In this document: positions 1 to 64,000 of the stretch, one piece after another | Position numbering within the stretch: position 1 is the stretch's first letter | Layout: each line of letters begins with the position of its first letter | Source of the DNA: Terriglobia bacterium | GTDB lineage: Bacteria; Acidobacteriota; Terriglobia; Bryobacterales; Bryobacteraceae | Direction of reading: 5' to 3' | Length of the DNA: 64,000 bases | Assembly: GCA_020073305.1 (NCBI GenBank) | Contig: JAIQFK010000001.1 | Location: forward strand, 1 to 64,000 | Translations under genes and position numbers: made by a program | The notes under the pieces: generated by a model | Database searches by the model: none | What the model was told of the DNA's origin: nothing | Seen by the model: the letters and a program-made list of their open reading frames with translations, nothing else

Positions 1-1
1 G

Positions 2-511
2 ACTACAATTAAGGGTGGCGATCTGTGTGCGAACGTTTACGTGTTCACGCCGGACCAGCAGTTGGCGGAATGCTGCAGTTGCAAGATCACCCCGAACGGA
101 ATGCAGTCATTCAGCTTGAACAATGACCTGACCAAGAATCCGTACACTCCGGGCGTGCAGCACTCCGGAGCCATCAAGATCGTCGCCTCTTTCGGCGGCG
201 GACGTCGTGGTGCCGGGTTGCCCCCGACGCCCAACAGCCTCAGCGACAGCGAGAGAAAATTCTGCGATGCGGGCAGCGACTACTGGCCGTCGGGCAGATT
301 GGAATCCTGGATTACGCATGTCCGGACGTTAGGGGTTGCGTTAGGAGCCGCTTATACGGCCACGGAGATTAACTTCCAGGACGCGCAGTTGAGCTGGTCG
401 GAATTGAAGAAGTTGGAGCAACAGTGCTTCGCTATCTCGGCTGATCCCAGCCTCGGCGGGAACGGCAGCGGAGCCGGCACGTGCAGTTGCGATCCGAACA
501 AGACGTTCTAG
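2..511 (+). CDS. Cys-rich hypothetical protein, 5' end missing
   Basis: The window opens inside this gene: the frame is open from base 2 and ends in TAG, giving 169 visible residues. A GTG at base 41 is in frame but is not needed as a start. Visible features are a cysteine cluster (C24, C25, C27 of the visible part), a Gly/Arg-rich stretch near residue 65, and a C-terminal Gly/Ser tail with a CSC motif. The cysteines and low-complexity tail would suit a secreted protein, but the signal-peptide end lies outside the window. I do not recognise a domain. A strong terminator follows directly, so this is the last gene of its transcript. Confidence 0.75.
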   Translation, partial: TTIKGGDLCANVYVFTPDQQLAECCSCKITPNGMQSFSLNNDLTKNPYTPGVQHSGAIKIVASFGGGRRGAGLPPTPNSLSDSERKFCDAGSDYWPSGRLESWITHVRTLGVALGAAYTATEINFQDAQLSWSELKKLEQQCFAISADPSLGGNGSGAGTCSCDPNKTF

Positions 512-535
512 TCAAAACAAACGGCAAGCACGCTA

Positions 536-577
536 AAGCACCGGGTCAATTCTGACTGTGACCCGGTGCTTTTTTTT
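536..577 (+). terminator. Rho-independent terminator
   Basis: A perfect 13-bp inverted repeat (536-548 with 559-571, starting AAGCACCGGG) encloses a 10-nt loop. It is followed by a run of eight T at 570-577. It lies 25 bases after the preceding stop codon and fits a textbook intrinsic terminator. Confidence 0.93.
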
Positions 578-756
578 GCCCGTGCCTAGTGGCTGCGCTT
601 GAGCATGCGCCCAGGGCGCACGGTTCGCCATTAACCAAAGCAATCATTGTCGCTATGCAGGCGGGCCGCTATCCTCGGTGTAAGCAGTTGGAGAGGACCC
701 CTCAATGCAGGTTTGTTATCCGGAGCTGCTGGAAGTTGCGAGGAGGGGCGGCGAAT

Positions 757-885
757 ATGAACGATGTCTGCCCGATTGACTGGAACGTATTTTATTGCTG
801 GCTCCACTACGAGCCGGGCCTTCTGTTGATCCTCTGTCTCGCTATTGTCTGTGCAACGCTCGCTGTGAAATCCACCAATAACTGA
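757..885 (+). CDS. putative small membrane protein, 42 aa
   Basis: This short frame starts at an ATG that has a perfect AGGAGG at 741-746, ten bases upstream. The product is acidic at its N-terminus (MNDVCPIDW) and then carries one continuous hydrophobic segment of about 18 residues (around residues 20-38) ending in a short polar tail. That is the layout of a single-pass membrane microprotein. The frame stays open upstream of the ATG, but those residues look non-coding and the ribosome site decides the start. It has no recognised family and no obvious partner; the XRE regulator downstream lies on the other strand. Confidence 0.45.
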   Translation: MNDVCPIDWNVFYCWLHYEPGLLLILCLAIVCATLAVKSTNN

Positions 886-944
886 ATTCACACGCCCGGC
901 GGCCCGTTCGAAATGCCGAGCGGCGTCAGGTCCTGGGAGAGAGA

Positions 945-1220
945 TTATGCCTGGCGGGCGGGAGTGGAACCGAGCACTGGAGATCCGACCATCTCTTCGG
1001 CGCCGTTCTTGGGCGGAGCGCCGGGGGCCTCGGCTCGCTCGAAAAGCCACTCTTCGTCACTTTGCAGCAACGTCGCGATCCGCTTGCGCATGTCCTGGCT
1101 AGGCTCTCGGAAGCCATTGACGATCTTGCTGAGCACGCTTTCGTTCACTGCCAAGAGCTGTGCCAGACGGTTTTGGCGCATCCCGGTTTTGAGAAGTTGC
1201 AGTTTCAGGTTCAGATACAT
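945..1220 (-). CDS. XRE-family HTH regulator
   Basis: This is a small DNA-binding protein of about 91 residues. The N-terminal 60 residues read as a Cro/C1-type helix-turn-helix: LLKTGMRQNRLAQLLAVNES is followed by VLSKIVNGFREPS, with the usual LSKIxNG recognition-helix pattern. The C-terminal 30 residues are Ala/Gly/Pro-rich and probably flexible. I chose the ATG at 1220 because it gives the usual family N-terminus; a TTG at 1274 would add 18 residues without domain character. The upstream region holds repeated GTTTAC/GTAAAC half-sites that could be its operator. Target genes are unknown. Confidence 0.7.
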   Translation of the reverse strand: MYLNLKLQLLKTGMRQNRLAQLLAVNESVLSKIVNGFREPSQDMRKRIATLLQSDEEWLFERAEAPGAPPKNGAEEMVGSPVLGSTPARQA

Positions 1221-1512
1221 GAAGAGCCTACTGTCATTTGGATCGCGGGCCTGGGGATGGAACGGACAACTCAATCGCAGTCTTATGCGTTCGGCCGGAA
1301 TTCACGGACCAGTGAGGAACGCAGGTATCCAGCAACCGCTCAATCATGCTTCTGACGTCTGATCGGTCATCGCCCTCGCCGGAACTCTCAGCCTTTCGGC
1401 TGGGTTCCAGAACGTCCAGATTGTGCCAGCACAAACTCACTCGATCCTCGTTTTCATCCTGCGAAATGGACAGCCGAGTTTACCCTTGCGGCTACTGTCC
1501 AATTGGCAATTT

Positions 1513-1552
1513 GTTTACCAAAGCGAGTAAACGAGTGTTTACACAAGTTGTG
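1513..1552. promoter_or_regulatory. palindromic half-site cluster in a 430-bp gene-free region
   Basis: The stretch 1221-1651 holds no convincing gene. Within it are three copies of a GTTTAC half-site in alternating orientation: GTTTAC at 1513-1518, GTAAAC at 1527-1532 and GTTTAC at 1537-1542. The last two form an inverted repeat with a 4-nt spacer. An 11-bp palindrome, CACAAGTTGTG, follows at 1542-1552. It lies upstream of the XRE gene and downstream of the PilZ gene, so autoregulation by the XRE protein is the simplest reading. No promoter hexamers were assigned with confidence. Confidence 0.4.
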
Positions 1553-1651
1553 GGCGTTCGAGGCGCCAGACTGGGCGGCTTTCTTGCACATTGTCCGAAT
1601 CTTTTTGGTCCGCAAAGCCGCCGGATTCAGGGGATTACCGGATGGGATTGC

Positions 1652-2023
1652 TTAACTGCGGGGGTCGGCAGCCAGGGCACGAAGGATCTCAGGCCGAGAG
1701 TTCATAAGCAGTTCATAATCTTCAATATAGCAGCCAAGGCCAAAACTGTCGCTTTGATTCTCAACCCTCATTACCTGCACACGGCATTGCAGTTGGACGC
1801 GAGCTTCCGAATAACCAAAGGCCCCAGCGGGGACTACGATGATGCAGTGCAGTCGTTCACCGAGTTGGAAGGGCTCTCTGGAAACACAGTAGAAACCGTT
1901 GCTGGTGAGGTTTTCCGTGGTGCTGTCGATGGAGTAGGAGCCGTGGTCCCGGTACAGACGGACAGGCCAATGCAATGCGATGCGCTTTCGTTTGCGTCGT
2001 TCCCGGCTGGCGACCATGGCCAT
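1652..2023 (-). CDS. PilZ-domain protein (c-di-GMP receptor type)
   Basis: At 123 residues this is a single PilZ domain, a fold that binds cyclic di-GMP and modulates motility, polysaccharide secretion or regulators in the cytoplasm. The N-terminal Arg-rich motif (RRKRKR, residues 9-14) matches the RxxxR switch. The second motif, NLTSNG (38-43), fits [DN]x[ST]xxG. The strand pattern and the GLGCYIEDYE stretch near residue 95 also fit. There is no attached effector domain. It is transcribed away from the kinase/regulator operon across a 527-bp gap. No partner is evident. Confidence 0.8.
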   Translation of the reverse strand: MAMVASRERRKRKRIALHWPVRLYRDHGSYSIDSTTENLTSNGFYCVSREPFQLGERLHCIIVVPAGAFGYSEARVQLQCRVQVMRVENQSDSFGLGCYIEDYELLMNSRPEILRALAADPRS

Positions 2024-2480
2024 TGACCTCAGTCTGCAAACACGTTAGCTTCCAACCTCTTTCTCCGGGGGACGGCCCAAACCAGCGGTCTGTGCCAAGC
2101 TGCGAATTGGGCGGCGTGCGGCCCTGACTGCTCGCGAACCCAACCTGATGGGAGCCACACTATCTTTCCAGCGCTCTCGGTTAACGCCCAACAATACGGA
2201 GGAATGGTCCAGCGGAGTGGCAAGCACTTTTGCAGCCAGTCGGGTTCTGACCGGTTGAGCACGTGAAAGCCCGTTGTAACAAGAATTTCTCCTGTACTGT
2301 CCCCCCTGTCACGTTCAAGTTCGCAACTGGAAGTCCTGTAGCACTTTGTCACAAGGGAGGCAAAGTTCTGGGATAAGCCGCGACGACCGTAGGGGATTTA
2401 CCGTATTGAAGTTATGGCCAATCCCGTTTATAGCTAGAGATGTGCTCAGGGAAAAAAATTGGAGTTCTAGTTGGAAAATC

Positions 2481-2508
2481 TTGACAAAAATCAGGATTGC
2501 GATATCCT
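2481..2508 (+). promoter_or_regulatory. sigma70-type promoter for the kinase operon
   Basis: A perfect -35 box TTGACA (2481-2486) is followed by a 16-nt spacer and TATCCT (2503-2508), predicting a start near 2515 and a roughly 35-nt leader. A weaker alternative, TTGAAG-17-TATAGC, sits at 2406-2434. The rest of the gene-free stretch 2024-2550 shows nothing I can name; a 107-codon minus-strand frame there (2029-2352) lacks protein character. Confidence 0.6.
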
Positions 2509-2550
2509 GCTCTCTAACTTTCGTTAGTACTACCACTACGTAACCGCCTC

Positions 2551-3792
2551 ATGCACATTCAGTTGGTGTCCACAGACAAATCGCTGTACCGGCTCTGTCG
2601 CGAGACTTTGGCAGCATCTCGCCGAACCGACTGGACCCTGAACGTGGGCGCGGCGCCGAATGGGGATGCTTCCCCAGACCTGTTTATTTGGGACGGCGAC
2701 TCCGATGTTCCGCTGCCGCGCGAGTTGGATTTCGAGCAGGAACGCAAGAACATCTTCCTGGTGTCACGGAAGAAGATGGCGGCGCTGCTCGAGCGGTTGC
2801 CGATGGCCGCCATGGCGATTCTGCTCAAACCGGTGAACCAGGTGACGCTGGGGGCATTTCTGGAGCACGCCGCCAAACGCCACGAGCAGAACCGCGCGCG
2901 GGACGTGAACTCCTTGCGCGCCGACCGCGATGAGATCCTGCAGTGTCTTCTGCACACGAATCTGAAGTTGCAGGAATACGACCAGGACCGCACGAATTTT
3001 CTGGCGCGAGCGGTTCACGATTTTCGCGCGCCGCTGACGGCCATTGACGGATATTGCGGGCTGATCCTGGGCCAGCAGCTAGGGCCCATTACGGAGGAGC
3101 AGCAGGAAGTTCTCGAGCGCATGCAGCACTCGATCAAGCGGCTCTCGCGCATGGCTACGGCCATGTTCCAATTAAGTGTTGGCCGGCAGGTGGAACAAAG
3201 GCCCAATCTGGCGAAGGGAAATATCGAAGCTTGCATCCAGCAGTCGATTCACGAGATCACGCCGTTTGTCGAAGTCAAGCACATTCAGCTGAGCCTGCAG
3301 CTGACTCCTCCGCTGCAGCCCTTATATTTCGATCGGGAGCAGATCGAGCAGGTGCTGATCAACCTTTTGGACAATGCCTGCAAATTCACTCCTCAGTACG
3401 GCGCCATCGAAGTAAGAGGGTATCCGTTCTTTTGGGACCGGCGCATCAAGGTGAAAATGGCTTTCACCAATGGGGAACGCCGTATGGCAGGCATTCAAGT
3501 GCCCAACTCGTATCGCGTCGATATCCGCGATTCCGGCTCGGGCGTGCCGCTTGAAAACCTGGAGAAGATATTCGAAGAGTACACGTCCTATTCCGGCGGC
3601 CAGGACAGGTCGGGAGGAGGCCTGGGGCTGGCAATTTGCAAGTTGATCCTCAAGTTACATCAAGGTCAGGTTTGGGCCGAATCCGGCGAAGAAGGGTCGA
3701 GATTTTCCTTTGTTCTTCCTTTCGCGCAGCACGAGGCTCAACTGCCCCTCATGAGCGAACCGCCACACCACTTGATGCGAGCGGGAGCATAG
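2551..3792 (+). CDS. cytoplasmic hybrid-type sensor histidine kinase
   Basis: This is a 413-residue kinase without membrane segments. Residues 1-110 look like a receiver fold with the beta strands in order; D48 (FIWDGD) and K93 (LLKPV) sit where phosphoacceptor and conserved lysine would be, though the acidic pocket is degenerate. A coiled linker follows, then a HisKA domain with the phospho-histidine H156 in AVHDFRAPL. The HATPase domain has an N box (NLLDNACKF), G1 (DSGSGVP) and G2 (GGGLGLAI). No Shine-Dalgarno is evident before the ATG. The response regulator follows after 28 bases, so the pair is almost surely cognate. The signal is unknown; input is probably intracellular or from a partner protein. 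Confidence 0.9.
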   Translation: MHIQLVSTDKSLYRLCRETLAASRRTDWTLNVGAAPNGDASPDLFIWDGDSDVPLPRELDFEQERKNIFLVSRKKMAALLERLPMAAMAILLKPVNQVTLGAFLEHAAKRHEQNRARDVNSLRADRDEILQCLLHTNLKLQEYDQDRTNFLARAVHDFRAPLTAIDGYCGLILGQQLGPITEEQQEVLERMQHSIKRLSRMATAMFQLSVGRQVEQRPNLAKGNIEACIQQSIHEITPFVEVKHIQLSLQLTPPLQPLYFDREQIEQVLINLLDNACKFTPQYGAIEVRGYPFFWDRRIKVKMAFTNGERRMAGIQVPNSYRVDIRDSGSGVPLENLEKIFEEYTSYSGGQDRSGGGLGLAICKLILKLHQGQVWAESGEEGSRFSFVLPFAQHEAQLPLMSEPPHHLMRAGA

Positions 3793-3820
3793 TCTGGTGA
3801 TTCTCGGAGGAGCGATTCAA

Positions 3821-5239
3821 ATGGTCAGCAAAGGCAGAACCATACTGCTTGGCGAAGACGAACTGGAAGTACGCAGCTATCTGGAGATGGCTTTGCGGTG
3901 TCACGGATATTCCATCGAGGCGGCGCAGGATGGGGAAGAGGTGCTGGCGTGCCTGGAGCGGGAACGGGACAAGATCTCTTTGGTGCTGCTGGACATCATG
4001 ATGCCTCGCAAAGACGGGCTGGAGACTCTGCGGGATATCCGGCGTGTGGACCGGGATCTGCCCGTGGTGATGCTATCCGGAGCTTCCTCGCCGTTCAAAG
4101 TGGTAGAAGCCATGAAAAGTGGCGCCACGGATTTTATCCCCAAGCCGGTAAGCCATGAGGACCTGTGCGACGCGATTGAAAAAGCTTTGGGGGTTAGCAT
4201 CTCCGTCAACGGGCATGTTGCGCCGGCGGTGCAGACTCAACCCCCGGCCAAAGTGGTTGCCATGCGCGTCAAAGCCATCGAACCTCTGCTCAGGCAGATC
4301 GGTTCGTCGGAAGTGCCGGTGCTCATCCAAGGGGAAACGGGGGTCGGTAAAGAAGTCATCGCCAGGCAGTTGTGCGCGCAATCGCCGCGCGCCAACAGAG
4401 TTTTCCTGAAACTCAATTGCGCTGCGTTGCCGTCGGAACTGGTGGAAAGTGAGCTGTTCGGCTACGAACGTGGCGCATTCACCGGCGCTTTTCAGAAAAA
4501 ACCCGGCATGTTTGAGATGGCCGACAGCGGCACGATCCTGCTGGACGAAATTGGCGACATGGATTTCAAGCTGCAGGCAAAACTGTTGCAGGTTTTGCAG
4601 GACCAGGAATTCCAGCGCCTGGGCGGCAAGGAGACCATTCATGTGGACGTGCGCGTCATCGCCGCGACGCACTGCGATCTGGAAGACGCCATTATGGACG
4701 GCCGGTTCCGCGAGGACCTGTTTTATCGTTTGAACGTGGTCACCATCCGCGTCCCGCCGCTGCGGGAGCGGCAGGATGAGATTGTTCCTATGGCCGAGTT
4801 CCTGTTGAAGAAACACGCCCCGGCGGGGATGGCCCCGCTTCCCATCACTCCGGCCTTGCATCAGGCTCTGGTGGCGCATCCCTGGTCCGGCAACATCCGG
4901 GAGTTGGAGAACGTGATGCGCAAATACCTGGTCGTCCGGGATCCGGAGACGATTATTCGAGATCTGCGGTCACGACCGTTGCGACAGAGGCCGCCCGCGG
5001 CTGTGCCGAGCCAGATCAAAGCCGTGGCGGCCGCGGCAACCGCCGGCCTGAATTACGATGAGCCGCCGGCCGCACCCATTCTGTCCCAGGTCAATAAGGC
5101 CAAGGAACAAGCCGAGACCGACGCCATCCTGGCGGCGCTCAACTCCACCCGCTGGAACCGCAAGCATGCCGCGCAGCTCCTGAACATCGACTACAAAGCG
5201 CTTCTTTATAAAATGAAGAAGCTCTCGATCGAGAACTAA
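3821..5239 (+). CDS. NtrC-family sigma54-dependent response regulator
   Basis: This is a three-domain activator of 472 residues. The receiver domain (about 5-125) has phosphoacceptor D58. The AAA+ domain (about 150-390) has Walker A GETGVGKE (171-178), an intact GAFTGA loop (218-223) that contacts sigma54, Walker B TILLDEIGD, and arginine-finger motifs. A Fis-type HTH ends the protein (RWNRKHAAQLLNID). It should therefore drive RNA polymerase-sigma54 promoters. The start at 3821 is supported by GGAGGA at 3806-3811; an upstream GTG at 3797 would add eight residues. An Ala/Pro-rich linker precedes the HTH. It follows its kinase and precedes an FGE-fold gene. No sigma54 promoter was identified in this operon. 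Confidence 0.95.
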   Translation: MVSKGRTILLGEDELEVRSYLEMALRCHGYSIEAAQDGEEVLACLERERDKISLVLLDIMMPRKDGLETLRDIRRVDRDLPVVMLSGASSPFKVVEAMKSGATDFIPKPVSHEDLCDAIEKALGVSISVNGHVAPAVQTQPPAKVVAMRVKAIEPLLRQIGSSEVPVLIQGETGVGKEVIARQLCAQSPRANRVFLKLNCAALPSELVESELFGYERGAFTGAFQKKPGMFEMADSGTILLDEIGDMDFKLQAKLLQVLQDQEFQRLGGKETIHVDVRVIAATHCDLEDAIMDGRFREDLFYRLNVVTIRVPPLRERQDEIVPMAEFLLKKHAPAGMAPLPITPALHQALVAHPWSGNIRELENVMRKYLVVRDPETIIRDLRSRPLRQRPPAAVPSQIKAVAAAATAGLNYDEPPAAPILSQVNKAKEQAETDAILAALNSTRWNRKHAAQLLNIDYKALLYKMKKLSIEN

Positions 5240-5264
5240 CATAGAAGCCGGGAGTTGGAGTCGC

Positions 5265-5978
5265 GTGCCGGACCTCGCTGCAACGTTGCCGTGTGTCCAG
5301 GTTCCCGGTGGCTACTTTCTGATGGGATGTGACCAGGGCCGTGATGAGGAGCGGCCGGTGCATCGCGTCTGGGTGGACGAGTTCCAGCTCGGCGTCTTTC
5401 CCGCGCGCAACCGCGACTACCAGCTTTTCCTCGAGGCCACTGCCCACCCTGCGCCGCCTCTCTGGAGACATCCGGACTTCAGCCATCCCGATCAACCTGT
5501 GGCGGCGGTGAGCTGGGTTGAAGCGGAGAAGTACTGCCAATGGCTGAGCGCTGTCTCGGGAAAACATTACCGGCTGCCGACCGAAGCCGAGTGGGAACGC
5601 GCGGCCCGGGCCGGCCGCGAGGGCGCGCTTTACGTCTGGGGCAACGAGCCACCGCAGTCTCATCCCGCCTACCTGCGGCGTTGGGGCGGGGAAGTGAAGG
5701 CCACGCTGCCCGTGGGCGAGGGCATCGCGAACGACTGGGGCATCTACGAGCTCGGCGAGAACGTTCATGAGTGGTGCGCGGACTGGTTTCTGAAGGATTA
5801 CTATGCTGTTTCACCGGAGCGGAATCCGCAAGGGCCGGCTGAGGGCGAACGGCGTGCCTCGCGCGGCGGCTCCTGGAGGCATCACGTCAAGGTGAGCCGG
5901 TGCGCGGCGCGCTCCAGCATTCCGCCACATTTTCAATATGCGGATTACGGATTTCGCGTAGCGTGCTCGGCCGGCTGA
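5265..5978 (+). CDS. FGE/sulfatase-modifying-factor fold protein
   Basis: The 237-residue product is one formylglycine-generating-enzyme (SUMF1/EgtB-like) domain: VPGGYFLMG near the start, PVAAVSWVEAEKYCQWL, RLPTEAEWERAAR, GENVHEWCADW, and RGGSWRHH towards the end. True FGEs have two redox cysteines a few residues after the RGGS motif. Here that stretch reads RHHVKVSRCAARSS and lacks the pair, so sulfatase activation is doubtful; a non-catalytic or different oxidative role is possible. The GTG start lies 25 bases after the sigma54 activator and the gene is probably co-transcribed with it. Its 3' end overlaps the convergent gene by 34 bases. Confidence 0.8.
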   Translation: MPDLAATLPCVQVPGGYFLMGCDQGRDEERPVHRVWVDEFQLGVFPARNRDYQLFLEATAHPAPPLWRHPDFSHPDQPVAAVSWVEAEKYCQWLSAVSGKHYRLPTEAEWERAARAGREGALYVWGNEPPQSHPAYLRRWGGEVKATLPVGEGIANDWGIYELGENVHEWCADWFLKDYYAVSPERNPQGPAEGERRASRGGSWRHHVKVSRCAARSSIPPHFQYADYGFRVACSAG

Positions 5979-6313
5979 ACACGCGCTTCCAGGAGTCGCA
6001 CACACTCGGCTCTGGTGAAAAGGCCGCATCTCACCAGGTAATCGAGATCCGATTCTCGCGGCAGCGCGGGTTCGGGTGCGTCGTATTGCCACCACCCCCA
6101 GGGGCGAGATCCGGGTTCCACCAGGCGCAGCAGTTTCTCGGAGTGCAAGCGCCACGCGGCGCGCCTGGATTCGTCCGAAGTGAAAGTGGATCCCGCATCG
6201 CCGGGACCCAGCAATAGTTCGAGGAACTGCTCCAGGTCCGGACAAGCCTGCACTTGTGCGGCTCTGGTGAAAATGGCGGCATCATGCGTGTGATTGGGGA
6301 GTTGAGTGCTCAC
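5945..6313 (-). CDS. conserved hypothetical protein, phage-like
   Basis: This 122-residue soluble protein has a central motif, GSRPWGWWQYDAPE, followed by an acidic stretch and YLVRCGLFTRAECVRLLE. The pattern G-x-RP-x-x-WW, then a DAPE-like motif and a helical tail, is one I associate with small genes in phage or prophage regions, but I cannot name a function. The ATG at 6313 has no strong ribosome site. It converges on the FGE-fold gene with a 34-base overlap and stands alone on its strand. It may be a remnant of a mobile element; that is inference. Confidence 0.6.
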   Translation of the reverse strand: MSTQLPNHTHDAAIFTRAAQVQACPDLEQFLELLLGPGDAGSTFTSDESRRAAWRLHSEKLLRLVEPGSRPWGWWQYDAPEPALPRESDLDYLVRCGLFTRAECVRLLEARVQPAEHATRNP

Positions 6314-6486
6314 GGATCGCCCTCTGGAAGATAGTGAACCTAACGCCGTGGGTGTTTCAACAACTGTGGCTGTGTTTCTTTACGATCTGAGGACCACAAT
6401 GGTGAAATCCGATGCCGTTCACGGAAAGGGCTTGGACTGCGTTAATTGAGTCAGCAGCGCGGCATATTTCGGGTAAAATCGAAGCC

Positions 6487-7845
6487 ATGGCTCAAGCCGT
6501 TACCTCTTCTCAGCGCGATCTGGACCTGCAGCATCTCTGGCACGGAAACATGCAACATCGGGGGCTCGAGGCGCGGCCTCCGCTGGAAATTGCCGGTGCG
6601 GACGGCTGCTATGTCGTGGATGCGGACGGGCGCCGGTATCTGGATGCGATGGCGGGCTTGTTCTGCGTCAACGTAGGCTACGGCCGCCGCGCCATCGTGG
6701 ACGCCGTGACGGCCCAGATGGGTCAACTGGCGTACTATCCCCTGACGCAGTCGCACGGCCCCGCGGCGCGCCTGGCGGCCCGGCTGGCGGGGATGCTGCC
6801 GCGCGGGCTGAGCCGGGTCTTCTTTTCCAACAGCGGCTCGGAAGCCGTGGAGACGGCGCTGAAAATGGCGCGGCAGTGTGCGCGCCGCAAGCATCCGGGC
6901 CAGAACCGATACAAGATCATTGCGCGCCACCGGGGCTATCACGGCTTCACCATGGGCGCGGCGTCGGCGACCGGGCAGAGCCCGCGAAAAATGGCGTTCG
7001 AGCCGCTGGTGCCGGGCTTCCTGCACGTGCCGCCGCCCGATCACTACCGCTGCTCGTTCTGTTCTTCTCAGCCGGCCTGCACCTTGACGTGCGCCGACGA
7101 GATCGAGCGCGTGATCCGTATGGAGGGTCCGGAAACGGTGGCCGCGGTCATCGCCGAGCCGGTGATCGGCGGCGGCGGGATCTTTCCAGCGCCTGAGGGT
7201 TATCTGGAGCGCGTGCGAGCCGTCTGTGACCGGTATGGCGCCCTGCTCATTATCGATGAGGTGATCACCGGATTTGGCCGCACGGGAAAGCTGTTCGGTT
7301 TCGAGCATGCGGGCATCCGGCCGGACATCCTCACCTTCGCCAAAGGATTGACCTCGGCGTATCTGCCGCTCGGCGCCACCGTGGCTTCCGAAGAAATTTT
7401 CGAGTCATTTTACGACGATGGGGAGAGCGACGCGAAGTTTGCCCAGGTGAGCACATTCGGCGGGCATCCCAGTTCGTGCGCCGCCGCGCTGGCCAATCTG
7501 GATATCCTGACAGGCGAACGGCTGTGGGAAAACGCAGCGGCAACCGGCGGCTATCTGTTCGAAAAGCTGCGAGGAATCGATTCGCGCTGGATTGGTGAAA
7601 TCCGCGGGCGCGGCCTGCTGATCGGCCTCGAGATCATCGCCGACGCGAACAAGACGCCTTTGCCGGAGGCCCGCATGGTCCAACTACAGCGAGCCATACG
7701 CGAGGCCGGCGTGCTGGTGGGCCGCAACAACGATTCCGTGCCGGGTTACTGCAACGTACTGATCTTGTCACCGCCGCTGATCCTCAGCCGCGAGCAGGCG
7801 GACACCATCGTGTCGGCGATCCAGGCGGCGCTGGCGAAACTCTGA
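6487..7845 (+). CDS. class III PLP aminotransferase
   Basis: At 452 residues this is a fold-type I aminotransferase of the omega-amino-acid/polyamine group. It transfers an amino group, typically to pyruvate or 2-oxoglutarate. Seen motifs are SNSGSEAVETALKMAR (cofactor phosphate), D257 in IIDEVITGFGRTG (pyridine nitrogen), and K286 in FAKGLTSAYLPLGA (Schiff base). A cysteine set C189-x2-C192-x5-C198-x3-C202 sits in an insertion. The start at 6487 is preferred over ATG 6412 because it gives the family N-terminus and has TAAAAT (6474-6479) seven bases upstream, predicting a leaderless message. The substrate is not decided by sequence; the neighbours give no pathway. Confidence 0.88.
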   Translation: MAQAVTSSQRDLDLQHLWHGNMQHRGLEARPPLEIAGADGCYVVDADGRRYLDAMAGLFCVNVGYGRRAIVDAVTAQMGQLAYYPLTQSHGPAARLAARLAGMLPRGLSRVFFSNSGSEAVETALKMARQCARRKHPGQNRYKIIARHRGYHGFTMGAASATGQSPRKMAFEPLVPGFLHVPPPDHYRCSFCSSQPACTLTCADEIERVIRMEGPETVAAVIAEPVIGGGGIFPAPEGYLERVRAVCDRYGALLIIDEVITGFGRTGKLFGFEHAGIRPDILTFAKGLTSAYLPLGATVASEEIFESFYDDGESDAKFAQVSTFGGHPSSCAAALANLDILTGERLWENAAATGGYLFEKLRGIDSRWIGEIRGRGLLIGLEIIADANKTPLPEARMVQLQRAIREAGVLVGRNNDSVPGYCNVLILSPPLILSREQADTIVSAIQAALAKL

Positions 7846-7853
7846 ACGGCCCG

Positions 7854-9506
7854 CTAGTGCGCGGCGGGACGATACTGGAACTTCAGAACCACTTCGCTGG
7901 CCACCGGCCGGCTGCCGCGCCACGCCGGCTCGAAGCTCCAGCGTAGGGCGGCATCGCGCGCAGCTCCCACGAGCAAACTGCTCACCGGTTGCTTTCCCGG
8001 CACTGGCTCCGCCCGGACCACGGCGCCCTTATCATCGATGTGTACGCGAATCTCCACCTCCACCAGCGACTTAACTGCAGCGGCGCCTGTTGGGGGGAGT
8101 TGCGGCTGGACTTCACGCAGGGGTTGCGCGGGAGTGTAGGATTCGCCCAGGCGCGGCGGTGAGGAGAGCGGCGTGGGTCCGGGCTGCGTAGACTCCGGGA
8201 CGCGCTTGGAGGCTGCGCCGGGCGCAGGCGGGTTCACCATGGCTACGCGAACCGGCTCTCCGAAATCACGGGTGGATGCCGGCGAAGGCGGCGTCGTTTG
8301 CCCGCTCGCGGCAGGGCCGGCCTGCGGTTGATTCCTGCCGGGTGCTGGACTGAAAGCGGGCACCGCCCCCGGCGGCAGGCCGGCGCTGGAATCCATCCTG
8401 GCAGCGGTCAGCGCAAGCACCGTCTCGCTCGTTTTCACATTGTCCTGGTCGGTGACTTCGAGCCGGAACTGCACTGTCGGAAAGGCCGGAGTGTAGAAGA
8501 TGCTCCCATGGCGAAGCTGGTCAACATCGAGATGCAGTTGTTGTTCCTGCAGGCTGCCATCGCGGATCTCGATCACGCCGTCGGTCGCCCGCGCCACTGC
8601 GAACGCATGGCGGTTCCAGCTTACCCGAAGATCGCCGCTCTGGCGTTCGATCTGCAACGCGAGCGCAGGCGAGTCAGACGCCACTTTGGTGTCGGTGGGC
8701 GCAGCGCTCCACTTCATGTAGATCCCGTAGCAGGCGGCGCCGAGGACCATCATCCCGAGGGCCAACAACGCCTGCAAAAGCCAGCGGGGCCGCCGGGGAG
8801 AGATCGCCTTGAGGGCCAGCTCTTCCAGCGAGGGCATCTCGGGCACGGAAAAATCAGCGGGCGTCAGCGGCTCTTCCTGGGACTTTTGCTCCGGGCCGGG
8901 TTCCGGGAGGCGCGTCTTCAAGGTTCCGCCGGTGAGCAGCCGCGATTCAAACGGAAACTCGAGGTATGAAAATTGTGAGTCGATTCGACCGTCGTCCCAA
9001 AAGAAAAATCCGGCGTTCGAGGAACCCTGTTCGGCCGGCTTCACCAGCAAAAAGACGTTGGCTGGATTGCTGAAATACTTTTCCGCTAGAGAAATATCGC
9101 GCGGGCGCAGGCTGAGGCCTTCTCCAATGTGGCTCCGATAGAATCCGACTACCGACAGCCCGTCGCGGCGATAGCCCGCGTGAGCCGCTAGCAATTTTTC
9201 GAGCTTGCGGTCGTCGGTGTCGGAAAGAATGAATTTGTGATCGGTCCGGTACTCACAGAGAAACGGCTCGAAATGCTTGATTTCGATGACCCCGCTCGCG
9301 ACGACGTCAGACGTGCCCAGCAGAAGTCCCCCGATCTCCACGCTGTGCGAGGGGACGGATTCACAGGCACGCCGCACCTCGCGTCCGAGCAATTCCACGA
9401 CGTTGAGATGTAAGTGGACACGGACTGGCGCTCCGGGGAAAGTCCAGGTGTAAAATTCCGGCGCGGCGGCCGATTGAGTGGTGGGGGATCCTTCGGACAA
9501 AGACAT
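7854..9506 (-). CDS. JAB-like / TonB-C-like membrane chimera
   Basis: The 550-residue protein has three parts. Residues up to about 200 look like a JAB/MPN-type domain: EIGGLLLGTSD, then VVGFYRSHIGEGLSLRPRDISL, which resembles a JAMM pocket but lacks the canonical HxH, so peptidase activity is doubtful. A transmembrane helix follows near residue 255 (LLALGMMVLGAACYGIY). A long Pro-rich linker leads to a C-terminal domain of about 70 residues (EVEIRVHIDDKGAVVRAEPV ... ALRWSFEPA) typical of TonB C-terminal folds. The topology is a cytoplasmic sensor-like domain, membrane anchor and periplasmic TonB-like tail. ATG 9539 is an alternative start. It ends eight bases from the convergent aminotransferase. 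Confidence 0.8.
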   Translation of the reverse strand: MSLSEGSPTTQSAAAPEFYTWTFPGAPVRVHLHLNVVELLGREVRRACESVPSHSVEIGGLLLGTSDVVASGVIEIKHFEPFLCEYRTDHKFILSDTDDRKLEKLLAAHAGYRRDGLSVVGFYRSHIGEGLSLRPRDISLAEKYFSNPANVFLLVKPAEQGSSNAGFFFWDDGRIDSQFSYLEFPFESRLLTGGTLKTRLPEPGPEQKSQEEPLTPADFSVPEMPSLEELALKAISPRRPRWLLQALLALGMMVLGAACYGIYMKWSAAPTDTKVASDSPALALQIERQSGDLRVSWNRHAFAVARATDGVIEIRDGSLQEQQLHLDVDQLRHGSIFYTPAFPTVQFRLEVTDQDNVKTSETVLALTAARMDSSAGLPPGAVPAFSPAPGRNQPQAGPAASGQTTPPSPASTRDFGEPVRVAMVNPPAPGAASKRVPESTQPGPTPLSSPPRLGESYTPAQPLREVQPQLPPTGAAAVKSLVEVEIRVHIDDKGAVVRAEPVPGKQPVSSLLVGAARDAALRWSFEPAWRGSRPVASEVVLKFQYRPAAH

Positions 9507-9641
9507 GCGAAGAACTCTAGCGCGCGACTGACAACTCATTATAACGGTCGCGGGGCAGCTTTCCTATCGAGCGAATCGCCCGGACAGCGGACCAATGCAT
9601 AACGGTATATGTCTGCTTGCACCGGTAGCTGACTGTTCACC

Positions 9642-10607
9642 TCAAACGGCCCCATTTCCCGTGAGCAGGATCTTCATCGCTCCTGGCCTGGCCGCCTGCC
9701 GGAACGCTGCCGGAGCGCGCTCGAGGGGCATTCGCTCCGAAATCATACCGGCAACATTGATGACCCCGAGCTGCAGCATCTCCATGGCGGGCTCGAAGCG
9801 CCCGCAGCGCGAGCCGACCAGGGTGATCTCATTGACGATCACCGGCGCACTGTCGACGCCTACAAGCCCGTGCACCGTGGACTTCATGATGATGGTGCCG
9901 CGCGGCCGCGTCATACGGACAGCGGCGGGAAGACCCTTGGGCGAGCCGGTGGCCTCCACCACCCAGTCGTATTCAGCCTCCGGCAGGCGATCGCGCACGA
10001 TTTCAGTTGAGACGCCTGCGCGCGCGGCGATCCCCAATTTTTCCTTATGATGGCCGAACTGATGTACCTGATAGCCGTGAGCCTGGAGCACCTGTGCCAC
10101 CAGCAGCCCCAGTTTTCCGTCGCCCAACACCGCAATTTGCGAGCTGCAGGGAATGTTCACTTGATCCAGAATCTCGCTCGCGGCGGCGAGGGGTTCAACG
10201 AAGACCGCCTGTTCCGTGGGAATGGAATCCGGCAGAACGTGGAGGTTGCGCTCCGGCAGGGTGAGGAATTCGCGAAACGCTCCGGGATGTTTCACGATGC
10301 CGAGCACCTTGCGGGCAGGGCAGTGGCGTCCCAGGCGCTTGCGGCACCAGTCGCACGTGCCGCAATCCAGATTGATCTCGCCCACCACGCGCCGGCCAAT
10401 CAAGTCGCGGCGGCCCGCCTCCACCACTTCGCCCACGAATTCGTGGCCGGGGATGCCGGAAAAACCGTAGTAGCCGCGCTGCAGTTCGAGATCGGTATTG
10501 CAGATGCCGCCGCACAGAAGCCGGATGAGAGCGAAACCCCGCGGCACACGGGGCCGCGGAACGCGCTTGACCGAAACATGCCTGTTCTCCAGATGAACCG
10601 CGAGCAT
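9642..10607 (-). CDS. zinc-dependent alcohol dehydrogenase-like (MDR) protein
   Basis: This 321-residue medium-chain dehydrogenase/reductase has catalytic-zinc elements CGGICNTDLEL and PGHEFVGEV, and a structural-zinc loop with four cysteines (CGTCDWCRKRLGRHC, C-x2-C-x2-C-x7-C). The Rossmann motif is AVLGDGKLGLLVAQVL, with a GHHKEKL stretch after beta 2. It should oxidise an alcohol or polyol using NAD(P); the substrate is not recognisable. It is slightly shorter than typical 340-350-residue relatives. A TATACT hexamer (10616-10621 on the minus strand) lies eight bases before the ATG, suggesting a leaderless transcript separate from motAB. Confidence 0.85.
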   Translation of the reverse strand: MLAVHLENRHVSVKRVPRPRVPRGFALIRLLCGGICNTDLELQRGYYGFSGIPGHEFVGEVVEAGRRDLIGRRVVGEINLDCGTCDWCRKRLGRHCPARKVLGIVKHPGAFREFLTLPERNLHVLPDSIPTEQAVFVEPLAAASEILDQVNIPCSSQIAVLGDGKLGLLVAQVLQAHGYQVHQFGHHKEKLGIAARAGVSTEIVRDRLPEAEYDWVVEATGSPKGLPAAVRMTRPRGTIIMKSTVHGLVGVDSAPVIVNEITLVGSRCGRFEPAMEMLQLGVINVAGMISERMPLERAPAAFRQAARPGAMKILLTGNGAV

Positions 10608-10635
10608 CGTGGTTCAGTATACGCTGGCGGGGTAA

Positions 10636-10659
10636 TGGCCGGGCATGCCCCGCCACTAC
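10636..10659 (-). repeat. 24-nt palindromic dispersed repeat, copy 1
   Basis: Read on the minus strand it begins GTAGTGGC, has the self-complementary core GCATGC, and ends CGGCCA. It matches the element at 48513-48536 in 21 of 24 positions. It overlaps the motB stop codon, so it appears to sit exactly at the 3' end of motB. Confidence 0.6.
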
Positions 10660-11408
10660 GGGGCTGCGACGCGGGGAGCCGCTTGCAGATATTGAACGAT
10701 CACCGAAACCCGCCGGTTGGAGGCGGCGTCCGGGTCCTGCGGCATGCGCAAACGCTGATCTGCGAACCCCCGGACCTGCTTCACCTGATCCCCGCGCAAT
10801 CCATGTCCCTGCATCAGCCGGCGCGCCGCATTCGCCCGGTCAGCGGATAGTTCCCAGTTACTGTAGGCGGACTGGCCCTGGTAGGGCTTGGCGTCGGTGT
10901 GCCCCTCGATCGCGATGGTGTTGGGCAGCCGGCCCAGTTCCGCTGCGAGCCTCACCAGCAGTTCCTGCCCTTTTTCCGTCGGCTTGAAGTTGCCGCTTTC
11001 AAAGAACATGCCTTTGTCCGACTCGATGAGTTCGATCCGCAAGCCTTCGTTCGTAATCGTCAGCTCGACGTTGTTCTTCATCTGCTCGAATTTCGGCATG
11101 GTCTTTATGGCCTGCTCGAGGCGCTTTTTGAGCTCATTCATGTCGTCCTTGGTGAAGGTGATGCTCTCGCCCGTGCCGCCGAGAGTACTGCCCATCATCT
11201 TGCCGCTGCCGGTCGGGTCTTGAAAGTAGCTGCCGACGGCCTTCTTGATTTTTTCACTGCTGCTCAACAGCCAGAGGACGATAAACAGGGCCATCATGGC
11301 CGTGACGAAATCGGCGTAAGCCACCTTCCACGCGCCGCCGTGATGGCCTTCGTGAGAGACCTTCTTGCGGATGATGATGATGGGTTCGCGGCCTTCGGAC
11401 TCGGGCAT
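10656..11408 (-). CDS. motB: flagellar stator protein MotB
   Basis: At 250 residues this is an inner-membrane stator subunit. A short cytoplasmic basic N-terminus leads to one transmembrane helix with the proton-carrying aspartate D33 (VAYADFVTAMMALFIVLWLL). A plug/linker region follows, then a C-terminal OmpA/MotB peptidoglycan-binding domain (IAIEGHTDAKPY, SADRANAARRLM, NRRVSVIVQ). The proton-type rather than sodium-type assignment rests on family resemblance only. Three bases separate it from the upstream motA stop. No other flagellar or chemotaxis gene is in the window. Confidence 0.93.
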   Translation of the reverse strand: MPESEGREPIIIIRKKVSHEGHHGGAWKVAYADFVTAMMALFIVLWLLSSSEKIKKAVGSYFQDPTGSGKMMGSTLGGTGESITFTKDDMNELKKRLEQAIKTMPKFEQMKNNVELTITNEGLRIELIESDKGMFFESGNFKPTEKGQELLVRLAAELGRLPNTIAIEGHTDAKPYQGQSAYSNWELSADRANAARRLMQGHGLRGDQVKQVRGFADQRLRMPQDPDAASNRRVSVIVQYLQAAPRVAAP

Positions 11409-11411
11409 GAT

Positions 11412-12299
11412 CTAGGCCGCGCTCTTTTCGGCCGGCGGACTTTCTTTCCCGCTCTTTTTGCAGGTATCTTCCATCTCTTTGAATGTCGGCCTCACCGCCG
11501 AGGGGATGGCCCGCCGCGCGAATTCGACAGCCAGGATGGGCGCCGCTCCGCGGATGAACGCCGCGAGCCCGACACGTAGGAAATGGTAAAACTGCGATTC
11601 CGTTTCGTTGATCTTTGCCATGCTGGAAGCCATGGGGCCCAGGAATCCATAACACAGCAGGATGCCGAGAAAGGTCCCCACCAGAGCCGCCGCCACTTTG
11701 TGACCGACTTCCTCCGGCGGCCCGCCGATCGACCCCATGGTGATGACCACACCCAGCACCGCCGCCACAATGCCCAGTCCCGGCAGCGCATCGGCCACCG
11801 TGCTCAGGGCGTTGACCGGTGCGCGAACGCCCGCATGGTGCACTTCCATATCCAGCTCCATCATCTGGTCCAGTTCCATGGCGCTCACACCGCCGCTCAC
11901 GTACATGCGCAGGGTGTCGCAAACGAAGTGCAGCGCATGGTGATTCTTGGCGAACTTGGGATATTTGGTGAAGAGTGGGCTCTTCTCGGGCTCTTCGATG
12001 TCCTGCTCCAACTTGACCATTCCGTATTTGCGCGAGGACTGGAAAATTTCATAGAGCAGCTTGATATGTTCCAGATAGAAATCTTTGGAGAACGCGCTGG
12101 GCTTAAAAATTCCGGCAAGTCCCTTCAGCAGGAGAACGATGGTGGAGAGCGGGTTGCCAATCAGAACGGTCCCGACGGCGGCGCCGCCGATGATGATCAG
12201 TTCGGCGGGCTGCAGGAGCACCATCAAATTGCCGTGCTCCATCAGATAGCCCCCTACAATGGCCCCGATGACCACCAGAATCCCGATGATGGCAAACAT
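11412..12299 (-). CDS. motA: flagellar stator protein MotA
   Basis: The 295-residue stator partner of MotB has an N-terminal membrane pair (IGILVVIGAIVGGYL and a second helix with GGAAVGTVLIGNP), a large cytoplasmic loop rich in charged residues (about 75-160) that would touch the rotor, and a second hydrophobic pair (GLGIVAAVLGVVITMGSI and VGTFLGILLCYGFLGPM). The length matches the E. coli-type MotA. It is the first gene of a two-gene operon, with motB starting four bases on. About 165 bases of gene-free DNA separate it from the divergent thrC. Confidence 0.93.
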   Translation of the reverse strand: MFAIIGILVVIGAIVGGYLMEHGNLMVLLQPAELIIIGGAAVGTVLIGNPLSTIVLLLKGLAGIFKPSAFSKDFYLEHIKLLYEIFQSSRKYGMVKLEQDIEEPEKSPLFTKYPKFAKNHHALHFVCDTLRMYVSGGVSAMELDQMMELDMEVHHAGVRAPVNALSTVADALPGLGIVAAVLGVVITMGSIGGPPEEVGHKVAAALVGTFLGILLCYGFLGPMASSMAKINETESQFYHFLRVGLAAFIRGAAPILAVEFARRAIPSAVRPTFKEMEDTCKKSGKESPPAEKSAA

Positions 12300-12463
12300 A
12301 ATCGCTTGTGTTTACTTCACGTTACGAGGTCAAGCTAGACGAGATAACGCTAACGGCAGGCTGTCCCTTTTGGATTCTACGACCCACCACAAAAGGGGGC
12401 AAGATATCGAAGGTTAAGCACCGCCCGATGTAATTCGACTTCGCCCCTTACAATGGGTAGTTC

Positions 12464-13765
12464 ATGTCGTCCAAATTGATCTGTTTTGAGCCAACCTGCC
12501 GCGCTCAATTTGCCGTGACCGAGGTGCTTTACAACTGCCCGAAGTGCGGCGGCCTGCTGGAGGCGCACTATCCCGGCTGGAACCTCGATCCCGAACCGGT
12601 GAAGTCGGTATGGCGCGCGCGGCGAATCTCGAATGCGCCGCTCGATCAAAGCGGCGTCTGGCGGTACCGCGAGATCATTCCTTTCCTCGAAAATTTCGAC
12701 CACGTCGTTTCCCTCCGCGAAGGCAACACGCCCCAGTTGGCCGCACCGGCGGCCGCGCAGTACGGAGGTCTCCACCGGCTCACATTCAAACACCAGGGAT
12801 TCAATCCTACTGGTTCGTTCAAGGACAACGGCATGACCTGCGGCGTCGCCCAGGCGCTTCGGCTCGGTATGAAGCGCGTAGCCTGCGTCTCTACCGGGAA
12901 CACTTCCGCTTCCATGGCCGCGTACGCCAGCGCCGCGGGAATCGAGCCGCTGATTTTCATTCCTCACGGAAATATTTCTTATGGCAAGCTGGCGCAGGCT
13001 CTCGAGTACGGCGCACGAACTTTCCAGGTGGAAGCGAACTTCGATCAGATCCTGGCGCTGGTCCGCGGACTCGCCGAGGGCCTCGGCATTTATCTGCTGA
13101 ATTCCATCAATCCGTTTCGCATCGAGGGGCAAAAAACGATCATTGTCGAGATGCTCGACCAGCGCGATTGGAACGCTCCCGACTGGATCGTGCTGCCCGG
13201 CGGAAACCTCGGCAACACATCGGCCTTCGGAAAGGCGTTGCGCGAGCTGAAGCACTGGGGCTTCATCCAGAAGATGCCCAGGCTGGCCGTGATTCAAGCC
13301 GAAGGCGCCGCGCCGTTCTATGAACTGTTCCGGGCGAGCGAACGGCGGCGGCTGGAGCCCGTGGGCCATCCCGAAACACTGGCCACGGCCATCAAGATCG
13401 GCGATCCGGTCTCATGGCCCAAGGCGCTGAGAGAAGTGGAGGAATCGAACGGCGTGGTGGAGAAAGTCAGCGAGCAGGAGATCGCCGATGCCAAGGCCGT
13501 GATCGGCAAGTGCGGCATTGGTTGCGAGCCCGCCTCGGCCGCGACGCTCGCGGGCATGCGCAAGTTAACCGCGGAGGGCGTCATCGAGCGCGACGCGGAC
13601 GTGGTGGCGGTGCTCACGGGTAACTTGCTGAAGGACCCGGATTACATTTACCGCTACCATACCGGCCAGCTGGACGCTCCGGACGGCACGCGCATCCGTT
13701 CCACTTTCGCCAATCAGCCCATTGTGGTGCCTAATGATCCGGAGAGAATCGCTTCTCTCTTGTAA
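12464..13765 (+). CDS. thrC: threonine synthase
   Basis: This PLP enzyme converts O-phosphohomoserine to threonine and phosphate. The 433-residue protein opens with a zinc ribbon (C7, C12, C25, C28), a feature of one threonine-synthase subgroup. It then has the PLP lysine K120 in NPTGSFKDNGM, the STGNTSASMAAYA cofactor loop and the glycine-rich LPGGNLGNTSAFGKAL. TACAAT at 12449-12454 lies nine bases before the ATG and no ribosome-binding site is visible, so a leaderless message is likely. No other threonine-pathway gene is adjacent. Confidence 0.9.
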   Translation: MSSKLICFEPTCRAQFAVTEVLYNCPKCGGLLEAHYPGWNLDPEPVKSVWRARRISNAPLDQSGVWRYREIIPFLENFDHVVSLREGNTPQLAAPAAAQYGGLHRLTFKHQGFNPTGSFKDNGMTCGVAQALRLGMKRVACVSTGNTSASMAAYASAAGIEPLIFIPHGNISYGKLAQALEYGARTFQVEANFDQILALVRGLAEGLGIYLLNSINPFRIEGQKTIIVEMLDQRDWNAPDWIVLPGGNLGNTSAFGKALRELKHWGFIQKMPRLAVIQAEGAAPFYELFRASERRRLEPVGHPETLATAIKIGDPVSWPKALREVEESNGVVEKVSEQEIADAKAVIGKCGIGCEPASAATLAGMRKLTAEGVIERDADVVAVLTGNLLKDPDYIYRYHTGQLDAPDGTRIRSTFANQPIVVPNDPERIASLL

Positions 13766-13798
13766 GCCTCCTAATCATCCCAGCTACTCCCCCCACAT

Positions 13799-13876
13799 TC
13801 GTAGGACCGCCACTCCCGCCCCGATCCTACGATAGTTTCCCCATAAGCGGGCTTTCCGCACGACCGATTGTCGTGC
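13799..13876. promoter_or_regulatory. two inverted repeats upstream of a small gene
   Basis: An 8-bp inverted repeat TCGTAGGA/TCCTACGA (13799-13806, 13825-13832) and a perfect 7-5-7 hairpin GCACGAC-CGATT-GTCGTGC (13858-13876) lie just before the 54-aa ORF at 13887. Neither is followed by a T run, so they do not look like terminators for thrC. Operator or RNA-structure roles are both possible. Confidence 0.4.
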
Positions 13877-13886
13877 AGTCTGGGAC

Positions 13887-14051
13887 ATGCAAATAAAGCC
13901 TCCCCTCGTCGCCACGACAGGCCATGACATCGGAAAGGAACTGGAGCACCTTTACGCACAGCTTTCGGCCGTGGAAGCGCTGATCCGGGCACTCAAAAAG
14001 TATAAGAAGTTTTATCCCGAACTTGTCGTCCAACGAAAAGAGACCGCTTGA
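13887..14051 (+). CDS. small helical protein, 54 aa
   Basis: This ORF translates to a compact protein beginning MQIKPPLVATTGHDIGKELE. Its central part (about residues 14-43) reads as one amphipathic helix with regular leucine/alanine spacing and alternating charges, ending in a Lys/Tyr-rich stretch (KKYKKFYP). That is real protein character rather than a random frame. No Shine-Dalgarno is visible. It lies between thrC and a convergent TlpA-like gene whose stop is 13 bases away. Function unknown; a coiled-coil adaptor or a DNA/RNA-binding basic helix is conceivable. Confidence 0.55.
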   Translation: MQIKPPLVATTGHDIGKELEHLYAQLSAVEALIRALKKYKKFYPELVVQRKETA

Positions 14052-14064
14052 CAGTTGCAGTCGC

Positions 14065-14985
14065 TTAGTTTCCGCCCATTTCGGCCAGCTTGCTGGCGAG
14101 TTGTTGGTAGGGCATGACGCCAGGGTGATAGAGTCGCACGACACCCTGGCGATCAATCAGGACGAGTGTCGGCGTAGTACTGGCCCCGAATCTCTGAAAG
14201 TTCGCCTCGCTCACCGGAACGCTCATGTCCGGGAGGGCGGCGTAGTAATGGTTTCGGACTGCGTCGATGTAGCGTGTTTCCTGCTCGCGTGAGGCGTCCT
14301 CGCCGCGCGCGGCATAGCCATAGTGTTGGGTGGGACCGATCAGCACAAGGCCCTTGGACTGGTATTGCGCGACCAGCCGCGCAAGCTCCGGGACCTCCGC
14401 CTTACAATCGCCGCACCAGTGGGCCCAGAAGAACAGCAGCACCGGATGGCCTTTCAACTGAGCGAGAGCCACCGGCTTGGGTCCCAGCCACTCCGTGATC
14501 TCGAGCGGCGGCGCGGGCTTGCCCTCCAGGGTCAGCAGGTTGATATTCTTCTGAATCCGTGGGGCGATGGACGTGCTGCGGTAGGTCGCCAGTTCGCGGC
14601 GCAAGAACACGATGGCCTCTCCGCGAGAGCCGCGAGCGGCAAGCACTTCTGCGTGGATTTCGATCGATGCGCCCAGCGCGATGGGCAGGTGCCGCTCATC
14701 GTCCATTTTGCGCCTGGCGAGTTGCTCGAGAGCGAGCTTCCGGGTCTCAGCGGCGTAGCGTTCCGCCTGGTCGTATTGCTTCGCATCCAGCACGCCGCGG
14801 CCGAGCCACGAGAGCGCTTCCAGCACTTCCGGCGTCACGCCGCTTTTCGCCCGATAGTTCTGGATATATCGCTCGGCGTGCGCGAAATCACCTTCTGCGA
14901 TGGCTTCGCGCACATCGCCGATCACCTGGCCGGCGGCGGAGAAGCTCGCCAATGCGGCCAAAACCGTCAGCCAAAACCCGCGCAT
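14065..14985 (-). CDS. TlpA-like thioredoxin-fold protein with helical N-domain
   Basis: The 306-residue protein has a signal peptide (MRGFWLTVLAALASFSAAGQ), then a helical TPR-like region (about 25-150) and a thioredoxin/AhpC-TSA domain. The redox motif is WAHWCGDCKAEVP, so the active-site pair is C-G-D-C, an unusual middle dipeptide. Domain landmarks follow: VLIGPTQHYGY and a cis-proline region ASTTPTLVLIDRQG. It probably reduces or isomerises disulfides in the periplasm, as TlpA/ResA proteins do. It precedes no cytochrome c gene here; the next gene on the strand is separated by about 40 bases and is rhodanese-like. Confidence 0.85.
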   Translation of the reverse strand: MRGFWLTVLAALASFSAAGQVIGDVREAIAEGDFAHAERYIQNYRAKSGVTPEVLEALSWLGRGVLDAKQYDQAERYAAETRKLALEQLARRKMDDERHLPIALGASIEIHAEVLAARGSRGEAIVFLRRELATYRSTSIAPRIQKNINLLTLEGKPAPPLEITEWLGPKPVALAQLKGHPVLLFFWAHWCGDCKAEVPELARLVAQYQSKGLVLIGPTQHYGYAARGEDASREQETRYIDAVRNHYYAALPDMSVPVSEANFQRFGASTTPTLVLIDRQGVVRLYHPGVMPYQQLASKLAEMGGN

Positions 14986-15029
14986 GTAGTTTCAGGTTAG
15001 CATCGGAGGCCGGAATGCCTCGCCCGCGG

Positions 15030-15515
15030 CTACTTTTCGGCCGCGGCGCTGCCTGGTTCGGATGGGTAGTTTTTGCTGTACCAGTCGGTGTGCATGTTGG
15101 TTGCGATGTTGAGAACGCGCAGATGCGTGAAGCCCAGTTCCTTGAGCGCGCGATACGCCGGCCGGATATTGGGACACTTCACCATCGGGCAGCAGCCGCA
15201 ATAGATGACAACGTCGGCGCCTTTCGAGAGGCGCGCGGCCGCCTGTTTCAGGGCGTCGATGCCCTCGGGCTTGTAACCGGGTCCTGCGTCGATGGCGTGA
15301 AGAATGTGGCGGCTGCGATACAGAACGGGAAACGCCACGCACAACACCGCCGGAGGTTTGGCCGATTGAACTGCTTTCACGAGCGCCGCGGGCTCCATGA
15401 GGTCCGCCTTCGGCCACGGATCCGCGGCATCCTGGCTCAGACAGAGCGTGGCTAAGAGCGCCAGCCACAGAATGCGGGCATAGGAAGAGAGGGAGGGTCG
15501 CACGAAATCCAGCAT
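15030..15515 (-). CDS. exported rhodanese-like protein
   Basis: About 161 residues with an N-terminal hydrophobic segment (residues 8-27, probably a signal peptide). The C-terminal half reads as a rhodanese fold: DVVIYCGCCPMVKCPN carries the active-site cysteine loop and IRPAYRALKELGFTHLRVL is the helix-strand that follows. The loop is extra cysteine-rich (CGCCPMVKC), which is unusual. The start at 15515 is chosen because GAGG sits seven bases upstream and it avoids overlapping the preceding gene. It is likely translated with the upstream membrane-protein gene. A sulfur- or selenium-transfer role is family-based inference. Confidence 0.75.
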   Translation of the reverse strand: MLDFVRPSLSSYARILWLALLATLCLSQDAADPWPKADLMEPAALVKAVQSAKPPAVLCVAFPVLYRSRHILHAIDAGPGYKPEGIDALKQAAARLSKGADVVIYCGCCPMVKCPNIRPAYRALKELGFTHLRVLNIATNMHTDWYSKNYPSEPGSAAAEK

Positions 15516-15519
15516 AGCT

Positions 15520-17280
15520 TTACCTCGTGACTGATTCAAACGGCGTCTGATTCAGGCAGCCAGCCGCCGCATCGCACCGCGTCAGTTTCGGCGGCCGCGC
15601 GTCCGGTTCCAACAGCCACACGGCTCGGTTGGGATAATAGCGCCTTAGCTTCTCATCTTCCGCCTCGCCGAGGTCTCGAGCCCACACGACCCGCGCGCTA
15701 TCGATGTCGGCCGCATTGTAAACCCACTCCTGCTGGAAAATATGCTGCGGCCAGTAACGCACGAACACGAGTTGCTGGCCGGGCGCCGTCGCAAGCTGGG
15801 CGTCGACCGCCCTCCGCCCGAAGGGATCTCCGTGATTGATGGCATTCCAGGTTTCGTACCGCCGCATGGCCAGCGAGAAGGGCTGGTCATCGAAAACGTG
15901 AAGACCATGCCAGAAAAGGAAATGCGCGGCGCACAAAAAAACGACCCACTGAGCCGCGGCACGGCCCACGGGCAGGCCCCGAATGGCACACGCGCTAAGC
16001 CAGCCGAGCCCCATGACGCTCACCAGCACAAACAGGCACGTGACGGCGGCGATGTAATGAAATTGAAACGCTGGGAAGAAATTAACGCCCAGCGCGAAAA
16101 TCAGAAGCGTAAGAACGAGCCACGCAATACGATAGCCTCTGACCGTGACGAGAAAGGCGCCCGCCGCCAGATACAGCGGGACGAGGAAGAAGAAGCGGTA
16201 AAAGCGCACGCGGTACTCCAGGCGGATCAAAAACCTACCGATCGTCTCCGGACCGTTTCCGCGAAACGAGCGCTGCATTTTGTAGTCGAGCGCTTGTTGC
16301 GGAGTCAGCTCTCGATGGGGAATCGGGTCCTCCTGGAAGGTGAGCGACGCCGGAACGCCGTACTGATATTGGCTCAGCATTTCCGGCAGCGTCATCCAGC
16401 TTCCTGTAACCTGCTTGTCCTGAACCAGCGTGATGCCGATCGCGGCAGCCACGGCCAAAGCGGCGGCGGGCAGAGTTCGCGCCACGTTTCGCAGCGCCTG
16501 GCGGTTGCGCAGTTCGGGCATGAAAAACAGGAGCACGCTGGCGGCTAGGAAAATGGACTCATATTGGCGCGTTAACACGTGTAGCGCCAGACCAATGCCT
16601 AATAGAGCCGCGTCCCTGGTCCGGCGGTGCTCGCGCAATCGGGGAAGCGCGCCGAATACCAGGCAACCGGCGGCCGCGGGTAGGGCGCCGCCCCAGTAAT
16701 TGTTCGTCCATTGGTTCAGCGGTCCGAACTCGAAGACCGCCAGCAGGCCGCCCACCAGCGCCCAACCCGGCGTCGTCCAGCCGCGCAGCATCCAGTAGCA
16801 GAGCGAACTGAGAGCCGCCACGGAGAGGAGCACCCCGGCCCATGCGTGACCAAAAATCATCCAGCCAAACGCCAGCACCAGGCCCTGGCCAATGGGGTAG
16901 ATCGAACTATACGTCGGCTCCTGCAGCACAAAAAAGGTTTCGAAAAATTGAGGCAGCGGATGCGGCGGGTTCGCCAGGCGAAAGTGCCGCAGAGTGTCGG
17001 CAACCAGCAGGTGACTGAATTCGTCGTAGATTTCGGGCCGAGGGACCGGATGGTGCGGCAACAGGAACAAGCGAAGCGCCACCGGCAGAGCCGCCAGCAG
17101 CAGCATACACCACCCGGCTTTATGCGCCAGCCTTAGGCCAAACGGTTCAATCCACGGGCGCCACGCCAATGCAAGCAGCACCAGCAGCGCGGCCCACGTT
17201 AGCTCAATGAAGTCTCTGGCGCCGAAGCCGATGGGGTTACGAAGAGGCTGAAAAGCCTGGAGTATCTGGCACAGAAACAT
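15520..17280 (-). CDS. GT-C-like polytopic membrane protein, paralog 1
   Basis: This is a 586-residue protein with about ten or more hydrophobic helices. The first periplasmic loop contains YDEFSHLLVADTL, with an acidic pair where GT-C glycosyltransferases (ArnT/PMT-like) keep their catalytic aspartate, followed by QEPTYSSIYPIGQG. The soluble C-terminal part has FVRYWPQHIFQQEWVYN. It therefore probably transfers a sugar from a polyprenyl carrier; donor and acceptor are unknown. It is closely related to the protein at 19810-21522: the same N-terminal PIGFGARDF motif, loops and C-terminal WLLEPDARPP. The rhodanese-like gene follows within the overlap range. Confidence 0.7.
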   Translation of the reverse strand: MFLCQILQAFQPLRNPIGFGARDFIELTWAALLVLLALAWRPWIEPFGLRLAHKAGWCMLLLAALPVALRLFLLPHHPVPRPEIYDEFSHLLVADTLRHFRLANPPHPLPQFFETFFVLQEPTYSSIYPIGQGLVLAFGWMIFGHAWAGVLLSVAALSSLCYWMLRGWTTPGWALVGGLLAVFEFGPLNQWTNNYWGGALPAAAGCLVFGALPRLREHRRTRDAALLGIGLALHVLTRQYESIFLAASVLLFFMPELRNRQALRNVARTLPAAALAVAAAIGITLVQDKQVTGSWMTLPEMLSQYQYGVPASLTFQEDPIPHRELTPQQALDYKMQRSFRGNGPETIGRFLIRLEYRVRFYRFFFLVPLYLAAGAFLVTVRGYRIAWLVLTLLIFALGVNFFPAFQFHYIAAVTCLFVLVSVMGLGWLSACAIRGLPVGRAAAQWVVFLCAAHFLFWHGLHVFDDQPFSLAMRRYETWNAINHGDPFGRRAVDAQLATAPGQQLVFVRYWPQHIFQQEWVYNAADIDSARVVWARDLGEAEDEKLRRYYPNRAVWLLEPDARPPKLTRCDAAAGCLNQTPFESVTR

Positions 17281-17378
17281 GCAACGTTTCTATCTTCCCA
17301 GAGGTTGGCCACCCAAACGGTAACCGTTCAACTCTCGCATACGCCTCTCTCTTACAATCAAAGATTCAGGTTCGCCAG

Positions 17379-18113
17379 GTGATTAGAAACATCTCAGTCG
17401 CGGAGTGGGACGTCACATACGCGCTTGAGGATCAGGAGCGCATGGCCAGAGCGAAAAACTATTTCGCCTGGCAAGGCCGCCTCGTTCTGCCGGAATTGGG
17501 CCGAAGGGTGGTCGAAGTGGGCTGCGGCATCGGCAACTTCACAGAGCTGCTGCTGGACCGGGAGGTCGTCATCGCGCTCGATAAACACCCGGGTTGTATC
17601 GAGCGGTTCCAGAAGCGCTATCGGAATCAGAACAATGTGCGCGGTTTCGCGTGCGACGTGGTCGACCCAGAATTTTCCGATATCGCCAGGCTCCGCCCGG
17701 ATTCCTGCGTTTGTCTGAACGTGCTCGAGCACGTCGAAGACGATCGGCAGGCTCTCCGCCGGATGGCGTCCGTCCTCTTGCCCGGCGGCGTCATCGTGCT
17801 ACTCCTTCCGGCGTTTGGGGCTCTCTATGGCCCGATCGACAAAAATCTCGGGCATCACCGGCGCTACAAGCGGGACTCGATCACCAGCCTGGCCTCTCTG
17901 AGCGGCTTGCGCGTTAAGAAGGCGCACTACATGAACTTCACCGGCTTCTTCGCCTGGTGGGTGAACGCGCGCGTTCTGAAACGCGAAGCTCAGTCGGAAG
18001 GGCAGATAGAAATTTTCGACCGGTTCGTGGCGCCGATCCAGTCACGTCTTGAAAGCTGGATGCCACCACCGTTTGGCCAGTCACTGTTTGTGGTGCTTGA
18101 GAAACCCGTGTGA
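17379..18113 (+). CDS. class I SAM-dependent methyltransferase
   Basis: At 244 residues the protein has the SAM-binding motif I VVEVGCGIGNFTELLL, an acidic residue at the end of beta 2 (VIALDKHP), and motif IV/post-I region CVCLNVLEHVEDDRQAL, typical of Methyltransf_11/12 domains. The C-terminus holds a hydrophobic segment with MNFTGFFAWWVNARVL, often seen in methyltransferases acting on lipid-linked glycans. The GTG start follows TACAAT (17353-17358) by about 20 bases. It overlaps the glycosyltransferase start by four bases (GTGTGA). The substrate is probably a cell-surface glycan or its carrier; that is inference from neighbours. Confidence 0.85.
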   Translation: MIRNISVAEWDVTYALEDQERMARAKNYFAWQGRLVLPELGRRVVEVGCGIGNFTELLLDREVVIALDKHPGCIERFQKRYRNQNNVRGFACDVVDPEFSDIARLRPDSCVCLNVLEHVEDDRQALRRMASVLLPGGVIVLLLPAFGALYGPIDKNLGHHRRYKRDSITSLASLSGLRVKKAHYMNFTGFFAWWVNARVLKREAQSEGQIEIFDRFVAPIQSRLESWMPPPFGQSLFVVLEKPV

Positions 18114-18976
18114 AGGTTTCCATCATCATTCCCGTTTACAACGAATTCCGCACCTTCAACCAGGTGCTGGAGCGGGTTCGACTTGCGCCTTTGCCGGACG
18201 GCTGCTCCAAAGAGATCATCGTGATTGACGATGGATCCACGGACGGCACCGCGCAGATGATTGCCGGGCACGTCCGGGCCGGCGACATCGTGGGCCATCA
18301 CTCCATCGGGAATTCCGGAAAGGGCACGGCTATTCGCGCCGGCATCGCGCTGGCATCCGGCGACATCGTGCTCATACAGGATGGAGACCTCGAATACGAT
18401 CCCGACGATTACGCTCGCATTCTGGAACCTATCGTCGCAGGGACGGCGGATATCGTGTACGGCTCGCGTTTTCTCGGCAGACCCGTCGGGATGGCCACGC
18501 GAAACCGGATCGCCAACTGGATCCTGACCGCGGCGGCGAACCTTCTCTATCGCGCCCGGCTGACAGACGAAGCCACGGCCTATAAGGCTTTTCGCGCGTC
18601 CATTCTCCACGAGCTGGATCTCACATGCAGGCGTTTTGAATTCTGCCCCGAAGTCACCGCCAAGGTGCGGCGTTTGGGTTTCCGGATCTGGGAAGTGCCC
18701 ATCAGTTACAACGCACGAGGCATCGCCGACGGGAAAAAAATCCGCGCCCGCGACGGCTTTGAAGCTCTGTGGACTTTGGTGAAGCACCGATTGACTCCTT
18801 GTGAAACCTTCGCGCGCACTCGCGCCGCCGCTTTCCCGGCGGCCGCAGTATGGTCCCAGAACAAGTCATTGCCGGCGCAGTGTTGGAGATGGCCGGCTGA
18901 AGGGCTGCGAAGCATCGTGCTGGAGCGGTTCGGCTCGTTGTCCGCGCCTTGGCATCGGAGAGTCAGCAGTAAATGA
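18110..18976 (+). CDS. GT2-family glycosyltransferase (dolichol-P-mannose-synthase-like)
   Basis: The 288-residue protein starts with the GT-A signature SIIIPVYNE, followed by IIVIDDGSTDGT and a DGDLEYDPDD motif holding the DxD metal site. GSRFLG and the RRFEFCPEVTAKV segment match the polyprenyl-phosphate-sugar synthase subgroup. The C-terminal 55 residues after LWTLVKHRLTP are Ala/Arg-rich and look less conserved. The GTG start overlaps the methyltransferase stop and its own TGA overlaps the next ATG (ATGA), so the three genes are translationally coupled. It probably supplies the lipid-linked sugar used by the flanking GT-C-like proteins. Confidence 0.87.
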   Translation: MKVSIIIPVYNEFRTFNQVLERVRLAPLPDGCSKEIIVIDDGSTDGTAQMIAGHVRAGDIVGHHSIGNSGKGTAIRAGIALASGDIVLIQDGDLEYDPDDYARILEPIVAGTADIVYGSRFLGRPVGMATRNRIANWILTAAANLLYRARLTDEATAYKAFRASILHELDLTCRRFEFCPEVTAKVRRLGFRIWEVPISYNARGIADGKKIRARDGFEALWTLVKHRLTPCETFARTRAAAFPAAAVWSQNKSLPAQCWRWPAEGLRSIVLERFGSLSAPWHRRVSSK

Positions 18977-19794
18977 AATCCATCAGGAATGTCTTTAAGT
19001 CGATCAGTTTGGAGTTGCTCTTGTCACTGGCAGCCTTTTTCTTGGCAACATGTGCCTTCGCTCAGCCTGGGGCAATCGTTGCTGATCAGCAAAGTTCGCC
19101 GGAAGATCGGAGTCCACAAAACGACCCCCCCGGCGTGCCTGCAGCCAGTGATGCAAAACCATTGGACCCGGCTGCGCCAAATGCTCAGGCGGTTCCGCCG
19201 TCCCAACAGCAGCCCAAGCGCATTTTGGGAGTTATGCCCAATTACCGCGCCGTCAGCGCGGGAGAAATTCCGCCGCCGCCGACGATGAGGGAAGCGTTTA
19301 AGATCGCAACACAGAACAGCTTCGATTATTCGAGTTTTATTTTTGTTGCCTTCACTTCTGGGATCGCCGATGCCCAGGGCGCGCACAAGCAGCTTGGCGT
19401 CGGTTTGCCGGGTTATTGGGGATATTACTGGCGCGGGTACGTTGATAAGACTGACGGAAATTATCTGGTAATCTTCGCTCTGCCGACCGTCTTTCATCAA
19501 GACGAGCGTTATTACGCGATGGGGAAAGGCAACTTTGGGAAGCGTGCCCTCTACGCGGCGACACGGGTTCTCATCACTCCCGACTATCACGGACACAACA
19601 GCTTCAATGCATCGGAATTGTTGGGCCGCGGGATTGCGCAGGGAATCTCGACTACCTACTATCCCAGTAAGGATCGGACCGCAGGGGAGGTCGCGACCAA
19701 ATGGACATACGCCATCATGCGGGACGCGCTGACCAACGTCTTCCGGGAATTCTGGCCCGACATCGCCACGCATGTATTGCATCGCCACCCGTGA
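18973..19794 (+). CDS. exported acidobacterial conserved protein
   Basis: The 273-residue product has a signal peptide (hydrophobic core LLLSLAAFFLATCAFA, cleavage after AFA-Q), a Pro/Gln-rich linker to about residue 78, and a conserved domain starting VMPNYRAVSAGEIPPPP. That domain has repeated short helices with small residues (GIADAQGAHKQLGVG, GYWGYYWRGYVDK) and ends FREFWPDIATHVLHRH. I know this domain as a widespread secreted family of Acidobacteria without a described function. It is coupled to the glycosyltransferase by an ATGA overlap, so a role in envelope glycan assembly or display is the context-based guess. Confidence 0.75.
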   Translation: MKSIRNVFKSISLELLLSLAAFFLATCAFAQPGAIVADQQSSPEDRSPQNDPPGVPAASDAKPLDPAAPNAQAVPPSQQQPKRILGVMPNYRAVSAGEIPPPPTMREAFKIATQNSFDYSSFIFVAFTSGIADAQGAHKQLGVGLPGYWGYYWRGYVDKTDGNYLVIFALPTVFHQDERYYAMGKGNFGKRALYAATRVLITPDYHGHNSFNASELLGRGIAQGISTTYYPSKDRTAGEVATKWTYAIMRDALTNVFREFWPDIATHVLHRHP

Positions 19795-19809
19795 CGGTCA
19801 GTTCCGCAG

Positions 19810-21522
19810 CTAATGCGGATACGGCGTCAACCTCGGCGGTCTGGCATCCGGCTCGAGCAGCCAGGCGGTGCGATCGGGGAAGTACCGGCGCAGTTTCTCA
19901 TCGTCGGTCGCGCCCAGGTCGCGCGCCCAAACGATCTGTGAGCCGTCAATATCGGCCGCGTTGTGAACCCACTCCTCAAATAGATGCTTCGGCCAGTAGC
20001 GCACGAAGACAAGTTGCCTGCCTGGAGCCTGTGCAAGCCGGCGGCCGATGGCAATCCGACCTTCGGGGTCATCGTGATTGATCAAATCCCAGGTTTCGTA
20101 TGGCCGCAACGCAACGGAAAACTCGGCGTCGTCGCAAACATGCAATCCATACCAGAACGCAAAATGCGCGCCGCACAGGAGAAGGATCAGGACTGCGGCA
20201 TCCCAGCCCGCCCGCTGCCCTCGAAGGCTCAACCGGCTCAGCCGTTCCAGTCCCGCAACGCTCACCAGCACGCATAAGCACGTCACCGCGGCGATGTAAT
20301 GCGGGTAGAAGTATGGATAGAAATTCGCACCCAGGCTGAAAATCAGCAACGCCGCGGCAGCCCAGGCGAAGCGGAATTCCCCGAGGCGCATCAGAAAAAA
20401 TGGCAGCGCAAGATAGAGCGGGGGAAGAAAGAAGAAGCGGTAGAATCGCACCCGCTGCGCGAGCCGGCGGAAATATTCGTTGACCGTATCGCGATGGTCC
20501 CCATGAACGGCAACCTGCACCTTGTAATCCAGGTCCTGTTCGACAGTCAGCTCGCGGTGGGGAACAGCATTTGGCTGGAACGTGAAGGTTGTCGGCACTC
20601 CGTACTGATAGCGGCTGAGCACGTAAGGGAGCGTGGTCCAGCTTCCCGTGACCTGCCAGTTCTGAAAAAGCGTGAGCGCGATGGCCGGCGCCACAACCAG
20701 CACCACGGCCGGCAAGGCCCTCGCCAACCTTGGCCATTCATCCCGTCTTCGCAGCACCGGGAGGAAAAACAGAGCAACGCACACAACCAGCAGAATGGAC
20801 TCGTACGGCCTGGTCAACAATTGCAGCGCAAGGCCCAGTCCCAGTAGCGCGGCATCCCGCGTGCGATAGCTTTCACGCAGCCTGGGCAGAGCGCCGAACA
20901 CCAGACACCCGGCCGTCGCGGAAACGGCGCCGCCCCAGTAGCCGTTCATCCACTGGTTCAGCGGGCCAAATTGAATCGCGGCCAGCACACCGCCCGCCAG
21001 CGCCCACGCGGGCGCAGTCCAGGCCCGCAGCATCCAGTAGCACAGCGAGCAGCATGCCGCCACCGACATGGCCACCCCCGCCCACGGATGGCCAAACAAC
21101 ACGCGGCCCAACGCCAGCACCAGGCCCTGGCCGATCGCGTAAATCGAACTGTATGCCGGCTCCTGCAGGACGAAGTAGGTCTCGAAGAACCGGTGCATGG
21201 AGTGCGCGGGATTCGCCAGCCGGAAATGCAGCAGCGTATCTGCAACCAGCAAATGGCTGAACTCGTCGGAAACCGTGGGCGAAGGAATGGGATGGTGCGG
21301 CAGAAGGGCGAGCCGCAATGCAACGGGTAGCGCAGCCAGAAACACCATCGACCAGCGCATGCTCAGCGCCAACCTCCGCGCATACGGTTCGATCCAGGGA
21401 CGGAACGTCATGGCGAGCAGAACGAGCAGAACGGTGAAGACCAGTTCGACGAAATCAGCGGCGCCGAAACCAATGGGATTGTGCAGGGGCAGGAAGGAAC
21501 GGAACAGGTCGAAAAGAAACAT
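19810..21522 (-). CDS. GT-C-like polytopic membrane protein, paralog 2
   Basis: The 570-residue protein has the same architecture as the one at 15520-17280: N-terminal NPIGFGAADFVELV, a first loop with SDEFSHLLVADTLLHFRL, QEPAYSSIYAIGQGLVLA, repeated membrane helices, and a soluble tail with FVRYWPKHLFEEWVHNAADI and WLLEPDARPP. The acidic pair in the first loop fits a GT-C catalytic site. The two paralogs share many blocks of 10-20 near-identical residues, so the duplication is fairly recent or constrained. They lie on the same strand with the plus-strand methyltransferase/GT2/secreted operon between them. Its stop converges on that operon 15 bases away. Confidence 0.7.
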   Translation of the reverse strand: MFLFDLFRSFLPLHNPIGFGAADFVELVFTVLLVLLAMTFRPWIEPYARRLALSMRWSMVFLAALPVALRLALLPHHPIPSPTVSDEFSHLLVADTLLHFRLANPAHSMHRFFETYFVLQEPAYSSIYAIGQGLVLALGRVLFGHPWAGVAMSVAACCSLCYWMLRAWTAPAWALAGGVLAAIQFGPLNQWMNGYWGGAVSATAGCLVFGALPRLRESYRTRDAALLGLGLALQLLTRPYESILLVVCVALFFLPVLRRRDEWPRLARALPAVVLVVAPAIALTLFQNWQVTGSWTTLPYVLSRYQYGVPTTFTFQPNAVPHRELTVEQDLDYKVQVAVHGDHRDTVNEYFRRLAQRVRFYRFFFLPPLYLALPFFLMRLGEFRFAWAAAALLIFSLGANFYPYFYPHYIAAVTCLCVLVSVAGLERLSRLSLRGQRAGWDAAVLILLLCGAHFAFWYGLHVCDDAEFSVALRPYETWDLINHDDPEGRIAIGRRLAQAPGRQLVFVRYWPKHLFEEWVHNAADIDGSQIVWARDLGATDDEKLRRYFPDRTAWLLEPDARPPRLTPYPH

Positions 21523-21569
21523 CCGGAGTATCTATCCGAGCCGCGAGTGGCGACGGGCGGTTTGCCCGC

Positions 21570-23354
21570 TCACGCCTGGTTGACCCCGGCCGGCTTGTGC
21601 ATCAATTCCACGATCGACGTGAACAGGCGCGACTTCACTTCATAGCGCTGCGGCGCGCGCGTGATGTAGCGCACGATCACACTCAAGCCATTTACCCCTG
21701 GCCGCAGGTCCACCGCCGGCTTGGCGGAAAACGGCTTGGTGCCATACTGACGAGTAACTCGTTCCCACTCCCGTTCCGCCTCGGTGGCGTCCGTCTCCGT
21801 CTCCCTCTCTACCCTTTGCCGGATCTGCTCCGCCATCTGGTAGGGATCGCCGGAAGTGGGCAACGTCACCTGCAACTCATCCCACAACCACTGTCCTGCC
21901 GTCGAGAAGTTGAAGTAGTGCCCTTCGATGGCATAACTGTTCATGAACGCGACCCGGCGTCCGGTGGGATGGCCGGTGCTGGTCCAATTGCCCATTTCGA
22001 GTACAACGGTTTTGAGCACACCGATCTCGATCACTTCGCCGCCCACGCCATTGATCTCAACCCAGTCGCCGATGCGCACGCCGTTCTTGCCCATGAGCGC
22101 GAACCAGCCGAAGAAGGCAACGATGAAGTCCTTCATCACCACGGTGAGCCCGGCAGTGGTGAGTCCGATGATGGTGGAGATCTGCGTGGGCGGTCCGAAG
22201 ATCACCAGAAGGACGATCAGGACGCCAATCACTTGAACCGCGATGCTGGCGATGACGCGCAACTGGTGCAGCCGCTTGCGATCGGCCTGCTGCCCGAACG
22301 CGTGATGGATGCCCCGCATGATCAGCATCACCAGCAGCAGAATTGCGAAGACTACAGCGAGAGACCGGAGCATCAGGTTCAGAGCGCCGCGGCGCCGGGT
22401 CTCCGCGACCGCGACCCATCGTTTGTAAACGTCCGCCAACTGCTGGCTGTCTTGAATCCGCTGGTCCAGCGATGTGAGCGATTTGCTTTGGTCGGAGAGA
22501 TGGCGCAGCCGCGCTACCATGGTTGCCGTGTCTTCCTGCTGATCCGCCTCGTCATCGGACGAGTCGTCGCTCGACGGTGGCGCCGCAGCCGTGGTGTCCG
22601 GGATCGGCTGCTTTTTGATGAGCTTTTCGAGCGTGTCGTGCTCTCGCTCGAAAGCTGCCGCGTAATTGGCGGCCTGCTGGCGGGCGGCGTCCAATTGCCG
22701 CTCGCGATCTCCGAGCGTGAGCCAGCGCTGGACCTGTTCACTTAGCGTTGCGGTGTTGCCGGCGGGGGGCGCTTTCGGCGTCTGCGCGGTCTGGTGGTCC
22801 TCGGCTTCGTGCGCTGCGAGCGCCTGTTGTATTTTGGCCTGCTGGTCGCCCCCCTCCCGGACCAGATCTTCCTGCGCATCGTCCAGTTCGTCCTGGTCCA
22901 GGGCGAGCTGCGCTTTGGCTAGTTCCAGCTTGTCGGCGGATGCCGCGTTGGTCTCCGCGTCCTTGGTGAGCTTCGCGATACGCGCCTGGTCGGCAACCAT
23001 GCGCAACTTCAGCCCGGAGATGCGGTCCGTAAGTTGTTTCAAAGGCCCGCTGGGCGGCACGATGGCTGCTGCTGCCTCGCGGATCGCCGCCGCAAAGGCC
23101 TGGTCGACCTCGTGGTCCGCCAGCCGCAGCGCCTCCGCGGCAAGATTCTGCTCGTCGCTCGTCTCTGCGATGGAACTCATCTGCCGCGCCGTCTGCAGCA
23201 GCCGGTCGTCGACCAGCGGAGTCTGATTATTGGCGGCCGGCTTCTTGGCTGGAACGCGGCTCGTAGTCACGTCGCGCGTGACGTAAACGCCAATCACGCA
23301 AGCGGCCAGCACCGCTGTCACAGCCAGCACGGCGAGATTCTTGAAGAGTTTCAT
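21570..23354 (-). CDS. MscS-type mechanosensitive channel with long N-terminal coiled coil
   Basis: The 594-residue protein starts with a membrane anchor (NLAVLAVTAVLAACVIGVYV). A long Ala/Gln/Glu-rich segment follows (about 40-290) that reads as coiled coil and is probably periplasmic, then three membrane helices. The pore-lining helix and beta domain are recognisable: IIGLTTAGLTVVMKDFIVAFFGWFALMGKNGVRIGDWVEI is the MscS signature region. It would open under membrane tension and release solutes. It is larger than E. coli MscS (286 aa) and resembles the multi-domain MscK/YbiO class in layout. Its ATG shares one base with the SDR stop (TGATG). Confidence 0.85.
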   Translation of the reverse strand: MKLFKNLAVLAVTAVLAACVIGVYVTRDVTTSRVPAKKPAANNQTPLVDDRLLQTARQMSSIAETSDEQNLAAEALRLADHEVDQAFAAAIREAAAAIVPPSGPLKQLTDRISGLKLRMVADQARIAKLTKDAETNAASADKLELAKAQLALDQDELDDAQEDLVREGGDQQAKIQQALAAHEAEDHQTAQTPKAPPAGNTATLSEQVQRWLTLGDRERQLDAARQQAANYAAAFEREHDTLEKLIKKQPIPDTTAAAPPSSDDSSDDEADQQEDTATMVARLRHLSDQSKSLTSLDQRIQDSQQLADVYKRWVAVAETRRRGALNLMLRSLAVVFAILLLVMLIMRGIHHAFGQQADRKRLHQLRVIASIAVQVIGVLIVLLVIFGPPTQISTIIGLTTAGLTVVMKDFIVAFFGWFALMGKNGVRIGDWVEINGVGGEVIEIGVLKTVVLEMGNWTSTGHPTGRRVAFMNSYAIEGHYFNFSTAGQWLWDELQVTLPTSGDPYQMAEQIRQRVERETETDATEAEREWERVTRQYGTKPFSAKPAVDLRPGVNGLSVIVRYITRAPQRYEVKSRLFTSIVELMHKPAGVNQA

Positions 23355-24109
23355 CAGGCGATGGTCGCGCCGCCATCGACGGTGATGACTTGCCCCGTCA
23401 GGTACGACGCTTTGTCGCCGGCCAGCATGAGCGCGATTTCGGCGATCTCTTCCGGCCGGCCTAGGTGCTTGATGGGTTGGTGCTCAAGACGTTCGGCGAG
23501 GCGCGCTTCATCCTTCCAGTAGTACTCGCTCAGCACCGTGCGGATCAACCCTGGCGCAATGGCGTTCACGCGCACGCCTTGAGGACCCAATTCGAGCGCA
23601 TAGCACTTGGTCATCATGATCAGCGCTGCCTTCGTCGTGCTGTAGAGCATGCCTTCAAACTGCGGGCGCAGTCCGGAGATCGACGAAATATTGATGATCG
23701 AGCCTGAGCCGCGCCGGCACATTCCCGGCGCCACCAGGCGCGTCAGCCGGAACGCGCTCTTCAGGTTTACCTCGATCATCTTGTCAAACTGCCCATCGTC
23801 AATGGCGAGGGCTTGGCCTTGCGCCACGTTGGTGGCCGCATTGTTCACCAGGATGTCGATATGGCCGAGGTCGCCCGTTACCTTGTCTACCAACCGCGAA
23901 AGCTCCTCGGGCTTCCCGACGTGGCAGGCAAATGGGACGACGCGATTGCCCAACTCGCGCGCAACCACATCCAGCGTTTCCTGCTTCCGTCCGCAGATGA
24001 CCGTGGTAGCCCCCTCGCGGGCAAAGACGGCGGCGATGGCTTTTCCGATACCCCGGCTTCCGCCGGTGACAATCGCGACTTTGCCGTCAAGTTGCATATT
24101 CGCGTTCAT
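23354..24109 (-). CDS. short-chain dehydrogenase/reductase
   Basis: The 251-residue protein is a classical SDR with the NAD(P) motif TGGSRGIGKAIA near the N-terminus, NNAATN, the catalytic serine in NISSISG, and YSTTK carrying the tyrosine and lysine; the C-terminal LTGQVITVDGGATIA is typical. The substrate cannot be read from the sequence. It is six bases downstream of a probable tagaturonate epimerase, so a hexuronate or keto-acid reductase role is a reasonable guess. It is translationally coupled to the MscS gene that follows. Confidence 0.88.
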   Translation of the reverse strand: MNANMQLDGKVAIVTGGSRGIGKAIAAVFAREGATTVICGRKQETLDVVARELGNRVVPFACHVGKPEELSRLVDKVTGDLGHIDILVNNAATNVAQGQALAIDDGQFDKMIEVNLKSAFRLTRLVAPGMCRRGSGSIINISSISGLRPQFEGMLYSTTKAALIMMTKCYALELGPQGVRVNAIAPGLIRTVLSEYYWKDEARLAERLEHQPIKHLGRPEEIAEIALMLAGDKASYLTGQVITVDGGATIA

Positions 24110-24115
24110 TCGCGG

Positions 24116-25879
24116 CTAAACCATCAGATGTTCCGCCAGCCAGACGATGTATCGCGTGTTCCGCTTCTGCACTTCGGCCACCAGTTCTCGCGGCAACTCA
24201 TCCAGCTTTTCTTTAAAGAAGCGATGGTCACCATCTGGTGCCCTCGAATCCCGGCTTCCAACCAGATTGCCCACCCAGAACACCAGGAACAGGTTGCCGT
24301 CCACGCGCCCGCGTGACGCATCGCCCAGATACGAGTCGCGGCCCATTGTGCGGTATTTGGCCGCCAGTTCGCTCTCTGCGCCAAAGACACCCTGCGCGGC
24401 GAACTCGTCGCACCGCTCCGCCATCCGCTCATACAACGCCCGCCAGGGCGAAGTCGCGGGCTGTTCCCGCAGGACGTCGAACAACTGCAATTGCAGCTCA
24501 CCCGAGATCTTGTAATTCACGCGCCCGCCGGTTGACCGCCCAATCGATTCAAGCACCTCCGCCTGCTTGCCGCTGCCGGAGTGAATGCTCAGCGTGCCAT
24601 CGAAATGCCTCGCCACTGCGGCTAGTTCACGGACACGATGTGAAAGCTCCTCAATCGGTCTGCCCGCGAAACTCGTCGCAACGCGCGGCTGGAGTTCTGG
24701 CCACATCTTGTGATGTACGTAATCGCGGAGTCCCACGCCGGTTTCGCTTGAGGTCTCCATGGCCGCCGGATAGGCCTGACGTTTCTTGAAGCCCAGGTTT
24801 GGCGGCACCAACTGCGCCGGTCGCCCCCGCAGCTTCAGCCACTGCATGTAGAAGAAAAGTTCCTGGGGTGTCGTCAGCGTTTCGGCTTCATCAATCGAAG
24901 GCTCGAAATCGAACGGTTCACCGGACTTTTCCCGGCGGATGAAATCAAACAGCTCCTCGTTGAGCTTCAGGCTCTCTCCGAACTTCACCGCCAGCCGGAG
25001 AACCTCGGCGCGGGTGAAGTCGTAGGCCGTATTCTCCACCGAAACCCGTTTGGCAAACTCTCCCAGAATCCAGGCGCGTTCTTCACTGGAAAAAATGGAT
25101 GCGAACTTTTCGGCCACGGCCGCGTCGCTCCAGGCGGCCGGATGGCGGGTGTCGGCTTCGAGGATGAACAGCCGCGACGTATCGGTGGTGAACTTCGTGT
25201 ATCCGGCGGCGTGGTGGATGGCCTCCTTCGCGCCCTCAACCGAACGCGCGATCTGTTCCGCATTGCGCCCGGTAACGATGAAATGGTCGGCTTCGGCGTT
25301 GTACCCCTCGCGCCACCCCGCGCGGATGGCTGCCCACAGGCCCGCATGATAGAGGTGACGGATGGAGACCCGCGTATGCCCCGCGGTGGTTGGATTCTCA
25401 CCGTCGCGCGCTGCGATGGCTTCATCGGTGGTCATCTCGCGTGTGGCCGAGAGTTGCACGGTGGAAGCCAGGTTTCTGCCCGTCTTGTTCAGGAGGATGC
25501 GAAACGCTTCCAAAGCCGCCGGCAGGCTGGTCTCCGGATGGCGGTTGCCAACGGCGATCGCGGCCATCGCTCGCTGAGGGCGGGGAAGGAACGCCCGGTT
25601 CACCTGCTCGGCGAACCGGCGGATGCTTTCGCGGTCGGTCGAAGCGAACGGCAGGGCCTGCGCATCGTCGCGCGTCACGCGCAGCAATTGCGGAGCCGGT
25701 GCGTCGGCGGCCACATAGTAAATCGAAGCATCGCGCGGGTCGCGCTCGAGCGAGGCCGGCAAAAGCCGGACATCGCCGCTCCTTTCCGGCAGCCGCGCGC
25801 GCACTTCATCGGTCACGGGCTGGTTGCCAACGGTGTCCCGGATAAGCGCAGCTAAGGCGCTGGTTTCAGTGGTGGTCAA
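24116..25879 (-). CDS. uxaE: probable tagaturonate/fructuronate epimerase family protein
   Basis: The 587-residue protein has no signal peptide. Blocks I associate with the UxaE family are AEADHFIVTGRNAEQ, YTKFTTDTSRLFILEAD, VPPNLGFKKRQAYP and FDGTLSIHSGSGKQAEVLE; His/Asp residues in them could bind the catalytic metal. UxaE interconverts D-tagaturonate and D-fructuronate in hexuronate breakdown. No other pectin or uronate gene is in the window, which weakens the call. The start is TTG with an AT-rich TATAAA stretch four bases upstream, suggesting a leaderless message. An SDR that might act on the product follows after six bases. Confidence 0.6.
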   Translation of the reverse strand: MTTTETSALAALIRDTVGNQPVTDEVRARLPERSGDVRLLPASLERDPRDASIYYVAADAPAPQLLRVTRDDAQALPFASTDRESIRRFAEQVNRAFLPRPQRAMAAIAVGNRHPETSLPAALEAFRILLNKTGRNLASTVQLSATREMTTDEAIAARDGENPTTAGHTRVSIRHLYHAGLWAAIRAGWREGYNAEADHFIVTGRNAEQIARSVEGAKEAIHHAAGYTKFTTDTSRLFILEADTRHPAAWSDAAVAEKFASIFSSEERAWILGEFAKRVSVENTAYDFTRAEVLRLAVKFGESLKLNEELFDFIRREKSGEPFDFEPSIDEAETLTTPQELFFYMQWLKLRGRPAQLVPPNLGFKKRQAYPAAMETSSETGVGLRDYVHHKMWPELQPRVATSFAGRPIEELSHRVRELAAVARHFDGTLSIHSGSGKQAEVLESIGRSTGGRVNYKISGELQLQLFDVLREQPATSPWRALYERMAERCDEFAAQGVFGAESELAAKYRTMGRDSYLGDASRGRVDGNLFLVFWVGNLVGSRDSRAPDGDHRFFKEKLDELPRELVAEVQKRNTRYIVWLAEHLMV

Positions 25880-25883
25880 GCTT

Positions 25884-26768
25884 TTATAATTGCAGACTTT
25901 TCAGGTATGCGCGGAAAGGGGCGCCCAGGTCGTCGCGCCGCAGAGCGAACTCGACCGTGGCCTTGAGGAATCCCAGCTTGTCGCCGGCATCGTAGCGTGT
26001 GCCTTCAAAACGGTAGGCGTAGATCGGGCGCGAGTGAAGCAGGTGTTTGAGACCGTCGGTGAGCTGGATCTCGGAGCCCGAGCCCGGTTCAATAGCCTGG
26101 AGAGAATCGAAGATTTCGGGCGTGAGAACGTAGCGGCCGATAATGGCCAGATTCGAAGGCGCATCGTCCTTGCTCGGCTTCTCCACAAGATCGCGGATCC
26201 GGTAAACGCGGTCCTTGCTGCCGTTGTGAGAGACCGCCTCCGCGTCCACCACGCCATACGCGGAGATGTTCTCGCGCGGCACTTCCATCACGGCCAGCAC
26301 AGGCGCGCCGAAGAAATCATGGACGTCCAGCAACTGGCGGAGCGCCGGGGTTTCGGAATCAATGACGTCGTCGGCCAGCACCACGGCAAACGGCTCCGCA
26401 CCGATCAACTCACTGGCGCGCAGCACGGCATGGCCGAGACCCAGAGCCTCTTTCTGCCGGATATAAGACACGTTGATCATGTCCGAGACGTTGCGGACAA
26501 TGGCGAGCAGATCCTTTTTGCCGCGGCTCTCCAGCAGGTATTCGAGCTCGAAGCTCACGTCGAAATGATCTTCAATGGCCGACTTGCCGCGGCCCGTCAC
26601 GATGATGATGTTCTGGATGCCGGAGTGGAGCGCTTCTTCCACGCCGTACTGGATGATGGGTTTGTCGACCAGCGGCAGCATTTCTTTCGGCTGCGCCTTG
26701 GTGGCTGGAAGGAAGCGGGTACCCAGTCCCGCGGCGGGAAACACGGCCTTTCGCACTTTGGCAGACAT
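25884..26768 (-). CDS. galU: UTP-glucose-1-phosphate uridylyltransferase
   Basis: The 294-residue enzyme makes UDP-glucose from UTP and glucose-1-phosphate, feeding surface polysaccharide and glycolipid synthesis. The signature AAGLGTRFLPATKAQPKEMLP is followed by the substrate lysine region, ALGLGHAVLRA and VVLADDVID, all diagnostic of GalU. Length matches the family. Four bases separate its stop from the epimerase start, and the order on the strand is galU, epimerase, SDR, MscS. It is divergent from the ferredoxin gene. UDP-glucose may feed the glycosyltransferases 5-8 kb away. Confidence 0.93.
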   Translation of the reverse strand: MSAKVRKAVFPAAGLGTRFLPATKAQPKEMLPLVDKPIIQYGVEEALHSGIQNIIIVTGRGKSAIEDHFDVSFELEYLLESRGKKDLLAIVRNVSDMINVSYIRQKEALGLGHAVLRASELIGAEPFAVVLADDVIDSETPALRQLLDVHDFFGAPVLAVMEVPRENISAYGVVDAEAVSHNGSKDRVYRIRDLVEKPSKDDAPSNLAIIGRYVLTPEIFDSLQAIEPGSGSEIQLTDGLKHLLHSRPIYAYRFEGTRYDAGDKLGFLKATVEFALRRDDLGAPFRAYLKSLQL

Positions 26769-26878
26769 CCCCTTCAGTGTGCGCTATGGGCAGGGGTGGC
26801 GCAATAAAAAACGTTGCCCGCCGGAGTTTGTGTTTTTGCCCTGCCTTGTGCTATGTATTAGCTTCACAGGAAAAACTC

Positions 26879-27139
26879 ATGGCCTACGTGATCGCGGAAC
26901 CCTGCATTGGAACGAAGGACACAGCGTGTGTGGATGCCTGCCCGGTGGATTGCATCCACCCCAAAAAAGACGAGCCGAATTTCGCCACCTCCGAGATGCT
27001 CTATATCGACCCGGTGGAGTGTATCGACTGCGGCGCCTGCGTCCCGGTATGCCCGGTTTCCGCCATTTTCGCGCTCGACGACCTGCCGGAAAAGTGGGCC
27101 GACTTCACGCCCAAAAACGCCGCGTATTACGGGCGCTGA
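26879..27139 (+). CDS. 7Fe-8S-type ferredoxin
   Basis: The 86-residue electron carrier has a first cluster motif C-x7-C-x3-CP-x2-C (CIGTKDTACVDACPVDC) and a second C-x2-C-x2-C-x3-CP (CIDCGACVPVCP). The missing cysteine two residues after the first one is the usual sign of a [3Fe-4S] cluster paired with a [4Fe-4S]. The C-terminal WADFTPKNAAYYGR resembles FdxA-like ferredoxins. The ATG at 26879 has AGGA about ten bases upstream; longer upstream frames lack protein character. It stands alone between galU (divergent) and a phage-like small gene. Confidence 0.9.
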   Translation: MAYVIAEPCIGTKDTACVDACPVDCIHPKKDEPNFATSEMLYIDPVECIDCGACVPVCPVSAIFALDDLPEKWADFTPKNAAYYGR

Positions 27140-27252
27140 TTTATCGGTCACGAGTTCGCCTCCAGCTTTTTTCTCTCCGCAGACAGTAACTTAGCGGCGG
27201 GGGTGCGCCATTTTCCGGGACTCGTCTGGCAACATGCGGGTAAGGAGTCCTG

Positions 27253-27579
27253 ATGACCGCCAACCCCCTGGGAAGAGTCAACGTAGCCACACCGGGCACG
27301 CTCGTGCAGCTCTCCAGCAACACCAGCCTCCGCGCTTCCAAGATCTTTTTTCAGGTGATCCCTGGACTCACCGGCAAGGGCTACGTCGGCAAAAGCGGGA
27401 TGGTACGCGCCACCCTGGCCAACGTGATTCGCGTGCTTTGGCCCAATTCGGCGGGTGGCATCTCGGATTCGTTCTACCTTGAATCCCAGGACGACGCCGA
27501 TGTCCTCAACCTTTCCGAGTACTACATCGACATGGACGTGGCGGGCGAAGGGCTGCTGGTTACTTACTGGACGGAGTAG
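27253..27579 (+). CDS. orphan hypothetical protein, phage-structural-like
   Basis: The 108-residue protein is beta-rich and Gly/Ser/Thr-rich: RVNVATPGTLVQLSSN, then GLTGKGYVGKSGMVRATLANV and an acidic C-terminus ending EGLLVTYWTE. An excellent AAGGAG lies at 27242-27247, six bases before the ATG, so it is surely translated. The composition and repeated short strands recall small virion or head-decoration proteins of phages, but I cannot match it to a named family. No other phage gene is near; the tail module is 26 kb away. Its 3' end overlaps the convergent queD by 20 bases. Confidence 0.7.
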   Translation: MTANPLGRVNVATPGTLVQLSSNTSLRASKIFFQVIPGLTGKGYVGKSGMVRATLANVIRVLWPNSAGGISDSFYLESQDDADVLNLSEYYIDMDVAGEGLLVTYWTE

Positions 27580-27943
27580 GCCGGTAGGTGGCCGAAGTGA
27601 TGTCGGTCTCCCAGATCTTGACTTCACGAATGCGCGGCCCGGGAGCAAGGCCCGCGCTGATCTCATCGTAAAAATACTTCGCAATATTTTCGGCGGATGG
27701 ATTGATGGCGTCGAACGGCGCGAGGTCATTCAGAAACTGATGATCCAGGCGCGCCACCACGGCGCGCATCAGCCGTTTCAAATCCCCAAAATCGACCAGT
27801 AAACCGGTTATCTCGTTCAGCCCCTCGCCCTCGGCGGTGATCGCGACGCGATAGTTGTGGCCATGCACGTTTTCGCACTTGCCGCGATAATGGCGCAGGG
27901 CGTGGCCGGCCGAAAACGTCTCTTCCACTGAAACTTCAAACAT
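27560..27943 (-). CDS. queD: 6-carboxytetrahydropterin synthase
   Basis: The 127-residue enzyme converts dihydroneopterin triphosphate to 6-carboxy-tetrahydropterin in queuosine biosynthesis. It shows the zinc histidines H14, H27 and H29 (SAGHALRHYRGKCENVHGH), the catalytic C23 and the downstream LDHQFLN and WETDITSA motifs. Length and motif order match QueD rather than the longer eukaryotic PTPS. The start overlaps the end of the helicase gene upstream by eight bases, so the two are co-transcribed. No queC/E/F gene is in the window. Confidence 0.92.
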   Translation of the reverse strand: MFEVSVEETFSAGHALRHYRGKCENVHGHNYRVAITAEGEGLNEITGLLVDFGDLKRLMRAVVARLDHQFLNDLAPFDAINPSAENIAKYFYDEISAGLAPGPRIREVKIWETDITSATYRPTPSSK

Positions 27944-29864
27944 TGAAAAACTTCTCCACGTCTTCGATGCTGGTTGTGAATCCGTAGTCGGGCAGGCTGT
28001 CGAAAAAGACCTGGCCGTAACGCTGCTTGCTGATGCGATTATCCAGCAGCGCCAAGACTCCGCGATCCGACCGGCTGCGAATCAGCCTTCCAAACCCCTG
28101 TTTCAGAGCGATGGCGGCCTGCGGGATCTGGTAGTCGTAAAACGGATTTCCGCCGCTCTCCCGCACCTTGCGCAAGCGCGCCTCCACCACCGGATCGCTG
28201 GGAACAGCGAATGGCAACTTATCAATGATAACGCAGCTCAACTGGTCGCCCGGTACGTCGACGCCTTGCCAGAATGCGGCCGTCGCGAAGAGCACGCTGT
28301 GCGGCGTGGAGCGAAACTCTTCAAGCAGGGCGTGGCGCGGGCCGGTACCCTGCATCAACGTGGGATATTCCACTTCGAGCGAGACGCGGTCGTAGACCAG
28401 CCGCATCTGCTGGTAGCTGGTGAAAAGAACGAAGGCGCGGCCGCGGCTGTGCTGCAACAGCAGGATGATCTCTTCGGCGGCCATTTTTGTGAACGCCGGG
28501 TCGCGCGGATCGGGGAGATGCGGCGGGACGTAGAGGAGCGCCTGCTTCTCATAATCGAAGTGGCCGGGCACAATGAGCGTGCGCGCATACGGCAGCCCCA
28601 GCCGTTGCTTGACGAACTCGAAGGTCCCCGCCACGGCCAGTGTCGCCGAAGTAAGGACGATGGTGTCCAATTTGTCGAAGAACCGTTGCGACAGAATTGC
28701 CGACACATCGACGGGCGTAGCTTGAAGAAAGCAGCCGCGACCGCGCCGTTCGATCCAATAAACGAAGTCGCTGTCGTCGGATTCAAGAACGAACTTCAAG
28801 CCGAGCATCAACTCTTCCGTGCGGCGGATGAGCGGGTTGACTTCATCCGGCTGGCTCTTCAGGAGTTTTAGGTGTGATGACGTAAGTTCCAGAGCCATCA
28901 GCAGATCTGTGTAGCCTTCCGCGTGCTCCTCCAGGAATGCCGAACGGCCATCGAACCCCTTCCGTCCTTCCACATTTCCAAACAAACCGAAGAAATGATC
29001 GGCCAGTTGCTCGAGCCTGTCGATGATGCGGTCGAGTTCCTGTGACACAAACTGCTTCTGGCGTGAGACGCGGGCGATGTCTCGCCGCAAATCCTGGAAG
29101 CGGTAATTGCTGATCTGGACGCCGAAATACTGGCCGGCGACATCTTCGATTTCGTGCGCCTCATCGAACACGACGGCCTGATAGTCGGGCAGAATGCCGG
29201 GAACATCTTCGTCCTTGATGGCGAGGTCGGCAAAAAAAAGGTGGTGGTTGACGATGATGATGTCGCTTTGGGCGGCGCGCTGGTGCATGAGGGTGATGAA
29301 ACAGCGATCGAACTGCGGACATTTCTGGCCGGAACAGAGCTCGCGTCGGGCATCGATTTTGTTCCAGGCGGAACTGGATTCCGGAAGCGTTTTGATCTCG
29401 GCACGGTCGCCGAATTCGGTGGTCTTTTCCCATTGCTCGATGATCTGGAAATCAGCCACCTCTTCGAAGCCATCGAGGACGGCTTCCTTTTGGGCATCGT
29501 AGATCTTCTGGCGGCAGGCATAGTTGCCGCGGCCCTTCATGTAGCAGACTTCGAGCGGGCGGGGGAAATGCTTTTGCAGGAAGGGAATGTCCTTGAAGAA
29601 GAGCTGTTCCTGCAGGTTTTTTGTGCCAGTGGAAACGATGATGCGTTTGCCGGAGAGGATGGCAGGGACGAGATAGGCCAGTGTCTTTCCGGTCCCGGTG
29701 CCGGCTTCTACGATGAGATGCTTGCGGTCGGCGAGCGCGGATTCGACGGCTTCGGCCATTTCAAGCTGCCCGGGGCGGTACTCGTAATTCGGGTGCCACT
29801 TGGAAAGCGCGCCGTGGCGGGAGAAAAACTGGCGCACGCCGGGCGCTTTGGCGGAAGTGGTCAT
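27936..29864 (-). CDS. dinG: DinG/XPD-family iron-sulfur DNA helicase
   Basis: The 642-residue superfamily 2 helicase has Walker A AGTGTGKT (residues 54-61), a DEAH box at 234-237, and four cysteines for a [4Fe-4S] cluster (C117, C177, C182, C188) between them, as in DinG and XPD. C-terminal motifs include VLFATAAFWQGVDVPGD and GRLIRSRSDRG (motif VI). These helicases unwind DNA 5' to 3' and clear R-loops or D-loops. No exonuclease domain is attached, unlike the Gram-positive DinG. queD follows with an overlap. A hairpin region separates it from the small membrane gene upstream. Confidence 0.9.
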   Translation of the reverse strand: MTTSAKAPGVRQFFSRHGALSKWHPNYEYRPGQLEMAEAVESALADRKHLIVEAGTGTGKTLAYLVPAILSGKRIIVSTGTKNLQEQLFFKDIPFLQKHFPRPLEVCYMKGRGNYACRQKIYDAQKEAVLDGFEEVADFQIIEQWEKTTEFGDRAEIKTLPESSSAWNKIDARRELCSGQKCPQFDRCFITLMHQRAAQSDIIIVNHHLFFADLAIKDEDVPGILPDYQAVVFDEAHEIEDVAGQYFGVQISNYRFQDLRRDIARVSRQKQFVSQELDRIIDRLEQLADHFFGLFGNVEGRKGFDGRSAFLEEHAEGYTDLLMALELTSSHLKLLKSQPDEVNPLIRRTEELMLGLKFVLESDDSDFVYWIERRGRGCFLQATPVDVSAILSQRFFDKLDTIVLTSATLAVAGTFEFVKQRLGLPYARTLIVPGHFDYEKQALLYVPPHLPDPRDPAFTKMAAEEIILLLQHSRGRAFVLFTSYQQMRLVYDRVSLEVEYPTLMQGTGPRHALLEEFRSTPHSVLFATAAFWQGVDVPGDQLSCVIIDKLPFAVPSDPVVEARLRKVRESGGNPFYDYQIPQAAIALKQGFGRLIRSRSDRGVLALLDNRISKQRYGQVFFDSLPDYGFTTSIEDVEKFFNV

Positions 29865-29910
29865 GGGGCTTGTTCGATTGTAACGGGGTTGGCCTCGCTG
29901 CGGATGCTTG

Positions 29911-29955
29911 CGGCAAAAAGCCGCAGGTCTCCCGCGAAAGCGGCGGTAGACCTGC
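29911..29955 (-). terminator. hairpin with T run, probable terminator or repeat
   Basis: On the minus strand GCAGGTCT pairs with AGACCTGC (29948-29955 with 29923-29930), with further pairing of the inner CCGC/GCGG. Then GGC and five T follow (29915-29919), themselves in a small GCGGC/GCCGC hairpin. It lies after the small membrane-protein gene and would end its transcript. The repetitive look also allows a REP-like element. Confidence 0.5.
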
Positions 29956-29972
29956 GCTACAAGTTGCGCGGC

Positions 29973-30185
29973 TTAGCGGGGTCGCGTAATGGAGAGCGGC
30001 TCGAAGTCGGCCACGAAGAACTTGTGGGCGAAGACGATGCCGCCGAGCAGAAAGCCGGTCAGCAGGAGGATGCCGTCCAATTCGCCGAGCCGGCGCGTGG
30101 CAATCCAGTGCGTGCCCGCTCCGAAGAGAAACATGGAGGTGAGCACGACGAACAGGTTGAAGATCGAAGACACAAAACCACGCAT
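29973..30185 (-). CDS. small two-helix membrane protein, 70 aa
   Basis: Starting at the ATG at 30185, which has GGGAGG about ten bases upstream, the product is almost entirely hydrophobic. Helix one spans about residues 5-24 (IFNLFVVLTSMFLFGAGTHW) and helix two about 35-53 (GILLLTGFLLGGIVFAHKFF), with a short polar loop RRLGELD between. A charged tail follows. I do not recognise a family. A longer upstream frame lacks protein character. It lies between the helicase gene and the divergent der. Confidence 0.6.
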   Translation of the reverse strand: MRGFVSSIFNLFVVLTSMFLFGAGTHWIATRRLGELDGILLLTGFLLGGIVFAHKFFVADFEPLSITRPR

Positions 30186-30305
30186 GGTAAGTACACACCT
30201 CCCTTTCGATTCGCGATGGTTGATTTTGGAGAGCCTGAATTTGGCCTCCAAATAATCAGACGTGCGGGAGCGCTCTGCGTTACGTGCGGATTGGTGGGAC
30301 TGCGC

Positions 30306-30314
30306 TGGTATTAT
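30306..30314 (+). promoter_or_regulatory. extended -10 promoter of der
   Basis: TGG-TATTAT (30306-30314) fits an extended -10 element (TGn plus five of six matches to TATAAT). The der ATG starts only eight bases later and no Shine-Dalgarno exists in the gap, which predicts a leaderless or nearly leaderless mRNA. No good -35 box was found. Confidence 0.5.
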
Positions 30315-30322
30315 GAGATCGC

Positions 30323-31624
30323 ATGCCGCAAGATCCTCCGTCCGTTGTTATTGTGGGCCGGCCGAATGTCGGGAAGTCGACGCTGTTTAACCGCATCACG
30401 GGGCAGCGGCGCGCCATTGTGGGGGATGAGCCGGGGATTACTCGGGACCGGATGCACGGGCGGGCACAGTATGACGGGCGGCAATTTGAAATTATCGACA
30501 CCGGCGGCATCGTAGTCAGTGATTCCGAGTACATTCCCAGCCAGATTCTGAAGCAGGCGCAGGTGGCGTTTGAGAAAGCCTCGCACATCATCTTTCTGGT
30601 GGACGGGCGCGCGGAAATCACCGGAGCGGACCGGGACTTGGCGCAGATGCTGCTGCGGTTGGGAAAGCCGGTGACGCTGGCGGTGAACAAAGCGGATACG
30701 GTGGCGCGCGAGGACCTGGCGCACGAGTTCTATACGCTGGGGATTCGCGACGTGTTTCCGGTCTCGGCGGAACACAGCACGGGCATTGATGAGTTGCTGG
30801 CGCATGTGACCGCAGGGTTCGATGAGACGCCGATCGAGGAAGCGAGCGAGGCGATCAAGGTCGCGATCATCGGGCGGCCGAACGTGGGGAAGTCGACGCT
30901 GTTGAACGCGCTGACGGGCGAGGAGCGGGCGATTGTTTCGCCGGTGGCGGGAACGACGCGCGACGCCGTAGACGCACAGGTTCGTCACGGGGAGACGGAG
31001 TATGTCTTCGTGGACACCGCCGGAATTCGCCGCAAGGGAAAGACCAAGCAGATGGCGGAAAAACTCAGCGTGGTGATGGCGCGGCGGCACATCCGGATGG
31101 CACAGGTGGTGCTCTTCGTGCTGGATGCGACCGAGGGGGTGCTGGCGCTGGACGCGACCATCGCGGGATATGCGCATGAGGGCGGCCGCGCCTTGATTCT
31201 GTGCGTCAACAAGTGGGACACGATCGACAAAGGCAAGAAGCGCGCGTTCGAGCAACAGGTTCGCGATGAACTGAAGTTCCTGGAGTATGCGCCAGTGGTG
31301 TTTCTGTCGGCCAAGACGGGTGAAGGCGTGGACCGGTTGTTTAAGCTGATCCGCGAGGTCAATGAGTCAGCGGGGCGGCGCATTCCGACGGGCGAACTGA
31401 ACCGCTTCGTGGAATCGCTGCACTTCGAAGAGCGCAAGATTTACTACATCACGCAGGCGTCGGTTCACCCGCCGACGTTTGTGGCGTTTACGGATCGGGC
31501 AGGCCCGCTGCACTTTTCGCACGAGCGGCACTTGATCAATCAAATCCGGCGGAGATTCGGATTCGAGGGAACGCCGGTGGTGCTGAAGACGAAGTTCAAG
31601 GCAAAGAGTTCGCGGCGGGGCTGA
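30323..31624 (+). CDS. der: ribosome-assembly GTPase Der (EngA)
   Basis: The 433-residue GTPase has two tandem G domains, the hallmark of Der. Both carry GRPNVGKST (P loop), a DTAG/DTGG switch II and an NKAD or NKWD specificity motif, and a KH-like C-terminal domain follows (residues about 350-433). It assists 50S subunit maturation. The C-terminal tail is Lys/Arg-rich. Nothing in the sequence suggests altered function. It is followed closely by the PadR promoter and seems to be its own transcription unit. Confidence 0.96.
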   Translation: MPQDPPSVVIVGRPNVGKSTLFNRITGQRRAIVGDEPGITRDRMHGRAQYDGRQFEIIDTGGIVVSDSEYIPSQILKQAQVAFEKASHIIFLVDGRAEITGADRDLAQMLLRLGKPVTLAVNKADTVAREDLAHEFYTLGIRDVFPVSAEHSTGIDELLAHVTAGFDETPIEEASEAIKVAIIGRPNVGKSTLLNALTGEERAIVSPVAGTTRDAVDAQVRHGETEYVFVDTAGIRRKGKTKQMAEKLSVVMARRHIRMAQVVLFVLDATEGVLALDATIAGYAHEGGRALILCVNKWDTIDKGKKRAFEQQVRDELKFLEYAPVVFLSAKTGEGVDRLFKLIREVNESAGRRIPTGELNRFVESLHFEERKIYYITQASVHPPTFVAFTDRAGPLHFSHERHLINQIRRRFGFEGTPVVLKTKFKAKSSRRG

Positions 31625-31652
31625 TGGCGTTTCCCGATTCTGAACAAACGGC

Positions 31653-31692
31653 TTGACGGGACTCCCTATTTGTCTTACACTGTTGGACAAAT
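31653..31692 (+). promoter_or_regulatory. PadR promoter with embedded operator
   Basis: TTGACG (31653-31658), a 17-nt spacer and TACACT (31676-31681) form the promoter. An inverted repeat ATTTGTC/GACAAAT (31668-31674 and 31686-31692, 11-nt spacer) spans the -10 box and the predicted start site. The ATG at 31691 is nine bases after the -10, so the transcript should be leaderless. Repressor binding here would block its own promoter. Confidence 0.65.
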
Positions 31693-32071
31693 GGCAAGGC
31701 CCGATTCCATTGGTCAGTTCGAGCAATTGGTGCTCACCGCGATCTTGTCGCGGCGCGATGATGCCTACGGCGTCACGATTCACGCCAAGGTGGCGGAACT
31801 GGCGCGGCCAAAGGAAATCTCGCTGGGCGCGATTTACGTCACACTGGACCGGCTAGAGGACAAAGGCTTCGTCTCGTCCCGGCTGTCGGATCCCACGCCG
31901 GAACGCGGCGGACGAGCCAAGCGTTGCTATCGCCTGGAAGCGCTCGGCGAGCGCGCGCTGGAGGAATCGGCCGTGACCGCGAAGCGCATCTGGGACACGA
32001 TCGCGGAGGTCTGGGGCAAAGAGTGGGCCAGGCAATGGGGCAAGCGGTGGGGAAAGGAAGTGGGCTTGTGA
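31691..32071 (+). CDS. PadR-family transcriptional regulator
   Basis: The 126-residue protein is a winged-helix repressor of the PadR type: FEQLVLTAILSRRDDAYGVTIH at the N-terminus, SLGAIYVTLDRLEDKGFVSSRLSD as recognition helix and wing, and a C-terminal dimerisation helix (ALGERALEESAVTAKRIWDTIAE). In Acidobacteria such proteins commonly sit beside transport or membrane genes. The ATG is favoured over a TTG seven codons upstream by the promoter geometry. Its stop overlaps the start of the next gene (GTGA), so the two are coupled. Confidence 0.9.
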   Translation: MARPDSIGQFEQLVLTAILSRRDDAYGVTIHAKVAELARPKEISLGAIYVTLDRLEDKGFVSSRLSDPTPERGGRAKRCYRLEALGERALEESAVTAKRIWDTIAEVWGKEWARQWGKRWGKEVGL

Positions 32072-33162
32072 AACCGGCTCCTCCCAAAGCGATCGAAACC
32101 ATCGTTGGAACCCTGCTCCCGCCAGCTTGCCGCGAGGAGGTGCTGGGTGACCTGCACGAGCGCTTCACATCACCGCGGCAGTACATCGCGGACGCCATGT
32201 TTACAGTGCCGTGCGTGGTGGCGAGCCGCATTCGCAGGACGACAGACGCGCGAGTGCTGGGGATGGAAGCCTTCACCGCGTACCTTTCCTTTCTCTGCGC
32301 GGCGTGGCAATGGGCCGGGACGGCTTTCCTGGCGGAGCAGTGGGGACTGGTGAGGCTGGCGATTCCGACGGTTTCGGCGCTCGTTGCGTTGATGCTGCGG
32401 AGAGCCTACGCGGACCCAGCAAGACGATCGCGGTGGGCGCCGTTCGTTGACGCGGCAGTGGGTGCAGGAGGCGCGGTCCTGTCGCAGGCAGCGCTTTGGA
32501 ACATCGACCGGGAATTGGTTTTGCCGCGATGGATGCTGATTTCCGGCAGCGCGATGAGTGTGCTGCTGCTGGCTGCGCTGGGGAGGATTCTGGCGTCCCG
32601 TGAGAGCGGCGGTCACGCCACCGTGCAAGGAGGGAATGCCACCATGTCACCGAAGGATGTTCGCCACGAGTCTCAGAAGTTCGTGAAGAAAGTTCGCCGC
32701 GGCAATGTTTCGCAGTTGTTTGCGGTGATCCTGGTTGTTGGCGTGTTGCTTTTCCTGATGAGCAAAGACGCCTCCTTCCGCTCCGGCGCCGGCCGGACAG
32801 CAGGTGGCGTGATCATCGCTGTGGCGCTGTACATGATCGGCCAGGTTTACAGAAAAGGGTCCATCGGAGCCGTGCCGCCGGAGGCCACGTCATCAGTGGC
32901 TCGCGGCTATTATCGGACGCAGCTCGAGAGGCAGCGCGCTGCCTTGCGCAGCGTGTGGTCGTGGTATGCCGGGCCCATGCTGGCGATCCTGCTGACGTTT
33001 GCGTTGCAGGTTCCCTTTGCACATCCGGACGAACCCGCTCTGTGGTCGCGAAGCGCCCCGTTTGTGCTTTTGTCGCTCCTGTGGTCGGTCGGGTTCGCCT
33101 ACATTTCGCGGCGCGAGGCGCACAAACTGCAACGTGAGATTGACGCTTTGGACAAAGAATAG
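32068..33162 (+). CDS. PadR-associated multi-pass membrane protein
   Basis: From GTG 32068 (AAGGAAG eight bases upstream, four-base overlap with padR) the product has 364 residues. The N-terminal PPKAIETIVGTLLPPACREEVLGDLHERF resembles the short prefix helix found in acidobacterial permeases. Four hydrophobic segments lie around 65-130, and three more follow a polar loop with SPKDVRHESQKF. The tail ends in charged helices (REAHKLQREIDALDKE). No catalytic motif is visible. The PadR protein very likely controls it. A role as membrane sensor or transporter accessory is inference. Confidence 0.75.
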   Translation: MKPAPPKAIETIVGTLLPPACREEVLGDLHERFTSPRQYIADAMFTVPCVVASRIRRTTDARVLGMEAFTAYLSFLCAAWQWAGTAFLAEQWGLVRLAIPTVSALVALMLRRAYADPARRSRWAPFVDAAVGAGGAVLSQAALWNIDRELVLPRWMLISGSAMSVLLLAALGRILASRESGGHATVQGGNATMSPKDVRHESQKFVKKVRRGNVSQLFAVILVVGVLLFLMSKDASFRSGAGRTAGGVIIAVALYMIGQVYRKGSIGAVPPEATSSVARGYYRTQLERQRAALRSVWSWYAGPMLAILLTFALQVPFAHPDEPALWSRSAPFVLLSLLWSVGFAYISRREAHKLQREIDALDKE

Positions 33163-33181
33163 CTGCGCGGTCGCGGGCTAA

Positions 33182-33766
33182 CTAGGCGTGCTTGGCTTTG
33201 GCGTCGGCCTTCACCCGCTCGACGTACTTCAGGGTTTGCGGATCAAGGCGAATGGCGTCGCCGGCCTTGACGAACTGCGGCACCATGACCTCGACGCCGT
33301 TCTCGAGTCTGGCGGCCTTGAGGGTGCTGTCCTGTTGCTGATGAATGGGCGGAGCGGTGTCGGCAACTTTCAACTCCAGGATGTCGGGGAAGAGTACGTT
33401 GACCGCGCGACCCTCCACGAACTCGACGCTCAGTTTTATGCCAGGCTCCATGAAATCCGCCAGCGGTCCGACAATGTCCTTGGCGATTTCGGTTTGTTCG
33501 TACGTCTGCGGGTTCATGAAGACGCACTGGCCGGCATCAGCGTAGAGGAAATCGAGCGGCTGTTTCTCGACCTGGATCTCATCGAGTTTCAGCTCGGAGC
33601 GGAAACTATGCTCCCAAAGGGTACGCGTGGCGAGATTCTGCAGGCGAGCATGCGTTGCGCCGCCCATCTTGCCCTGTCCGGGATGATACTCGGCGGTAAC
33701 GACCCGGTAACTCTGCCCCTCGAACTTGAAGGCCATTCCGGCGCGCAATTGGGATGCGTTGATCAT
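33182..33766 (-). CDS. efp: elongation factor P, atypical loop
   Basis: The 194-residue factor has the three EF-P domains: KOW-like N domain, OB domain (DFLYADAGQCVFMNPQTYEQ) and C-terminal S1-like domain (ARLENGVEVMVPQFVKAGDAIRLD). EF-P relieves ribosome stalling at proline runs. The tip of the beta3-beta4 loop reads HPGQGKMGGATHAR (residues 28-41): glutamine replaces the modified lysine or arginine right after PG, a lysine comes two residues later (K33), and the loop is two residues longer than in E. coli. The modification type cannot be inferred. The ATG has AAGGAGG upstream and overlaps the stop of a 45-aa ORF. Confidence 0.92.
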   Translation of the reverse strand: MINASQLRAGMAFKFEGQSYRVVTAEYHPGQGKMGGATHARLQNLATRTLWEHSFRSELKLDEIQVEKQPLDFLYADAGQCVFMNPQTYEQTEIAKDIVGPLADFMEPGIKLSVEFVEGRAVNVLFPDILELKVADTAPPIHQQQDSTLKAARLENGVEVMVPQFVKAGDAIRLDPQTLKYVERVKADAKAKHA

Positions 33767-33900
33767 CGGGACCTCCTTCGCGGGCGGGGGACGGCAGCGC
33801 GGTCTGAGACCGCTTGAGGACGAACTTTCGGTGGCAGCGGCCGGTTGATCCGCTCCACCTTCCACGTGCGGACGACGTTAGGATGACGCGGCCGATCCAT
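33763..33900 (-). CDS. 45-aa ORF translationally coupled to efp
   Basis: The ATG at 33900 has AGGAGG six bases upstream, one of the best ribosome sites in the window. The 45 codons end in a TGA that overlaps the efp start (ATGA). The product is Arg/Pro-rich and basic (RPRHPNVVRTWKVERINRPL near the N-terminus, VPRPRRRSR at the end) and contains one Pro-Pro pair. The efp ribosome site lies inside its last codons. It may be a small conserved partner gene or a leader peptide that couples efp translation to ribosome flow. No known family. Confidence 0.55.
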   Translation of the reverse strand: MDRPRHPNVVRTWKVERINRPLPPKVRPQAVSDRAAVPRPRRRSR

Positions 33901-34204
33901 GCAGTCCTCCTGGGGATCAGTCTACACCCTGATTGATGTGCAGAAAAATTAGCCGGAACGGATAGGGCGCACGACCAACCGCTCCCTCTGGGGCTGTGCA
34001 AAAAATGCCTCCAGCGCGAACATGGCAGGCACAAAATGTTTTGAGTGGGTGTACGCCACCGCTGGCGCAAGCACGGGCCGCGCGGGAGGCTCTGGAGCGG
34101 GCTTTAGCCGCAGGATCTGGGTAGAGCGAGGATTTTTTCACAGTCCCGAAGGGAGCGGTCTTCATGCATTCGACCGCTGTGCGCAAATTACCACTCGGCC
34201 CGAG
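33901..34204. other. gene-free interval
   Basis: About 300 bases between the efp leader ORF and the DinB gene promoter show no convincing gene on either strand. A short segment near 34147-34162 (CGAAGGGAGCGGTCTT) matches the end of the repeat family at 50225 and 52056. Nothing else is recognised. Confidence 0.5.
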
Positions 34205-34210
34205 TATAAT
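34205..34210 (+). promoter_or_regulatory. perfect -10 box, leaderless start
   Basis: TATAAT at 34205-34210 is a perfect consensus -10 hexamer. The ATG of the DinB gene follows after six bases, so transcription should start at or next to the A of the ATG. No -35 match was found. Confidence 0.55.
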
Positions 34211-34216
34211 GTCCCC

Positions 34217-34765
34217 ATGCTTCGACTACCCTTTGCCCTGTTGCTGGCCGGCGCCTGCGGTTTGGCGTTTGGCGCCGATGCTCCTTCTGTGAGCAAAATT
34301 CTGGACGGCCAATTGTCCATGATCGAACATGAGCTGGTGCCGCTCGCCGAGGCCATGCCGGCCGATAAGTATGATTTTGCTCCCACCCACGGCGAATTCA
34401 AGAGTGTCCGCACGTTCGGCCATCAGGTCAGTCATATCGCGGCGGTCATGTATCTGGTATCAGCGGGTGTGCTCGGCGAGAAAATGCCCGCCGAAGCCGG
34501 AGAAGGGGAAAACGGCCCGGCCACCCTCAAATCCAAGGACGACTACGTCAAGTACCTCAAGGGCGCCATCGCCTACAGCCACAAAGCCATGCAGAGTCTC
34601 ACCACGGCGAGTCTCACCACCATGATTAAATCGCCGTTTGGCAACGGTGAGGTTTCGCGACTCGACATGGCCACGGTGCCCGTATGGCACAGCTTCGATC
34701 ACTACGGCCAAATGGTCGTCTACGCGCGCATGAACGGGATCGTTCCGCCCGCCAGCCGGCAGTAG
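34217..34765 (+). CDS. exported DinB-family protein
   Basis: The 182-residue protein has a signal peptide (LPFALLLAGACGLAFGADA) followed by a four-helix DinB/YfiT-like bundle: EHELVPLAEAMPADKYDFAP, FGHQVSHIAAVMYLVSAG and a late VPVWHSFDHYGQMVVYARM. The histidines in HQVSH and HSFDHYG are placed like the metal ligands of the family. DinB-fold proteins are often thiol-dependent transferases; an exported version like this is common in Acidobacteria, without a known substrate. It stands alone and converges on ric, 19 bases away. Confidence 0.85.
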   Translation: MLRLPFALLLAGACGLAFGADAPSVSKILDGQLSMIEHELVPLAEAMPADKYDFAPTHGEFKSVRTFGHQVSHIAAVMYLVSAGVLGEKMPAEAGEGENGPATLKSKDDYVKYLKGAIAYSHKAMQSLTTASLTTMIKSPFGNGEVSRLDMATVPVWHSFDHYGQMVVYARMNGIVPPASRQ

Positions 34766-34783
34766 TCTTTTGTTGGGACCTTG

Positions 34784-35479
34784 TCAGGATTCGAGCTTCG
34801 CCGCGCGCGGGAACAGGATGTTGTTCTCCAGATGAATGTGGCGGTGCAGATCGCTCTCGAGTGTAACCAGCGCGGCGAATAGAGCGCGATACGCACTGCC
34901 GGCGTCGTTCGGGATCGTGTAGTCGCGCGTCAGCTCTCTCATTTCCACAAGCGCGCGGTCTGCATTCTCGTGCTCATGTTCCAGGCGATGGATGGGCCGG
35001 TCGATTGAGGAGGCAGGAGGGTGCATTCCGCTTTCGAGCTTCCCAATCGCCGGAAACAGGATGAGCTCTTCCTTCATCATGTGCGTGTCCAGTTCATCAT
35101 GCATCGCAGTGAAGATTTCGCGAACCTGAAAAAGCACGGGCTGGCGATCGCCATGCACATTCACCACCTTCGCGAACAACTCCGCGATGCGCGGCAGCTC
35201 GGATCTCAGGTACGCGTGATGCCGCAGCAAGATATGACCAATCAGACTCTGCAGTGAGGCCGTGTTCCAGTCGCGATCGGCCGGCTCCGGTTTTGAGGCG
35301 GCCGCCTGATCCAGTTCGTCCTCAAGGGTTTCGAGCGCGATTCCACGCTCCTGGCAGACGGTCTTGACTGGGTGTTTTCCCCCACAACAATAGTCAATTC
35401 CGTATTTTTCAAAGACTCGGGCCGCACTTGGAACCTCGGCCGCTAGCTCGCCAACGGTCTTCGCCTCTGAAATGACCAT
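34784..35479 (-). CDS. ric: iron-sulfur cluster repair di-iron protein (Ric)
   Basis: The 231-residue protein matches YtfE/ScdA/DnrN. The N-terminal ScdA domain has the CC pair (KYGIDYCCGGKHPVKTVC). A hemerythrin-like bundle carries histidine and glutamate ligands in HILLRHHAYLR, HDELDTHMMKEE, HRLEHEHE and LHRHIHLENNILFP. Ric proteins restore Fe-S clusters damaged by nitric oxide or peroxide. GGAGG five bases before the ATG at 35479 decides the start. It is divergent from the radical-SAM gene across about 105 bases; no FNR or NsrR box was recognised there. Confidence 0.93.
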   Translation of the reverse strand: MVISEAKTVGELAAEVPSAARVFEKYGIDYCCGGKHPVKTVCQERGIALETLEDELDQAAASKPEPADRDWNTASLQSLIGHILLRHHAYLRSELPRIAELFAKVVNVHGDRQPVLFQVREIFTAMHDELDTHMMKEELILFPAIGKLESGMHPPASSIDRPIHRLEHEHENADRALVEMRELTRDYTIPNDAGSAYRALFAALVTLESDLHRHIHLENNILFPRAAKLES

Positions 35480-35584
35480 GTTAGCCTCCAAAATGTTGGG
35501 TTTACCTGAATCCACCCTGTGCACGCCACGTGCCGGGACCCTGGTCACACGATTGCAAAATAAGTCGGCCGTACAGGAGGAGCG

Positions 35585-36652
35585 ATGGACTTTAACCAGT
35601 CCCCACTGCTAGTCATTTGGGAAGCCACCCAGGCCTGCGATTTATCTTGCGTGCACTGCCGGGCATCGGCCATGCCCGGGCGCAACCCGGACGAGCTCAC
35701 CACCGATGAGGGATTCCGCCTCCTCGACGAAATCCGCTCCTTTGGCGACCCCCTTATGGTGTTTACCGGCGGCGATCCGCTCAAACGCCCCGACCTGTTC
35801 GATCTTATCCGTCATAGCGTCGGCCTGGGCCTGCGCACCAACGTCACCCCCAGCGCGACTCCGCTGCTGACGGCGAGCAACATCGACAAGTTCAAGAGAT
35901 GCGGCGTGACAAGAATGGCCATCAGCGTGGATGGCCCGGACGCCGAGACGCACGACAGTTTTCGCGGTGTTCCCGGAACGTTCGACCGCGCCATGTTCGC
36001 GCTTCGCCACGCTCGAGACATCGCGCTCGACACCCAGTTCCAGACCACGGTTACGCGGCGGAACATGAATAAGCTGGGGCAGATCGCCGAGCGCGTTTAC
36101 GAATCGCGCTCGCGGATGTGGAGCCTGTTTTTCCTGGTGGTGACGGGACGCGCGCTCGCCGATGATGATCTGACCGCCGACGAATACGAGAAGGTCTTCG
36201 AATTCATGTACGAGATCTCGAAGATCGCTCCGTTCGACGTCAAGACCACCGAAGCCATGCACTACCGCCGTTACGTGGCGCAGCGCCACAGGCAGGAACA
36301 CGGGCCCGCTCCCGAGACCGCCAACACACGGGGCATGGTCTGGCGGACCGCCGGAGTGAGCGATGGCAAAGGGTTCGTATTCATTTCCCACACCGGCGAG
36401 ATCTTTCCCAGCGGCTTCCTCCCGGTCTCGGCGGGCAACGTGAAGACGGACTCGCTCGTCCGCGTCTACCGCGATTCCAGTCTGTTCCGTATCCTGCGCG
36501 ACACCACCGCCCGGGAAGGGAAGTGCGGCGTGTGCGAATACCAGAAAATCTGCGGCGGCTCCCGCGCGCGCGCCTATGCGCTCAGTGGCAATTACCTCGC
36601 CGAAGATCCGCGCTGCGTCTACCAGCCAACGCTCATGGCTGCGCACGCGTAA
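35585..36652 (+). CDS. radical SAM/SPASM protein
   Basis: The 355-residue protein has the radical SAM cluster motif C18-x3-C22-x2-C25 (CDLSCVHC), the VFTGGDPL motif, and a C-terminal SPASM-type cysteine set (CGVCEYQKICGG, then DPRC). The overall pattern resembles heme-related AhbC/AhbD enzymes and the TIGR04053 family; I cannot decide the reaction. AGGAGG lies seven bases upstream of the ATG. Neighbours ric and a NapH-like polyferredoxin point to anaerobic or NO-linked metabolism. A copy of the 80-bp repeat follows its stop codon by five bases. Confidence 0.85.
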   Translation: MDFNQSPLLVIWEATQACDLSCVHCRASAMPGRNPDELTTDEGFRLLDEIRSFGDPLMVFTGGDPLKRPDLFDLIRHSVGLGLRTNVTPSATPLLTASNIDKFKRCGVTRMAISVDGPDAETHDSFRGVPGTFDRAMFALRHARDIALDTQFQTTVTRRNMNKLGQIAERVYESRSRMWSLFFLVVTGRALADDDLTADEYEKVFEFMYEISKIAPFDVKTTEAMHYRRYVAQRHRQEHGPAPETANTRGMVWRTAGVSDGKGFVFISHTGEIFPSGFLPVSAGNVKTDSLVRVYRDSSLFRILRDTTAREGKCGVCEYQKICGGSRARAYALSGNYLAEDPRCVYQPTLMAAHA

Positions 36653-36656
36653 TAGC

Positions 36657-36736
36657 CGGGACTGGCTCCACTGTCCTTAATCGACACCCTCAGAACCGAT
36701 CAAACGGCCTCGCCGTGGACAGTGCAGCCTGTCCCC
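36657..36736 (+). repeat. 80-bp inverted-repeat element, copy A
   Basis: The arms GGGACTGGCTCCACTGTCC (36658-36676) and GGACAGTGCAGCCTGTCCCC (36717-36736) are imperfect inverted repeats around a 40-nt middle. Copies B and C have the same arms, length and orientation. It sits between the convergent radical-SAM and NapH-like genes. The rest of this intergenic stretch (36737-36909) shows nothing. Confidence 0.85.
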
Positions 36737-36909
36737 CGTTCTGTGCTTTACTCCGCTGGGCGCGCGAGGCCGTTGCGCAAGCATTCCTCAAAGATCCGTC
36801 GCAACTGGCGAGACGCCTGCTCAGCCAGGAGCAGGCTGATTCGAAGTGCCTTCCATCGTCGTGCTACAGAACGTGGCTATATGGGCTCACACGGCAAGGG
36901 GTTTTTACG

Positions 36910-37977
36910 TTACGGGTGGCTGAATTCCTGCGCGCGCGGCACCAGCTCCATGTACACGCGATCGGGGAAATCGGTGTGCCAGTGGCCTGTGGCGAGCGCG
37001 AATCCGTAAACTCCGAAGAAGATGACCGCGATGGCGGCGGCGATGGCCCAGGCCGGCACCGCGCGCCTGGCACCCGCCGACATCACCAGCGCGTCTGCCA
37101 CCGGGCAGGAGGCCACGCATTCCAGGCACCCCGTGCACTCGGCCGACTTTATGGTCACCAGTTGATCCACCAGCAACCGTGACGGGCACTCGCGCGCGCA
37201 CTTGCCGCAATCGATGCACAGCGTTGCACTGCGGCGAATCCGTAACGGGCTCGCCAGCGCGAACAACCCAACCAGCGCGCCGTACGGGCAAAGATAACGG
37301 CACCAGAAATTCTGGATGAAGACCGAAAGCACCACGAGCGCCGCCAGCGTGATGGCCCCACCCACGCCCAGATACCGGAAAAAATTGAGTAACTTGACGT
37401 CTGCGATCAAGCCATATGGCCCGTCAAGAAATGCCCGAATCGCCGCGACCGACATGCTCACGATGGCATAACCGAACAGCGCGAGCAGTAGATACTTCAA
37501 GCTTCGCATGAAGATGTCGAGCGCTCGCGGCAGCCTCCAGTTTTTCTTGAAGGTGTCGCGGCCAATCCGCCACAAATATTCGGAAATTGTGCCCACCGGG
37601 CACAACCAACTGCAGAAGGATTTGCGCAGCAGCCACGAGATGGCGAGAAACGCGATCAACAGAAACAGGCCCGCCGGATGCACCCGCGGAATGGTACCAG
37701 TCTTGAGCAGTACCTTCAAGTTCATCAGCGAGGCGATGGGCAGCCAGCCCTCGATGCCGGGCGGCCTCGACACCCGCGCGGTACTCCCGCTTGATTCAAA
37801 GTAGTGAACGAACCGGACGAACTGAATGCCGATCCAAACATTTAGCGCTAGAAATGTAAGCTGGATGGAGCGCCGTAATCGCTGCGAATAGTCGCGTGGC
37901 GCGCGTGTGAACTGCTTCTTTTTCCTGGTGGCGGGCTCGACAAGCGGTGCCGGCATGGCGGACAGTGCCACGTGCAA
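36910..37977 (-). CDS. NapH/NosR/CcoG-like membrane polyferredoxin
   Basis: The 355-residue protein has about six membrane helices. Two CxxxCP membrane motifs (FCSWLCPVGTISEYLW and FWCRYLCPYGALVGL) lie at helix ends, as in NapH and the C-terminal part of NosR. A cytoplasmic domain has two [4Fe-4S] ferredoxin motifs (CIDCGKCARECP and CTGCLECVASCP), then a last helix. Such proteins pass electrons from quinol to periplasmic reductases or maturation systems. No terminal reductase is in the window. It is convergent with the radical-SAM gene, separated by repeat copy A. Confidence 0.85.
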   Translation of the reverse strand: MHVALSAMPAPLVEPATRKKKQFTRAPRDYSQRLRRSIQLTFLALNVWIGIQFVRFVHYFESSGSTARVSRPPGIEGWLPIASLMNLKVLLKTGTIPRVHPAGLFLLIAFLAISWLLRKSFCSWLCPVGTISEYLWRIGRDTFKKNWRLPRALDIFMRSLKYLLLALFGYAIVSMSVAAIRAFLDGPYGLIADVKLLNFFRYLGVGGAITLAALVVLSVFIQNFWCRYLCPYGALVGLFALASPLRIRRSATLCIDCGKCARECPSRLLVDQLVTIKSAECTGCLECVASCPVADALVMSAGARRAVPAWAIAAAIAVIFFGVYGFALATGHWHTDFPDRVYMELVPRAQEFSHP

Positions 37978-38034
37978 GCCCCGTGCCAGAGCTTAGTGGA
38001 ATGAATCCAGCAACTTATTCTGGGCCGGCAGACG

Positions 38035-38481
38035 TTACTGCGTGATCTCACCCACAGACCGCGACCTCCAACCGGTATTCGCCAGGATCAGATACAGCAG
38101 TCCGGTCATGAGGGTCAGCGGTGCGATCGTAAATGTGAGCGGCGTCTCAGCCAGCATCAGCACGGCCCCGGCGAAGATCCACCCGCGGCGCGATCGAACC
38201 ACGCCGATCGTCGCCAGCACCGTGCAGAGGAGCACCACTCCGGGGATCAGGGCAGTCACCGTCGCCGCCCGGAGCTTCGATTGGCCGTTCACCGTCACGG
38301 TCCTGCACACATCCCTCGGCCCGATCGATAGACTGCCCGAGGTGCTTCCACTCGCATCCCAACGGACGCAAGGGTCGAACATCTGCCAAGCCGTGATACC
38401 GACGGCCCTCAAAGCAATGCCTGCGGTAGGCAGCGACACGATCCCGGCAAGCACGAGCACAATCGGCGAAGCCCGAAGCAT
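38035..38481 (-). CDS. small integral membrane protein, 148 aa
   Basis: Four hydrophobic segments span the protein: about residues 5-25, 70-90, 98-115 and 120-138. Between the first two lies a polar loop with two cysteines (FDPCVRWD and DVCRTVTV), which could form a periplasmic disulfide. The ATG shares one base with the stop of the M24 peptidase (TAATG), so the two are coupled. An in-frame extension upstream exists but lies entirely within the peptidase gene and lacks protein character. Family unknown. Confidence 0.65.
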   Translation of the reverse strand: MLRASPIVLVLAGIVSLPTAGIALRAVGITAWQMFDPCVRWDASGSTSGSLSIGPRDVCRTVTVNGQSKLRAATVTALIPGVVLLCTVLATIGVVRSRRGWIFAGAVLMLAETPLTFTIAPLTLMTGLLYLILANTGWRSRSVGEITQ

Positions 38482-39653
38482 TAGATCAGCACCAACTCCT
38501 TTTGCATCTCCCCCGTCACCCGCGCGTCCCGCTCCTCCACAAACAGGTTGATCTCCGAGCGCACGCCGAATTTCTCCAGATAGATCCCCGGCTCGATCGA
38601 GAAACACGTCCACGGCACGATCCGCCGCTCGTCGTGCGTCTCCAGGTTATCCATATTAGCGCCATTCCCATGCACGTCCTGGCCAATCGAATGTCCCGTG
38701 CGATGCACGAAGAATTCTCCATATCCCTGGCTCGAAATGTAGCCGCGCGCCGCGTCATCCACTTCGAACCCCCGCACCGTCTCTCCCGCGCGCAGCGCTT
38801 TTTGCACCCGCTCGATCGCCCGGTCGCGAGCCTCGCGCACGATGGCGAAAACCTTCCGCATCTCTTCCGGCGGGTTGGCGCCGCAAAATCCCGTCCACGT
38901 GATGTCGTAGTAAACCGACCCGGGCTGGTCGAGCTTGGCCCACATGTCGAGCAGTACGAAATCGCCGGCGCGGATCGGCTGCGTCGTGGCCTCGAACGGC
39001 TCATAGTGCGGATTCGCCGCGTTGGCATTGACTCCCACAATCGGCCCATCCTCCACCACCATCCCGGCTTTCACGAAGCCGTCCCGCACGAAATTCTTGA
39101 CCTCCAGCTCCTGAACCGAGCCGCCGTTGCGCGTTCGTTCCCCGATCATGCGGAACGCCTCGCCGCGCACCCGATCCACCCGCCGCCCCGCTTCCAGATG
39201 CGATTCGAACGCCGCCGGGCTGCAGCGCGCCTCAAAATGCTGGATCAGTTCGGCCGAGCTCACCACCTCCACGCCCTGTCCGCGCACCAGCTCCACCGTG
39301 CCCGCGTCCACCATCGCCACGTACGGGATCGCGCACTGCGGCGAATATTGCATGGCCACGCGCTTTGCGCTTCCCAGCAGCTTCTTGATGCCGCCGGTTT
39401 GCTCCGTCCAGCTCGAGTACTTCGTCTTCTCGCCCGGCACCGCGTCCAGCATGCCCGCTTCGATGCGATGCACCAGCCCCGCAGGTTCACCCTGCGCCGG
39501 AATGAAGTAATACCATCGCCGCGTGACGTGCCGCGCCGGCATGAACCCCAGCACCCGGTACGCCAGCGGATCGCGCTGGTGATGATCGAAAAACAACCAC
39601 CCGTCCAGCCCTTCGCGCCGCAGCGCCTCTTGAATTTCTCGAACGTTCACCAT
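38481..39653 (-). CDS. M24-family Xaa-Pro peptidase
   Basis: The 390-residue protein has the creatinase-like N-terminal domain and the pita-bread M24 domain. Metal ligands are seen in order: D in LLDMWAK, D in YYDITWTGF, H in FVHRTGHSIG, E in FSIEPGIY and E in VRSEINLF. These match aminopeptidase P and prolidase, which cut next to proline. No signal peptide is seen. The ATG at 39653 has GGAGG close upstream. A longer frame to 39854 runs antisense to the end of the symporter gene and is rejected. Confidence 0.9.
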   Translation of the reverse strand: MVNVREIQEALRREGLDGWLFFDHHQRDPLAYRVLGFMPARHVTRRWYYFIPAQGEPAGLVHRIEAGMLDAVPGEKTKYSSWTEQTGGIKKLLGSAKRVAMQYSPQCAIPYVAMVDAGTVELVRGQGVEVVSSAELIQHFEARCSPAAFESHLEAGRRVDRVRGEAFRMIGERTRNGGSVQELEVKNFVRDGFVKAGMVVEDGPIVGVNANAANPHYEPFEATTQPIRAGDFVLLDMWAKLDQPGSVYYDITWTGFCGANPPEEMRKVFAIVREARDRAIERVQKALRAGETVRGFEVDDAARGYISSQGYGEFFVHRTGHSIGQDVHGNGANMDNLETHDERRIVPWTCFSIEPGIYLEKFGVRSEINLFVEERDARVTGEMQKELVLI

Positions 39654-39673
39654 GCCCTCCAGGGACCGCCCGT

Positions 39674-41152
39674 TCACAACCGGCCGCGCGAGCTCGTCGT
39701 GGACAGTGCAGCCTGCCCGCCTCCTCCCGCCGGCTCCTCGAAAAACACCGCCCATTTCTCCCGCGGCGGCGGCGCTGACAGCAGACTCACCGCAATCAAT
39801 CCGGCCACCGACACCGCCAGCGCGGGATACACCGCGTCCATGCTCCGGATCCATCCGTATTCCTGAAAGCGCACCTGAATCTCAAACGCGTCCCATACGA
39901 CCGTGATCATCGTGCCCAGAATAATCGAGGTCACCGCCCCCGCTGCCGTCGCCCGTTTCCAAAAGAACACCGCCATGATTGCCGGAGTCACCGCCGCGCC
40001 ATACACCGTGTACGCATATAATGCCGCCTTCAAGATCGACTCGAAATACGCCCCCTGCACCAGCGCGAAGATTCCCAGCCCCACCACTAGCGCGCGTGAC
40101 ACCACCAGCGTCCGCCGCTCGCTGGCGCTTGGGTTGATGAACCTTTTATATACGTCATGAATCAGGTTGCTCGCCGGTGAAAACAAGAAATTGTTCGCGG
40201 TCGAAATGACTTTGGCAAAGATCCCGCCCAGCAAGATCGCCCCCGCCACCGCCGGCAGCCCGAGCCGCGCCGTCATGGGAATGATCTCTCGCGGATTCGG
40301 CGTGTGAAACTTCGAACTGCCCACCACCGCGATCGTGATGATGACCGTCTCCAGTATCGTCGTCCCCACAATCCATCCCGCCACCGCCAGCTTCGCGTCC
40401 CGTTCCGACCGCGCCGAAAAGAACTTCTGATACATCCCCTGGTTCCCAATCAGCAGCAGAAACGTCGGCAGCAGAAATCCCATCGCCTGCGCCAACGTCA
40501 GTGGCCCCATGAAAGTGAAATGGTCCGGCGGAAGCGCCTGCTTCACCGCCGCCCATCCCCCCACGTTTGTGAGCAGCAGCGGCACCGCGACAATCGCGAT
40601 CACCGTCACCAGCGACCCGATGATCAGGTCCAGGTACGCCACCGACCCCATTCCCGCCAGCGCCGTGAATGCAATCACGAAGCCCGCGATGATGTACATC
40701 CCCGTAGTTTTTTCAAGCGATGGAAAAATCAGGTGCAACACGTCGCCGCCGGCTTTGAACTGGTAGCTCGTGATCATGGTGTACGAAATGACGATGGCCA
40801 CTGTCGCAAACACCCTCGCCGCCGTGTTGTATCGCGTCTCCAGCAGGTCCGGCACCGTGAATTGCGCGAACCGCCGCGCCCGTCCTGCAATCCACGCGAT
40901 CACAATCAGCCCGCACCACCCCCCGGCCGGCTGCCACAGCGCCGCGAATCCGTTGCGGTACGCGTTCTCTCCGCCCGCGAACAAGCTTCCCGCGCCAATC
41001 CACGAAGACAGCAGCGTGAAAATCAGCACCGGCCACCGCAAGCTTCTCCCCGCCACCAGAAAATCCGCCTGGCTGTGCACCCGCAGCGAGCGCAGCACCG
41101 CAGTGGCGAGCAGCATCGCCACGATAACGCAGATCACCACGACATAGATCAT
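39674..41152 (-). CDS. sodium:solute symporter (SSS family)
   Basis: The 492-residue protein has about 13 membrane helices and the SSS signature: FLVAGRSLRWPVLIFTLLSSWIGAGSLFAGGENAYRNG at helices 1-2, then IAGFVIAFTALAGMGSVAYLD. It couples sodium entry to uptake of an organic solute; the substrate is unknown. The ATG at 41152 gives the normal N-terminus. The last residues (QAALSTTSSRGRL) are encoded by the partial repeat copy D, so the native C-terminus was replaced or extended. It ends about 20 bases before the M24 peptidase start, and the two might serve peptide use. Confidence 0.88.
   Translation of the reverse strand: MIYVVVICVIVAMLLATAVLRSLRVHSQADFLVAGRSLRWPVLIFTLLSSWIGAGSLFAGGENAYRNGFAALWQPAGGWCGLIVIAWIAGRARRFAQFTVPDLLETRYNTAARVFATVAIVISYTMITSYQFKAGGDVLHLIFPSLEKTTGMYIIAGFVIAFTALAGMGSVAYLDLIIGSLVTVIAIVAVPLLLTNVGGWAAVKQALPPDHFTFMGPLTLAQAMGFLLPTFLLLIGNQGMYQKFFSARSERDAKLAVAGWIVGTTILETVIITIAVVGSSKFHTPNPREIIPMTARLGLPAVAGAILLGGIFAKVISTANNFLFSPASNLIHDVYKRFINPSASERRTLVVSRALVVGLGIFALVQGAYFESILKAALYAYTVYGAAVTPAIMAVFFWKRATAAGAVTSIILGTMITVVWDAFEIQVRFQEYGWIRSMDAVYPALAVSVAGLIAVSLLSAPPPREKWAVFFEEPAGGGGQAALSTTSSRGRL
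39691..39717 (+). repeat. 80-bp element, partial copy D (right arm)
   Basis: GAGCTCGTCGTGGACAGTGC followed by AGCCTGCCC matches the right half of copies A-C, including the ten bases before the arm in copy B. The left arm is too degraded to call. It overlaps the 3' end of the symporter gene. Confidence 0.6.
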
Positions 41153-41278
41153 GGGTTTTGGTTCAGACTTGATCTTACAGCTTAACGTGTCCGATCGAGC
41201 CAAGCCTGCGAAACGTATACCTACTTCCGAGTACGTCATCCGGCCGGAAACGACCCCAGGGCCGAAAGGCGATGCCAG

Positions 41279-44050
41279 TCACTCGTTTCGTAGCGCGGCC
41301 ATAGGATCGATGCGGGAGGCTCTCCGGGCAGGAGCGTAACTGGCGAAGATGGCGGCCCCGAGCAGAGTCGCCACCGCGGTCGCGAGTGCCAGCGGATCGT
41401 TGGGCTTCATTCCGTACAAAAACGATGCGACGAATTTCGACGCGACTAGCGCCATGGCGAGGCCGATCGCCAACCCGACTGCAGCTAGCACCATAACTTC
41501 ACGTAGAACCATTCGAACGACACGGCCTCGTTGCGCTCCTAGCGCCATCCGGATGCCGATCTCGCCGGTGCGGCGGGCGACGTTGTATGAGACGGTGCCA
41601 TAAAGACCGACACAGGCGATCACCAGGGCCAAGATCGCGAACCCACTGCACAACTCGGCAAACGTGATTTCCTGGTTGATCGTCTGGTTGATGTCCGCTA
41701 CCTGGGTTCGTACCTCGGACACTGGCACGCGTGCGTCCGCCTGGCGCACGATTTCGCGCACGGAGTTGACATACCGCAGCGGGTCACCCGCCGTGCGCAG
41801 CGCGTACACCACCTGATCCGGCCGCGGGTAGCCTTGGTTAAACGGGATATACGCTACCGGCGGGATCTTCTGCGTTAACCCTCCATAGCACGCGTTTCTG
41901 GACACACCGACGATCTCCATATCGCGCGCGATGCGGGCTCCTTCACCGGCTTCCCGCAGCGTCAGGTGCTGCCCCAGCGGATTCCGATCGCCGAAGTTGG
42001 CTTTGGCAAACACCTCGTTGATCACCGCAACAGCTGGCGAGCCGGGCCGGTCGCGTTCCTCGATATCACGGCCGGCCAGGATCGGAATCTGCATAGTTGT
42101 AAAGAACGCCGGTCCGACGGTCAGAATACGGTTGGCGTCATTCGGTGGCGCGCCGGATACGCCGAGAGGCAGTCCGGTCCCGGCGTCAATGAGCGAATCT
42201 TCCGAGAGACTCGCGTTGCGGACTCCCGCGATCATGCTGAAGCGCTTGCGCAGATCGCCGTAAAAGGCGGCAATCTCCGGGTCTGTGTGTCCGGCATTCC
42301 GGGCGTCCAACCGGAACAGCAGGACATTCTCGCGATTGAAGCCCAGCTCGATCGATTGCAGATTCGAAAGTGTCCGCACAAAGAGCCCAGCCGCTACCAG
42401 CATCAGCAGTGAGATGGCGATCTGCCCTAGCACCAGCACCTGGCTCAGGCTGACCCGCCGGAAGGCACGTCCCGCCTGCGGCCGGCCCGCTCGCGTTTCT
42501 TTCAGCGCCGACACGACGTCCACGCGCGTGGACTCGAGCGCCGGAGCAAGGCCGAACAGTACGCCCGTCAGAAGGGAAAGTGCGGCTGCCGCGCCCAGCA
42601 CGTGCCAGTTCAAGTTCGCGTGTAGTGTGAAGTTCGCACGTCCGTTGGCCAGTAGCAGTGTAAGGAATCGAATTCCCCAGATTGCGAGCACTATCCCCAG
42701 AGCCCCGCCCACCGACGCCAGCAGAACGCTTTCGGTCAGCAGTTGCCGCACAATGCGAAGCCGGCCCGCGCCCACGCTCAACCGCAGCGCCATCTCCCGC
42801 CTTCTCGCCGCGGCGCGCGCCAGCAGCAGATTGGCGACGTTGGCGCACGCCAGCGCCAGGATCATTCCCACCAGTGTCATCAGCACGTAAAGCGGTTGTG
42901 AATACTGCCGACGCAGGCTGTCCAGCCCACCCGCGCCTTCTTTCACCACCAGCGCGGGAAGGTTCGCCCTCTCCCGGTCATTGGCGGCGGTGCTCGCTAC
43001 CCATTGCTGAAATGCCGGCGCCAGCGCAGCCTGGGCTTGCGCCAGGCTCACTCCAGGACGCAATCGGCCCATCACCTGGACCCAATAGTAGTTCTGATCG
43101 AGGTAAGCCTCGGAGGAAAAGCCGAACTGTTTGCCGGCTCCCAGCAATTCATTGGTGTGCATCGGGAGATAGACGTCCGGAGCCGCCGCGGGATCCACGC
43201 CGAAGAACTCAGGCGGCGTGACCCCCACCACAGTGAAGGGCACGTTGTCGATCAGAATCGACTGGCCCGCCGCGCTGGCGGCTCCCCCAAAACGCCTTTG
43301 ACTGAAGCCATAGCTGACGACCGCCACCGCTGGAGCTCCCGCCTGGTCGTCGTCGGGACTAATCAGCCGCCCGGCGGCCGGGGAAACACCAAGTCCGCGA
43401 AAATAGTCGCCCGACACGTTCCAACCGGTGGCAAGGTCGGCTTGTCCTTTGAGGGTCAGGTTCAGCTTCCTCACTTGCCAGCCTTGGAAGTGGGCGAATA
43501 CCACAGAAAAGACGGAGTCCTTCTTCCGGAAAAGCTCGAAGGCCGGGAAGGGGAAAACACCGCCCGTGGCTCCCGACTTGGGTTCATCATAGGTGCCGCT
43601 GATGCTGTGCATGACGAAGTCGCGCTCGGCGGTCTTGGCATGCCAGTTCAGAACGACCAACGACTCGGGATCCGACACCGGCAGCGAGCGCAGCAGGATC
43701 GAGTCCATGAAGCTGTAGATCGCCGTGTTGGCTCCGATTCCCAGGGCCAGTGACGTGACCGCCAGCAATGTGAACAGCCGGTTGGCAGCCATGGTTCGGA
43801 AGGCGTATCGCAGATCTTGGCCGAGCTGCTCCACGATCGTCCATCCCCACACGGCGCGCGTGTCCTCTTGCACCAGCATGACGTTGCCCAACTCGCGCCG
43901 CGCCGCCCATCGGGCCTCTTCCGCCGCCATCCCCTCGTCTTGACGCTCGTCGGCTTCCTCCTCCAGGTGGAACTGGAGTTCCTCGCGCAGTTCGGCTTCC
44001 TTGCTACGGCGTTCGGTCAACCACCGCAACTTGCGAAAGAACGAGTTCAT
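41279..44050 (-). CDS. ADOP-type MacB/FtsX permease
   Basis: The 923-residue protein belongs to the acidobacterial duplicated orphan permease group. It has an N-terminal prefix helix (LREELQFHLEEEADERQDEG), then MacB-type periplasmic domain plus FtsX permease repeated twice. Membrane helices are seen near 100-120, 350-480 and 770-900, e.g. LFTLLAVTSLALGIGANTAI and GFAILALVIACVGLYGTVS. Such permeases lack a dedicated ATPase and probably export signals or hydrophobic compounds. AGGAGG precedes the ATG; its start overlaps the padR stop (ATGA), so it is controlled with padR2. Confidence 0.9.
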   Translation of the reverse strand: MNSFFRKLRWLTERRSKEAELREELQFHLEEEADERQDEGMAAEEARWAARRELGNVMLVQEDTRAVWGWTIVEQLGQDLRYAFRTMAANRLFTLLAVTSLALGIGANTAIYSFMDSILLRSLPVSDPESLVVLNWHAKTAERDFVMHSISGTYDEPKSGATGGVFPFPAFELFRKKDSVFSVVFAHFQGWQVRKLNLTLKGQADLATGWNVSGDYFRGLGVSPAAGRLISPDDDQAGAPAVAVVSYGFSQRRFGGAASAAGQSILIDNVPFTVVGVTPPEFFGVDPAAAPDVYLPMHTNELLGAGKQFGFSSEAYLDQNYYWVQVMGRLRPGVSLAQAQAALAPAFQQWVASTAANDRERANLPALVVKEGAGGLDSLRRQYSQPLYVLMTLVGMILALACANVANLLLARAAARRREMALRLSVGAGRLRIVRQLLTESVLLASVGGALGIVLAIWGIRFLTLLLANGRANFTLHANLNWHVLGAAAALSLLTGVLFGLAPALESTRVDVVSALKETRAGRPQAGRAFRRVSLSQVLVLGQIAISLLMLVAAGLFVRTLSNLQSIELGFNRENVLLFRLDARNAGHTDPEIAAFYGDLRKRFSMIAGVRNASLSEDSLIDAGTGLPLGVSGAPPNDANRILTVGPAFFTTMQIPILAGRDIEERDRPGSPAVAVINEVFAKANFGDRNPLGQHLTLREAGEGARIARDMEIVGVSRNACYGGLTQKIPPVAYIPFNQGYPRPDQVVYALRTAGDPLRYVNSVREIVRQADARVPVSEVRTQVADINQTINQEITFAELCSGFAILALVIACVGLYGTVSYNVARRTGEIGIRMALGAQRGRVVRMVLREVMVLAAVGLAIGLAMALVASKFVASFLYGMKPNDPLALATAVATLLGAAIFASYAPARRASRIDPMAALRNE

Positions 44051-44403
44051 TGTCCCTCCTGATCCGCCGGGTTCAAGATCAATCCCATGGCGCGCGAAAA
44101 TGCCCGCCATTTCGATTGCTCCGTCGCAAGCTGTTTCCGCCCGGAACGTGTGAGGCGATAGTACCTGGCCCGCTTGCCTTTGTCGGACAGCTCCCAGGAA
44201 GCTGCGATCCAGCCCTTCGCCTCCAGCCGGTGCAGAGCCGGGTACAGCGAACCAGTTTCTACCTGCAGCAGCTCTTCCGAGGTTCGCTGAATGTGCTTGG
44301 CGATGGCGTGGCCATGCGTGGGTCCGGCAAGCAGGGTGCGCAAGATGAGGAGGTCGAGCGTGCCTTGCAGCAGCTCTACACGCGACGGCGGCGCTTGATG
44401 CAT
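44047..44403 (-). CDS. PadR-family regulator of the ADOP permease
   Basis: The 118-residue repressor has ELLQGTLDLLILRTLLAGPTHGHAIAKHI as helix 1-2, then EELLQVETGSLYPALHRLEAKGWIAASWE as recognition helix and wing, and a short C-terminal helix (RKQLATEQSKWRAF). The pattern is the classic PadR-s1 group that sits before ADOP genes in Acidobacteria. The promoter and two operator copies lie right before the ATG, so it is likely autoregulated; the message should be leaderless. The stop codon overlaps the permease start. Confidence 0.93.
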   Translation of the reverse strand: MHQAPPSRVELLQGTLDLLILRTLLAGPTHGHAIAKHIQRTSEELLQVETGSLYPALHRLEAKGWIAASWELSDKGKRARYYRLTRSGRKQLATEQSKWRAFSRAMGLILNPADQEGQ

Positions 44404-44444
44404 TGTGTAGGCATTCTACTAAATGTTGTGTAGCGTGTCTACTA
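44404..44444 (-). promoter_or_regulatory. PadR2 promoter with two tandem operators
   Basis: Two copies of TGTGTAG-N5-CTACTA lie at 44404-44421 and 44427-44444, 23 bp apart; each has the palindromic core GTAG-N5-CTAC. On the minus strand TAGACA (44436-44441), 17 nt and TAGAAT (44413-44418) form the promoter. The ATG is nine bases after the -10. Each operator covers one promoter hexamer. Confidence 0.75.
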
Positions 44445-44566
44445 GGCTTGAGAATCCGCCTTGAACATCTGGAAGTTGAACCCCGGATCTATCCGCCGGG
44501 AACGCAGCAGTGTTGGCCGATTACGGCCCGCTCCCGGGTTAGCCTTCGGATCACTACAGATCATCG

Positions 44567-44602
44567 GTTCAGCCTCTTCTCCATCTCCTCCTGCCCGATC
44601 CC
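44567..44602 (+). repeat. 36-bp direct repeat, left copy
   Basis: An exact 36-base match to 46162-46197. It carries, on the minus strand, twelve codons of the DUF167 3' end (GIGQEEMEKRLN) out of context, downstream of the secreted-protein gene. The neighbouring bases 44445-44566 and 44603-44620 show nothing else. Confidence 0.9.
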
Positions 44603-44620
44603 AACGCGCGATGCCGCGTG

Positions 44621-45931
44621 TCAAGGTTTTGCTGGCGCCACGATGGTGATCCAGTTCGATTGAAATCCCCGAGGCACAACGTAGCGGCCCCGTGACGCGG
44701 TGAACACGAACGTGGCTACGGTAACCGGCTGGCCGGCAGCCGGCAAGATGATCGGTTTTCCCTGACGGGGCGCGCCGGCTCGTTGCAGGATCTCTTCCCG
44801 ATCCGGCTTGGCGAAAAGAGGCAGGGCAATACCATCCGCCTCCCAAGTCTCGAGCCGGATCGCGATGTCGAAACGGTCAGGTGAATCCATCCAGTGCTGC
44901 ATGCGGATGATCCTGGCGCGTACTGCGGCGCCCGCCGGGATCAACACCTTATCGGATCCATGAGCCCGCACGGGTTTGCGAACCTTCTCCACAACCAGAT
45001 CACCGGCAGCAGCGATATCCGTGTCGATGGGCGCAGTCAAGGTCAGCGAAACTGGCAGGCCTGCGGGAATAGTCAGCGGATCGGCGGTTTTTGTCTTCTG
45101 CCCGGTCGCGGTGGCCGGCGGCTCATCCCCGAATCGGATGGTTGCCTCGCCATGATATTCACGGCATCCGGAGTACGTCGTGGTGGTGTCGGTTTCGTAG
45201 TTGGCCGTCATGATGATGTGAAGCTGGCTCTGCTGCGGCAAAAGAAAGTCCCCTGTGCTCATCCGGACTCTCTCATAGTCCACGTTAGTCGCCGCCTCGC
45301 AAGTCTCGGCTTCGAACGGCAGTTCGCTGGTGTGAACCAACAAGTGCCGGAGATCGAACGAGTGGGGGTCGATCCGAACCATGCCGTCGTACGCGACCGG
45401 TTGCCAGTCGTGCCCGGCGTGCACGAGGTAGTGGCTTGCGCTCAGGGGCACCCGAAAACCGTACTGGTATAGCGTAGCGTCATCCACTGGTCTTTCACCG
45501 TCGAATTCGAAGCGGGCGGCTCCCCCGGTGAAAATGTCAGAGAGGAATGTTCCCAGCGCTCCAGTGCCGAACGGTCCGCCGCCGACGAGATCGAAGATGC
45601 TCTTCGAGTCGAACTGGCTGGCGCCTGCCCACGAGCCGATCTCATTGCCGCGGGAAACCTTGACGTCGAGCCGCAACCGGTCCGCCATATAGAGTTGCAA
45701 AGGATAAGCCGGCCGTACGCCAAGCTCGACCTCGCTGCAGGCAGGAACGGGTTGCGCCTGCTTCGGCCGCCGGAAGTACTTTCGGTTCACGGTTTGAACA
45801 CAGGTGTAGTTGGGCAGGCGCTCACTTCTGTCCACGAGACGGTCGCGCGCGTGCGCCAATACGTCGGTCGGGTCGGGGGCGGACTGGGCACAGAGCGCGC
45901 CGGCTACCGCGAAGAAAATACCGGCACGCAT
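44621..45931 (-). CDS. exported acidobacterial conserved protein
   Basis: The 436-residue protein has a signal peptide (MRAGIFFAVAGALCAQSA). A conserved start to the mature part follows (ERLPNYTCVQTVNRKYFRR) that I know from many Acidobacteria secreted proteins. Further on come a beta-rich middle with GCREYHGEATIRFG and a C-terminal domain with KVLIPAGAAVRARI, DRFDIAIRLETWEADG and a hydrophobic end. Function unknown. It sits between two exact 36-bp direct repeats with repeat copy B upstream, so the segment may have been inserted or duplicated here. A start at 45949 would add six residues. Confidence 0.75.
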   Translation of the reverse strand: MRAGIFFAVAGALCAQSAPDPTDVLAHARDRLVDRSERLPNYTCVQTVNRKYFRRPKQAQPVPACSEVELGVRPAYPLQLYMADRLRLDVKVSRGNEIGSWAGASQFDSKSIFDLVGGGPFGTGALGTFLSDIFTGGAARFEFDGERPVDDATLYQYGFRVPLSASHYLVHAGHDWQPVAYDGMVRIDPHSFDLRHLLVHTSELPFEAETCEAATNVDYERVRMSTGDFLLPQQSQLHIIMTANYETDTTTTYSGCREYHGEATIRFGDEPPATATGQKTKTADPLTIPAGLPVSLTLTAPIDTDIAAAGDLVVEKVRKPVRAHGSDKVLIPAGAAVRARIIRMQHWMDSPDRFDIAIRLETWEADGIALPLFAKPDREEILQRAGAPRQGKPIILPAAGQPVTVATFVFTASRGRYVVPRGFQSNWITIVAPAKP

Positions 45932-46051
45932 ACCTCGAGCATACGCCACAGATTGCGGGCGCTGCGCTGATGTCGCGACACATCACGCCGATCCGTTCCG
46001 CCGGAAGCTACGATTGAGCGCAACATCATGGATATTCGAACTTGCAGCAAC

Positions 46052-46131
46052 GGGGACTGGCTCCACTGTCCCTAATCTACGCGCTCACGACCTATCGAAC
46101 TGCCTCGTCGTGGACAGTGCAGCCTGTCCCC
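46052..46131 (+). repeat. 80-bp inverted-repeat element, copy B
   Basis: Left arm GGGGACTGGCTCCACTGTCC (46052-46071) and right arm GGACAGTGCAGCCTGTCCCC (46112-46131). It lies between the secreted-protein gene and DUF167, inside the segment bracketed by the 36-bp direct repeats. The 40-nt middle is about 70 per cent identical to that of copy A. Confidence 0.88.
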
Positions 46132-46155
46132 TTTCTTCCAAGCCGACTGCCGCTC

Positions 46156-46437
46156 TCACCTGTTCAGCCTCTTCTCCATCTCCTCCTGCCCGATCCCGTC
46201 AATCTCCACCACTTTCATCCGGCTCGTCAATCCCGACACGATCCGCACCCGCGACTTCGCCACGCCCGCCAGCTTTGCGAGAAATGCAATGCACTCTGCA
46301 TTTGCTTTCCCGTCCACAGGCGGCGCCGCCAGTTGCAACCGGTACGCCTGTTCCATGCGTCCCGCCACGCGCGTCACTCTCGCCCGCGGCTGCACCTTTA
46401 CGGTAATGCGCGCTCTCGCGCCGGTTTCTTTTGCCAC
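46156..46437 (-). CDS. DUF167 (YggU-family) protein
   Basis: The 93-residue protein is a typical DUF167 member: ARITVKVQPRARVTRV at the N-terminus, YRLQLAAPPVDGKANAECIAFLAKLAGV in the middle, and SRVRIVSGLTSRMKVVEIDG at the end. The small alpha/beta fold has no assigned biochemical role. It overlaps the end of the upstream ABC gene by 40 bases, so it is translated from the same message. Its last twelve codons are duplicated 1.6 kb downstream. Confidence 0.88.
   Translation of the reverse strand: MAKETGARARITVKVQPRARVTRVAGRMEQAYRLQLAAPPVDGKANAECIAFLAKLAGVAKSRVRIVSGLTSRMKVVEIDGIGQEEMEKRLNR
46162..46197 (+). repeat. 36-bp direct repeat, right copy
   Basis: Identical to 44567-44602 and in the same orientation. 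Here the sequence is in its native place, encoding the C-terminus of DUF167 on the minus strand, so this copy is the likely source. Confidence 0.9.
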
Positions 46438-47621
46438 TCGACTTTCGCCCTCAGGTTTACCACTCCCGCCAGCGCTCGCGCATCCACCACCTCGAAAGCC
46501 AGCACGTCATCGAGCCAGTCGTGGCTCGACCCGTCCGCGTTCTGCGTCGCCACCGTCAACGTGTACTGCTGCGGCGCCAGCCAGCACTCGAACCGGAATT
46601 CCAAATCCAGCTCATCGCCCGCCTCGAACTCGCCGAGCGCCACCTGCTCCACTCGCGTATTGGTGCCGTAAACCTCCATCCCGATCCGGTTGCGGATCAG
46701 CAGCCCCACCATCGGCTCGGACTTCGCCTGATGAAACACGCATCGCACCCGCACGCGCACCGCCTCGCCGCTCGCCACTGCCTTCACCCGCTCGCCGCTC
46801 GCGTCGAGCAGCTCGACATCCAGAATCTCACTCGTGCGGTCGCCGTGCCGAAAGCCGGCAGTAAGCCTCCCCTCTCGCGGCTCCGCATCGGCTCTCTGCT
46901 TCTCCAGCACCAGCCCGATGTATTGATTGATCACCTGTTTGGGCTCGCCTTGCGCGTGGATGTGCCCGCCCACCAGCAGAATCGCCCGGTCCGAAAGCTG
47001 CTTCACCAGGCCCAGGTCGTGCGAGACGAAGAGAACCGTGATTTTGCGCTCGCGCAGCTCCTGAAATTTCCGCACGCACCGGTTCGCAAAAACCGCGTCC
47101 CCAACCGCCAGCGCTTCGTCCACTACCAGGATGTCCGGCTCCACATGAATCGCCGTTGCAAACGCCAGCCGCACGTACATGCCCGTCGAGTATTCTTTCA
47201 CCGGCCGTTCGAAAAACTCGCCGATATCCGCAAACGCCTCGATAGATGGCCGCGCGCGTTCAATGGCGGCGCGGCTGAGACCCATGATCTCGCCGTTCAA
47301 AAACACATTCTCGCGCCCCGTGAACTCGGGATTGAATCCCGCCCCCAGTTCCAGCAGCGCCGCCACCCGGCCACGGGCCACCACGCGCCCGATCGTCGGC
47401 TGCAGGATGCCGCACACAATTTGCAGCAGCGTGCTTTTGCCGCAGCCATTCGGCCCCACGATACCCAGCGTCTCACCCTTATCGACATTGAAGCTGATGT
47501 CGCGCAGCGCCCAGAAATCGCGATGCAGTTGTCGGGACGGGAAGGGAATCAGCTCGCGAATGCGATCCGAGGGATGCCGATACAGCCGGTACAGCTTGGA
47601 AACGCTCTGAACCAGGACCAC
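46398..47621 (-). CDS. Wzt-type ABC transporter ATPase for surface glycan export
   Basis: The 407-residue protein has an ABC ATPase domain (residues about 1-245): Walker A GPNGCGKSTL, signature YSTGMYVRLAFA, Walker B ILVVDEALAVGD, and the H loop VSHDLG. The C-terminal 150 residues form a Wzt_C-type immunoglobulin-like domain that in O-antigen exporters reads the modified glycan end (e.g. VGLLIRNRIGMEVYGTNT). The partner permease (Wzm) is not adjacent, which is unusual. The start is GTG. It neighbours an FkbM methyltransferase and shares the glycan theme of the window. Confidence 0.9.
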   Translation of the reverse strand: MVLVQSVSKLYRLYRHPSDRIRELIPFPSRQLHRDFWALRDISFNVDKGETLGIVGPNGCGKSTLLQIVCGILQPTIGRVVARGRVAALLELGAGFNPEFTGRENVFLNGEIMGLSRAAIERARPSIEAFADIGEFFERPVKEYSTGMYVRLAFATAIHVEPDILVVDEALAVGDAVFANRCVRKFQELRERKITVLFVSHDLGLVKQLSDRAILLVGGHIHAQGEPKQVINQYIGLVLEKQRADAEPREGRLTAGFRHGDRTSEILDVELLDASGERVKAVASGEAVRVRVRCVFHQAKSEPMVGLLIRNRIGMEVYGTNTRVEQVALGEFEAGDELDLEFRFECWLAPQQYTLTVATQNADGSSHDWLDDVLAFEVVDARALAGVVNLRAKVEWQKKPARERALP

Positions 47622-47745
47622 AGGCCTAATTCAAAACGATAACACCGATTGTGGGCCGGACCCCCAGGTCCGCCTGCCGCTGGTCGCAAGGCTGGTTCAA
47701 TCATCGCTCAGGGATAGGTTTCGGGATAACATTGATGGAGCCAGC

Positions 47746-48516
47746 ATGATGCGACGACTCCATCTCCCTGATGGCCTGGAAGTGTTCTCCCTGAATGCCG
47801 ATGAAACGCGGTTCGTCCACCGCGAGGTGTTCGAGGCGCGTTGTTACCTGCAACACGGCATCGAGCTTCGCGACGGTGACTGTGTATTCGACGTTGGCGC
47901 CAACATCGGGCTGGCCACGGTTTTCTTTCATCGCGAACGCCGCGGAGTTCGCATCTTTGCCTTCGAACCTAGCCCGGTGGCCTGTGAGTGTCTGCGGGCT
48001 AACGTCGAGCTCCATGGAGCCGACGCCCGCGTCTTCGAATGCGGACTATCTCGCGAGCCTGGCACGGCGGAGTTCACGTTCTATCCCGCAAACTCCGTGA
48101 TGTCGGGATTCCACGCTGACCTCGAAGCCGATCGCGGCGCCACCAAGACGTATATGGTCAACAGCGGCGTCGCGCCGCAAGACGCCGAGCGGCTCCTCGG
48201 CTTCAAGTTTCGGAAAACAACCTTTCCTTGCCCCTTGCGGACGCTCTCCGAAATTGTGGACCAAGAACGTGTAGCGCGGATTGATCTATTGAAAGTGGAT
48301 GTCGAGAAGAGCGAGCGAGAGGTTCTTGCCGGAATTCGGAGCGATCATTGGGACCTCATTCGCCAAGCCGTTATCGAGGTCCACGATGAGACAGGCGGTC
48401 TGGACCAGGTCCAAACCCTCTTGGCCAAGCACGGTCTTGGTGTCGTCACGGAACAGGATCCGTTGCTCAAAGGTACCAGCCTCTTCACAGTATTCGCTTC
48501 TCGTAACTCGTTGTAG
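47746..48516 (+). CDS. FkbM-family methyltransferase
   Basis: The 256-residue SAM-dependent enzyme has the FkbM pattern: CVFDVGANIGLATVFF (SAM motif I), IFAFEPSPVACECL (acidic end of beta 2), LLKVDVEKSEREVLAG (the IDVEG-type motif) and AVIEVHD. FkbM enzymes O-methylate sugars, polyketides or lipids. It is divergent from the Wzt-type ATPase, so methylation of an exported glycan is plausible, which is also how some O-antigens are terminated. A start two codons later is possible. A perfect 20-bp palindrome directly follows its stop. Confidence 0.87.
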   Translation: MMRRLHLPDGLEVFSLNADETRFVHREVFEARCYLQHGIELRDGDCVFDVGANIGLATVFFHRERRGVRIFAFEPSPVACECLRANVELHGADARVFECGLSREPGTAEFTFYPANSVMSGFHADLEADRGATKTYMVNSGVAPQDAERLLGFKFRKTTFPCPLRTLSEIVDQERVARIDLLKVDVEKSEREVLAGIRSDHWDLIRQAVIEVHDETGGLDQVQTLLAKHGLGVVTEQDPLLKGTSLFTVFASRNSL

Positions 48517-48536
48517 TGGCCGAGCATGCTCGGCCA
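48513..48536 (+). repeat. 24-nt palindromic dispersed repeat, copy 2
   Basis: It contains the perfect 20-bp palindrome TGGCCGAGCATGCTCGGCCA (48517-48536), preceded by GTAG. It lies between convergent genes and could form a hairpin, but no T run follows either arm. It pairs with the copy at 10636-10659. Confidence 0.65.
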
Positions 48537-48587
48537 AATCTGTCCTCACAGTCAAGATAGATCCTGTCACCATTTTTCAACTAACTC

Positions 48588-50063
48588 TTAAAAGAACCAC
48601 TTCATCATATACACTTCCACGGGGGCGTAATCGTCCGTGAGGATGGGAACATCCATGGCGATCGGCCTTGTCCAGCGGCGAGCGAGGCGGGCCGCCATGG
48701 CCGGGTCATCACTCGTCCATCGCGGCTCGGCTGCGTTCTTGAAAGCCACGATGATCACATTGCCCAGGGATTCCGGGTCGTCGTTGAGCTTGAAAATCTC
48801 AACCCGCGGGAAGACAGATCGATAAGTGGCTAACTCGGCGCGCAAGAAGCGGCCTCTCGGCCCATAAACCGCCGACATCACGTTCAATATTGCGACGCCA
48901 TTGTCGGACAGGGAACGATACACAAGGCGTGCGGTCTCGCGCGTTGTCAGGTAGTGCGGAACAATCGCGGCGGACCCGAACGTGTCTAAGTAAACGATAT
49001 CGTATTGGGTCCGGCTCAGATTCAAATATACGCGTGCGTCCTGAGTAAAGACCCTAAGCCGGGGGTCATCCGACTTCAAGCCGAAGTACCGATCCGCTAT
49101 TTTCACCAGATCCGGATCTAACTCCACGACGTCCAGTAGCTTGGTCGGATTCCTTTGAAAAAAATCCGAGACGTACGTAAACCCACCACCGCCCAGAAGC
49201 AGGGCGCGACGTGCATTGGGAACAAAGTGGTCTCCGAACCGGAAGTACTTCAGATACTCCAGCACTAAGTCATCGTTCTTGTCCGTAAAGATCGCGGACT
49301 GGCGTGCGAAACGATCGGTAAGCAGGGCGCGGTTGGGCCTGCCGGTTTGGTAGTCGGCCCCTTCGTAAACCAGGCAGTGGTTGTAATGGGTATCCGTTTC
49401 GAAAACGTGTTTACCAGAAATAAACGGCGTCGCCGTGCTTGGCGCCACGTAGAGGCACAGAGCAACCACCGCTGTCGCGGCGATTTTCAGTTTGAGGAAT
49501 CGATTCGCCGATAGCAGGATCGAACAGGCCAGGAGCAAGCCGGAGATGCAAAACAATATCGCCGTGCTGCCAATCATAGCCAGAAGATAGAAGCCCGCGC
49601 CAAACGTGCCCACAATGCTGCCAATCGTCGAAATCGCGTAGAGTCTGCCAACGGTTGCTCCCGTGGACCCGACCTCCTTCAGCTTCAGTCGCACAACATA
49701 GGGCGATACCATCGCCAGTACAAACGAAACCGGCGCAAACAAGACTAACTCTGCAATGATGGCTGCGCTGCGAATATCTGGAATCTGGCTAATCCTCGTG
49801 AGGCAGATATTCTTGCCTGCAGCCACGAAGGCTGTCAGCAGCGCAGCCGAGACAATGATCAAAGATAATTGACCCGCCGACGCATTCCTGTCGGCCAGAA
49901 CTCCGCCTTTCAAATACCCATAGCTCAACGCGGCCAGAATTACGCCGATCAGGCTGCTCCACACGACAATCGAATTTCCAAGAACGGGCGCAAGGATACG
50001 AGACGCCACAATCTCGATGGCCATGATTGACGCGCCCGCCACAAACGCCACTAGCTCCAGCAT
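48588..50063 (-). CDS. membrane-fused spermidine-synthase-like protein
   Basis: The 491-residue protein has eight or so membrane helices in its first 230 residues (e.g. FVAGASIMAIEIVASRILAP and LIIVSAALLTAFVA), then a soluble Rossmann domain of the spermidine-synthase type: ALLLGGGGFTYVSDFF, VVELDPDLVKIADRYF, VFTQDARVYL and IVYLDTFGS. Residue IVYLDTF is D-rich as in polyamine synthases, but the aminopropyl donor site is not certain. The start at 50063 has GAGGAG seven bases upstream. It is divergent from the carrier-protein gene. Confidence 0.82.
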   Translation of the reverse strand: MLELVAFVAGASIMAIEIVASRILAPVLGNSIVVWSSLIGVILAALSYGYLKGGVLADRNASAGQLSLIIVSAALLTAFVAAGKNICLTRISQIPDIRSAAIIAELVLFAPVSFVLAMVSPYVVRLKLKEVGSTGATVGRLYAISTIGSIVGTFGAGFYLLAMIGSTAILFCISGLLLACSILLSANRFLKLKIAATAVVALCLYVAPSTATPFISGKHVFETDTHYNHCLVYEGADYQTGRPNRALLTDRFARQSAIFTDKNDDLVLEYLKYFRFGDHFVPNARRALLLGGGGFTYVSDFFQRNPTKLLDVVELDPDLVKIADRYFGLKSDDPRLRVFTQDARVYLNLSRTQYDIVYLDTFGSAAIVPHYLTTRETARLVYRSLSDNGVAILNVMSAVYGPRGRFLRAELATYRSVFPRVEIFKLNDDPESLGNVIIVAFKNAAEPRWTSDDPAMAARLARRWTRPIAMDVPILTDDYAPVEVYMMKWFF

Positions 50064-50224
50064 TGACACTCCTCGGGCCCGCTCCTGTCCGAGAGGCCAC
50101 ACTCTGATCTTAAGCGCCACACCCACCAAAATCGTAGTGCCAAAGGAACTCAGAAGACTACTAACTTCGGACAACGTGACTTCCGGGAGTTACTAGCGGA
50201 TAATCCGGTTTGAGTGGTTTTACC

Positions 50225-50247
50225 GAGCCGCGACCGAAGGAAGCGGT
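50225..50247 (+). repeat. short dispersed repeat, copy 1
   Basis: GAGCCGCGACCGAAGGAAGC followed by GGT. It matches 52056-52079 in most positions and lies upstream of the carrier-protein gene. The rest of 50064-50293 is gene-free and includes the promoters of the divergent genes, which I could not place. Confidence 0.6.
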
Positions 50248-50293
50248 ACTAACGTGCCGCAATCATCCTCCAGTGTCTCTTGGTAAGCAAAAT

Positions 50294-50545
50294 ATGAACG
50301 AAAAAGTGGCCGTGCGAGAACTTGTGCAAACCCTGCTCCGCCGGAAGGGCGATGAAAACGGCTTTGCGGATAGCGACTCACTCATCGCCAGCGGGCGGTT
50401 AGACTCGGTTGACACGATAGGCCTGCTGGTATTCCTCGAAGAGCAGTATGGAGTAGATTTCGGAGAACGTGGATTCGATCGGGACGAATTGGATTCGGTG
50501 GACTCGATCGTGGCCTTCCTCGGAGCAAGCCAGTTACCCGCATGA
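50294..50545 (+). CDS. acyl/peptidyl carrier protein (DltC-like)
   Basis: The 83-residue carrier protein has the phosphopantetheine attachment serine S38 in RLDSVDTIGLLVFLEE. It has a four-helix layout and acidic surface typical of carrier proteins (FADSDSLIAS, then RDELDSVDSIVAFLG). Its size fits a discrete DltC- or ACP-type protein. Its stop overlaps the start of the adenylation enzyme (ATGA). It therefore probably carries the substrate activated by that enzyme. The ribosome site is weak; a GTG 28 codons upstream would add residues overlapping the repeat and is not favoured. Confidence 0.88.
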   Translation: MNEKVAVRELVQTLLRRKGDENGFADSDSLIASGRLDSVDTIGLLVFLEEQYGVDFGERGFDRDELDSVDSIVAFLGASQLPA

Positions 50546-52053
50546 GTTTCAATCTTGCCCATCCGGTTTATGAGCACGGTCGGAACCATGGATCGAGGCT
50601 GGCTGTATCGGTTGGCGGCAACGATCTTTCTTATGCCGAACTGTCGGCTCTGGCGCAGAGAACGGCTCGCTGGTTGACCGCCGGACCTTCCCGTCCGCCC
50701 GGGTTTGTGGGAGTCCTGGCCTCTCGCAGCGTGGAAGCCTATGCGGGTGTCCTCGGGGCCTGTTGGGCGGGTGACGCCTACGTGCCGCTGAATCCCCAAC
50801 TTCCGGAACAACGCCTCGCGCAACTGTTGCGCATCATCCAGCCGGTTGCGCTGGTGGTGGATGAAGCCGGACGAAAAGCTCTCTCCGGATGCGCTCTCGA
50901 AGCCTGCCCGCCCCGCATCTTGAGCGGCTTTCATGAGTTGCCACCGTGCGATCCGCAAGACCGCCCGCGCGCGGTGGACGCCGAGCACACCGCCTATATG
51001 ATCTTCACCTCCGGAAGCACTGGCGTGCCGAAGGGAGTCCTCGTTCCCACACGCGCCGTGTGCCACTTGGTGAAAATGTTGCAGGAACTGTACAGTTTCC
51101 GTCCGGAGGATCGGTTTTCCAAAGCTTACAACCTCAGCTTTGACGGCTCCGTGCACGACATGTTCACGGCGTGGCATGCCGGCGCGTCGCTGCACCCTGT
51201 GCCCGCCAGTCAGTTGATGGCTCCCATGAAGTTTATCCAGGAACGGCAGCTCACCGTCTGGACCTCGGTGCCGTCGACGGCCGTTTTTCTCGAACAGTTG
51301 AAAATGCTCCAACCGGGGGCATTTCCTTCGCTCCGTTATTCCATTTTCTCCGGTGAGCCGCTGCCCCTCCGCTCGGCTTTGGCCTGGCGTCGCGCCGCGC
51401 CCAATAGCGAGGTGGACAACATTTGCGGCCACACCGAATGCTGCGTCTTCAGCACGCTGGAGCGCTTGTCGGACCCTCCGAACGTCACGTCCAACCGGGG
51501 TCTGGTGGCCATCGGCAAACCCCTGCCGGGATTCGAAGCAGCCGTCTTTGACCAAGCCTGCGCGTGCTTGCCGCCGGGCAAGGAAGGCGAACTCGCGCTC
51601 GCCGGACCACAAGTGGCGAAAGGCTACTTTCAGGACCCGGAGCGTACCGCGGCACGCTTCCCCGTCATCAACGGGAAAACGTGGTACCGGACTGGAGACC
51701 TCGTCTGCCAGGACGAGTCCGGCACCTATCACCATCTCGGGCGCATTGATTCCCAGGTCAAAATTCTGGGCCACCGCGTAGAACTTGGCGAGATTGAAGC
51801 ACACCTGAGCCAGATCTGTGATTCGGATTCGGTGGCTGCCGTCGCGTGGCCCGTGGATCACGGTTCAGCCCGGGGCATCGTGGCGTTTCATTGCAGCGAA
51901 GCGCGTTCGCCCCAAGAAATCCGTGACGCCATGCTACAACGGGTGCCGCGCTACGCCGTGCCGACCCGGGTGCTCCGGCTGTCAACGATGCCGCTTACGA
52001 CAAACGGCAAAGTCGATCGCGCCGCGCTGATCCAGGTACTCGAGCGTCCCTAA
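50542..52053 (+). CDS. amino-acid adenylation enzyme (DltA-like)
   Basis: The 503-residue ligase activates a carboxylic acid as adenylate and loads it on a carrier. Core motifs are YMIFTSGSTGVPKGVLVP (A3), NLSFDGSVHDMF (A4, with the Asp that binds an alpha-amino group), GHTECCVF (A5), YRTGDLV (A7), GRIDSQVKILGHRVELGEIE (A8) and TTNGKVDRAAL (A10, with the catalytic lysine). The A4 Asp argues for an amino acid as in NRPS and DltA enzymes. It is a free-standing domain, coupled to the carrier gene. Its 3' end lies 35 bases from the convergent MBOAT gene, with a short repeat between. Confidence 0.9.
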   Translation: MSFNLAHPVYEHGRNHGSRLAVSVGGNDLSYAELSALAQRTARWLTAGPSRPPGFVGVLASRSVEAYAGVLGACWAGDAYVPLNPQLPEQRLAQLLRIIQPVALVVDEAGRKALSGCALEACPPRILSGFHELPPCDPQDRPRAVDAEHTAYMIFTSGSTGVPKGVLVPTRAVCHLVKMLQELYSFRPEDRFSKAYNLSFDGSVHDMFTAWHAGASLHPVPASQLMAPMKFIQERQLTVWTSVPSTAVFLEQLKMLQPGAFPSLRYSIFSGEPLPLRSALAWRRAAPNSEVDNICGHTECCVFSTLERLSDPPNVTSNRGLVAIGKPLPGFEAAVFDQACACLPPGKEGELALAGPQVAKGYFQDPERTAARFPVINGKTWYRTGDLVCQDESGTYHHLGRIDSQVKILGHRVELGEIEAHLSQICDSDSVAAVAWPVDHGSARGIVAFHCSEARSPQEIRDAMLQRVPRYAVPTRVLRLSTMPLTTNGKVDRAALIQVLERP

Positions 52054-52055
52054 CT

Positions 52056-52079
52056 GAGCCGCGACCAAGAGGGAGCGGT
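52056..52079 (+). repeat. short dispersed repeat, copy 2
   Basis: GAGCCGCGACCAAGAGGGAG followed by CGGT. Same orientation as the copy at 50225, so the two bracket the carrier and adenylation genes. A partial third match ends at 34162. Confidence 0.6.
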
Positions 52080-52087
52080 CTTCTTTC

Positions 52088-53569
52088 TCAAAGCCCGAAT
52101 AGTCGCCCAACGAAGATAAAGTGCTCTCGCAGGCCGTATGTCCTGTTAGTGTCGTCGAAAATATGCACGAAGCAATAGAATGCCGACACGCAGAGGACGG
52201 GCACGAGGCGGCGGCGCAACCAGGAATGGGACGGATCAACCTTCCGTTGAGCGCGCAACTGTGAGATGGAGATGCTGGCGCCAAGCACAAAAGTGTAGAA
52301 CAGATAGGTCTGGAAACTGGCTATGGCGCGCCACCAGCCTAACTCGGCAACCAGAGAAATGTCGCGGAGAAAGTGAAAGATGGCGTTGCCGGCGCAGGCC
52401 GCCATCATCGTGGCAGCGGCCATGCGCAGCCGTGCATGCTTCTTGAAATACCGGAGATAGGTGGGATAGAAAAACATGTCCACCAGCAGCTCCTTGAAGT
52501 AGAAATAGAAGCGATTCCAGAACTCCGCCAGTGAGCGTGACTCGAGGGGCCGGTACGTATTGCGCAGCGCGCGGAATCCGGCCATGCGCGCGCAGGCGAC
52601 GATCTGATGTCCCCAGATGCTCGCCTGCAGCAGGTTCGAGAGGAACACCGCGACCAGGCTCAGGCAGTTCCAATACCACGCGAAAGGATGGCCTGCGACA
52701 CTGCGGCCGAACGCTGCTTCATACTCCGGAATGCCCAGCTTTCGATAGATGACCAGGTGATAACCGATCAGGCCCATCTGCAGTATCAGGGCCCAGAGCA
52801 GCAGCTTCAGGCCTTTGAGTTGGGTGATGGCGAGTTCATCGGCGTTCTGCGCCTCAATTTTGCGGAGGTATGCTGCGCCCTTGGCGAAGGGAGTGCCAGA
52901 GCCCGTGTTGGCCATCCACGCCGGCCGCCAGAGCCCGGCCTGCAGAGGCACGGAGTCGCGATGATTGCGGGAATCGCGATCGGTAAGGGTGTAGCAGAAG
53001 AACCAGAGCATGCGTGCGATCGCTAGGACTGAGATCCAGGCGGCTACGCGGCTCCAGCCGGTGAGAGGGGCCGTCGACACGGCGACGACAAGCGCGCAGA
53101 AGCACAAAATGGTGGCGAGCACCGGACGGCGCGCCGCCAGCCGCCGCGGAAAGCGAAAGGCTAATGCCGCAAGCCCGGCCAGTAAAACAAAGACCGCCGC
53201 CACGATGAGACGAATGAGAAACCGCGGCAGATGCGCCAGCCCTTCCTGGGCGGCGACGTGATCGAGGAAGGGGAGGTCGAGCCAGTTCGGGAGCGCGATG
53301 GCGATCAGCATACCGGCGGCGCTGAGTACCCGGCGGCGGTGGTGGGGGAAGGCCGTGGTGAGCGCGAGAAAGGCGGCGACCGCCAGCCACTCACGCCCAA
53401 ACACAGCCAACAGAAGCGTGAATACGGCCAGCAGCGCCCACTGCCCGGCCGGCTGCTTACAGCGCGCCACCAGCAGCGGGTCCTTTTCCAGGCTGGGGAT
53501 CAGCCTGACATTCATGCCAAGGCTCGCTGGCCTGTGTTCATCCGTATCGACCAATTCGAAATCTAACAA
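52088..53569 (-). CDS. MBOAT-like membrane acyltransferase (DltB-like)
   Basis: The 493-residue membrane protein has about 10-12 helices. Near residues 347-371 SLAEFWNRFYFYFKELLVDM resembles the MBOAT block FW-x-R-(W)H and following helix. H399 in GNAIFHFLRD fits the catalytic histidine after a short hydrophobic run. A second segment, QLRAQRKVDPSH, and a hydrophobic C-terminus follow. In DltB the enzyme moves an amino acid from a carrier protein across the membrane. The start may be TTG 53569 or ATG 53515. It converges on the adenylation gene, giving a carrier, ligase and acyltransferase in one locus. Confidence 0.75.
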   Translation of the reverse strand: MLDFELVDTDEHRPASLGMNVRLIPSLEKDPLLVARCKQPAGQWALLAVFTLLLAVFGREWLAVAAFLALTTAFPHHRRRVLSAAGMLIAIALPNWLDLPFLDHVAAQEGLAHLPRFLIRLIVAAVFVLLAGLAALAFRFPRRLAARRPVLATILCFCALVVAVSTAPLTGWSRVAAWISVLAIARMLWFFCYTLTDRDSRNHRDSVPLQAGLWRPAWMANTGSGTPFAKGAAYLRKIEAQNADELAITQLKGLKLLLWALILQMGLIGYHLVIYRKLGIPEYEAAFGRSVAGHPFAWYWNCLSLVAVFLSNLLQASIWGHQIVACARMAGFRALRNTYRPLESRSLAEFWNRFYFYFKELLVDMFFYPTYLRYFKKHARLRMAAATMMAACAGNAIFHFLRDISLVAELGWWRAIASFQTYLFYTFVLGASISISQLRAQRKVDPSHSWLRRRLVPVLCVSAFYCFVHIFDDTNRTYGLREHFIFVGRLFGL

Positions 53570-53655
53570 AGGGAGGGAGAGCAGACTAGATTGAAGTTAG
53601 TAAACGGAGTTGGTTATCTTCGGATAACTATCGCCTGTATTACAACTGAGTCTGC

Positions 53656-56439
53656 CTACGCCGCTCCTCGCGCCACACCCATGTACACTGCTCTCCTCGC
53701 CCCCACCGGCATCGGCGCCGGGCAGCTCATCAGACAAAACTGGTCAAGTGCGAATAGAACGACCGACTCCAGGTTCTCCGCCAGCGACAGCCGCGCTTCT
53801 TTCTGCCACGGCGTCGTGTAACCCGTAATTCCCACCAAGTGGCTGCTTTGACTCTGCGCGAATCCCATCTGCATCGGCAGCAGAATCGAGTTCCTTGCCA
53901 GCTTGAGATTGCGCCCGCCCGTGAAAGTGAAATTTTCAGTCTTCAGACAATTCAGCGTGGCCGGATTCCAGTTCGATGGCAGGTTCACCGCCCCGTTCCA
54001 TGGCGTGTCGTTCGTATCGGGAGGATACAGCACCTCGAACTTCGCGCTGGGGAACGTCTGCCGGACAAAACTCATTACCGCGCTGGTAAATGCCCCAATC
54101 AAGCCGGGTAGAAACGCCGCTTCCTGCGGATAAGACGACGGCGACACAGTGCTGTTCGTGAACACCTGCATCGCACGGCCATAGGTTGCCGCGAAAGTAC
54201 TCATCGTGTACGCGTCATAATAAGGCATTCCCGAGCCATCATCGGGAAAGTACCACCATTGAACCTCGCCGAACTGCAAGTACGGAACCTGCCCGGCATC
54301 GGACATGACCGCCGCCATGTCCAAATATGCCTGTTTCCAGAATGCCGTGCTCATCGGAGAAAAATTCGTCTGCAGTGCCGGAGTGTTCAGCCAGACGGCG
54401 TTGCCGCTCGGATACACTTGTGCGATCCCCGCTTCGGGTGATCGATCGCCGTGTCCCAGTTCCATGCTGAATGCCCCCGTCGCAGCGATTCCATACCCCT
54501 GCAGGGCGCCAAAGAAGCTGCGGCACCAGTCGCGCGCCGCGCGGTTCATCCTGGGTACAACCGTGAGATCCGTAACCCAATTCTCGTCGTTGCCGCCGTT
54601 GATCGCCGATCCGCCCGTGCCTCCGGCCAGCGTAGAACCGCTCGTCAGCAGCGCGAAAGTTCCGCTGGCCGGATCTGCCGAAATGGTAATCGCATTTCCA
54701 TCCCCGCCGATTTCGCGCGAGTAGATCGTCAGAACATTGCCGCTGGCCTGCGCCCAAATTCCCGTATATCCGCTGTTGATTTCCAGCTCGAAAGCCTTGG
54801 CAATGCTGACTGCCGTGTCCCCGAACAGGTTCACGTGCTGGATCGCCGTGGGGCCGACATTCAGCGTCGTGACGGCGCTGCGTGTGGGGGTTCCGTCGAA
54901 CTGCACCGTCGCAGACGCGTAAGTGTAATTCTGAGGGACCATCTCGTAATGCCGGAGGGCGCCCGCGTAGTGATTGGCCCGCCCCGCGAACCCCAGGGCC
55001 TGGATCATTCGCGCGGTTCTTTCGGGCGCCAGCGCAATCGAATGGTCGGTGTCCCAATCGGTCGCCAGCGTCATTCTCGCATCCGGCGCGAACACGGGCA
55101 GAGTCGTCGTGGGCACCGCCAGTTCCAAAAAATCAAAATAGAAGCTTCCTGCCCCGACTCCATGCGTGAGCGTCACCGTATGTGTATCCTGACCGGAAAA
55201 GGTGCCCAGCGGAATTCTTACGAGTACATCTTCTAAAGCTAGAAACAAATTCAGACCGATCGCTGGCTGTTGATCGACCACCGCGGTAATCTCTGCTCCG
55301 CTCACGGCCTTCCGTGTCCCCAGATAGAGCTGGTGGGCTTGGCTGGCGCGATACGTACACGAAACCGAATCGCCGGGCGTGGTAGTGACGTGAATCGTTC
55401 CGCCGGAGAAGTTGCCGTTCGCCGCGCTCCAGTTACCCGAATAAACCACTTCGAGTGAGGTGTCCTCGATCCGCCGGCTGCCCGGTCCCGCCACTTGATA
55501 AGTGAGGTTGCTGCCACTTACCATCCAGTTTGAAACCGTAACCTGAAACTCGCTTCGTTGATAACTGCCCGCCTGAAAGTCCGCCGCGTAAGTCCAGCGC
55601 ATCTTGCGCACGGAATGGGTGGGAATGACTGTCGTGTTGTCATCTGCCAACAGATTGCTGAAGTCGAGCGAGACTCTCCACTGTGTCGGAGACGTTCCTC
55701 CGCTGAGCTTCTGAAACCACGGTGACCAGCTTTCGGTCACCGGCTGGGTAGGCCCGGCATCCGCTTGTACATTGCCGTACACGCCGATGCGATTTCCATT
55801 CGCGCCTACGGTGCTCGATTCCAGCGTCTGTCCCGCTCCAATGTACGTCAGAGTGATCTGGCTTCCGTTGCTGGAAGCGCGCATCGTCGGCGAGGGTACG
55901 TTGTTGATCGCATCTGCGATCGCCTGAACTACGGTGTCAAGTGTATCGCCCGCGACAACTTTGTGGGAATAGTGTTCCAGCGACCATGCCAGCTCCACCC
56001 AGTCGTCTGCTGTAAGCGTTCCCGTGAGAGTGAACGTGGCCGTAGCCGGTTGATAGCTTCCCGCGATCGGCGTGGCATGCGATTTGATAGGTACTTTGTA
56101 CAGCGTCTCCACGCCTCCTGGGTCCGCCCAGATGCGAAGCGACGGCCAATCCACGGTCGGGTATAAAGTGGAGTCAATGGGAAGGCAACTCTGGCGAATC
56201 TCATCGTAAGTTAACACCACACCGCTAAGATCGCCGTCAGGAAGGTTGCGGAAGGCAGGATGTTCGAAGGTGTTTTCTCGATTCCACTCGATGACTACCC
56301 AGTCGAATTGCTGGCGCCACGAGCCGGATATCGTGAACCCTGTCGGGCTGGTCCCACTGAGCGCCGCGGCCGCCGACGGCTCCAGGAAGTAACATTGCAG
56401 ATCCCGGTCCGGACGTAGTTTCTGCAGCGTTTCAACCAT
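53656..56439 (-). CDS. phage-like tail fibre with barrel domain
   Basis: The 927-residue protein ends the tail module. Two copies of a beta-rich repeat (about residues 161-225 and 538-590, each with GDT, IN and GN landmarks) and Ig-like segments make up its first 600 residues. The C-terminal part from about 620 has helices and strands like a TIM barrel, with E660 (FSMELGHGD) and E725 (LQFGEVQWWY) where a glycosidase acid pair could be. It probably binds and perhaps cleaves a surface glycan. I do not recognise a named family. Repeat copy C separates it from the hub gene. Confidence 0.7.
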   Translation of the reverse strand: MVETLQKLRPDRDLQCYFLEPSAAAALSGTSPTGFTISGSWRQQFDWVVIEWNRENTFEHPAFRNLPDGDLSGVVLTYDEIRQSCLPIDSTLYPTVDWPSLRIWADPGGVETLYKVPIKSHATPIAGSYQPATATFTLTGTLTADDWVELAWSLEHYSHKVVAGDTLDTVVQAIADAINNVPSPTMRASSNGSQITLTYIGAGQTLESSTVGANGNRIGVYGNVQADAGPTQPVTESWSPWFQKLSGGTSPTQWRVSLDFSNLLADDNTTVIPTHSVRKMRWTYAADFQAGSYQRSEFQVTVSNWMVSGSNLTYQVAGPGSRRIEDTSLEVVYSGNWSAANGNFSGGTIHVTTTPGDSVSCTYRASQAHQLYLGTRKAVSGAEITAVVDQQPAIGLNLFLALEDVLVRIPLGTFSGQDTHTVTLTHGVGAGSFYFDFLELAVPTTTLPVFAPDARMTLATDWDTDHSIALAPERTARMIQALGFAGRANHYAGALRHYEMVPQNYTYASATVQFDGTPTRSAVTTLNVGPTAIQHVNLFGDTAVSIAKAFELEINSGYTGIWAQASGNVLTIYSREIGGDGNAITISADPASGTFALLTSGSTLAGGTGGSAINGGNDENWVTDLTVVPRMNRAARDWCRSFFGALQGYGIAATGAFSMELGHGDRSPEAGIAQVYPSGNAVWLNTPALQTNFSPMSTAFWKQAYLDMAAVMSDAGQVPYLQFGEVQWWYFPDDGSGMPYYDAYTMSTFAATYGRAMQVFTNSTVSPSSYPQEAAFLPGLIGAFTSAVMSFVRQTFPSAKFEVLYPPDTNDTPWNGAVNLPSNWNPATLNCLKTENFTFTGGRNLKLARNSILLPMQMGFAQSQSSHLVGITGYTTPWQKEARLSLAENLESVVLFALDQFCLMSCPAPMPVGARRAVYMGVARGAA

Positions 56440-56455
56440 ATTAAGAAGATCGAGC

Positions 56456-56534
56456 GGGGACTGGCTCCACTGTCCCTAAGCCCGACGGCCACAAGCTATC
56501 AGAGTGTTCGTTGTGAACAGTGCATCCTGTCCCC
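56456..56534 (+). repeat. 80-bp inverted-repeat element, copy C
   Basis: Left arm GGGGACTGGCTCCACTGTCC (56456-56475) and right arm GAACAGTGCATCCTGTCCCC (56515-56534), one base shorter in total than copy B. It lies between two tail genes of the same strand. Confidence 0.85.
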
Positions 56535-56543
56535 GCTCGCCCT

Positions 56544-59500
56544 TTACAGCCTGATCACCACCGTCAGGTCCGCGCCCGGATTGGTCGGCCCCACCATATT
56601 GATATCCAGGCTGAGCCTGGCTCCGGCAGTCAAAAGAGGCAGTAATGCTCCGTTCATCGAGTTTGAAACCGTGTGCCCATCCGCAATCGTGAACGCGCAA
56701 TACAACGCGCCGTCCTGATTGATCTGAAGTTGAATGGACCCGCCCACGGGCGCTTGGCGAATTACGGCATACACATCGTGCACCGAATGCGTGTTCTCAA
56801 CAATGATGTCTGGCGTCGCGCCCGTTTCAATCGCCAGAAAGCCTTCCACTTGAAATGAGAACTGTCCGCCGGAAAGCGTTCGCAGTCCGTAGTCGTCCGT
56901 CGCCGTTACGCACACTGCCGTCGTCGGGCTTTGTCCTTTGATGTTGGTGACAAAAAGCTCTGCGCTGGTGACGCGGCAATCCGGCAGTAACACGGGAAAG
57001 TTCCAGGTTCCGCTCGCCGGGCTGCCGAAGAAATCACGGACGAAAGGAACGATCTGTGTCTTGCTCAACAGTGCATAAACCAGCGTGCCGCTAGCGTGAG
57101 ACGCGCTCGAACTGCCCTGAACGCCCCGCACAAGCTGAAGCCGCGATCCGCCATTCAAGACGGCCGCAATTTTCAGAACCTCCCCATCGAGCTCGATATA
57201 AGATCCGGCCAGCAATGTGCTCGCGGTACTTAGATCTGCGATGGTATCCTGTGCGCCGATAGCCGAAGCCAACGCCACGGTAGGCAGACCATCCAGCTCT
57301 CGAAAATAGTACAGAGTAAATGTGCCGGCAGTGACCGTATGCGTATTGGTGAGATCGGCGAAGCTGACACCGCTCAACTCGACGGTGCCCCCCGCCGTTG
57401 TGGAGAGCCCTAGTCCGAACGACGGCGCGGGTGGTACATCTGCATCCAGGCCTCCCGATCCTCCAATCACCCACCGCGTGAGCGCGCACAGCTCGAGCGG
57501 TGATTCCTCGTTGTTCGCGTTCGCTGCTCGACCGGAGATGTGAACCGTTGCCCCCGTTCGATTCGGAATTTCAAACTGCACCGGACTGGCGTGCGCCGTC
57601 GCTCCCGCGTGCCAGCCCGATTCCGCGACCACAAAGTAGCTGGTCGCGTCGGGCTGCGTGTCCCACGGCCAGTTGACTTCGAGCAACGTCGTGGTGTTTG
57701 ACGCGATGGACCGTTCTTGTCCGGCGCCCGTTCCGCGCGTGATCCGCACCATCATCCCCCGGTACCCGCTGGCCACCATTTCCAGCGTGTCGTTCCCGAC
57801 GCTTGCCGCATCGTTCAGAGTGGCCGGGTACTCGGGCTGCTGCTCCATGCGCCAGTAGAAGTTCGCGTGGGCAAAATTAGGATCCGGAGGAGGTGTGATC
57901 TGCTCAGGCAGACCGCTATCTGTGAACTGTGCCGCTATCGTTTGATTGGATGCGATCCGGTATAACTGCGCCGGACTCGGTCCTCGATAGACATGAAACG
58001 TCGTAGCGGCCGTTGGAAAACTGAGTCCCGAAAGAGTAACTGTATTCGTGTTTGGCCCCGAAGGAACGGCCGCCCTGACGATGAACGACAAGGTGCCTTC
58101 CGCTCCCGAACCATCTACCGCGCTCACCGCGTAGTACAGCGTGGCGCCTGCCGCGAGCGTTCCACCGCTGGCGCCAATCGCCGGCGCCAGGCTCACGAGC
58201 GGCACCCCGGGCGCGCTGGACGAAACCGTCGAGGGCGCCGAAAACGCCACCGTGACCTCCAGCGCTGTGCTGCCGTCCCCTGCCTGAAGCGCGCTTTCCG
58301 TCACTCCGAACTGCACATCGCCGTTCGCATCCAGTACGGTTCCGATCAACGGCCGCGGCAGCCCCACTTCCGATCCCGGTTGCCGCCGCGCACCGGAGTT
58401 GCCCGGCACCTGTCCATTGGTGTCGTCATACCACGCATCGTCGTGGATCTGTGCCGTAATCGTTGCAGTCCGGTAATTCAGATCGGGAGCGACCTTTATG
58501 ACCCGAAATGGTTGCTGTGTAAACCCTTCCTTCAGGTAAGTCAGTGTAATTAAGTCGCCAGGCTGGATGCCCAGCGCCTTGACGCTGGTTCGAAACTCGA
58601 CATAAGTGTTCCCCAGAATCGTCCGGTCTAGGTTGAATTTGAGTATTCTTGCCGCCTGGTCGTAATTTGGAATTCCCAACGCCGTAATAGGCCCTGTAAT
58701 TTCCTGTCGTGTCCGCTGAACATCGTCCACATCGGTCAGGGAATAACTGTCCTGCTGATATTCATTCAACGCATCCTGAAACTCCACCGCGAAACGATTT
58801 GGCGTATCAGCTATACTGCGGGACCACAGGCGGAGGCTGGACTCTCCATTCGCTCGCCGTACAATGCCCGAAACGCCCGAAGATCCGTCGCCGAACTCAT
58901 AACTTGGCCAGCCGTCGTTGTACACGCTCGAGCTGTTGGTCCAATCCGGCTTGGACGGCTGTTGCAATGCGAATGTGTTCTGGACGTTAAGTTGTAACCG
59001 TGCATTATTTCCATAAGTGAGATACAACCGGCATCCGTTTCGAATCCCTCGGATTAGGTCGCCGGCGGTTCGCCGGTTCGTGAGCGTTAGATTGCACCCG
59101 AAACGCGGAACGGTAATCGGGTTTCCGTAGAGATCTTGTGTCTGTATCTGTTCGCCCGCGTAAGCTGCCGCTCCTGCGAAGCTCGGCAAATCGATTTCGT
59201 CTAATTCCCAGCCGCACCGGCGTAATACGTCCAGCAGAATCCACGCCGGATTGTTCGTAAATGTGTAGCTCGCGAAGCTTCCGTCCGGTCCGTAGGTGTC
59301 CAGCTTCGATCCCTCCACCAGCACCTTAATCGCGGGTAAGTTGCCGCCGTTGTTGATGCGATTCGGAACCACTACCGAGAGCGCGGCCATGCTCCCGTAA
59401 GGATCTCCCAGCGGATTTCCATTCTTGTCGCTGAAGTCCGCATTGAACCCTCCCGTCCGGGCCCCCGTGCTGAACACGTTGAACCATCCCGTTCCGGTCA

Positions 59501-60470
59501 TGTTGGCGCCCGATCGCCCTTGCGGAATGTCGATATCGTTCACCAGAACCTTGACGATGCTGTTGATTTCTCCCATCCCCAGCAGCACTTCCATGCGCGT
59601 CAGGTTGCCGTCGTTCCGCGCAAACACGATACTCGGCGAATACCACACGGTCCCGTAGACCAAAGGCACAAAGTCGTTATACAAGGCCACATTCGAGATA
59701 ACGGGAGACCAGTGCCGGCCTGGCTCGCCCGTGCTTCGCACCAGCGTCGCCGGGGGAAGGAATTCGAAACCGCCAAATCGCTGAGTCGCCTGTAGCGAGT
59801 TGTCCTGGTGGAACATGCCTCGCGCTTCGCAGTCCGCTCTCGTAAATCCGCACGACGTGAACGGAACTCCGCCGTTGAGCTTCCCCGCGCCGCCGGGTAT
59901 ATCGGGTGAGTACCCGCATCGATAGAACCGCGAGTAGCGTCCGTTCGCGCCCCCGCTCGTGGCTTCCTGCCTTTGAGCGGGCGTCGATGGGAATTCCCAG
60001 GGGCAGCGCCGCTGGATGCGCACCTGCGGGAGCAGCACCCGCTGCATGTTCATCTTGTTGACGGCGGTAATCCGGAATGTGGATTCCGTAATTTCGTCAG
60101 GCGGATTGAGTATTCCCTTGAACAGCGTGAGGATCGGAGTGGTCGCCGCGCCTTGCGTGAGATCGAAAAAGGCGAAGCTGACACTAAGTGTCGCCCCCTT
60201 GAACCCTATCGCACGCTCGATTTCCGAGAAGTGCGAGTCCGCGTTCGCCAGTGCGATCGAGATCTTCGGAATGGTGTCGACGCCTAAATCGGAGGATGTT
60301 TGAATTTCGTAGAGATTGTGCTGTAGGACTTTGGCCTGGTATGTGGTTCCCGATAATGCGATCTGGTGCGTCGACCAGTTCTCGGCTTGGGACCCTTGCA
60401 GTTGGCAACTGAAGAGGAGAAGCGGTGTGTCGGTGACAGCCTGTTCTTTGACTTGAAACGCCGTGGGCAT
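56544..60470 (-). CDS. tail hub fused to central fibre, gpL/gpJ-like
   Basis: The 1308-residue protein is the largest in the window. The first 220 residues contain four cysteines, C156 (RRCPWEF), C185 (YRCGYS), C207 (TSCGFT) and C214 (ADCEARG), in the order of lambda gpL and the gene-transfer-agent hub protein, where they hold an iron-sulfur cluster. After that come GpJ-like domains (ILLDVLRRCGWELDEIDLP, RTAGDLIRGIRNGCRLYLTYG) and several FN3-like or Ig-like modules (about 745-830 and later). The C-terminus is a small beta domain with DLTVVIRL. It should sit at the tail tip and contact the host cell. Confidence 0.8.
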   Translation of the reverse strand: MPTAFQVKEQAVTDTPLLLFSCQLQGSQAENWSTHQIALSGTTYQAKVLQHNLYEIQTSSDLGVDTIPKISIALANADSHFSEIERAIGFKGATLSVSFAFFDLTQGAATTPILTLFKGILNPPDEITESTFRITAVNKMNMQRVLLPQVRIQRRCPWEFPSTPAQRQEATSGGANGRYSRFYRCGYSPDIPGGAGKLNGGVPFTSCGFTRADCEARGMFHQDNSLQATQRFGGFEFLPPATLVRSTGEPGRHWSPVISNVALYNDFVPLVYGTVWYSPSIVFARNDGNLTRMEVLLGMGEINSIVKVLVNDIDIPQGRSGANMTGTGWFNVFSTGARTGGFNADFSDKNGNPLGDPYGSMAALSVVVPNRINNGGNLPAIKVLVEGSKLDTYGPDGSFASYTFTNNPAWILLDVLRRCGWELDEIDLPSFAGAAAYAGEQIQTQDLYGNPITVPRFGCNLTLTNRRTAGDLIRGIRNGCRLYLTYGNNARLQLNVQNTFALQQPSKPDWTNSSSVYNDGWPSYEFGDGSSGVSGIVRRANGESSLRLWSRSIADTPNRFAVEFQDALNEYQQDSYSLTDVDDVQRTRQEITGPITALGIPNYDQAARILKFNLDRTILGNTYVEFRTSVKALGIQPGDLITLTYLKEGFTQQPFRVIKVAPDLNYRTATITAQIHDDAWYDDTNGQVPGNSGARRQPGSEVGLPRPLIGTVLDANGDVQFGVTESALQAGDGSTALEVTVAFSAPSTVSSSAPGVPLVSLAPAIGASGGTLAAGATLYYAVSAVDGSGAEGTLSFIVRAAVPSGPNTNTVTLSGLSFPTAATTFHVYRGPSPAQLYRIASNQTIAAQFTDSGLPEQITPPPDPNFAHANFYWRMEQQPEYPATLNDAASVGNDTLEMVASGYRGMMVRITRGTGAGQERSIASNTTTLLEVNWPWDTQPDATSYFVVAESGWHAGATAHASPVQFEIPNRTGATVHISGRAANANNEESPLELCALTRWVIGGSGGLDADVPPAPSFGLGLSTTAGGTVELSGVSFADLTNTHTVTAGTFTLYYFRELDGLPTVALASAIGAQDTIADLSTASTLLAGSYIELDGEVLKIAAVLNGGSRLQLVRGVQGSSSASHASGTLVYALLSKTQIVPFVRDFFGSPASGTWNFPVLLPDCRVTSAELFVTNIKGQSPTTAVCVTATDDYGLRTLSGGQFSFQVEGFLAIETGATPDIIVENTHSVHDVYAVIRQAPVGGSIQLQINQDGALYCAFTIADGHTVSNSMNGALLPLLTAGARLSLDINMVGPTNPGADLTVVIRL

Positions 60471-60473
60471 TTT

Positions 60474-61262
60474 TCAGCGCGCCGAAAGCGTCAGTGTGCA
60501 CTGGTTGCGGTTAGGCGCCGTTGTCGTAACGGCAAGGCTATCCTGGCTGAAGTGCGCATTCGGATAGACACCGCTTGCTGAAAAGCTCGCCTTGTAGGGC
60601 GATGGTGCGGGCTGGGCTTCGAGTTGGCATCCATACACATCGACGGAGTTTCCCGCCGGGATGGTAATCCCAAACGTTATGGAAGGTGCCAGCGTACTAA
60701 GGCTCCCGCTGAGACTGATTCGGTTCCACGTCGCCGCTAGCGTGTAAGAACGGCCGTTGAACGCATCCGCGGTCTGACGGAATAACGAAACCATCGTTCC
60801 GCTCTCGCCGCGAACATACAGGCTGAAGCAATAAACCAACCCGCCCGGTGCGTTCACGTTCTGCTGCACCGTGAGATCGGCAGACGTTGGATTCGCAATT
60901 CGAGTCGCCCTGCTTCCGCCGCTCGGATCATTGATTCCTCCTGTGAGCTGCAGCAGCGTGCTGGATTCCCACACCGTTTGGGTCAGGTCCTCACTCCACA
61001 TGAGTAAGTTATCCATTGGATCGAGAAACGTGAAGCCATTGAGCTGCCCCTCGCATGCCGAAAAAAACTGTTGCAGGTTAGCGATCTCGGAGTCTGCAAG
61101 GTCTTGATAAGTCAATTGCCATTCGACCCATTCTGCTCCCGTGTCCGCCAACTTGACCGTACGGCCATCGGAGAGTTGGTTGATGATGGTTCTTTCGGCG
61201 CGACGCTTCTGGATGGGATATTGCCCGGTGGCGCCCGACGACAATTGGGGAAGGTGCGGCAT
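60474..61262 (-). CDS. distal-tail-like protein with beta-sandwich extension
   Basis: The first 85 of 262 residues match the next gene in pattern: QYP near residue 15, WVEWQLTYQDLADSEIANLQQFF, and CEGQLNGFTFLDP. This resembles the DUF2460/distal-tail family. The remaining 175 residues form a separate beta-rich domain (RATRIANPTSADLTV, VYCFSLYVRGESGTMVSLF, SVDVYGCQLEAQPAPSPY) like a carbohydrate-binding sandwich. It starts directly after its relative, with no spacer. The role is probably at the tail tip. Four bases separate its stop and the hub gene. Confidence 0.75.
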   Translation of the reverse strand: MPHLPQLSSGATGQYPIQKRRAERTIINQLSDGRTVKLADTGAEWVEWQLTYQDLADSEIANLQQFFSACEGQLNGFTFLDPMDNLLMWSEDLTQTVWESSTLLQLTGGINDPSGGSRATRIANPTSADLTVQQNVNAPGGLVYCFSLYVRGESGTMVSLFRQTADAFNGRSYTLAATWNRISLSGSLSTLAPSITFGITIPAGNSVDVYGCQLEAQPAPSPYKASFSASGVYPNAHFSQDSLAVTTTAPNRNQCTLTLSAR

Positions 61263-61625
61263 CTACGCTCTGTTTTCCACCACCACCAGGCTTGTGCTTC
61301 CCCGAGTGTCTCCCTGCACCTGATAATCAAGCGTGTCTTGATCCAGGCTGCAGTTCCCGAACGTCGTTTGGGTCCACGGATCGACAAATGAGAATGTCCC
61401 GAAGCATCCTTCCTGACCGATAAAAAATTGCTCGATCGCGTTCAGCTCCGCCTCATCCAGCATGTCCAGCCTGATGGTCCAGCGCCGCAACGAAGATGGG
61501 AACTGCCGGTACCTCTGGTCGGCCCCATCCAGAAATCGCACCACAAAGCTCGCGAATTGGGTGGTGTGAGTCGCTGGATATTGTGCGACGGCCCCGGTTT
61601 TGAGAATGGGAAACAGCGCCGGCAT
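61263..61625 (-). CDS. distal-tail-like protein
   Basis: The 120-residue protein has VAQYPATHTTQFAS near the start, RRWTIRLDMLDEAELNAIEQFF in the middle, and QEGCFGTFSFVDPWTQT. These mark the short distal-tail protein type (DUF2460-like) that links tube and hub. It starts in a TAATG with the end of the tape-measure gene and is followed by a longer relative, so the pair arose by tandem duplication. No catalytic motif is seen. Confidence 0.75.
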   Translation of the reverse strand: MPALFPILKTGAVAQYPATHTTQFASFVVRFLDGADQRYRQFPSSLRRWTIRLDMLDEAELNAIEQFFIGQEGCFGTFSFVDPWTQTTFGNCSLDQDTLDYQVQGDTRGSTSLVVVENRA

Positions 61626-62254
61626 TATAGGTCGCCAATCACATCGTTCAGAGAGTGCATGTTGAGGACGGCGTCGCGCACGGCTTGCGCGATGTCCTGG
61701 CTGTGGTCCAGAAACGACCGGCTGTCCATTGCCTGAATGTTCACCGTGACCTGCGAAGTCGGTTGCGAAGGATTGCTCAAAATGCGGGGATTGCCGCTTT
61801 GCCCGTAATCGGCGCCCGGAGATGCCGTTCCCGGAACATTGGCGGCTTGAAACGTGAGACTGGGAGGAGGAATGTAGGACGTTAGTGGCGGTGGCGTACT
61901 CGAACCTCCGCCTCCGAACAGGTCCAGCAAGCCTGACAGGATCGGCGACAACCCTCCTAATAGGCCGCCGGTAAATGTCGACGCCACGTTGCCGATGTTT
62001 TCCGCAACGCCCCCGGCACCATGCGCCGAAGTGCTCGCAGCGACCGCCTGGGTATTGGCCAGCAGTGCTTCCGCCTGAAGTTGACTCGCTGGCACGAGAT
62101 TCCCGATGTTCCGCGATAACTCGGTTAAGGTGTCCGCGAAACTCGCACCGCCCTGCGGGAGAAGGCCTCCCAGCAGTCCGGTTAAACCCGAGCCGCTGGA
62201 CGCCAGTCCCGGAGCCCCACGCCCGGGTTCACTTCCGCTGCTACTCTGCGCCAT
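61625..62254 (-). CDS. short tape-measure-like protein
   Basis: The 209-residue protein is Gly/Ser-rich at the N-terminus (SGLTGLLGGLLPQGG). Helical Ala/Asn-rich segments follow (LSRNIGNLVPASQLQAEALL), then a Gly-rich hydrophobic stretch (TFTGGLLGGLSPILSGLLDL) and a Pro-rich linker. The last 40 residues (TVNIQAMDSRSFLDHSQDIA, then QAVRDAVLNMH) match the C-terminus of tail tape-measure or tail-length proteins. At about 210 residues it predicts a short tail. Long-tailed phages have tape measures several times longer. It overlaps the upstream gene by 14 bases. Confidence 0.75.
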   Translation of the reverse strand: MAQSSSGSEPGRGAPGLASSGSGLTGLLGGLLPQGGASFADTLTELSRNIGNLVPASQLQAEALLANTQAVAASTSAHGAGGVAENIGNVASTFTGGLLGGLSPILSGLLDLFGGGGSSTPPPLTSYIPPPSLTFQAANVPGTASPGADYGQSGNPRILSNPSQPTSQVTVNIQAMDSRSFLDHSQDIAQAVRDAVLNMHSLNDVIGDL

Positions 62255-62573
62255 TCTGCTTCTCCAATTCCAGTTGCCCCTCGAGAATCAGAAACGCTTC
62301 CGCCTGCCGCGCATTCAGATCGAATGGGAGAGCCAGACGAAGGCGCCTCCAGGTGAAATACTCTTCTACCCAGCCTATGCTCTGTGCAGTGATCAGTGAC
62401 GTCGGGCACTCGTCGGCTGCAACCGGCCCTCGAGCCCAGACGACGTGCGGAGGGGTTTGCTGCGCAGCCGGCACCCAGGCGCACCTTCGTTTGATTTCCA
62501 GTCCGGACTTCCGGCATTTGTCGCACCTCCAGCCGGCTGGGTTCGAGCGAAGGAAATGGAAGGCGACGATCAG
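62241..62573 (-). CDS. zinc-ribbon tail-module protein with probable CTG start
   Basis: The frame extends upstream beyond the first GTG (62474) to a CTG at 62573-62571, which overlaps the stop of the preceding gene as CTGA, the same geometry as ATGA coupling. From there the product has 110 residues. It begins IVAFHFLRSNPAGWRCDKC and has C17-x2-C20-x10-C31 and a later cysteine (VAADECPTS), a zinc-ribbon-like set. The C-terminal half reads as helical (WVEEYFTWRRLRLALPFDLN). Position matches the small protein between chaperone and tape measure in some gene transfer agents. Function unknown. Confidence 0.6.
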   Translation of the reverse strand: MIVAFHFLRSNPAGWRCDKCRKSGLEIKRRCAWVPAAQQTPPHVVWARGPVAADECPTSLITAQSIGWVEEYFTWRRLRLALPFDLNARQAEAFLILEGQLELEKQNGAE

Positions 62574-62935
62574 TTTTTTCGTTCAGACTCTGAAAGGGCG
62601 CACTCGGCTTTGATGGCGGCTACCGCCTCGCGGAACAAATCTTCCGGACCCGAGGTGGCTAGCAGCTCCGGTGTGGCTCGCATGCCATCAACTTCCAGTC
62701 CGGTCACCTCTTGCAGGCCCCAGTTCACATAGAGGCGATCGATCTCAGCCGAAAGCAGAGCCGCGTCGAGCTTATCCTCGCCTGACTCTCCCGCCTTCAG
62801 AAAGTCGAACTTGAGCGATAGTTCGCGGATGCGGCCGATCAAATCCATTCGTCGTGTAAACGACATTTTCGCAACGACGAAGCGAACTCCCGGCGCGATT
62901 TTGGATTCGATTCGTGTGCAGCTTTCATAGTTCAT
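62570..62935 (-). CDS. tail-assembly-chaperone-like protein
   Basis: The 121-residue protein lies between the tail tube and tape-measure genes, where phages and gene transfer agents encode tail-assembly chaperones. It is acidic and helical: RFVVAKMSFTRRMDLIGRIR near residue 20, LYVNWGLQEVTGLEVDGMRA in the middle, and SGPEDLFREAVAAIKAECAL at the end. It has no catalytic motif. Its ATG is three bases after the upstream tube stop. The call rests on position and composition. Confidence 0.7.
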   Translation of the reverse strand: MNYESCTRIESKIAPGVRFVVAKMSFTRRMDLIGRIRELSLKFDFLKAGESGEDKLDAALLSAEIDRLYVNWGLQEVTGLEVDGMRATPELLATSGPEDLFREAVAAIKAECALSESERKN

Positions 62936-62938
62936 GCT

Positions 62939-64000
62939 CTATCCAAAGGCCACTACGATTTCATCGTCCACGGTACCCTGCGCCCGAGAGCTTCCAAAGT
63001 GCCATTTCAGGCGGGCTTCGCTGTCGTCATACTCCGGTACCTGGGGAATCAGGCTCTTTAAGTACGCGCCAAACAACTGATTCGGCTGCTGGCCAAGCTG
63101 GACCATCGCGCTAATTGGCGACTGCTGTTTGGCAGCCTGGTACAAAGATTGAGTTACTGAGTCGTCCTGTTGGTACAACTCGAAGTCAAGACTCGCAGCG
63201 CGTATTCCAGCCGAGACCGCTCGCGGTAGGCTGGATCCAAACTCTTGGGCGCGTAGGTCCAAGTTGTTACTGAGTGCAAGTTGGGCGCTCGTTATTGTAA
63301 AAAAGCGACTAGGGTCGTTGCCGAGCCACACCTGACCCAGATGACCCGGAACAATCGAGTAGTCAAATGTTCCCAGTGTTGGCTCGGAAGGGAACGCACT
63401 GAGCTGCCCGATTCCACTCGAGAAACTCGAGCTATCCGCAAGCTCCTGTGCCACGCCCTTAAAGGCAAACTCATGAAAATCTCCGTTCACCTTGACGGCT
63501 ATTTGATCCACGGCGGCGCCGCAGAGAATGCGATGCACGGCCGAGCTGGGTGCCCAATAGTCAAATATGCTCACGGAGGGAAGCTCTGTGCTTAGAAAAT
63601 AGGTTGCGGTAGGGCCAAGACTGGAACCGGGAACCGGTGCCGTCGAGAGCGGCGCATTCAGTTGAACCGTGAGACTATCCAGAGCCGACATCACAAACCG
63701 GATCTCTCCAAGGTAGCTGATAGCCTGCCCCGCAACAAGGCCATGAGGTGCCGCGAACGTTACAGATGTGGCCGTTGAGCCGACGCCTACGGTCCCTCCG
63801 GGGCTGATCGACGCGCTGCTGCCGAGTCCGGCATGAAATAACGGTCCATAACAGGGTTCACTTGGTCCTCCGGCCCAGGTGGTCAGCAGAGTGTTGAGCT
63901 GAAATGTTGTTCGGCGCCGGCCACCGGGCGGCAACCCCGCGAATGTTCGGCTGCCCGTCTTGTCTTTACGGTTGGTGACTTCAAGCAGTTGCTTGGCCGA
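62939..64000 (-). CDS. major tail tube-like protein, 5' end cut by window
   Basis: The frame remains open to the right edge, so the gene starts beyond the window; at least 353 residues are visible. The part nearest the edge reads KQLLEVTNRKDKTGSRTFAG. The protein is beta-rich with Gly/Ser loops (PGGTVGVGSTATSVTFAAPH, ATYFLSTELPSVSIFDYWAP) and a C-terminus with AVSAGIRAASLDFELYQQDD. This is the pattern of a tail-tube subunit with inserted domains. A TTG at 63934 could be read as a start, but coding upstream of it makes that unlikely. Head, portal and terminase genes would be expected further right. Confidence 0.75.
   Translation of the reverse strand, partial: SAKQLLEVTNRKDKTGSRTFAGLPPGGRRRTTFQLNTLLTTWAGGPSEPCYGPLFHAGLGSSASISPGGTVGVGSTATSVTFAAPHGLVAGQAISYLGEIRFVMSALDSLTVQLNAPLSTAPVPGSSLGPTATYFLSTELPSVSIFDYWAPSSAVHRILCGAAVDQIAVKVNGDFHEFAFKGVAQELADSSSFSSGIGQLSAFPSEPTLGTFDYSIVPGHLGQVWLGNDPSRFFTITSAQLALSNNLDLRAQEFGSSLPRAVSAGIRAASLDFELYQQDDSVTQSLYQAAKQQSPISAMVQLGQQPNQLFGAYLKSLIPQVPEYDDSEARLKWHFGSSRAQGTVDDEIVVAFG

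Follow-up and report, generated by a model that had tools for sequence, protein, structure and literature searches.

We propose that a phage-derived gene cluster of the Bryobacteraceae is a domesticated head-and-tail module, which is inherited with the host chromosome and most likely makes a gene transfer agent (GTA) particle, as predicted from the genes alone. With its terminase, portal, capsid and tail genes, the cluster has the phage-derived gene content expected of a GTA. It is best read as the product of its own, independent exaptation. On balance, we favour an undescribed and independently exapted GTA lineage, older than the Bryobacteraceae genera and probably older than the order Bryobacterales, with temperate cousins still present in the same hosts.

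The DNA analysed (the window) is a 64,000-nt stretch at the start of contig C1. The initial annotation described eight minus-strand tail genes at its right-hand end. Their places were given correctly, although one of them, encoding a small zinc-ribbon protein, is probably no separate gene. Nor is the module bounded by the window, which holds only half of it. Sixteen contiguous minus-strand genes make up the module (C1:53656-70264; 16.6 kb). When the DNA to the right of position 64000 was read, as had been recommended, portal, P22-type coat and terminase genes were found, contiguous and on the same strand. The gene order is small-terminase candidate, large terminase (TerL), portal, scaffold candidate, P22-type coat, connectors, T5-type tail tube, frameshifted chaperone, 209-aa tape measure, two DUF2460 tip proteins, hub and TIM-barrel protein. 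The hub and TIM-barrel genes, described as part of one unbroken run, are split by a 104-bp repeat spacer. The features are as follows.

38484..39686, minus strand: host neighbour, M24 (Xaa-Pro) peptidase; side and order alike in other genera
46425..47621, minus strand: host neighbour, ABC ATPase (polysaccharide/teichoic-acid-export type); close to the cluster in 11 genera
53656..56439, minus strand: TIM-barrel tail protein, 927 aa, last gene (PF23845 TIM-barrel_NCTSP, 6e-16; phrog_165 tail sheath, 7.5e-14)
56440..56543, minus strand: spacer with hairpin-forming repeat, between hub and TIM gene
56544..60470, minus strand: hub or central fibre protein, 1308 aa (PF13550 Phage-tail_3, 3.5e-7; phrog_31 'central tail fiber J', 3e-22)
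60474..61262, minus strand: DUF2460 distal-tail-like protein 2, 262 aa (PF09343, 1e-6, at 28.8 bits under the curated Pfam cut-off of 30.4; phrog_2913, 4e-8)
61263..61625, minus strand: DUF2460 distal-tail-like protein 1, 120 aa (PF09343, 3e-8)
61625..62254, minus strand: short tape measure, 209 aa (blastp to the phage-cousin tape measure)
62241..62572, minus strand: probable -1 frame continuation of the chaperone, ~110 aa, with zinc-ribbon-like cysteines; conserved across loci
62573..62579, minus strand: slippery heptamer A AAA AAC, predicted programmed -1 frameshift; in 46 of 48 loci
62570..62935, minus strand: tail assembly chaperone, zero-frame form, 121 aa (position and frameshift architecture; phage-cousin match)
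62939..64000, on to C1:64105, minus strand: tail tube, 388 aa, cut by the window edge (phrog_290, 5e-7; structure model)
C1:64124-70264, minus strand: eight further cluster genes, beyond the window

Wherever a cluster gene has a clear match in Pfam or PHROG, the family is of phage type. PF23845 is a TIM-barrel domain named for a 'non-contractile tail sheath'. Several cysteines can be read in the translated N-terminal part of the hub. The spacer repeat is dispersed, with 35 matches in its own genome including itself (more than 30 related copies), and its hairpin has a fold z-score of -3.96. The G+C content is 0.57 for the cluster and 0.61 for its flank.

No replication, integration or regulatory gene was found inside the cluster. 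The initial annotation had seen no integrase, lysis or regulatory phage gene, and for integrase and lysis genes the surroundings agree. A PHROG scan of the 10 ORFs flanking this cluster gave no match to an integrase, lysis, head or tail family. Nor did a scan of flanks in 23 other genomes, which covered 140 of the 208 ORFs listed there (ORFs called mechanically, some antisense; 49 of 51 matched families shown). Reading the remainder of C1:70265-82000 by eye revealed neither an integrase nor a lysis gene next to the cluster. Across the cluster and scanned flanks, no gene for replication, integration or other self-propagation was recognised. Isolated flank ORFs match broad families labelled transcriptional repressor (two) or DNA polymerase (one). 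A 180-aa amidase with endolysin-family matches lies 9.6 kb from the cluster (C1:79843-80385).

A temperate phage cousin, G653 (IMGVR_UViG_3300045107_000772), is available for comparison as a contig of 48.7 kb, which is perhaps incomplete. Its gene order matches that of the cluster, with further genes between the common ones. G653 also encodes an integrase, a repressor and, by a weak match, a helicase loader; neither integrase nor repressor was found inside the Bryobacteraceae cluster. Identity between the two is 74% for the coat protein (MCP), 49% for TerL, 33% for the portal, 31% for the hub and 29% for the TIM gene. The tape measure of G653 has 869 aa and its small terminase (TerS) 207 aa.

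A very short, 209-aa tape measure had been predicted at 61625-62254; it is confirmed there, and mechanical ORFs in 46 loci are similarly short (153-255 aa). Residues 149-206 align to residues 813-863 of the G653 protein (blastp E 4.8e-7). Of the 46 short proteins, 36 match its C-terminal end at E 1e-3 or better, which shows that they share ancestry with that part of the phage-cousin tape measure. Upstream, the chaperone shares 34% identity (E 1e-13) with its positional counterpart in G653. Its slippery heptamer (62579-62573) adjoins the zero-frame stop codon (62572-62570). A AAA AAC occurs in frame in 46 of 48 loci and, in 44 of those 46, lies 2-3 codons before the stop. Hence, the zinc ribbon, previously assigned to a gene between chaperone and tape measure, is most likely a chaperone frameshift product, entered at this heptamer. 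The AlphaFold model of a tube orthologue (pLDDT 86) gave Foldseek matches to the tail tubes of P74-26 and T5 (E 5e-15 to 2e-14), which identifies the tube, on the model, as T5/P74-26-type. Among the 47 fuller loci, the TIM gene is in place in 21, on the other strand in 2 and missing from that place in 18; in 6 the sequence ends too early to decide. It is the last and most variable part of the cluster.

At the head end, the coat protein matches P22_CoatProtein (PF11651), phrog_283 and phrog_267; its match to Phage_capsid_2 falls under the cut-off for that family. Phage isolates are distant: their coats are at most 29.7% identical among the matches listed (20 of 79 records) and their nearest TerLs 33%. 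In a TerL tree, a constraint placing all 31 cluster sequences in one clade was not rejected (p-AU 0.69), and the one-clade tree was 9.95 log units better than the free tree, in which three clusters from outside the family fell outside the phage clade. The truncated G013 sequence was left out of this tree, and the second copy in G034 was grouped with the phages. The first gene belongs to an 81-aa family. Its place, a two-helix model and a conserved end fit a small terminase, and we regard it as a TerS candidate. The conserved end is partly a result of choice, because the alignment (26 of 47 sequences) was filtered on a tryptophan motif. The family has no significant similarity to the phage-cousin TerS, with scores like those of shuffled sequences, and a fold search with the protein model returned no match. 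No DNA-recognition domain is visible in the candidate.

Every cluster gene is under purifying selection. Median dN/dS ranged from 0.08 (MCP) to 0.30 and all values were below 1 for the 16 genes, the highest being 0.72 (pairs with dS <2, within five genera; one pair for the TIM gene). The dN/dS comparison proposed earlier thus came out in favour of purifying selection. The exception to intact genes is the G005 MCP, with an in-frame stop.

These observations suggest how a GTA particle might be made. The cluster would form a P22-type capsid, into which TerL would pump DNA by way of the portal. The small terminase, having perhaps lost its specificity along with any recognisable DNA-recognition domain, would start packaging on any chromosomal DNA and proceed headful by headful. 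Rings of the T5/P74-26-type tube would form a short tail on a tape measure cut down to its C-terminal end. At about 0.15 nm of tail per residue, a tape measure of roughly 200 residues would predict a tail of about 30 nm, and that of the phage cousin one of about 130 nm. The frameshifted chaperone pair would serve tail assembly, as in other long-tailed phages. The tip would consist of the DUF2460 proteins, the hub and, where present, the TIM-barrel protein. Since no replication, integration or lysis genes of its own were found beside the cluster, the cargo should be host DNA fragments, and release would have to use host or dispersed genes. The fragments would then be delivered to kin.

A domesticated particle could have another job. 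It might be empty or deliver protein, for killing competitors or contact signalling, or carry DNA for repair or nutrient release. We infer transfer in the GTA reading, and the variability of the last tip gene, like the polysaccharide-export-type ABC ATPase near the cluster in 11 genera, would suit such a particle. Conversely, the cluster has retained its portal, scaffold candidate, capsid and TerL, each under purifying selection, and we consider another job unlikely. A tailocin, for which none of these four would be needed, was set aside.

The distribution of the cluster also fits the GTA reading. The MCP gene is present in 198 of 237 Bryobacteraceae species and 70 of 76 genera, usually as a single copy. 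It is found in 124 of 148 high-quality genomes of the family and in 201 of 257 genomes of the order. In a sample of the phylum (n=396), MCP identity exceeded 31% only in two family members. As the gene is missing from 39 of the 237 family genomes (24 of the 148 high-quality ones), the cluster can be lost. Gene order, judged by match positions, is collinear in 54 of 54 loci, far beyond chance, and 47 hold at least 13 of the 16 genes. Six of the remaining seven are cut by contig ends and one is a prophage (L066).

Inheritance is in large part vertical, with co-divergence of cluster and host. The cluster tree has 15 of 24 splits in common with the rpoB tree, against a mean of 0.31 and a maximum of 3 in 2000 permuted draws. 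The other 9 splits differ, several being well supported on both sides. This comparison covers 27 of 30 genomes, with rpoB anchored by tblastn; G005 and G018 had no rpoB match and G008 a partial locus. Mean amino-acid distance was 0.218 for MCP and 0.179 for rpoB. The chaperone taken alone showed no significant correlation with the host tree (97 of 999 permutations). Host neighbours are also kept. The ABC ATPase, a POT transporter or the M24 peptidase is near the cluster in 12 genera and ilvB-ilvC-leuA in 5. Altogether, common neighbours occur in 16 of 37 sampled genera, one of which has both sets. Among upstream flank genes, no family is common to more than 4 genera, and the ilv-leu block is the largest.

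These data bear on whether the cluster is an ordinary or decaying prophage, that is, a temperate phage inserted here whose integrase and replication genes are lost or elsewhere. The phage-type genes would fit, as would the 39 genomes without MCP. True temperate relatives with similar MCPs also exist, in the family (the L066/L368 prophage of G034) and in IMG/VR (G653). Because real prophages share MCP at ~74%, conservation of this gene alone is not diagnostic. Conversely, a cluster that is usually single-copy, collinear, near common host neighbours and co-diverging with rpoB across 70 of 76 genera is not sporadic, as a prophage would be among close relatives. No integrase was found in the scanned flanks, every gene is under purifying selection, and none of the best 80 IMG/VR contigs by MCP is longer than 18.7 kb. 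Likewise, no lysis gene was found in the scanned flanks and no repressor inside the cluster. Hence, a prophage is largely refuted by the distribution and we rate it very improbable. The suggestion of a domesticated particle in Acidobacteria, made from the window, is instead supported by presence in 198 of 237 species, tracking of the host tree in large part, common neighbours in 16 genera and lack of an integrase or lysis gene in the scanned flanks, in contrast to the phage cousin with its integrase, repressor and 869-aa tape measure.

IMG/VR files cluster-type contigs as viruses (the analysis covered the best 80 of at least 597 relatives by coat). This would suit a satellite that hijacks capsids, or a small autonomous virus, with 16-17 kb of genome. 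Such a reading is extremely improbable and was set aside, given that the cluster has no replication, integration or regulatory gene, that two of those 80 contigs carry host neighbour genes (ABC ATPase, L151; ilvB, L182) and that another has the same sequence as a bacterial MAG contig (L133 = L068). In the cases checked, the cluster-type contigs of this public virus catalogue are bacterial chromosome.

If the GTA reading is true, domestication can be followed gene by gene: the tape measure went from 869 to ~200 aa, the small terminase was reduced, and integrase, repressor and replication genes were dropped. The cluster would be among the commonest particle systems of soil bacteria, with hundreds of soil 'viral' contigs being its pieces, and would give Acidobacteriota, a major soil phylum, a native route of gene exchange. 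The temperate cousin opens the path from phage to GTA to a gene-by-gene test. It also becomes testable what share of soil 'virome' sequence stems from hosts and is carried in particles that they encode.

Previously, Eichorst et al. (2018; PMC5900883) reported 35 acidobacterial prophages, four in KBS 96 and one each in Bryobacter and Solibacter; in the available portion of that article, 'gene transfer agent' appears once, in a general sense. Isolate KBS 96 (record KB906767) carries the cluster (L212). Detailed knowledge of GTAs comes from few lineages, mostly Alphaproteobacteria, according to the excerpted text of PMC12946183.

RcGTA (Rhodogtaviriformidae) is likewise a compact head-tail cluster of similar order, which we take to be as the initial annotation gave it. 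The Rhodobacter-type parallel drawn there holds for the tip families (DUF2460 and Phage-tail_3) and fails for coat and tube, which are of other phage types. RcGTA has an HK97-type coat and a single-domain tube; set against this general description, the P22-type coat (PF11651) and 388-aa T5/P74-26-type tube stand apart. In descent, the cluster seems not to be of Rhodobacter type: the phylum is different and, by coat family, so apparently is the phage ancestor, in a comparison made by description. The RcGTA tape measure comprises 113 + 83 + 20 residues in the part of PMC7296036 available, compared with 153-255 aa in Bryobacteraceae clusters. The same part describes a tail peptidase gene, g14, for which we saw no separate counterpart in the cluster. 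Vertical inheritance, a GTA trait in the excerpt of PMC9662315, is common to RcGTA and the Bryobacteraceae cluster. Known GTA particles package 4-14 kb, as given in an extract of PMC11841831; the gene cluster spans 15.2-17.5 kb in loci where the TIM gene was found. By description, the cluster also resembles the GTAs of Bartonella and Brachyspira and the GTA candidate of Faecalibacterium, which are phage-derived and regarded as independently exapted (PMC9662315 and PMC12946183, in the passages available). Three independently exapted GTA groups are evaluated in those passages of PMC9662315; the Bryobacteraceae cluster would be another.

The cluster of head and tail genes described here is almost certainly a domesticated, vertically inherited set of phage-particle genes. 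The initial annotation listed a tail module of eight contiguous minus-strand genes, and these are present in the sequence as stated. The module does not end at base 64000; the window halves one run of 16 minus-strand genes, C1:53656-70264 (C1 is contig JAIQFK010000001.1), including the chaperone's −1 frame continuation. Reading to the right of base 64000, as had been advised, revealed family matches for coat (MCP), portal and large terminase (TerL). The cluster begins with the following genes.

C1:70019-70264, minus: small-terminase candidate, 81 aa; no family match
C1:68757-70061, minus: TerL, 434 aa; phrog_2 7e-37
C1:67283-68743, minus: portal, 486 aa; phrog_145 1e-45
C1:66748-67365, minus: scaffold candidate, 205 aa; no PHROG match, weak coiled-coil family match (0.006)
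C1:65793-66704, minus: coat, 303 aa; phrog_283 9e-41, P22_CoatProtein 3e-19
C1:65439-65756, minus: 105-aa protein; phrog_2616 2.5e-4
C1:64628-65422, minus: connector candidate, 264 aa; weak match to head closure Hc3 (0.0025)
C1:64124-64621, minus: 165-aa protein in neck or tail-terminator position; no family match
C1:62939-64105, minus: tail tube; weak family match and model match

The tail part continues with chaperone and −1 frame continuation, tape measure, two DUF2460 proteins, hub and TIM-barrel protein. Family matches in the tail are to DUF2460, Phage-tail_3 and PF23845. An AlphaFold model of a tube orthologue (pLDDT 86) has structural matches to the P74-26 and T5 tail tubes at E values near 1e-14. 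TerL contains the stretch GPIGSGKS, which we take to be Walker A-like. A peptidylprolyl isomerase gene is found beyond the cluster. Between the hub and TIM genes, an intergenic repeat of about 80 bp (window 56440-56543) is predicted to fold into a strong hairpin (z −3.96); the source genome contains over 30 related copies of it.

One gene in the initial annotation, a separate small zinc-ribbon protein, is better read as the chaperone's extension in the −1 frame. G/GT chaperones of siphophages are made by such a frameshift. A slippery heptamer, A AAA AAC, lies at 62579-62573, directly ahead of the chaperone stop. The heptamer is in the right frame in 46 of the 48 loci having chaperone and tube (L064 and L068 are without it), and in 44 of these it is 2-3 codons ahead of the stop. 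Reading in the −1 frame would add a conserved extension rich in cysteines, in most loci of about 110 aa. Conservation of the site for this predicted frameshift argues that tail assembly is still under selection.

We found MCP in 198 of 237 family genomes (one genome per species), covering 70 of 76 genera, and in 124 of the 148 with completeness of 90% or more and contamination of 5% or less. Most carriers have one match, some two or three, and a few matches are partial. Across the order the count is 201 of 257, with two smaller families giving 2/2 and 1/18. In a phylum-wide draw of 396 genomes, MCP matches outside the family were at most 31% identical. A TerL search of 61 genomes gave a match in 37, including G057, from another order of the same class, at 51%. 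The MCP at G005:C548:15720-16625 has one in-frame TAG, and is possibly a pseudogene or a sequencing error.

Synteny was compared in regions of up to 20 kb around 54 loci, and the genes present were always in one order. At least 13 of the 16 genes occur in 47 loci; the remaining seven are truncated at contig ends or, once (L066), belong to a prophage. Tape-measure ORFs, called mechanically, run from 153 to 255 aa in 46 loci. The TIM gene sits at its usual place in 21 of the 47 fuller loci; 2 (genus g75) carry it on the other strand, 18 gave no match to it, and in 6 the sequence ends too early to tell. Where it was found, the matched stretch is 15.2-17.5 kb. Cluster G+C ranges from 0.48 to 0.69 and broadly tracks the flank (0.57 against 0.61 in the window).

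A concatenated tree of seven cluster proteins shares 15 of 24 splits with the rpoB tree (27 genomes having both). Shuffled tips share 0.31 on average, with a maximum of 3 in 2000 draws. The nine discordant splits, several well supported on each side, point to some exchange or noise as well. For 9 of 10 proteins, distances correlate with those of rpoB (at most 6/999 permutations); for the chaperone there was no significant correlation (97/999). Mean amino-acid distance for coat, at 0.218, is close to the 0.179 of rpoB.

Host neighbours are also common to many loci. An ABC ATPase, POT peptide transporter or M24 peptidase is close to the cluster in 12 genera, the ATPase, of polysaccharide/teichoic-acid-export type, in 11, and ilvB or ilvB-ilvC-leuA in 5. 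In all, 16 of 37 sampled genera have such neighbours, several genera having little flank; G035 has both sets. In G034 the neighbour block is inverted, and in G006 ilv is on the other side. Two of these genes lie in the window, in the same order as elsewhere.

window 46425-47621, cluster's strand: ABC ATPase, 6 kb from the cluster
window 38484-39686, cluster's strand: M24 peptidase

One ancestral insertion explains this more simply than many separate ones would. The ABC ATPase (L051:17438-18643 and orthologues) follows immediately downstream on the cluster's strand, at a distance of about 120 bp or less in several genera; it may share the cluster's transcript or shape a surface sugar receptor. 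Between cluster and ATPase, window 48588-53569 encodes a fused MFS/spermidine synthase, an unknown 493-aa protein, and a small ORF resembling a carrier protein, together with an amino-acid adenylation enzyme.

Nei-Gojobori dN/dS, computed within five genera on pairs whose dS is below 2, gave medians from 0.08 (coat) to 0.30 and a highest single value of 0.72. This shows upkeep and not, by itself, domestication, because phages are also under purifying selection. The initial annotation saw no integrase or lysis gene in its 10 kb, and this held for 140 of 208 listed flank ORFs, the nearer ones, from 23 other genomes (67 downstream, 73 upstream; PHROG). Nor was any head or tail family found in these 140 (25/27 and 24/24 matched families inspected). 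Two single ORFs fall in families called transcriptional repressor, and a third in one called DNA polymerase. The ten ORFs flanking the window's own cluster gave PHROG matches of unknown function only. An Amidase_2 protein with endolysin-family matches, a possible release enzyme, lies beyond the window at G000:C1:79843-80385, 9.6 kb from the cluster.

Virus catalogues hold many relatives. IMG/VR has at least 597 for the coat; the best 80 are 81-96% identical, all on contigs of at most 18.7 kb. Among these 80, L133 is letter-identical to a bacterial MAG contig (both may stem from one metagenome), and two others, L151 and L182, carry host neighbour genes. IMG/VR classes such cluster contigs as viruses. 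In phage isolates, 79 records have a coat match, all under 60%, the best 20 of the 79 reaching at most 29.7%.

A phage cousin was found through G034, which has a second locus (L066, L368; G034:C144) in addition to its cluster L059. The coat of this second locus is 74% identical, and its surroundings, read by eye, include DNA-methyltransferase-like and other genes. The portal of this locus retrieved one IMG/VR relative, G653 (IMGVR_UViG_3300045107_000772; 48,742 bp). G653 has the cluster's module in identical order, with other genes in between. Identities are 49% for TerL, 33% portal, 32% scaffold, 74% coat, 23% connector, 23% tube, 34% chaperone, 28% DUF2460, 31% hub and 29% TIM. These hosts have a temperate phage lineage with a coat about 74% in common with the cluster and divergent portal and tail. 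Genes of G653 that the cluster lacks match integrase (phrog_1 4e-37), repressor-type regulator (phrog_8 6e-10) and, weakly, helicase loader (2e-4). The G653 tape measure has 869 aa, against 153-255 aa. When the search started from the window's cluster, its tape measure and its 105-aa, 165-aa and small-terminase genes had no match in G653. In the reverse search, the C-terminal end of the G653 tape measure was matched by 36 of the 46 short ones (E at most 1e-3, best 9e-12); residues 149-206 of the window's align to 813-863 (E 4.8e-7).

IMG/VR holds 525 relatives of the G653 TerL, of both phage and cluster types. TerL trees group the 12 phage rows as one clade (SH-aLRT 99), and the free tree search placed three non-family clusters outside it. 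A tree that unites the 31 clusters scores 9.95 log units above the free one and is not rejected (p-AU 0.69). A single domestication is the simplest reading of these sequences, not a proven one.

The domesticated cluster probably packages and moves host DNA, as a putative gene transfer agent (GTA); small terminase apart, it has the other GTA features tested. We found no report of a GTA in Acidobacteriota among the titles and abstracts listed, a set with most subscription papers and bioRxiv preprints outside it. The string "acidobacteri" is absent from PMC9662315, PMC11841831 and PMC12946183. Acidobacterial prophages are counted in PMC5900883, four of them in KBS 96.

The small-terminase (TerS) candidate is an ORF ahead of terL that overlaps the terL start in most loci, 71-191 aa as mechanical ORFs whose true starts may differ. 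Its N-terminus is variable and often basic, and its conserved end carries VxWV. G653 has a TerS of 207 aa that matches a small-terminase family over residues 2-96. The ORF ahead of TerL measures 184-230 aa in eight of ten further phage-type contigs, 150 and 161 aa in the other two, and 84-103 aa in four cluster-type contigs. Similarity of the candidate family to phage TerS was no better than to shuffles, and a fold search with the candidate's model gave no match; for these reasons we only infer that it is a TerS. The model, built on an alignment of members filtered on the motif, predicts two helices and no helix-turn-helix-like domain, at modest confidence (pLDDT 72). According to PMC6854486, gp1 of the Rhodobacter capsulatus GTA starts with a coiled coil and appears to have no DNA-binding domain, a loss that its authors hypothesise abolishes sequence specificity. 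The candidate, likewise with no visible DNA-binding domain in its predicted model, may by analogy with gp1 be a TerS reduced in the GTA manner.
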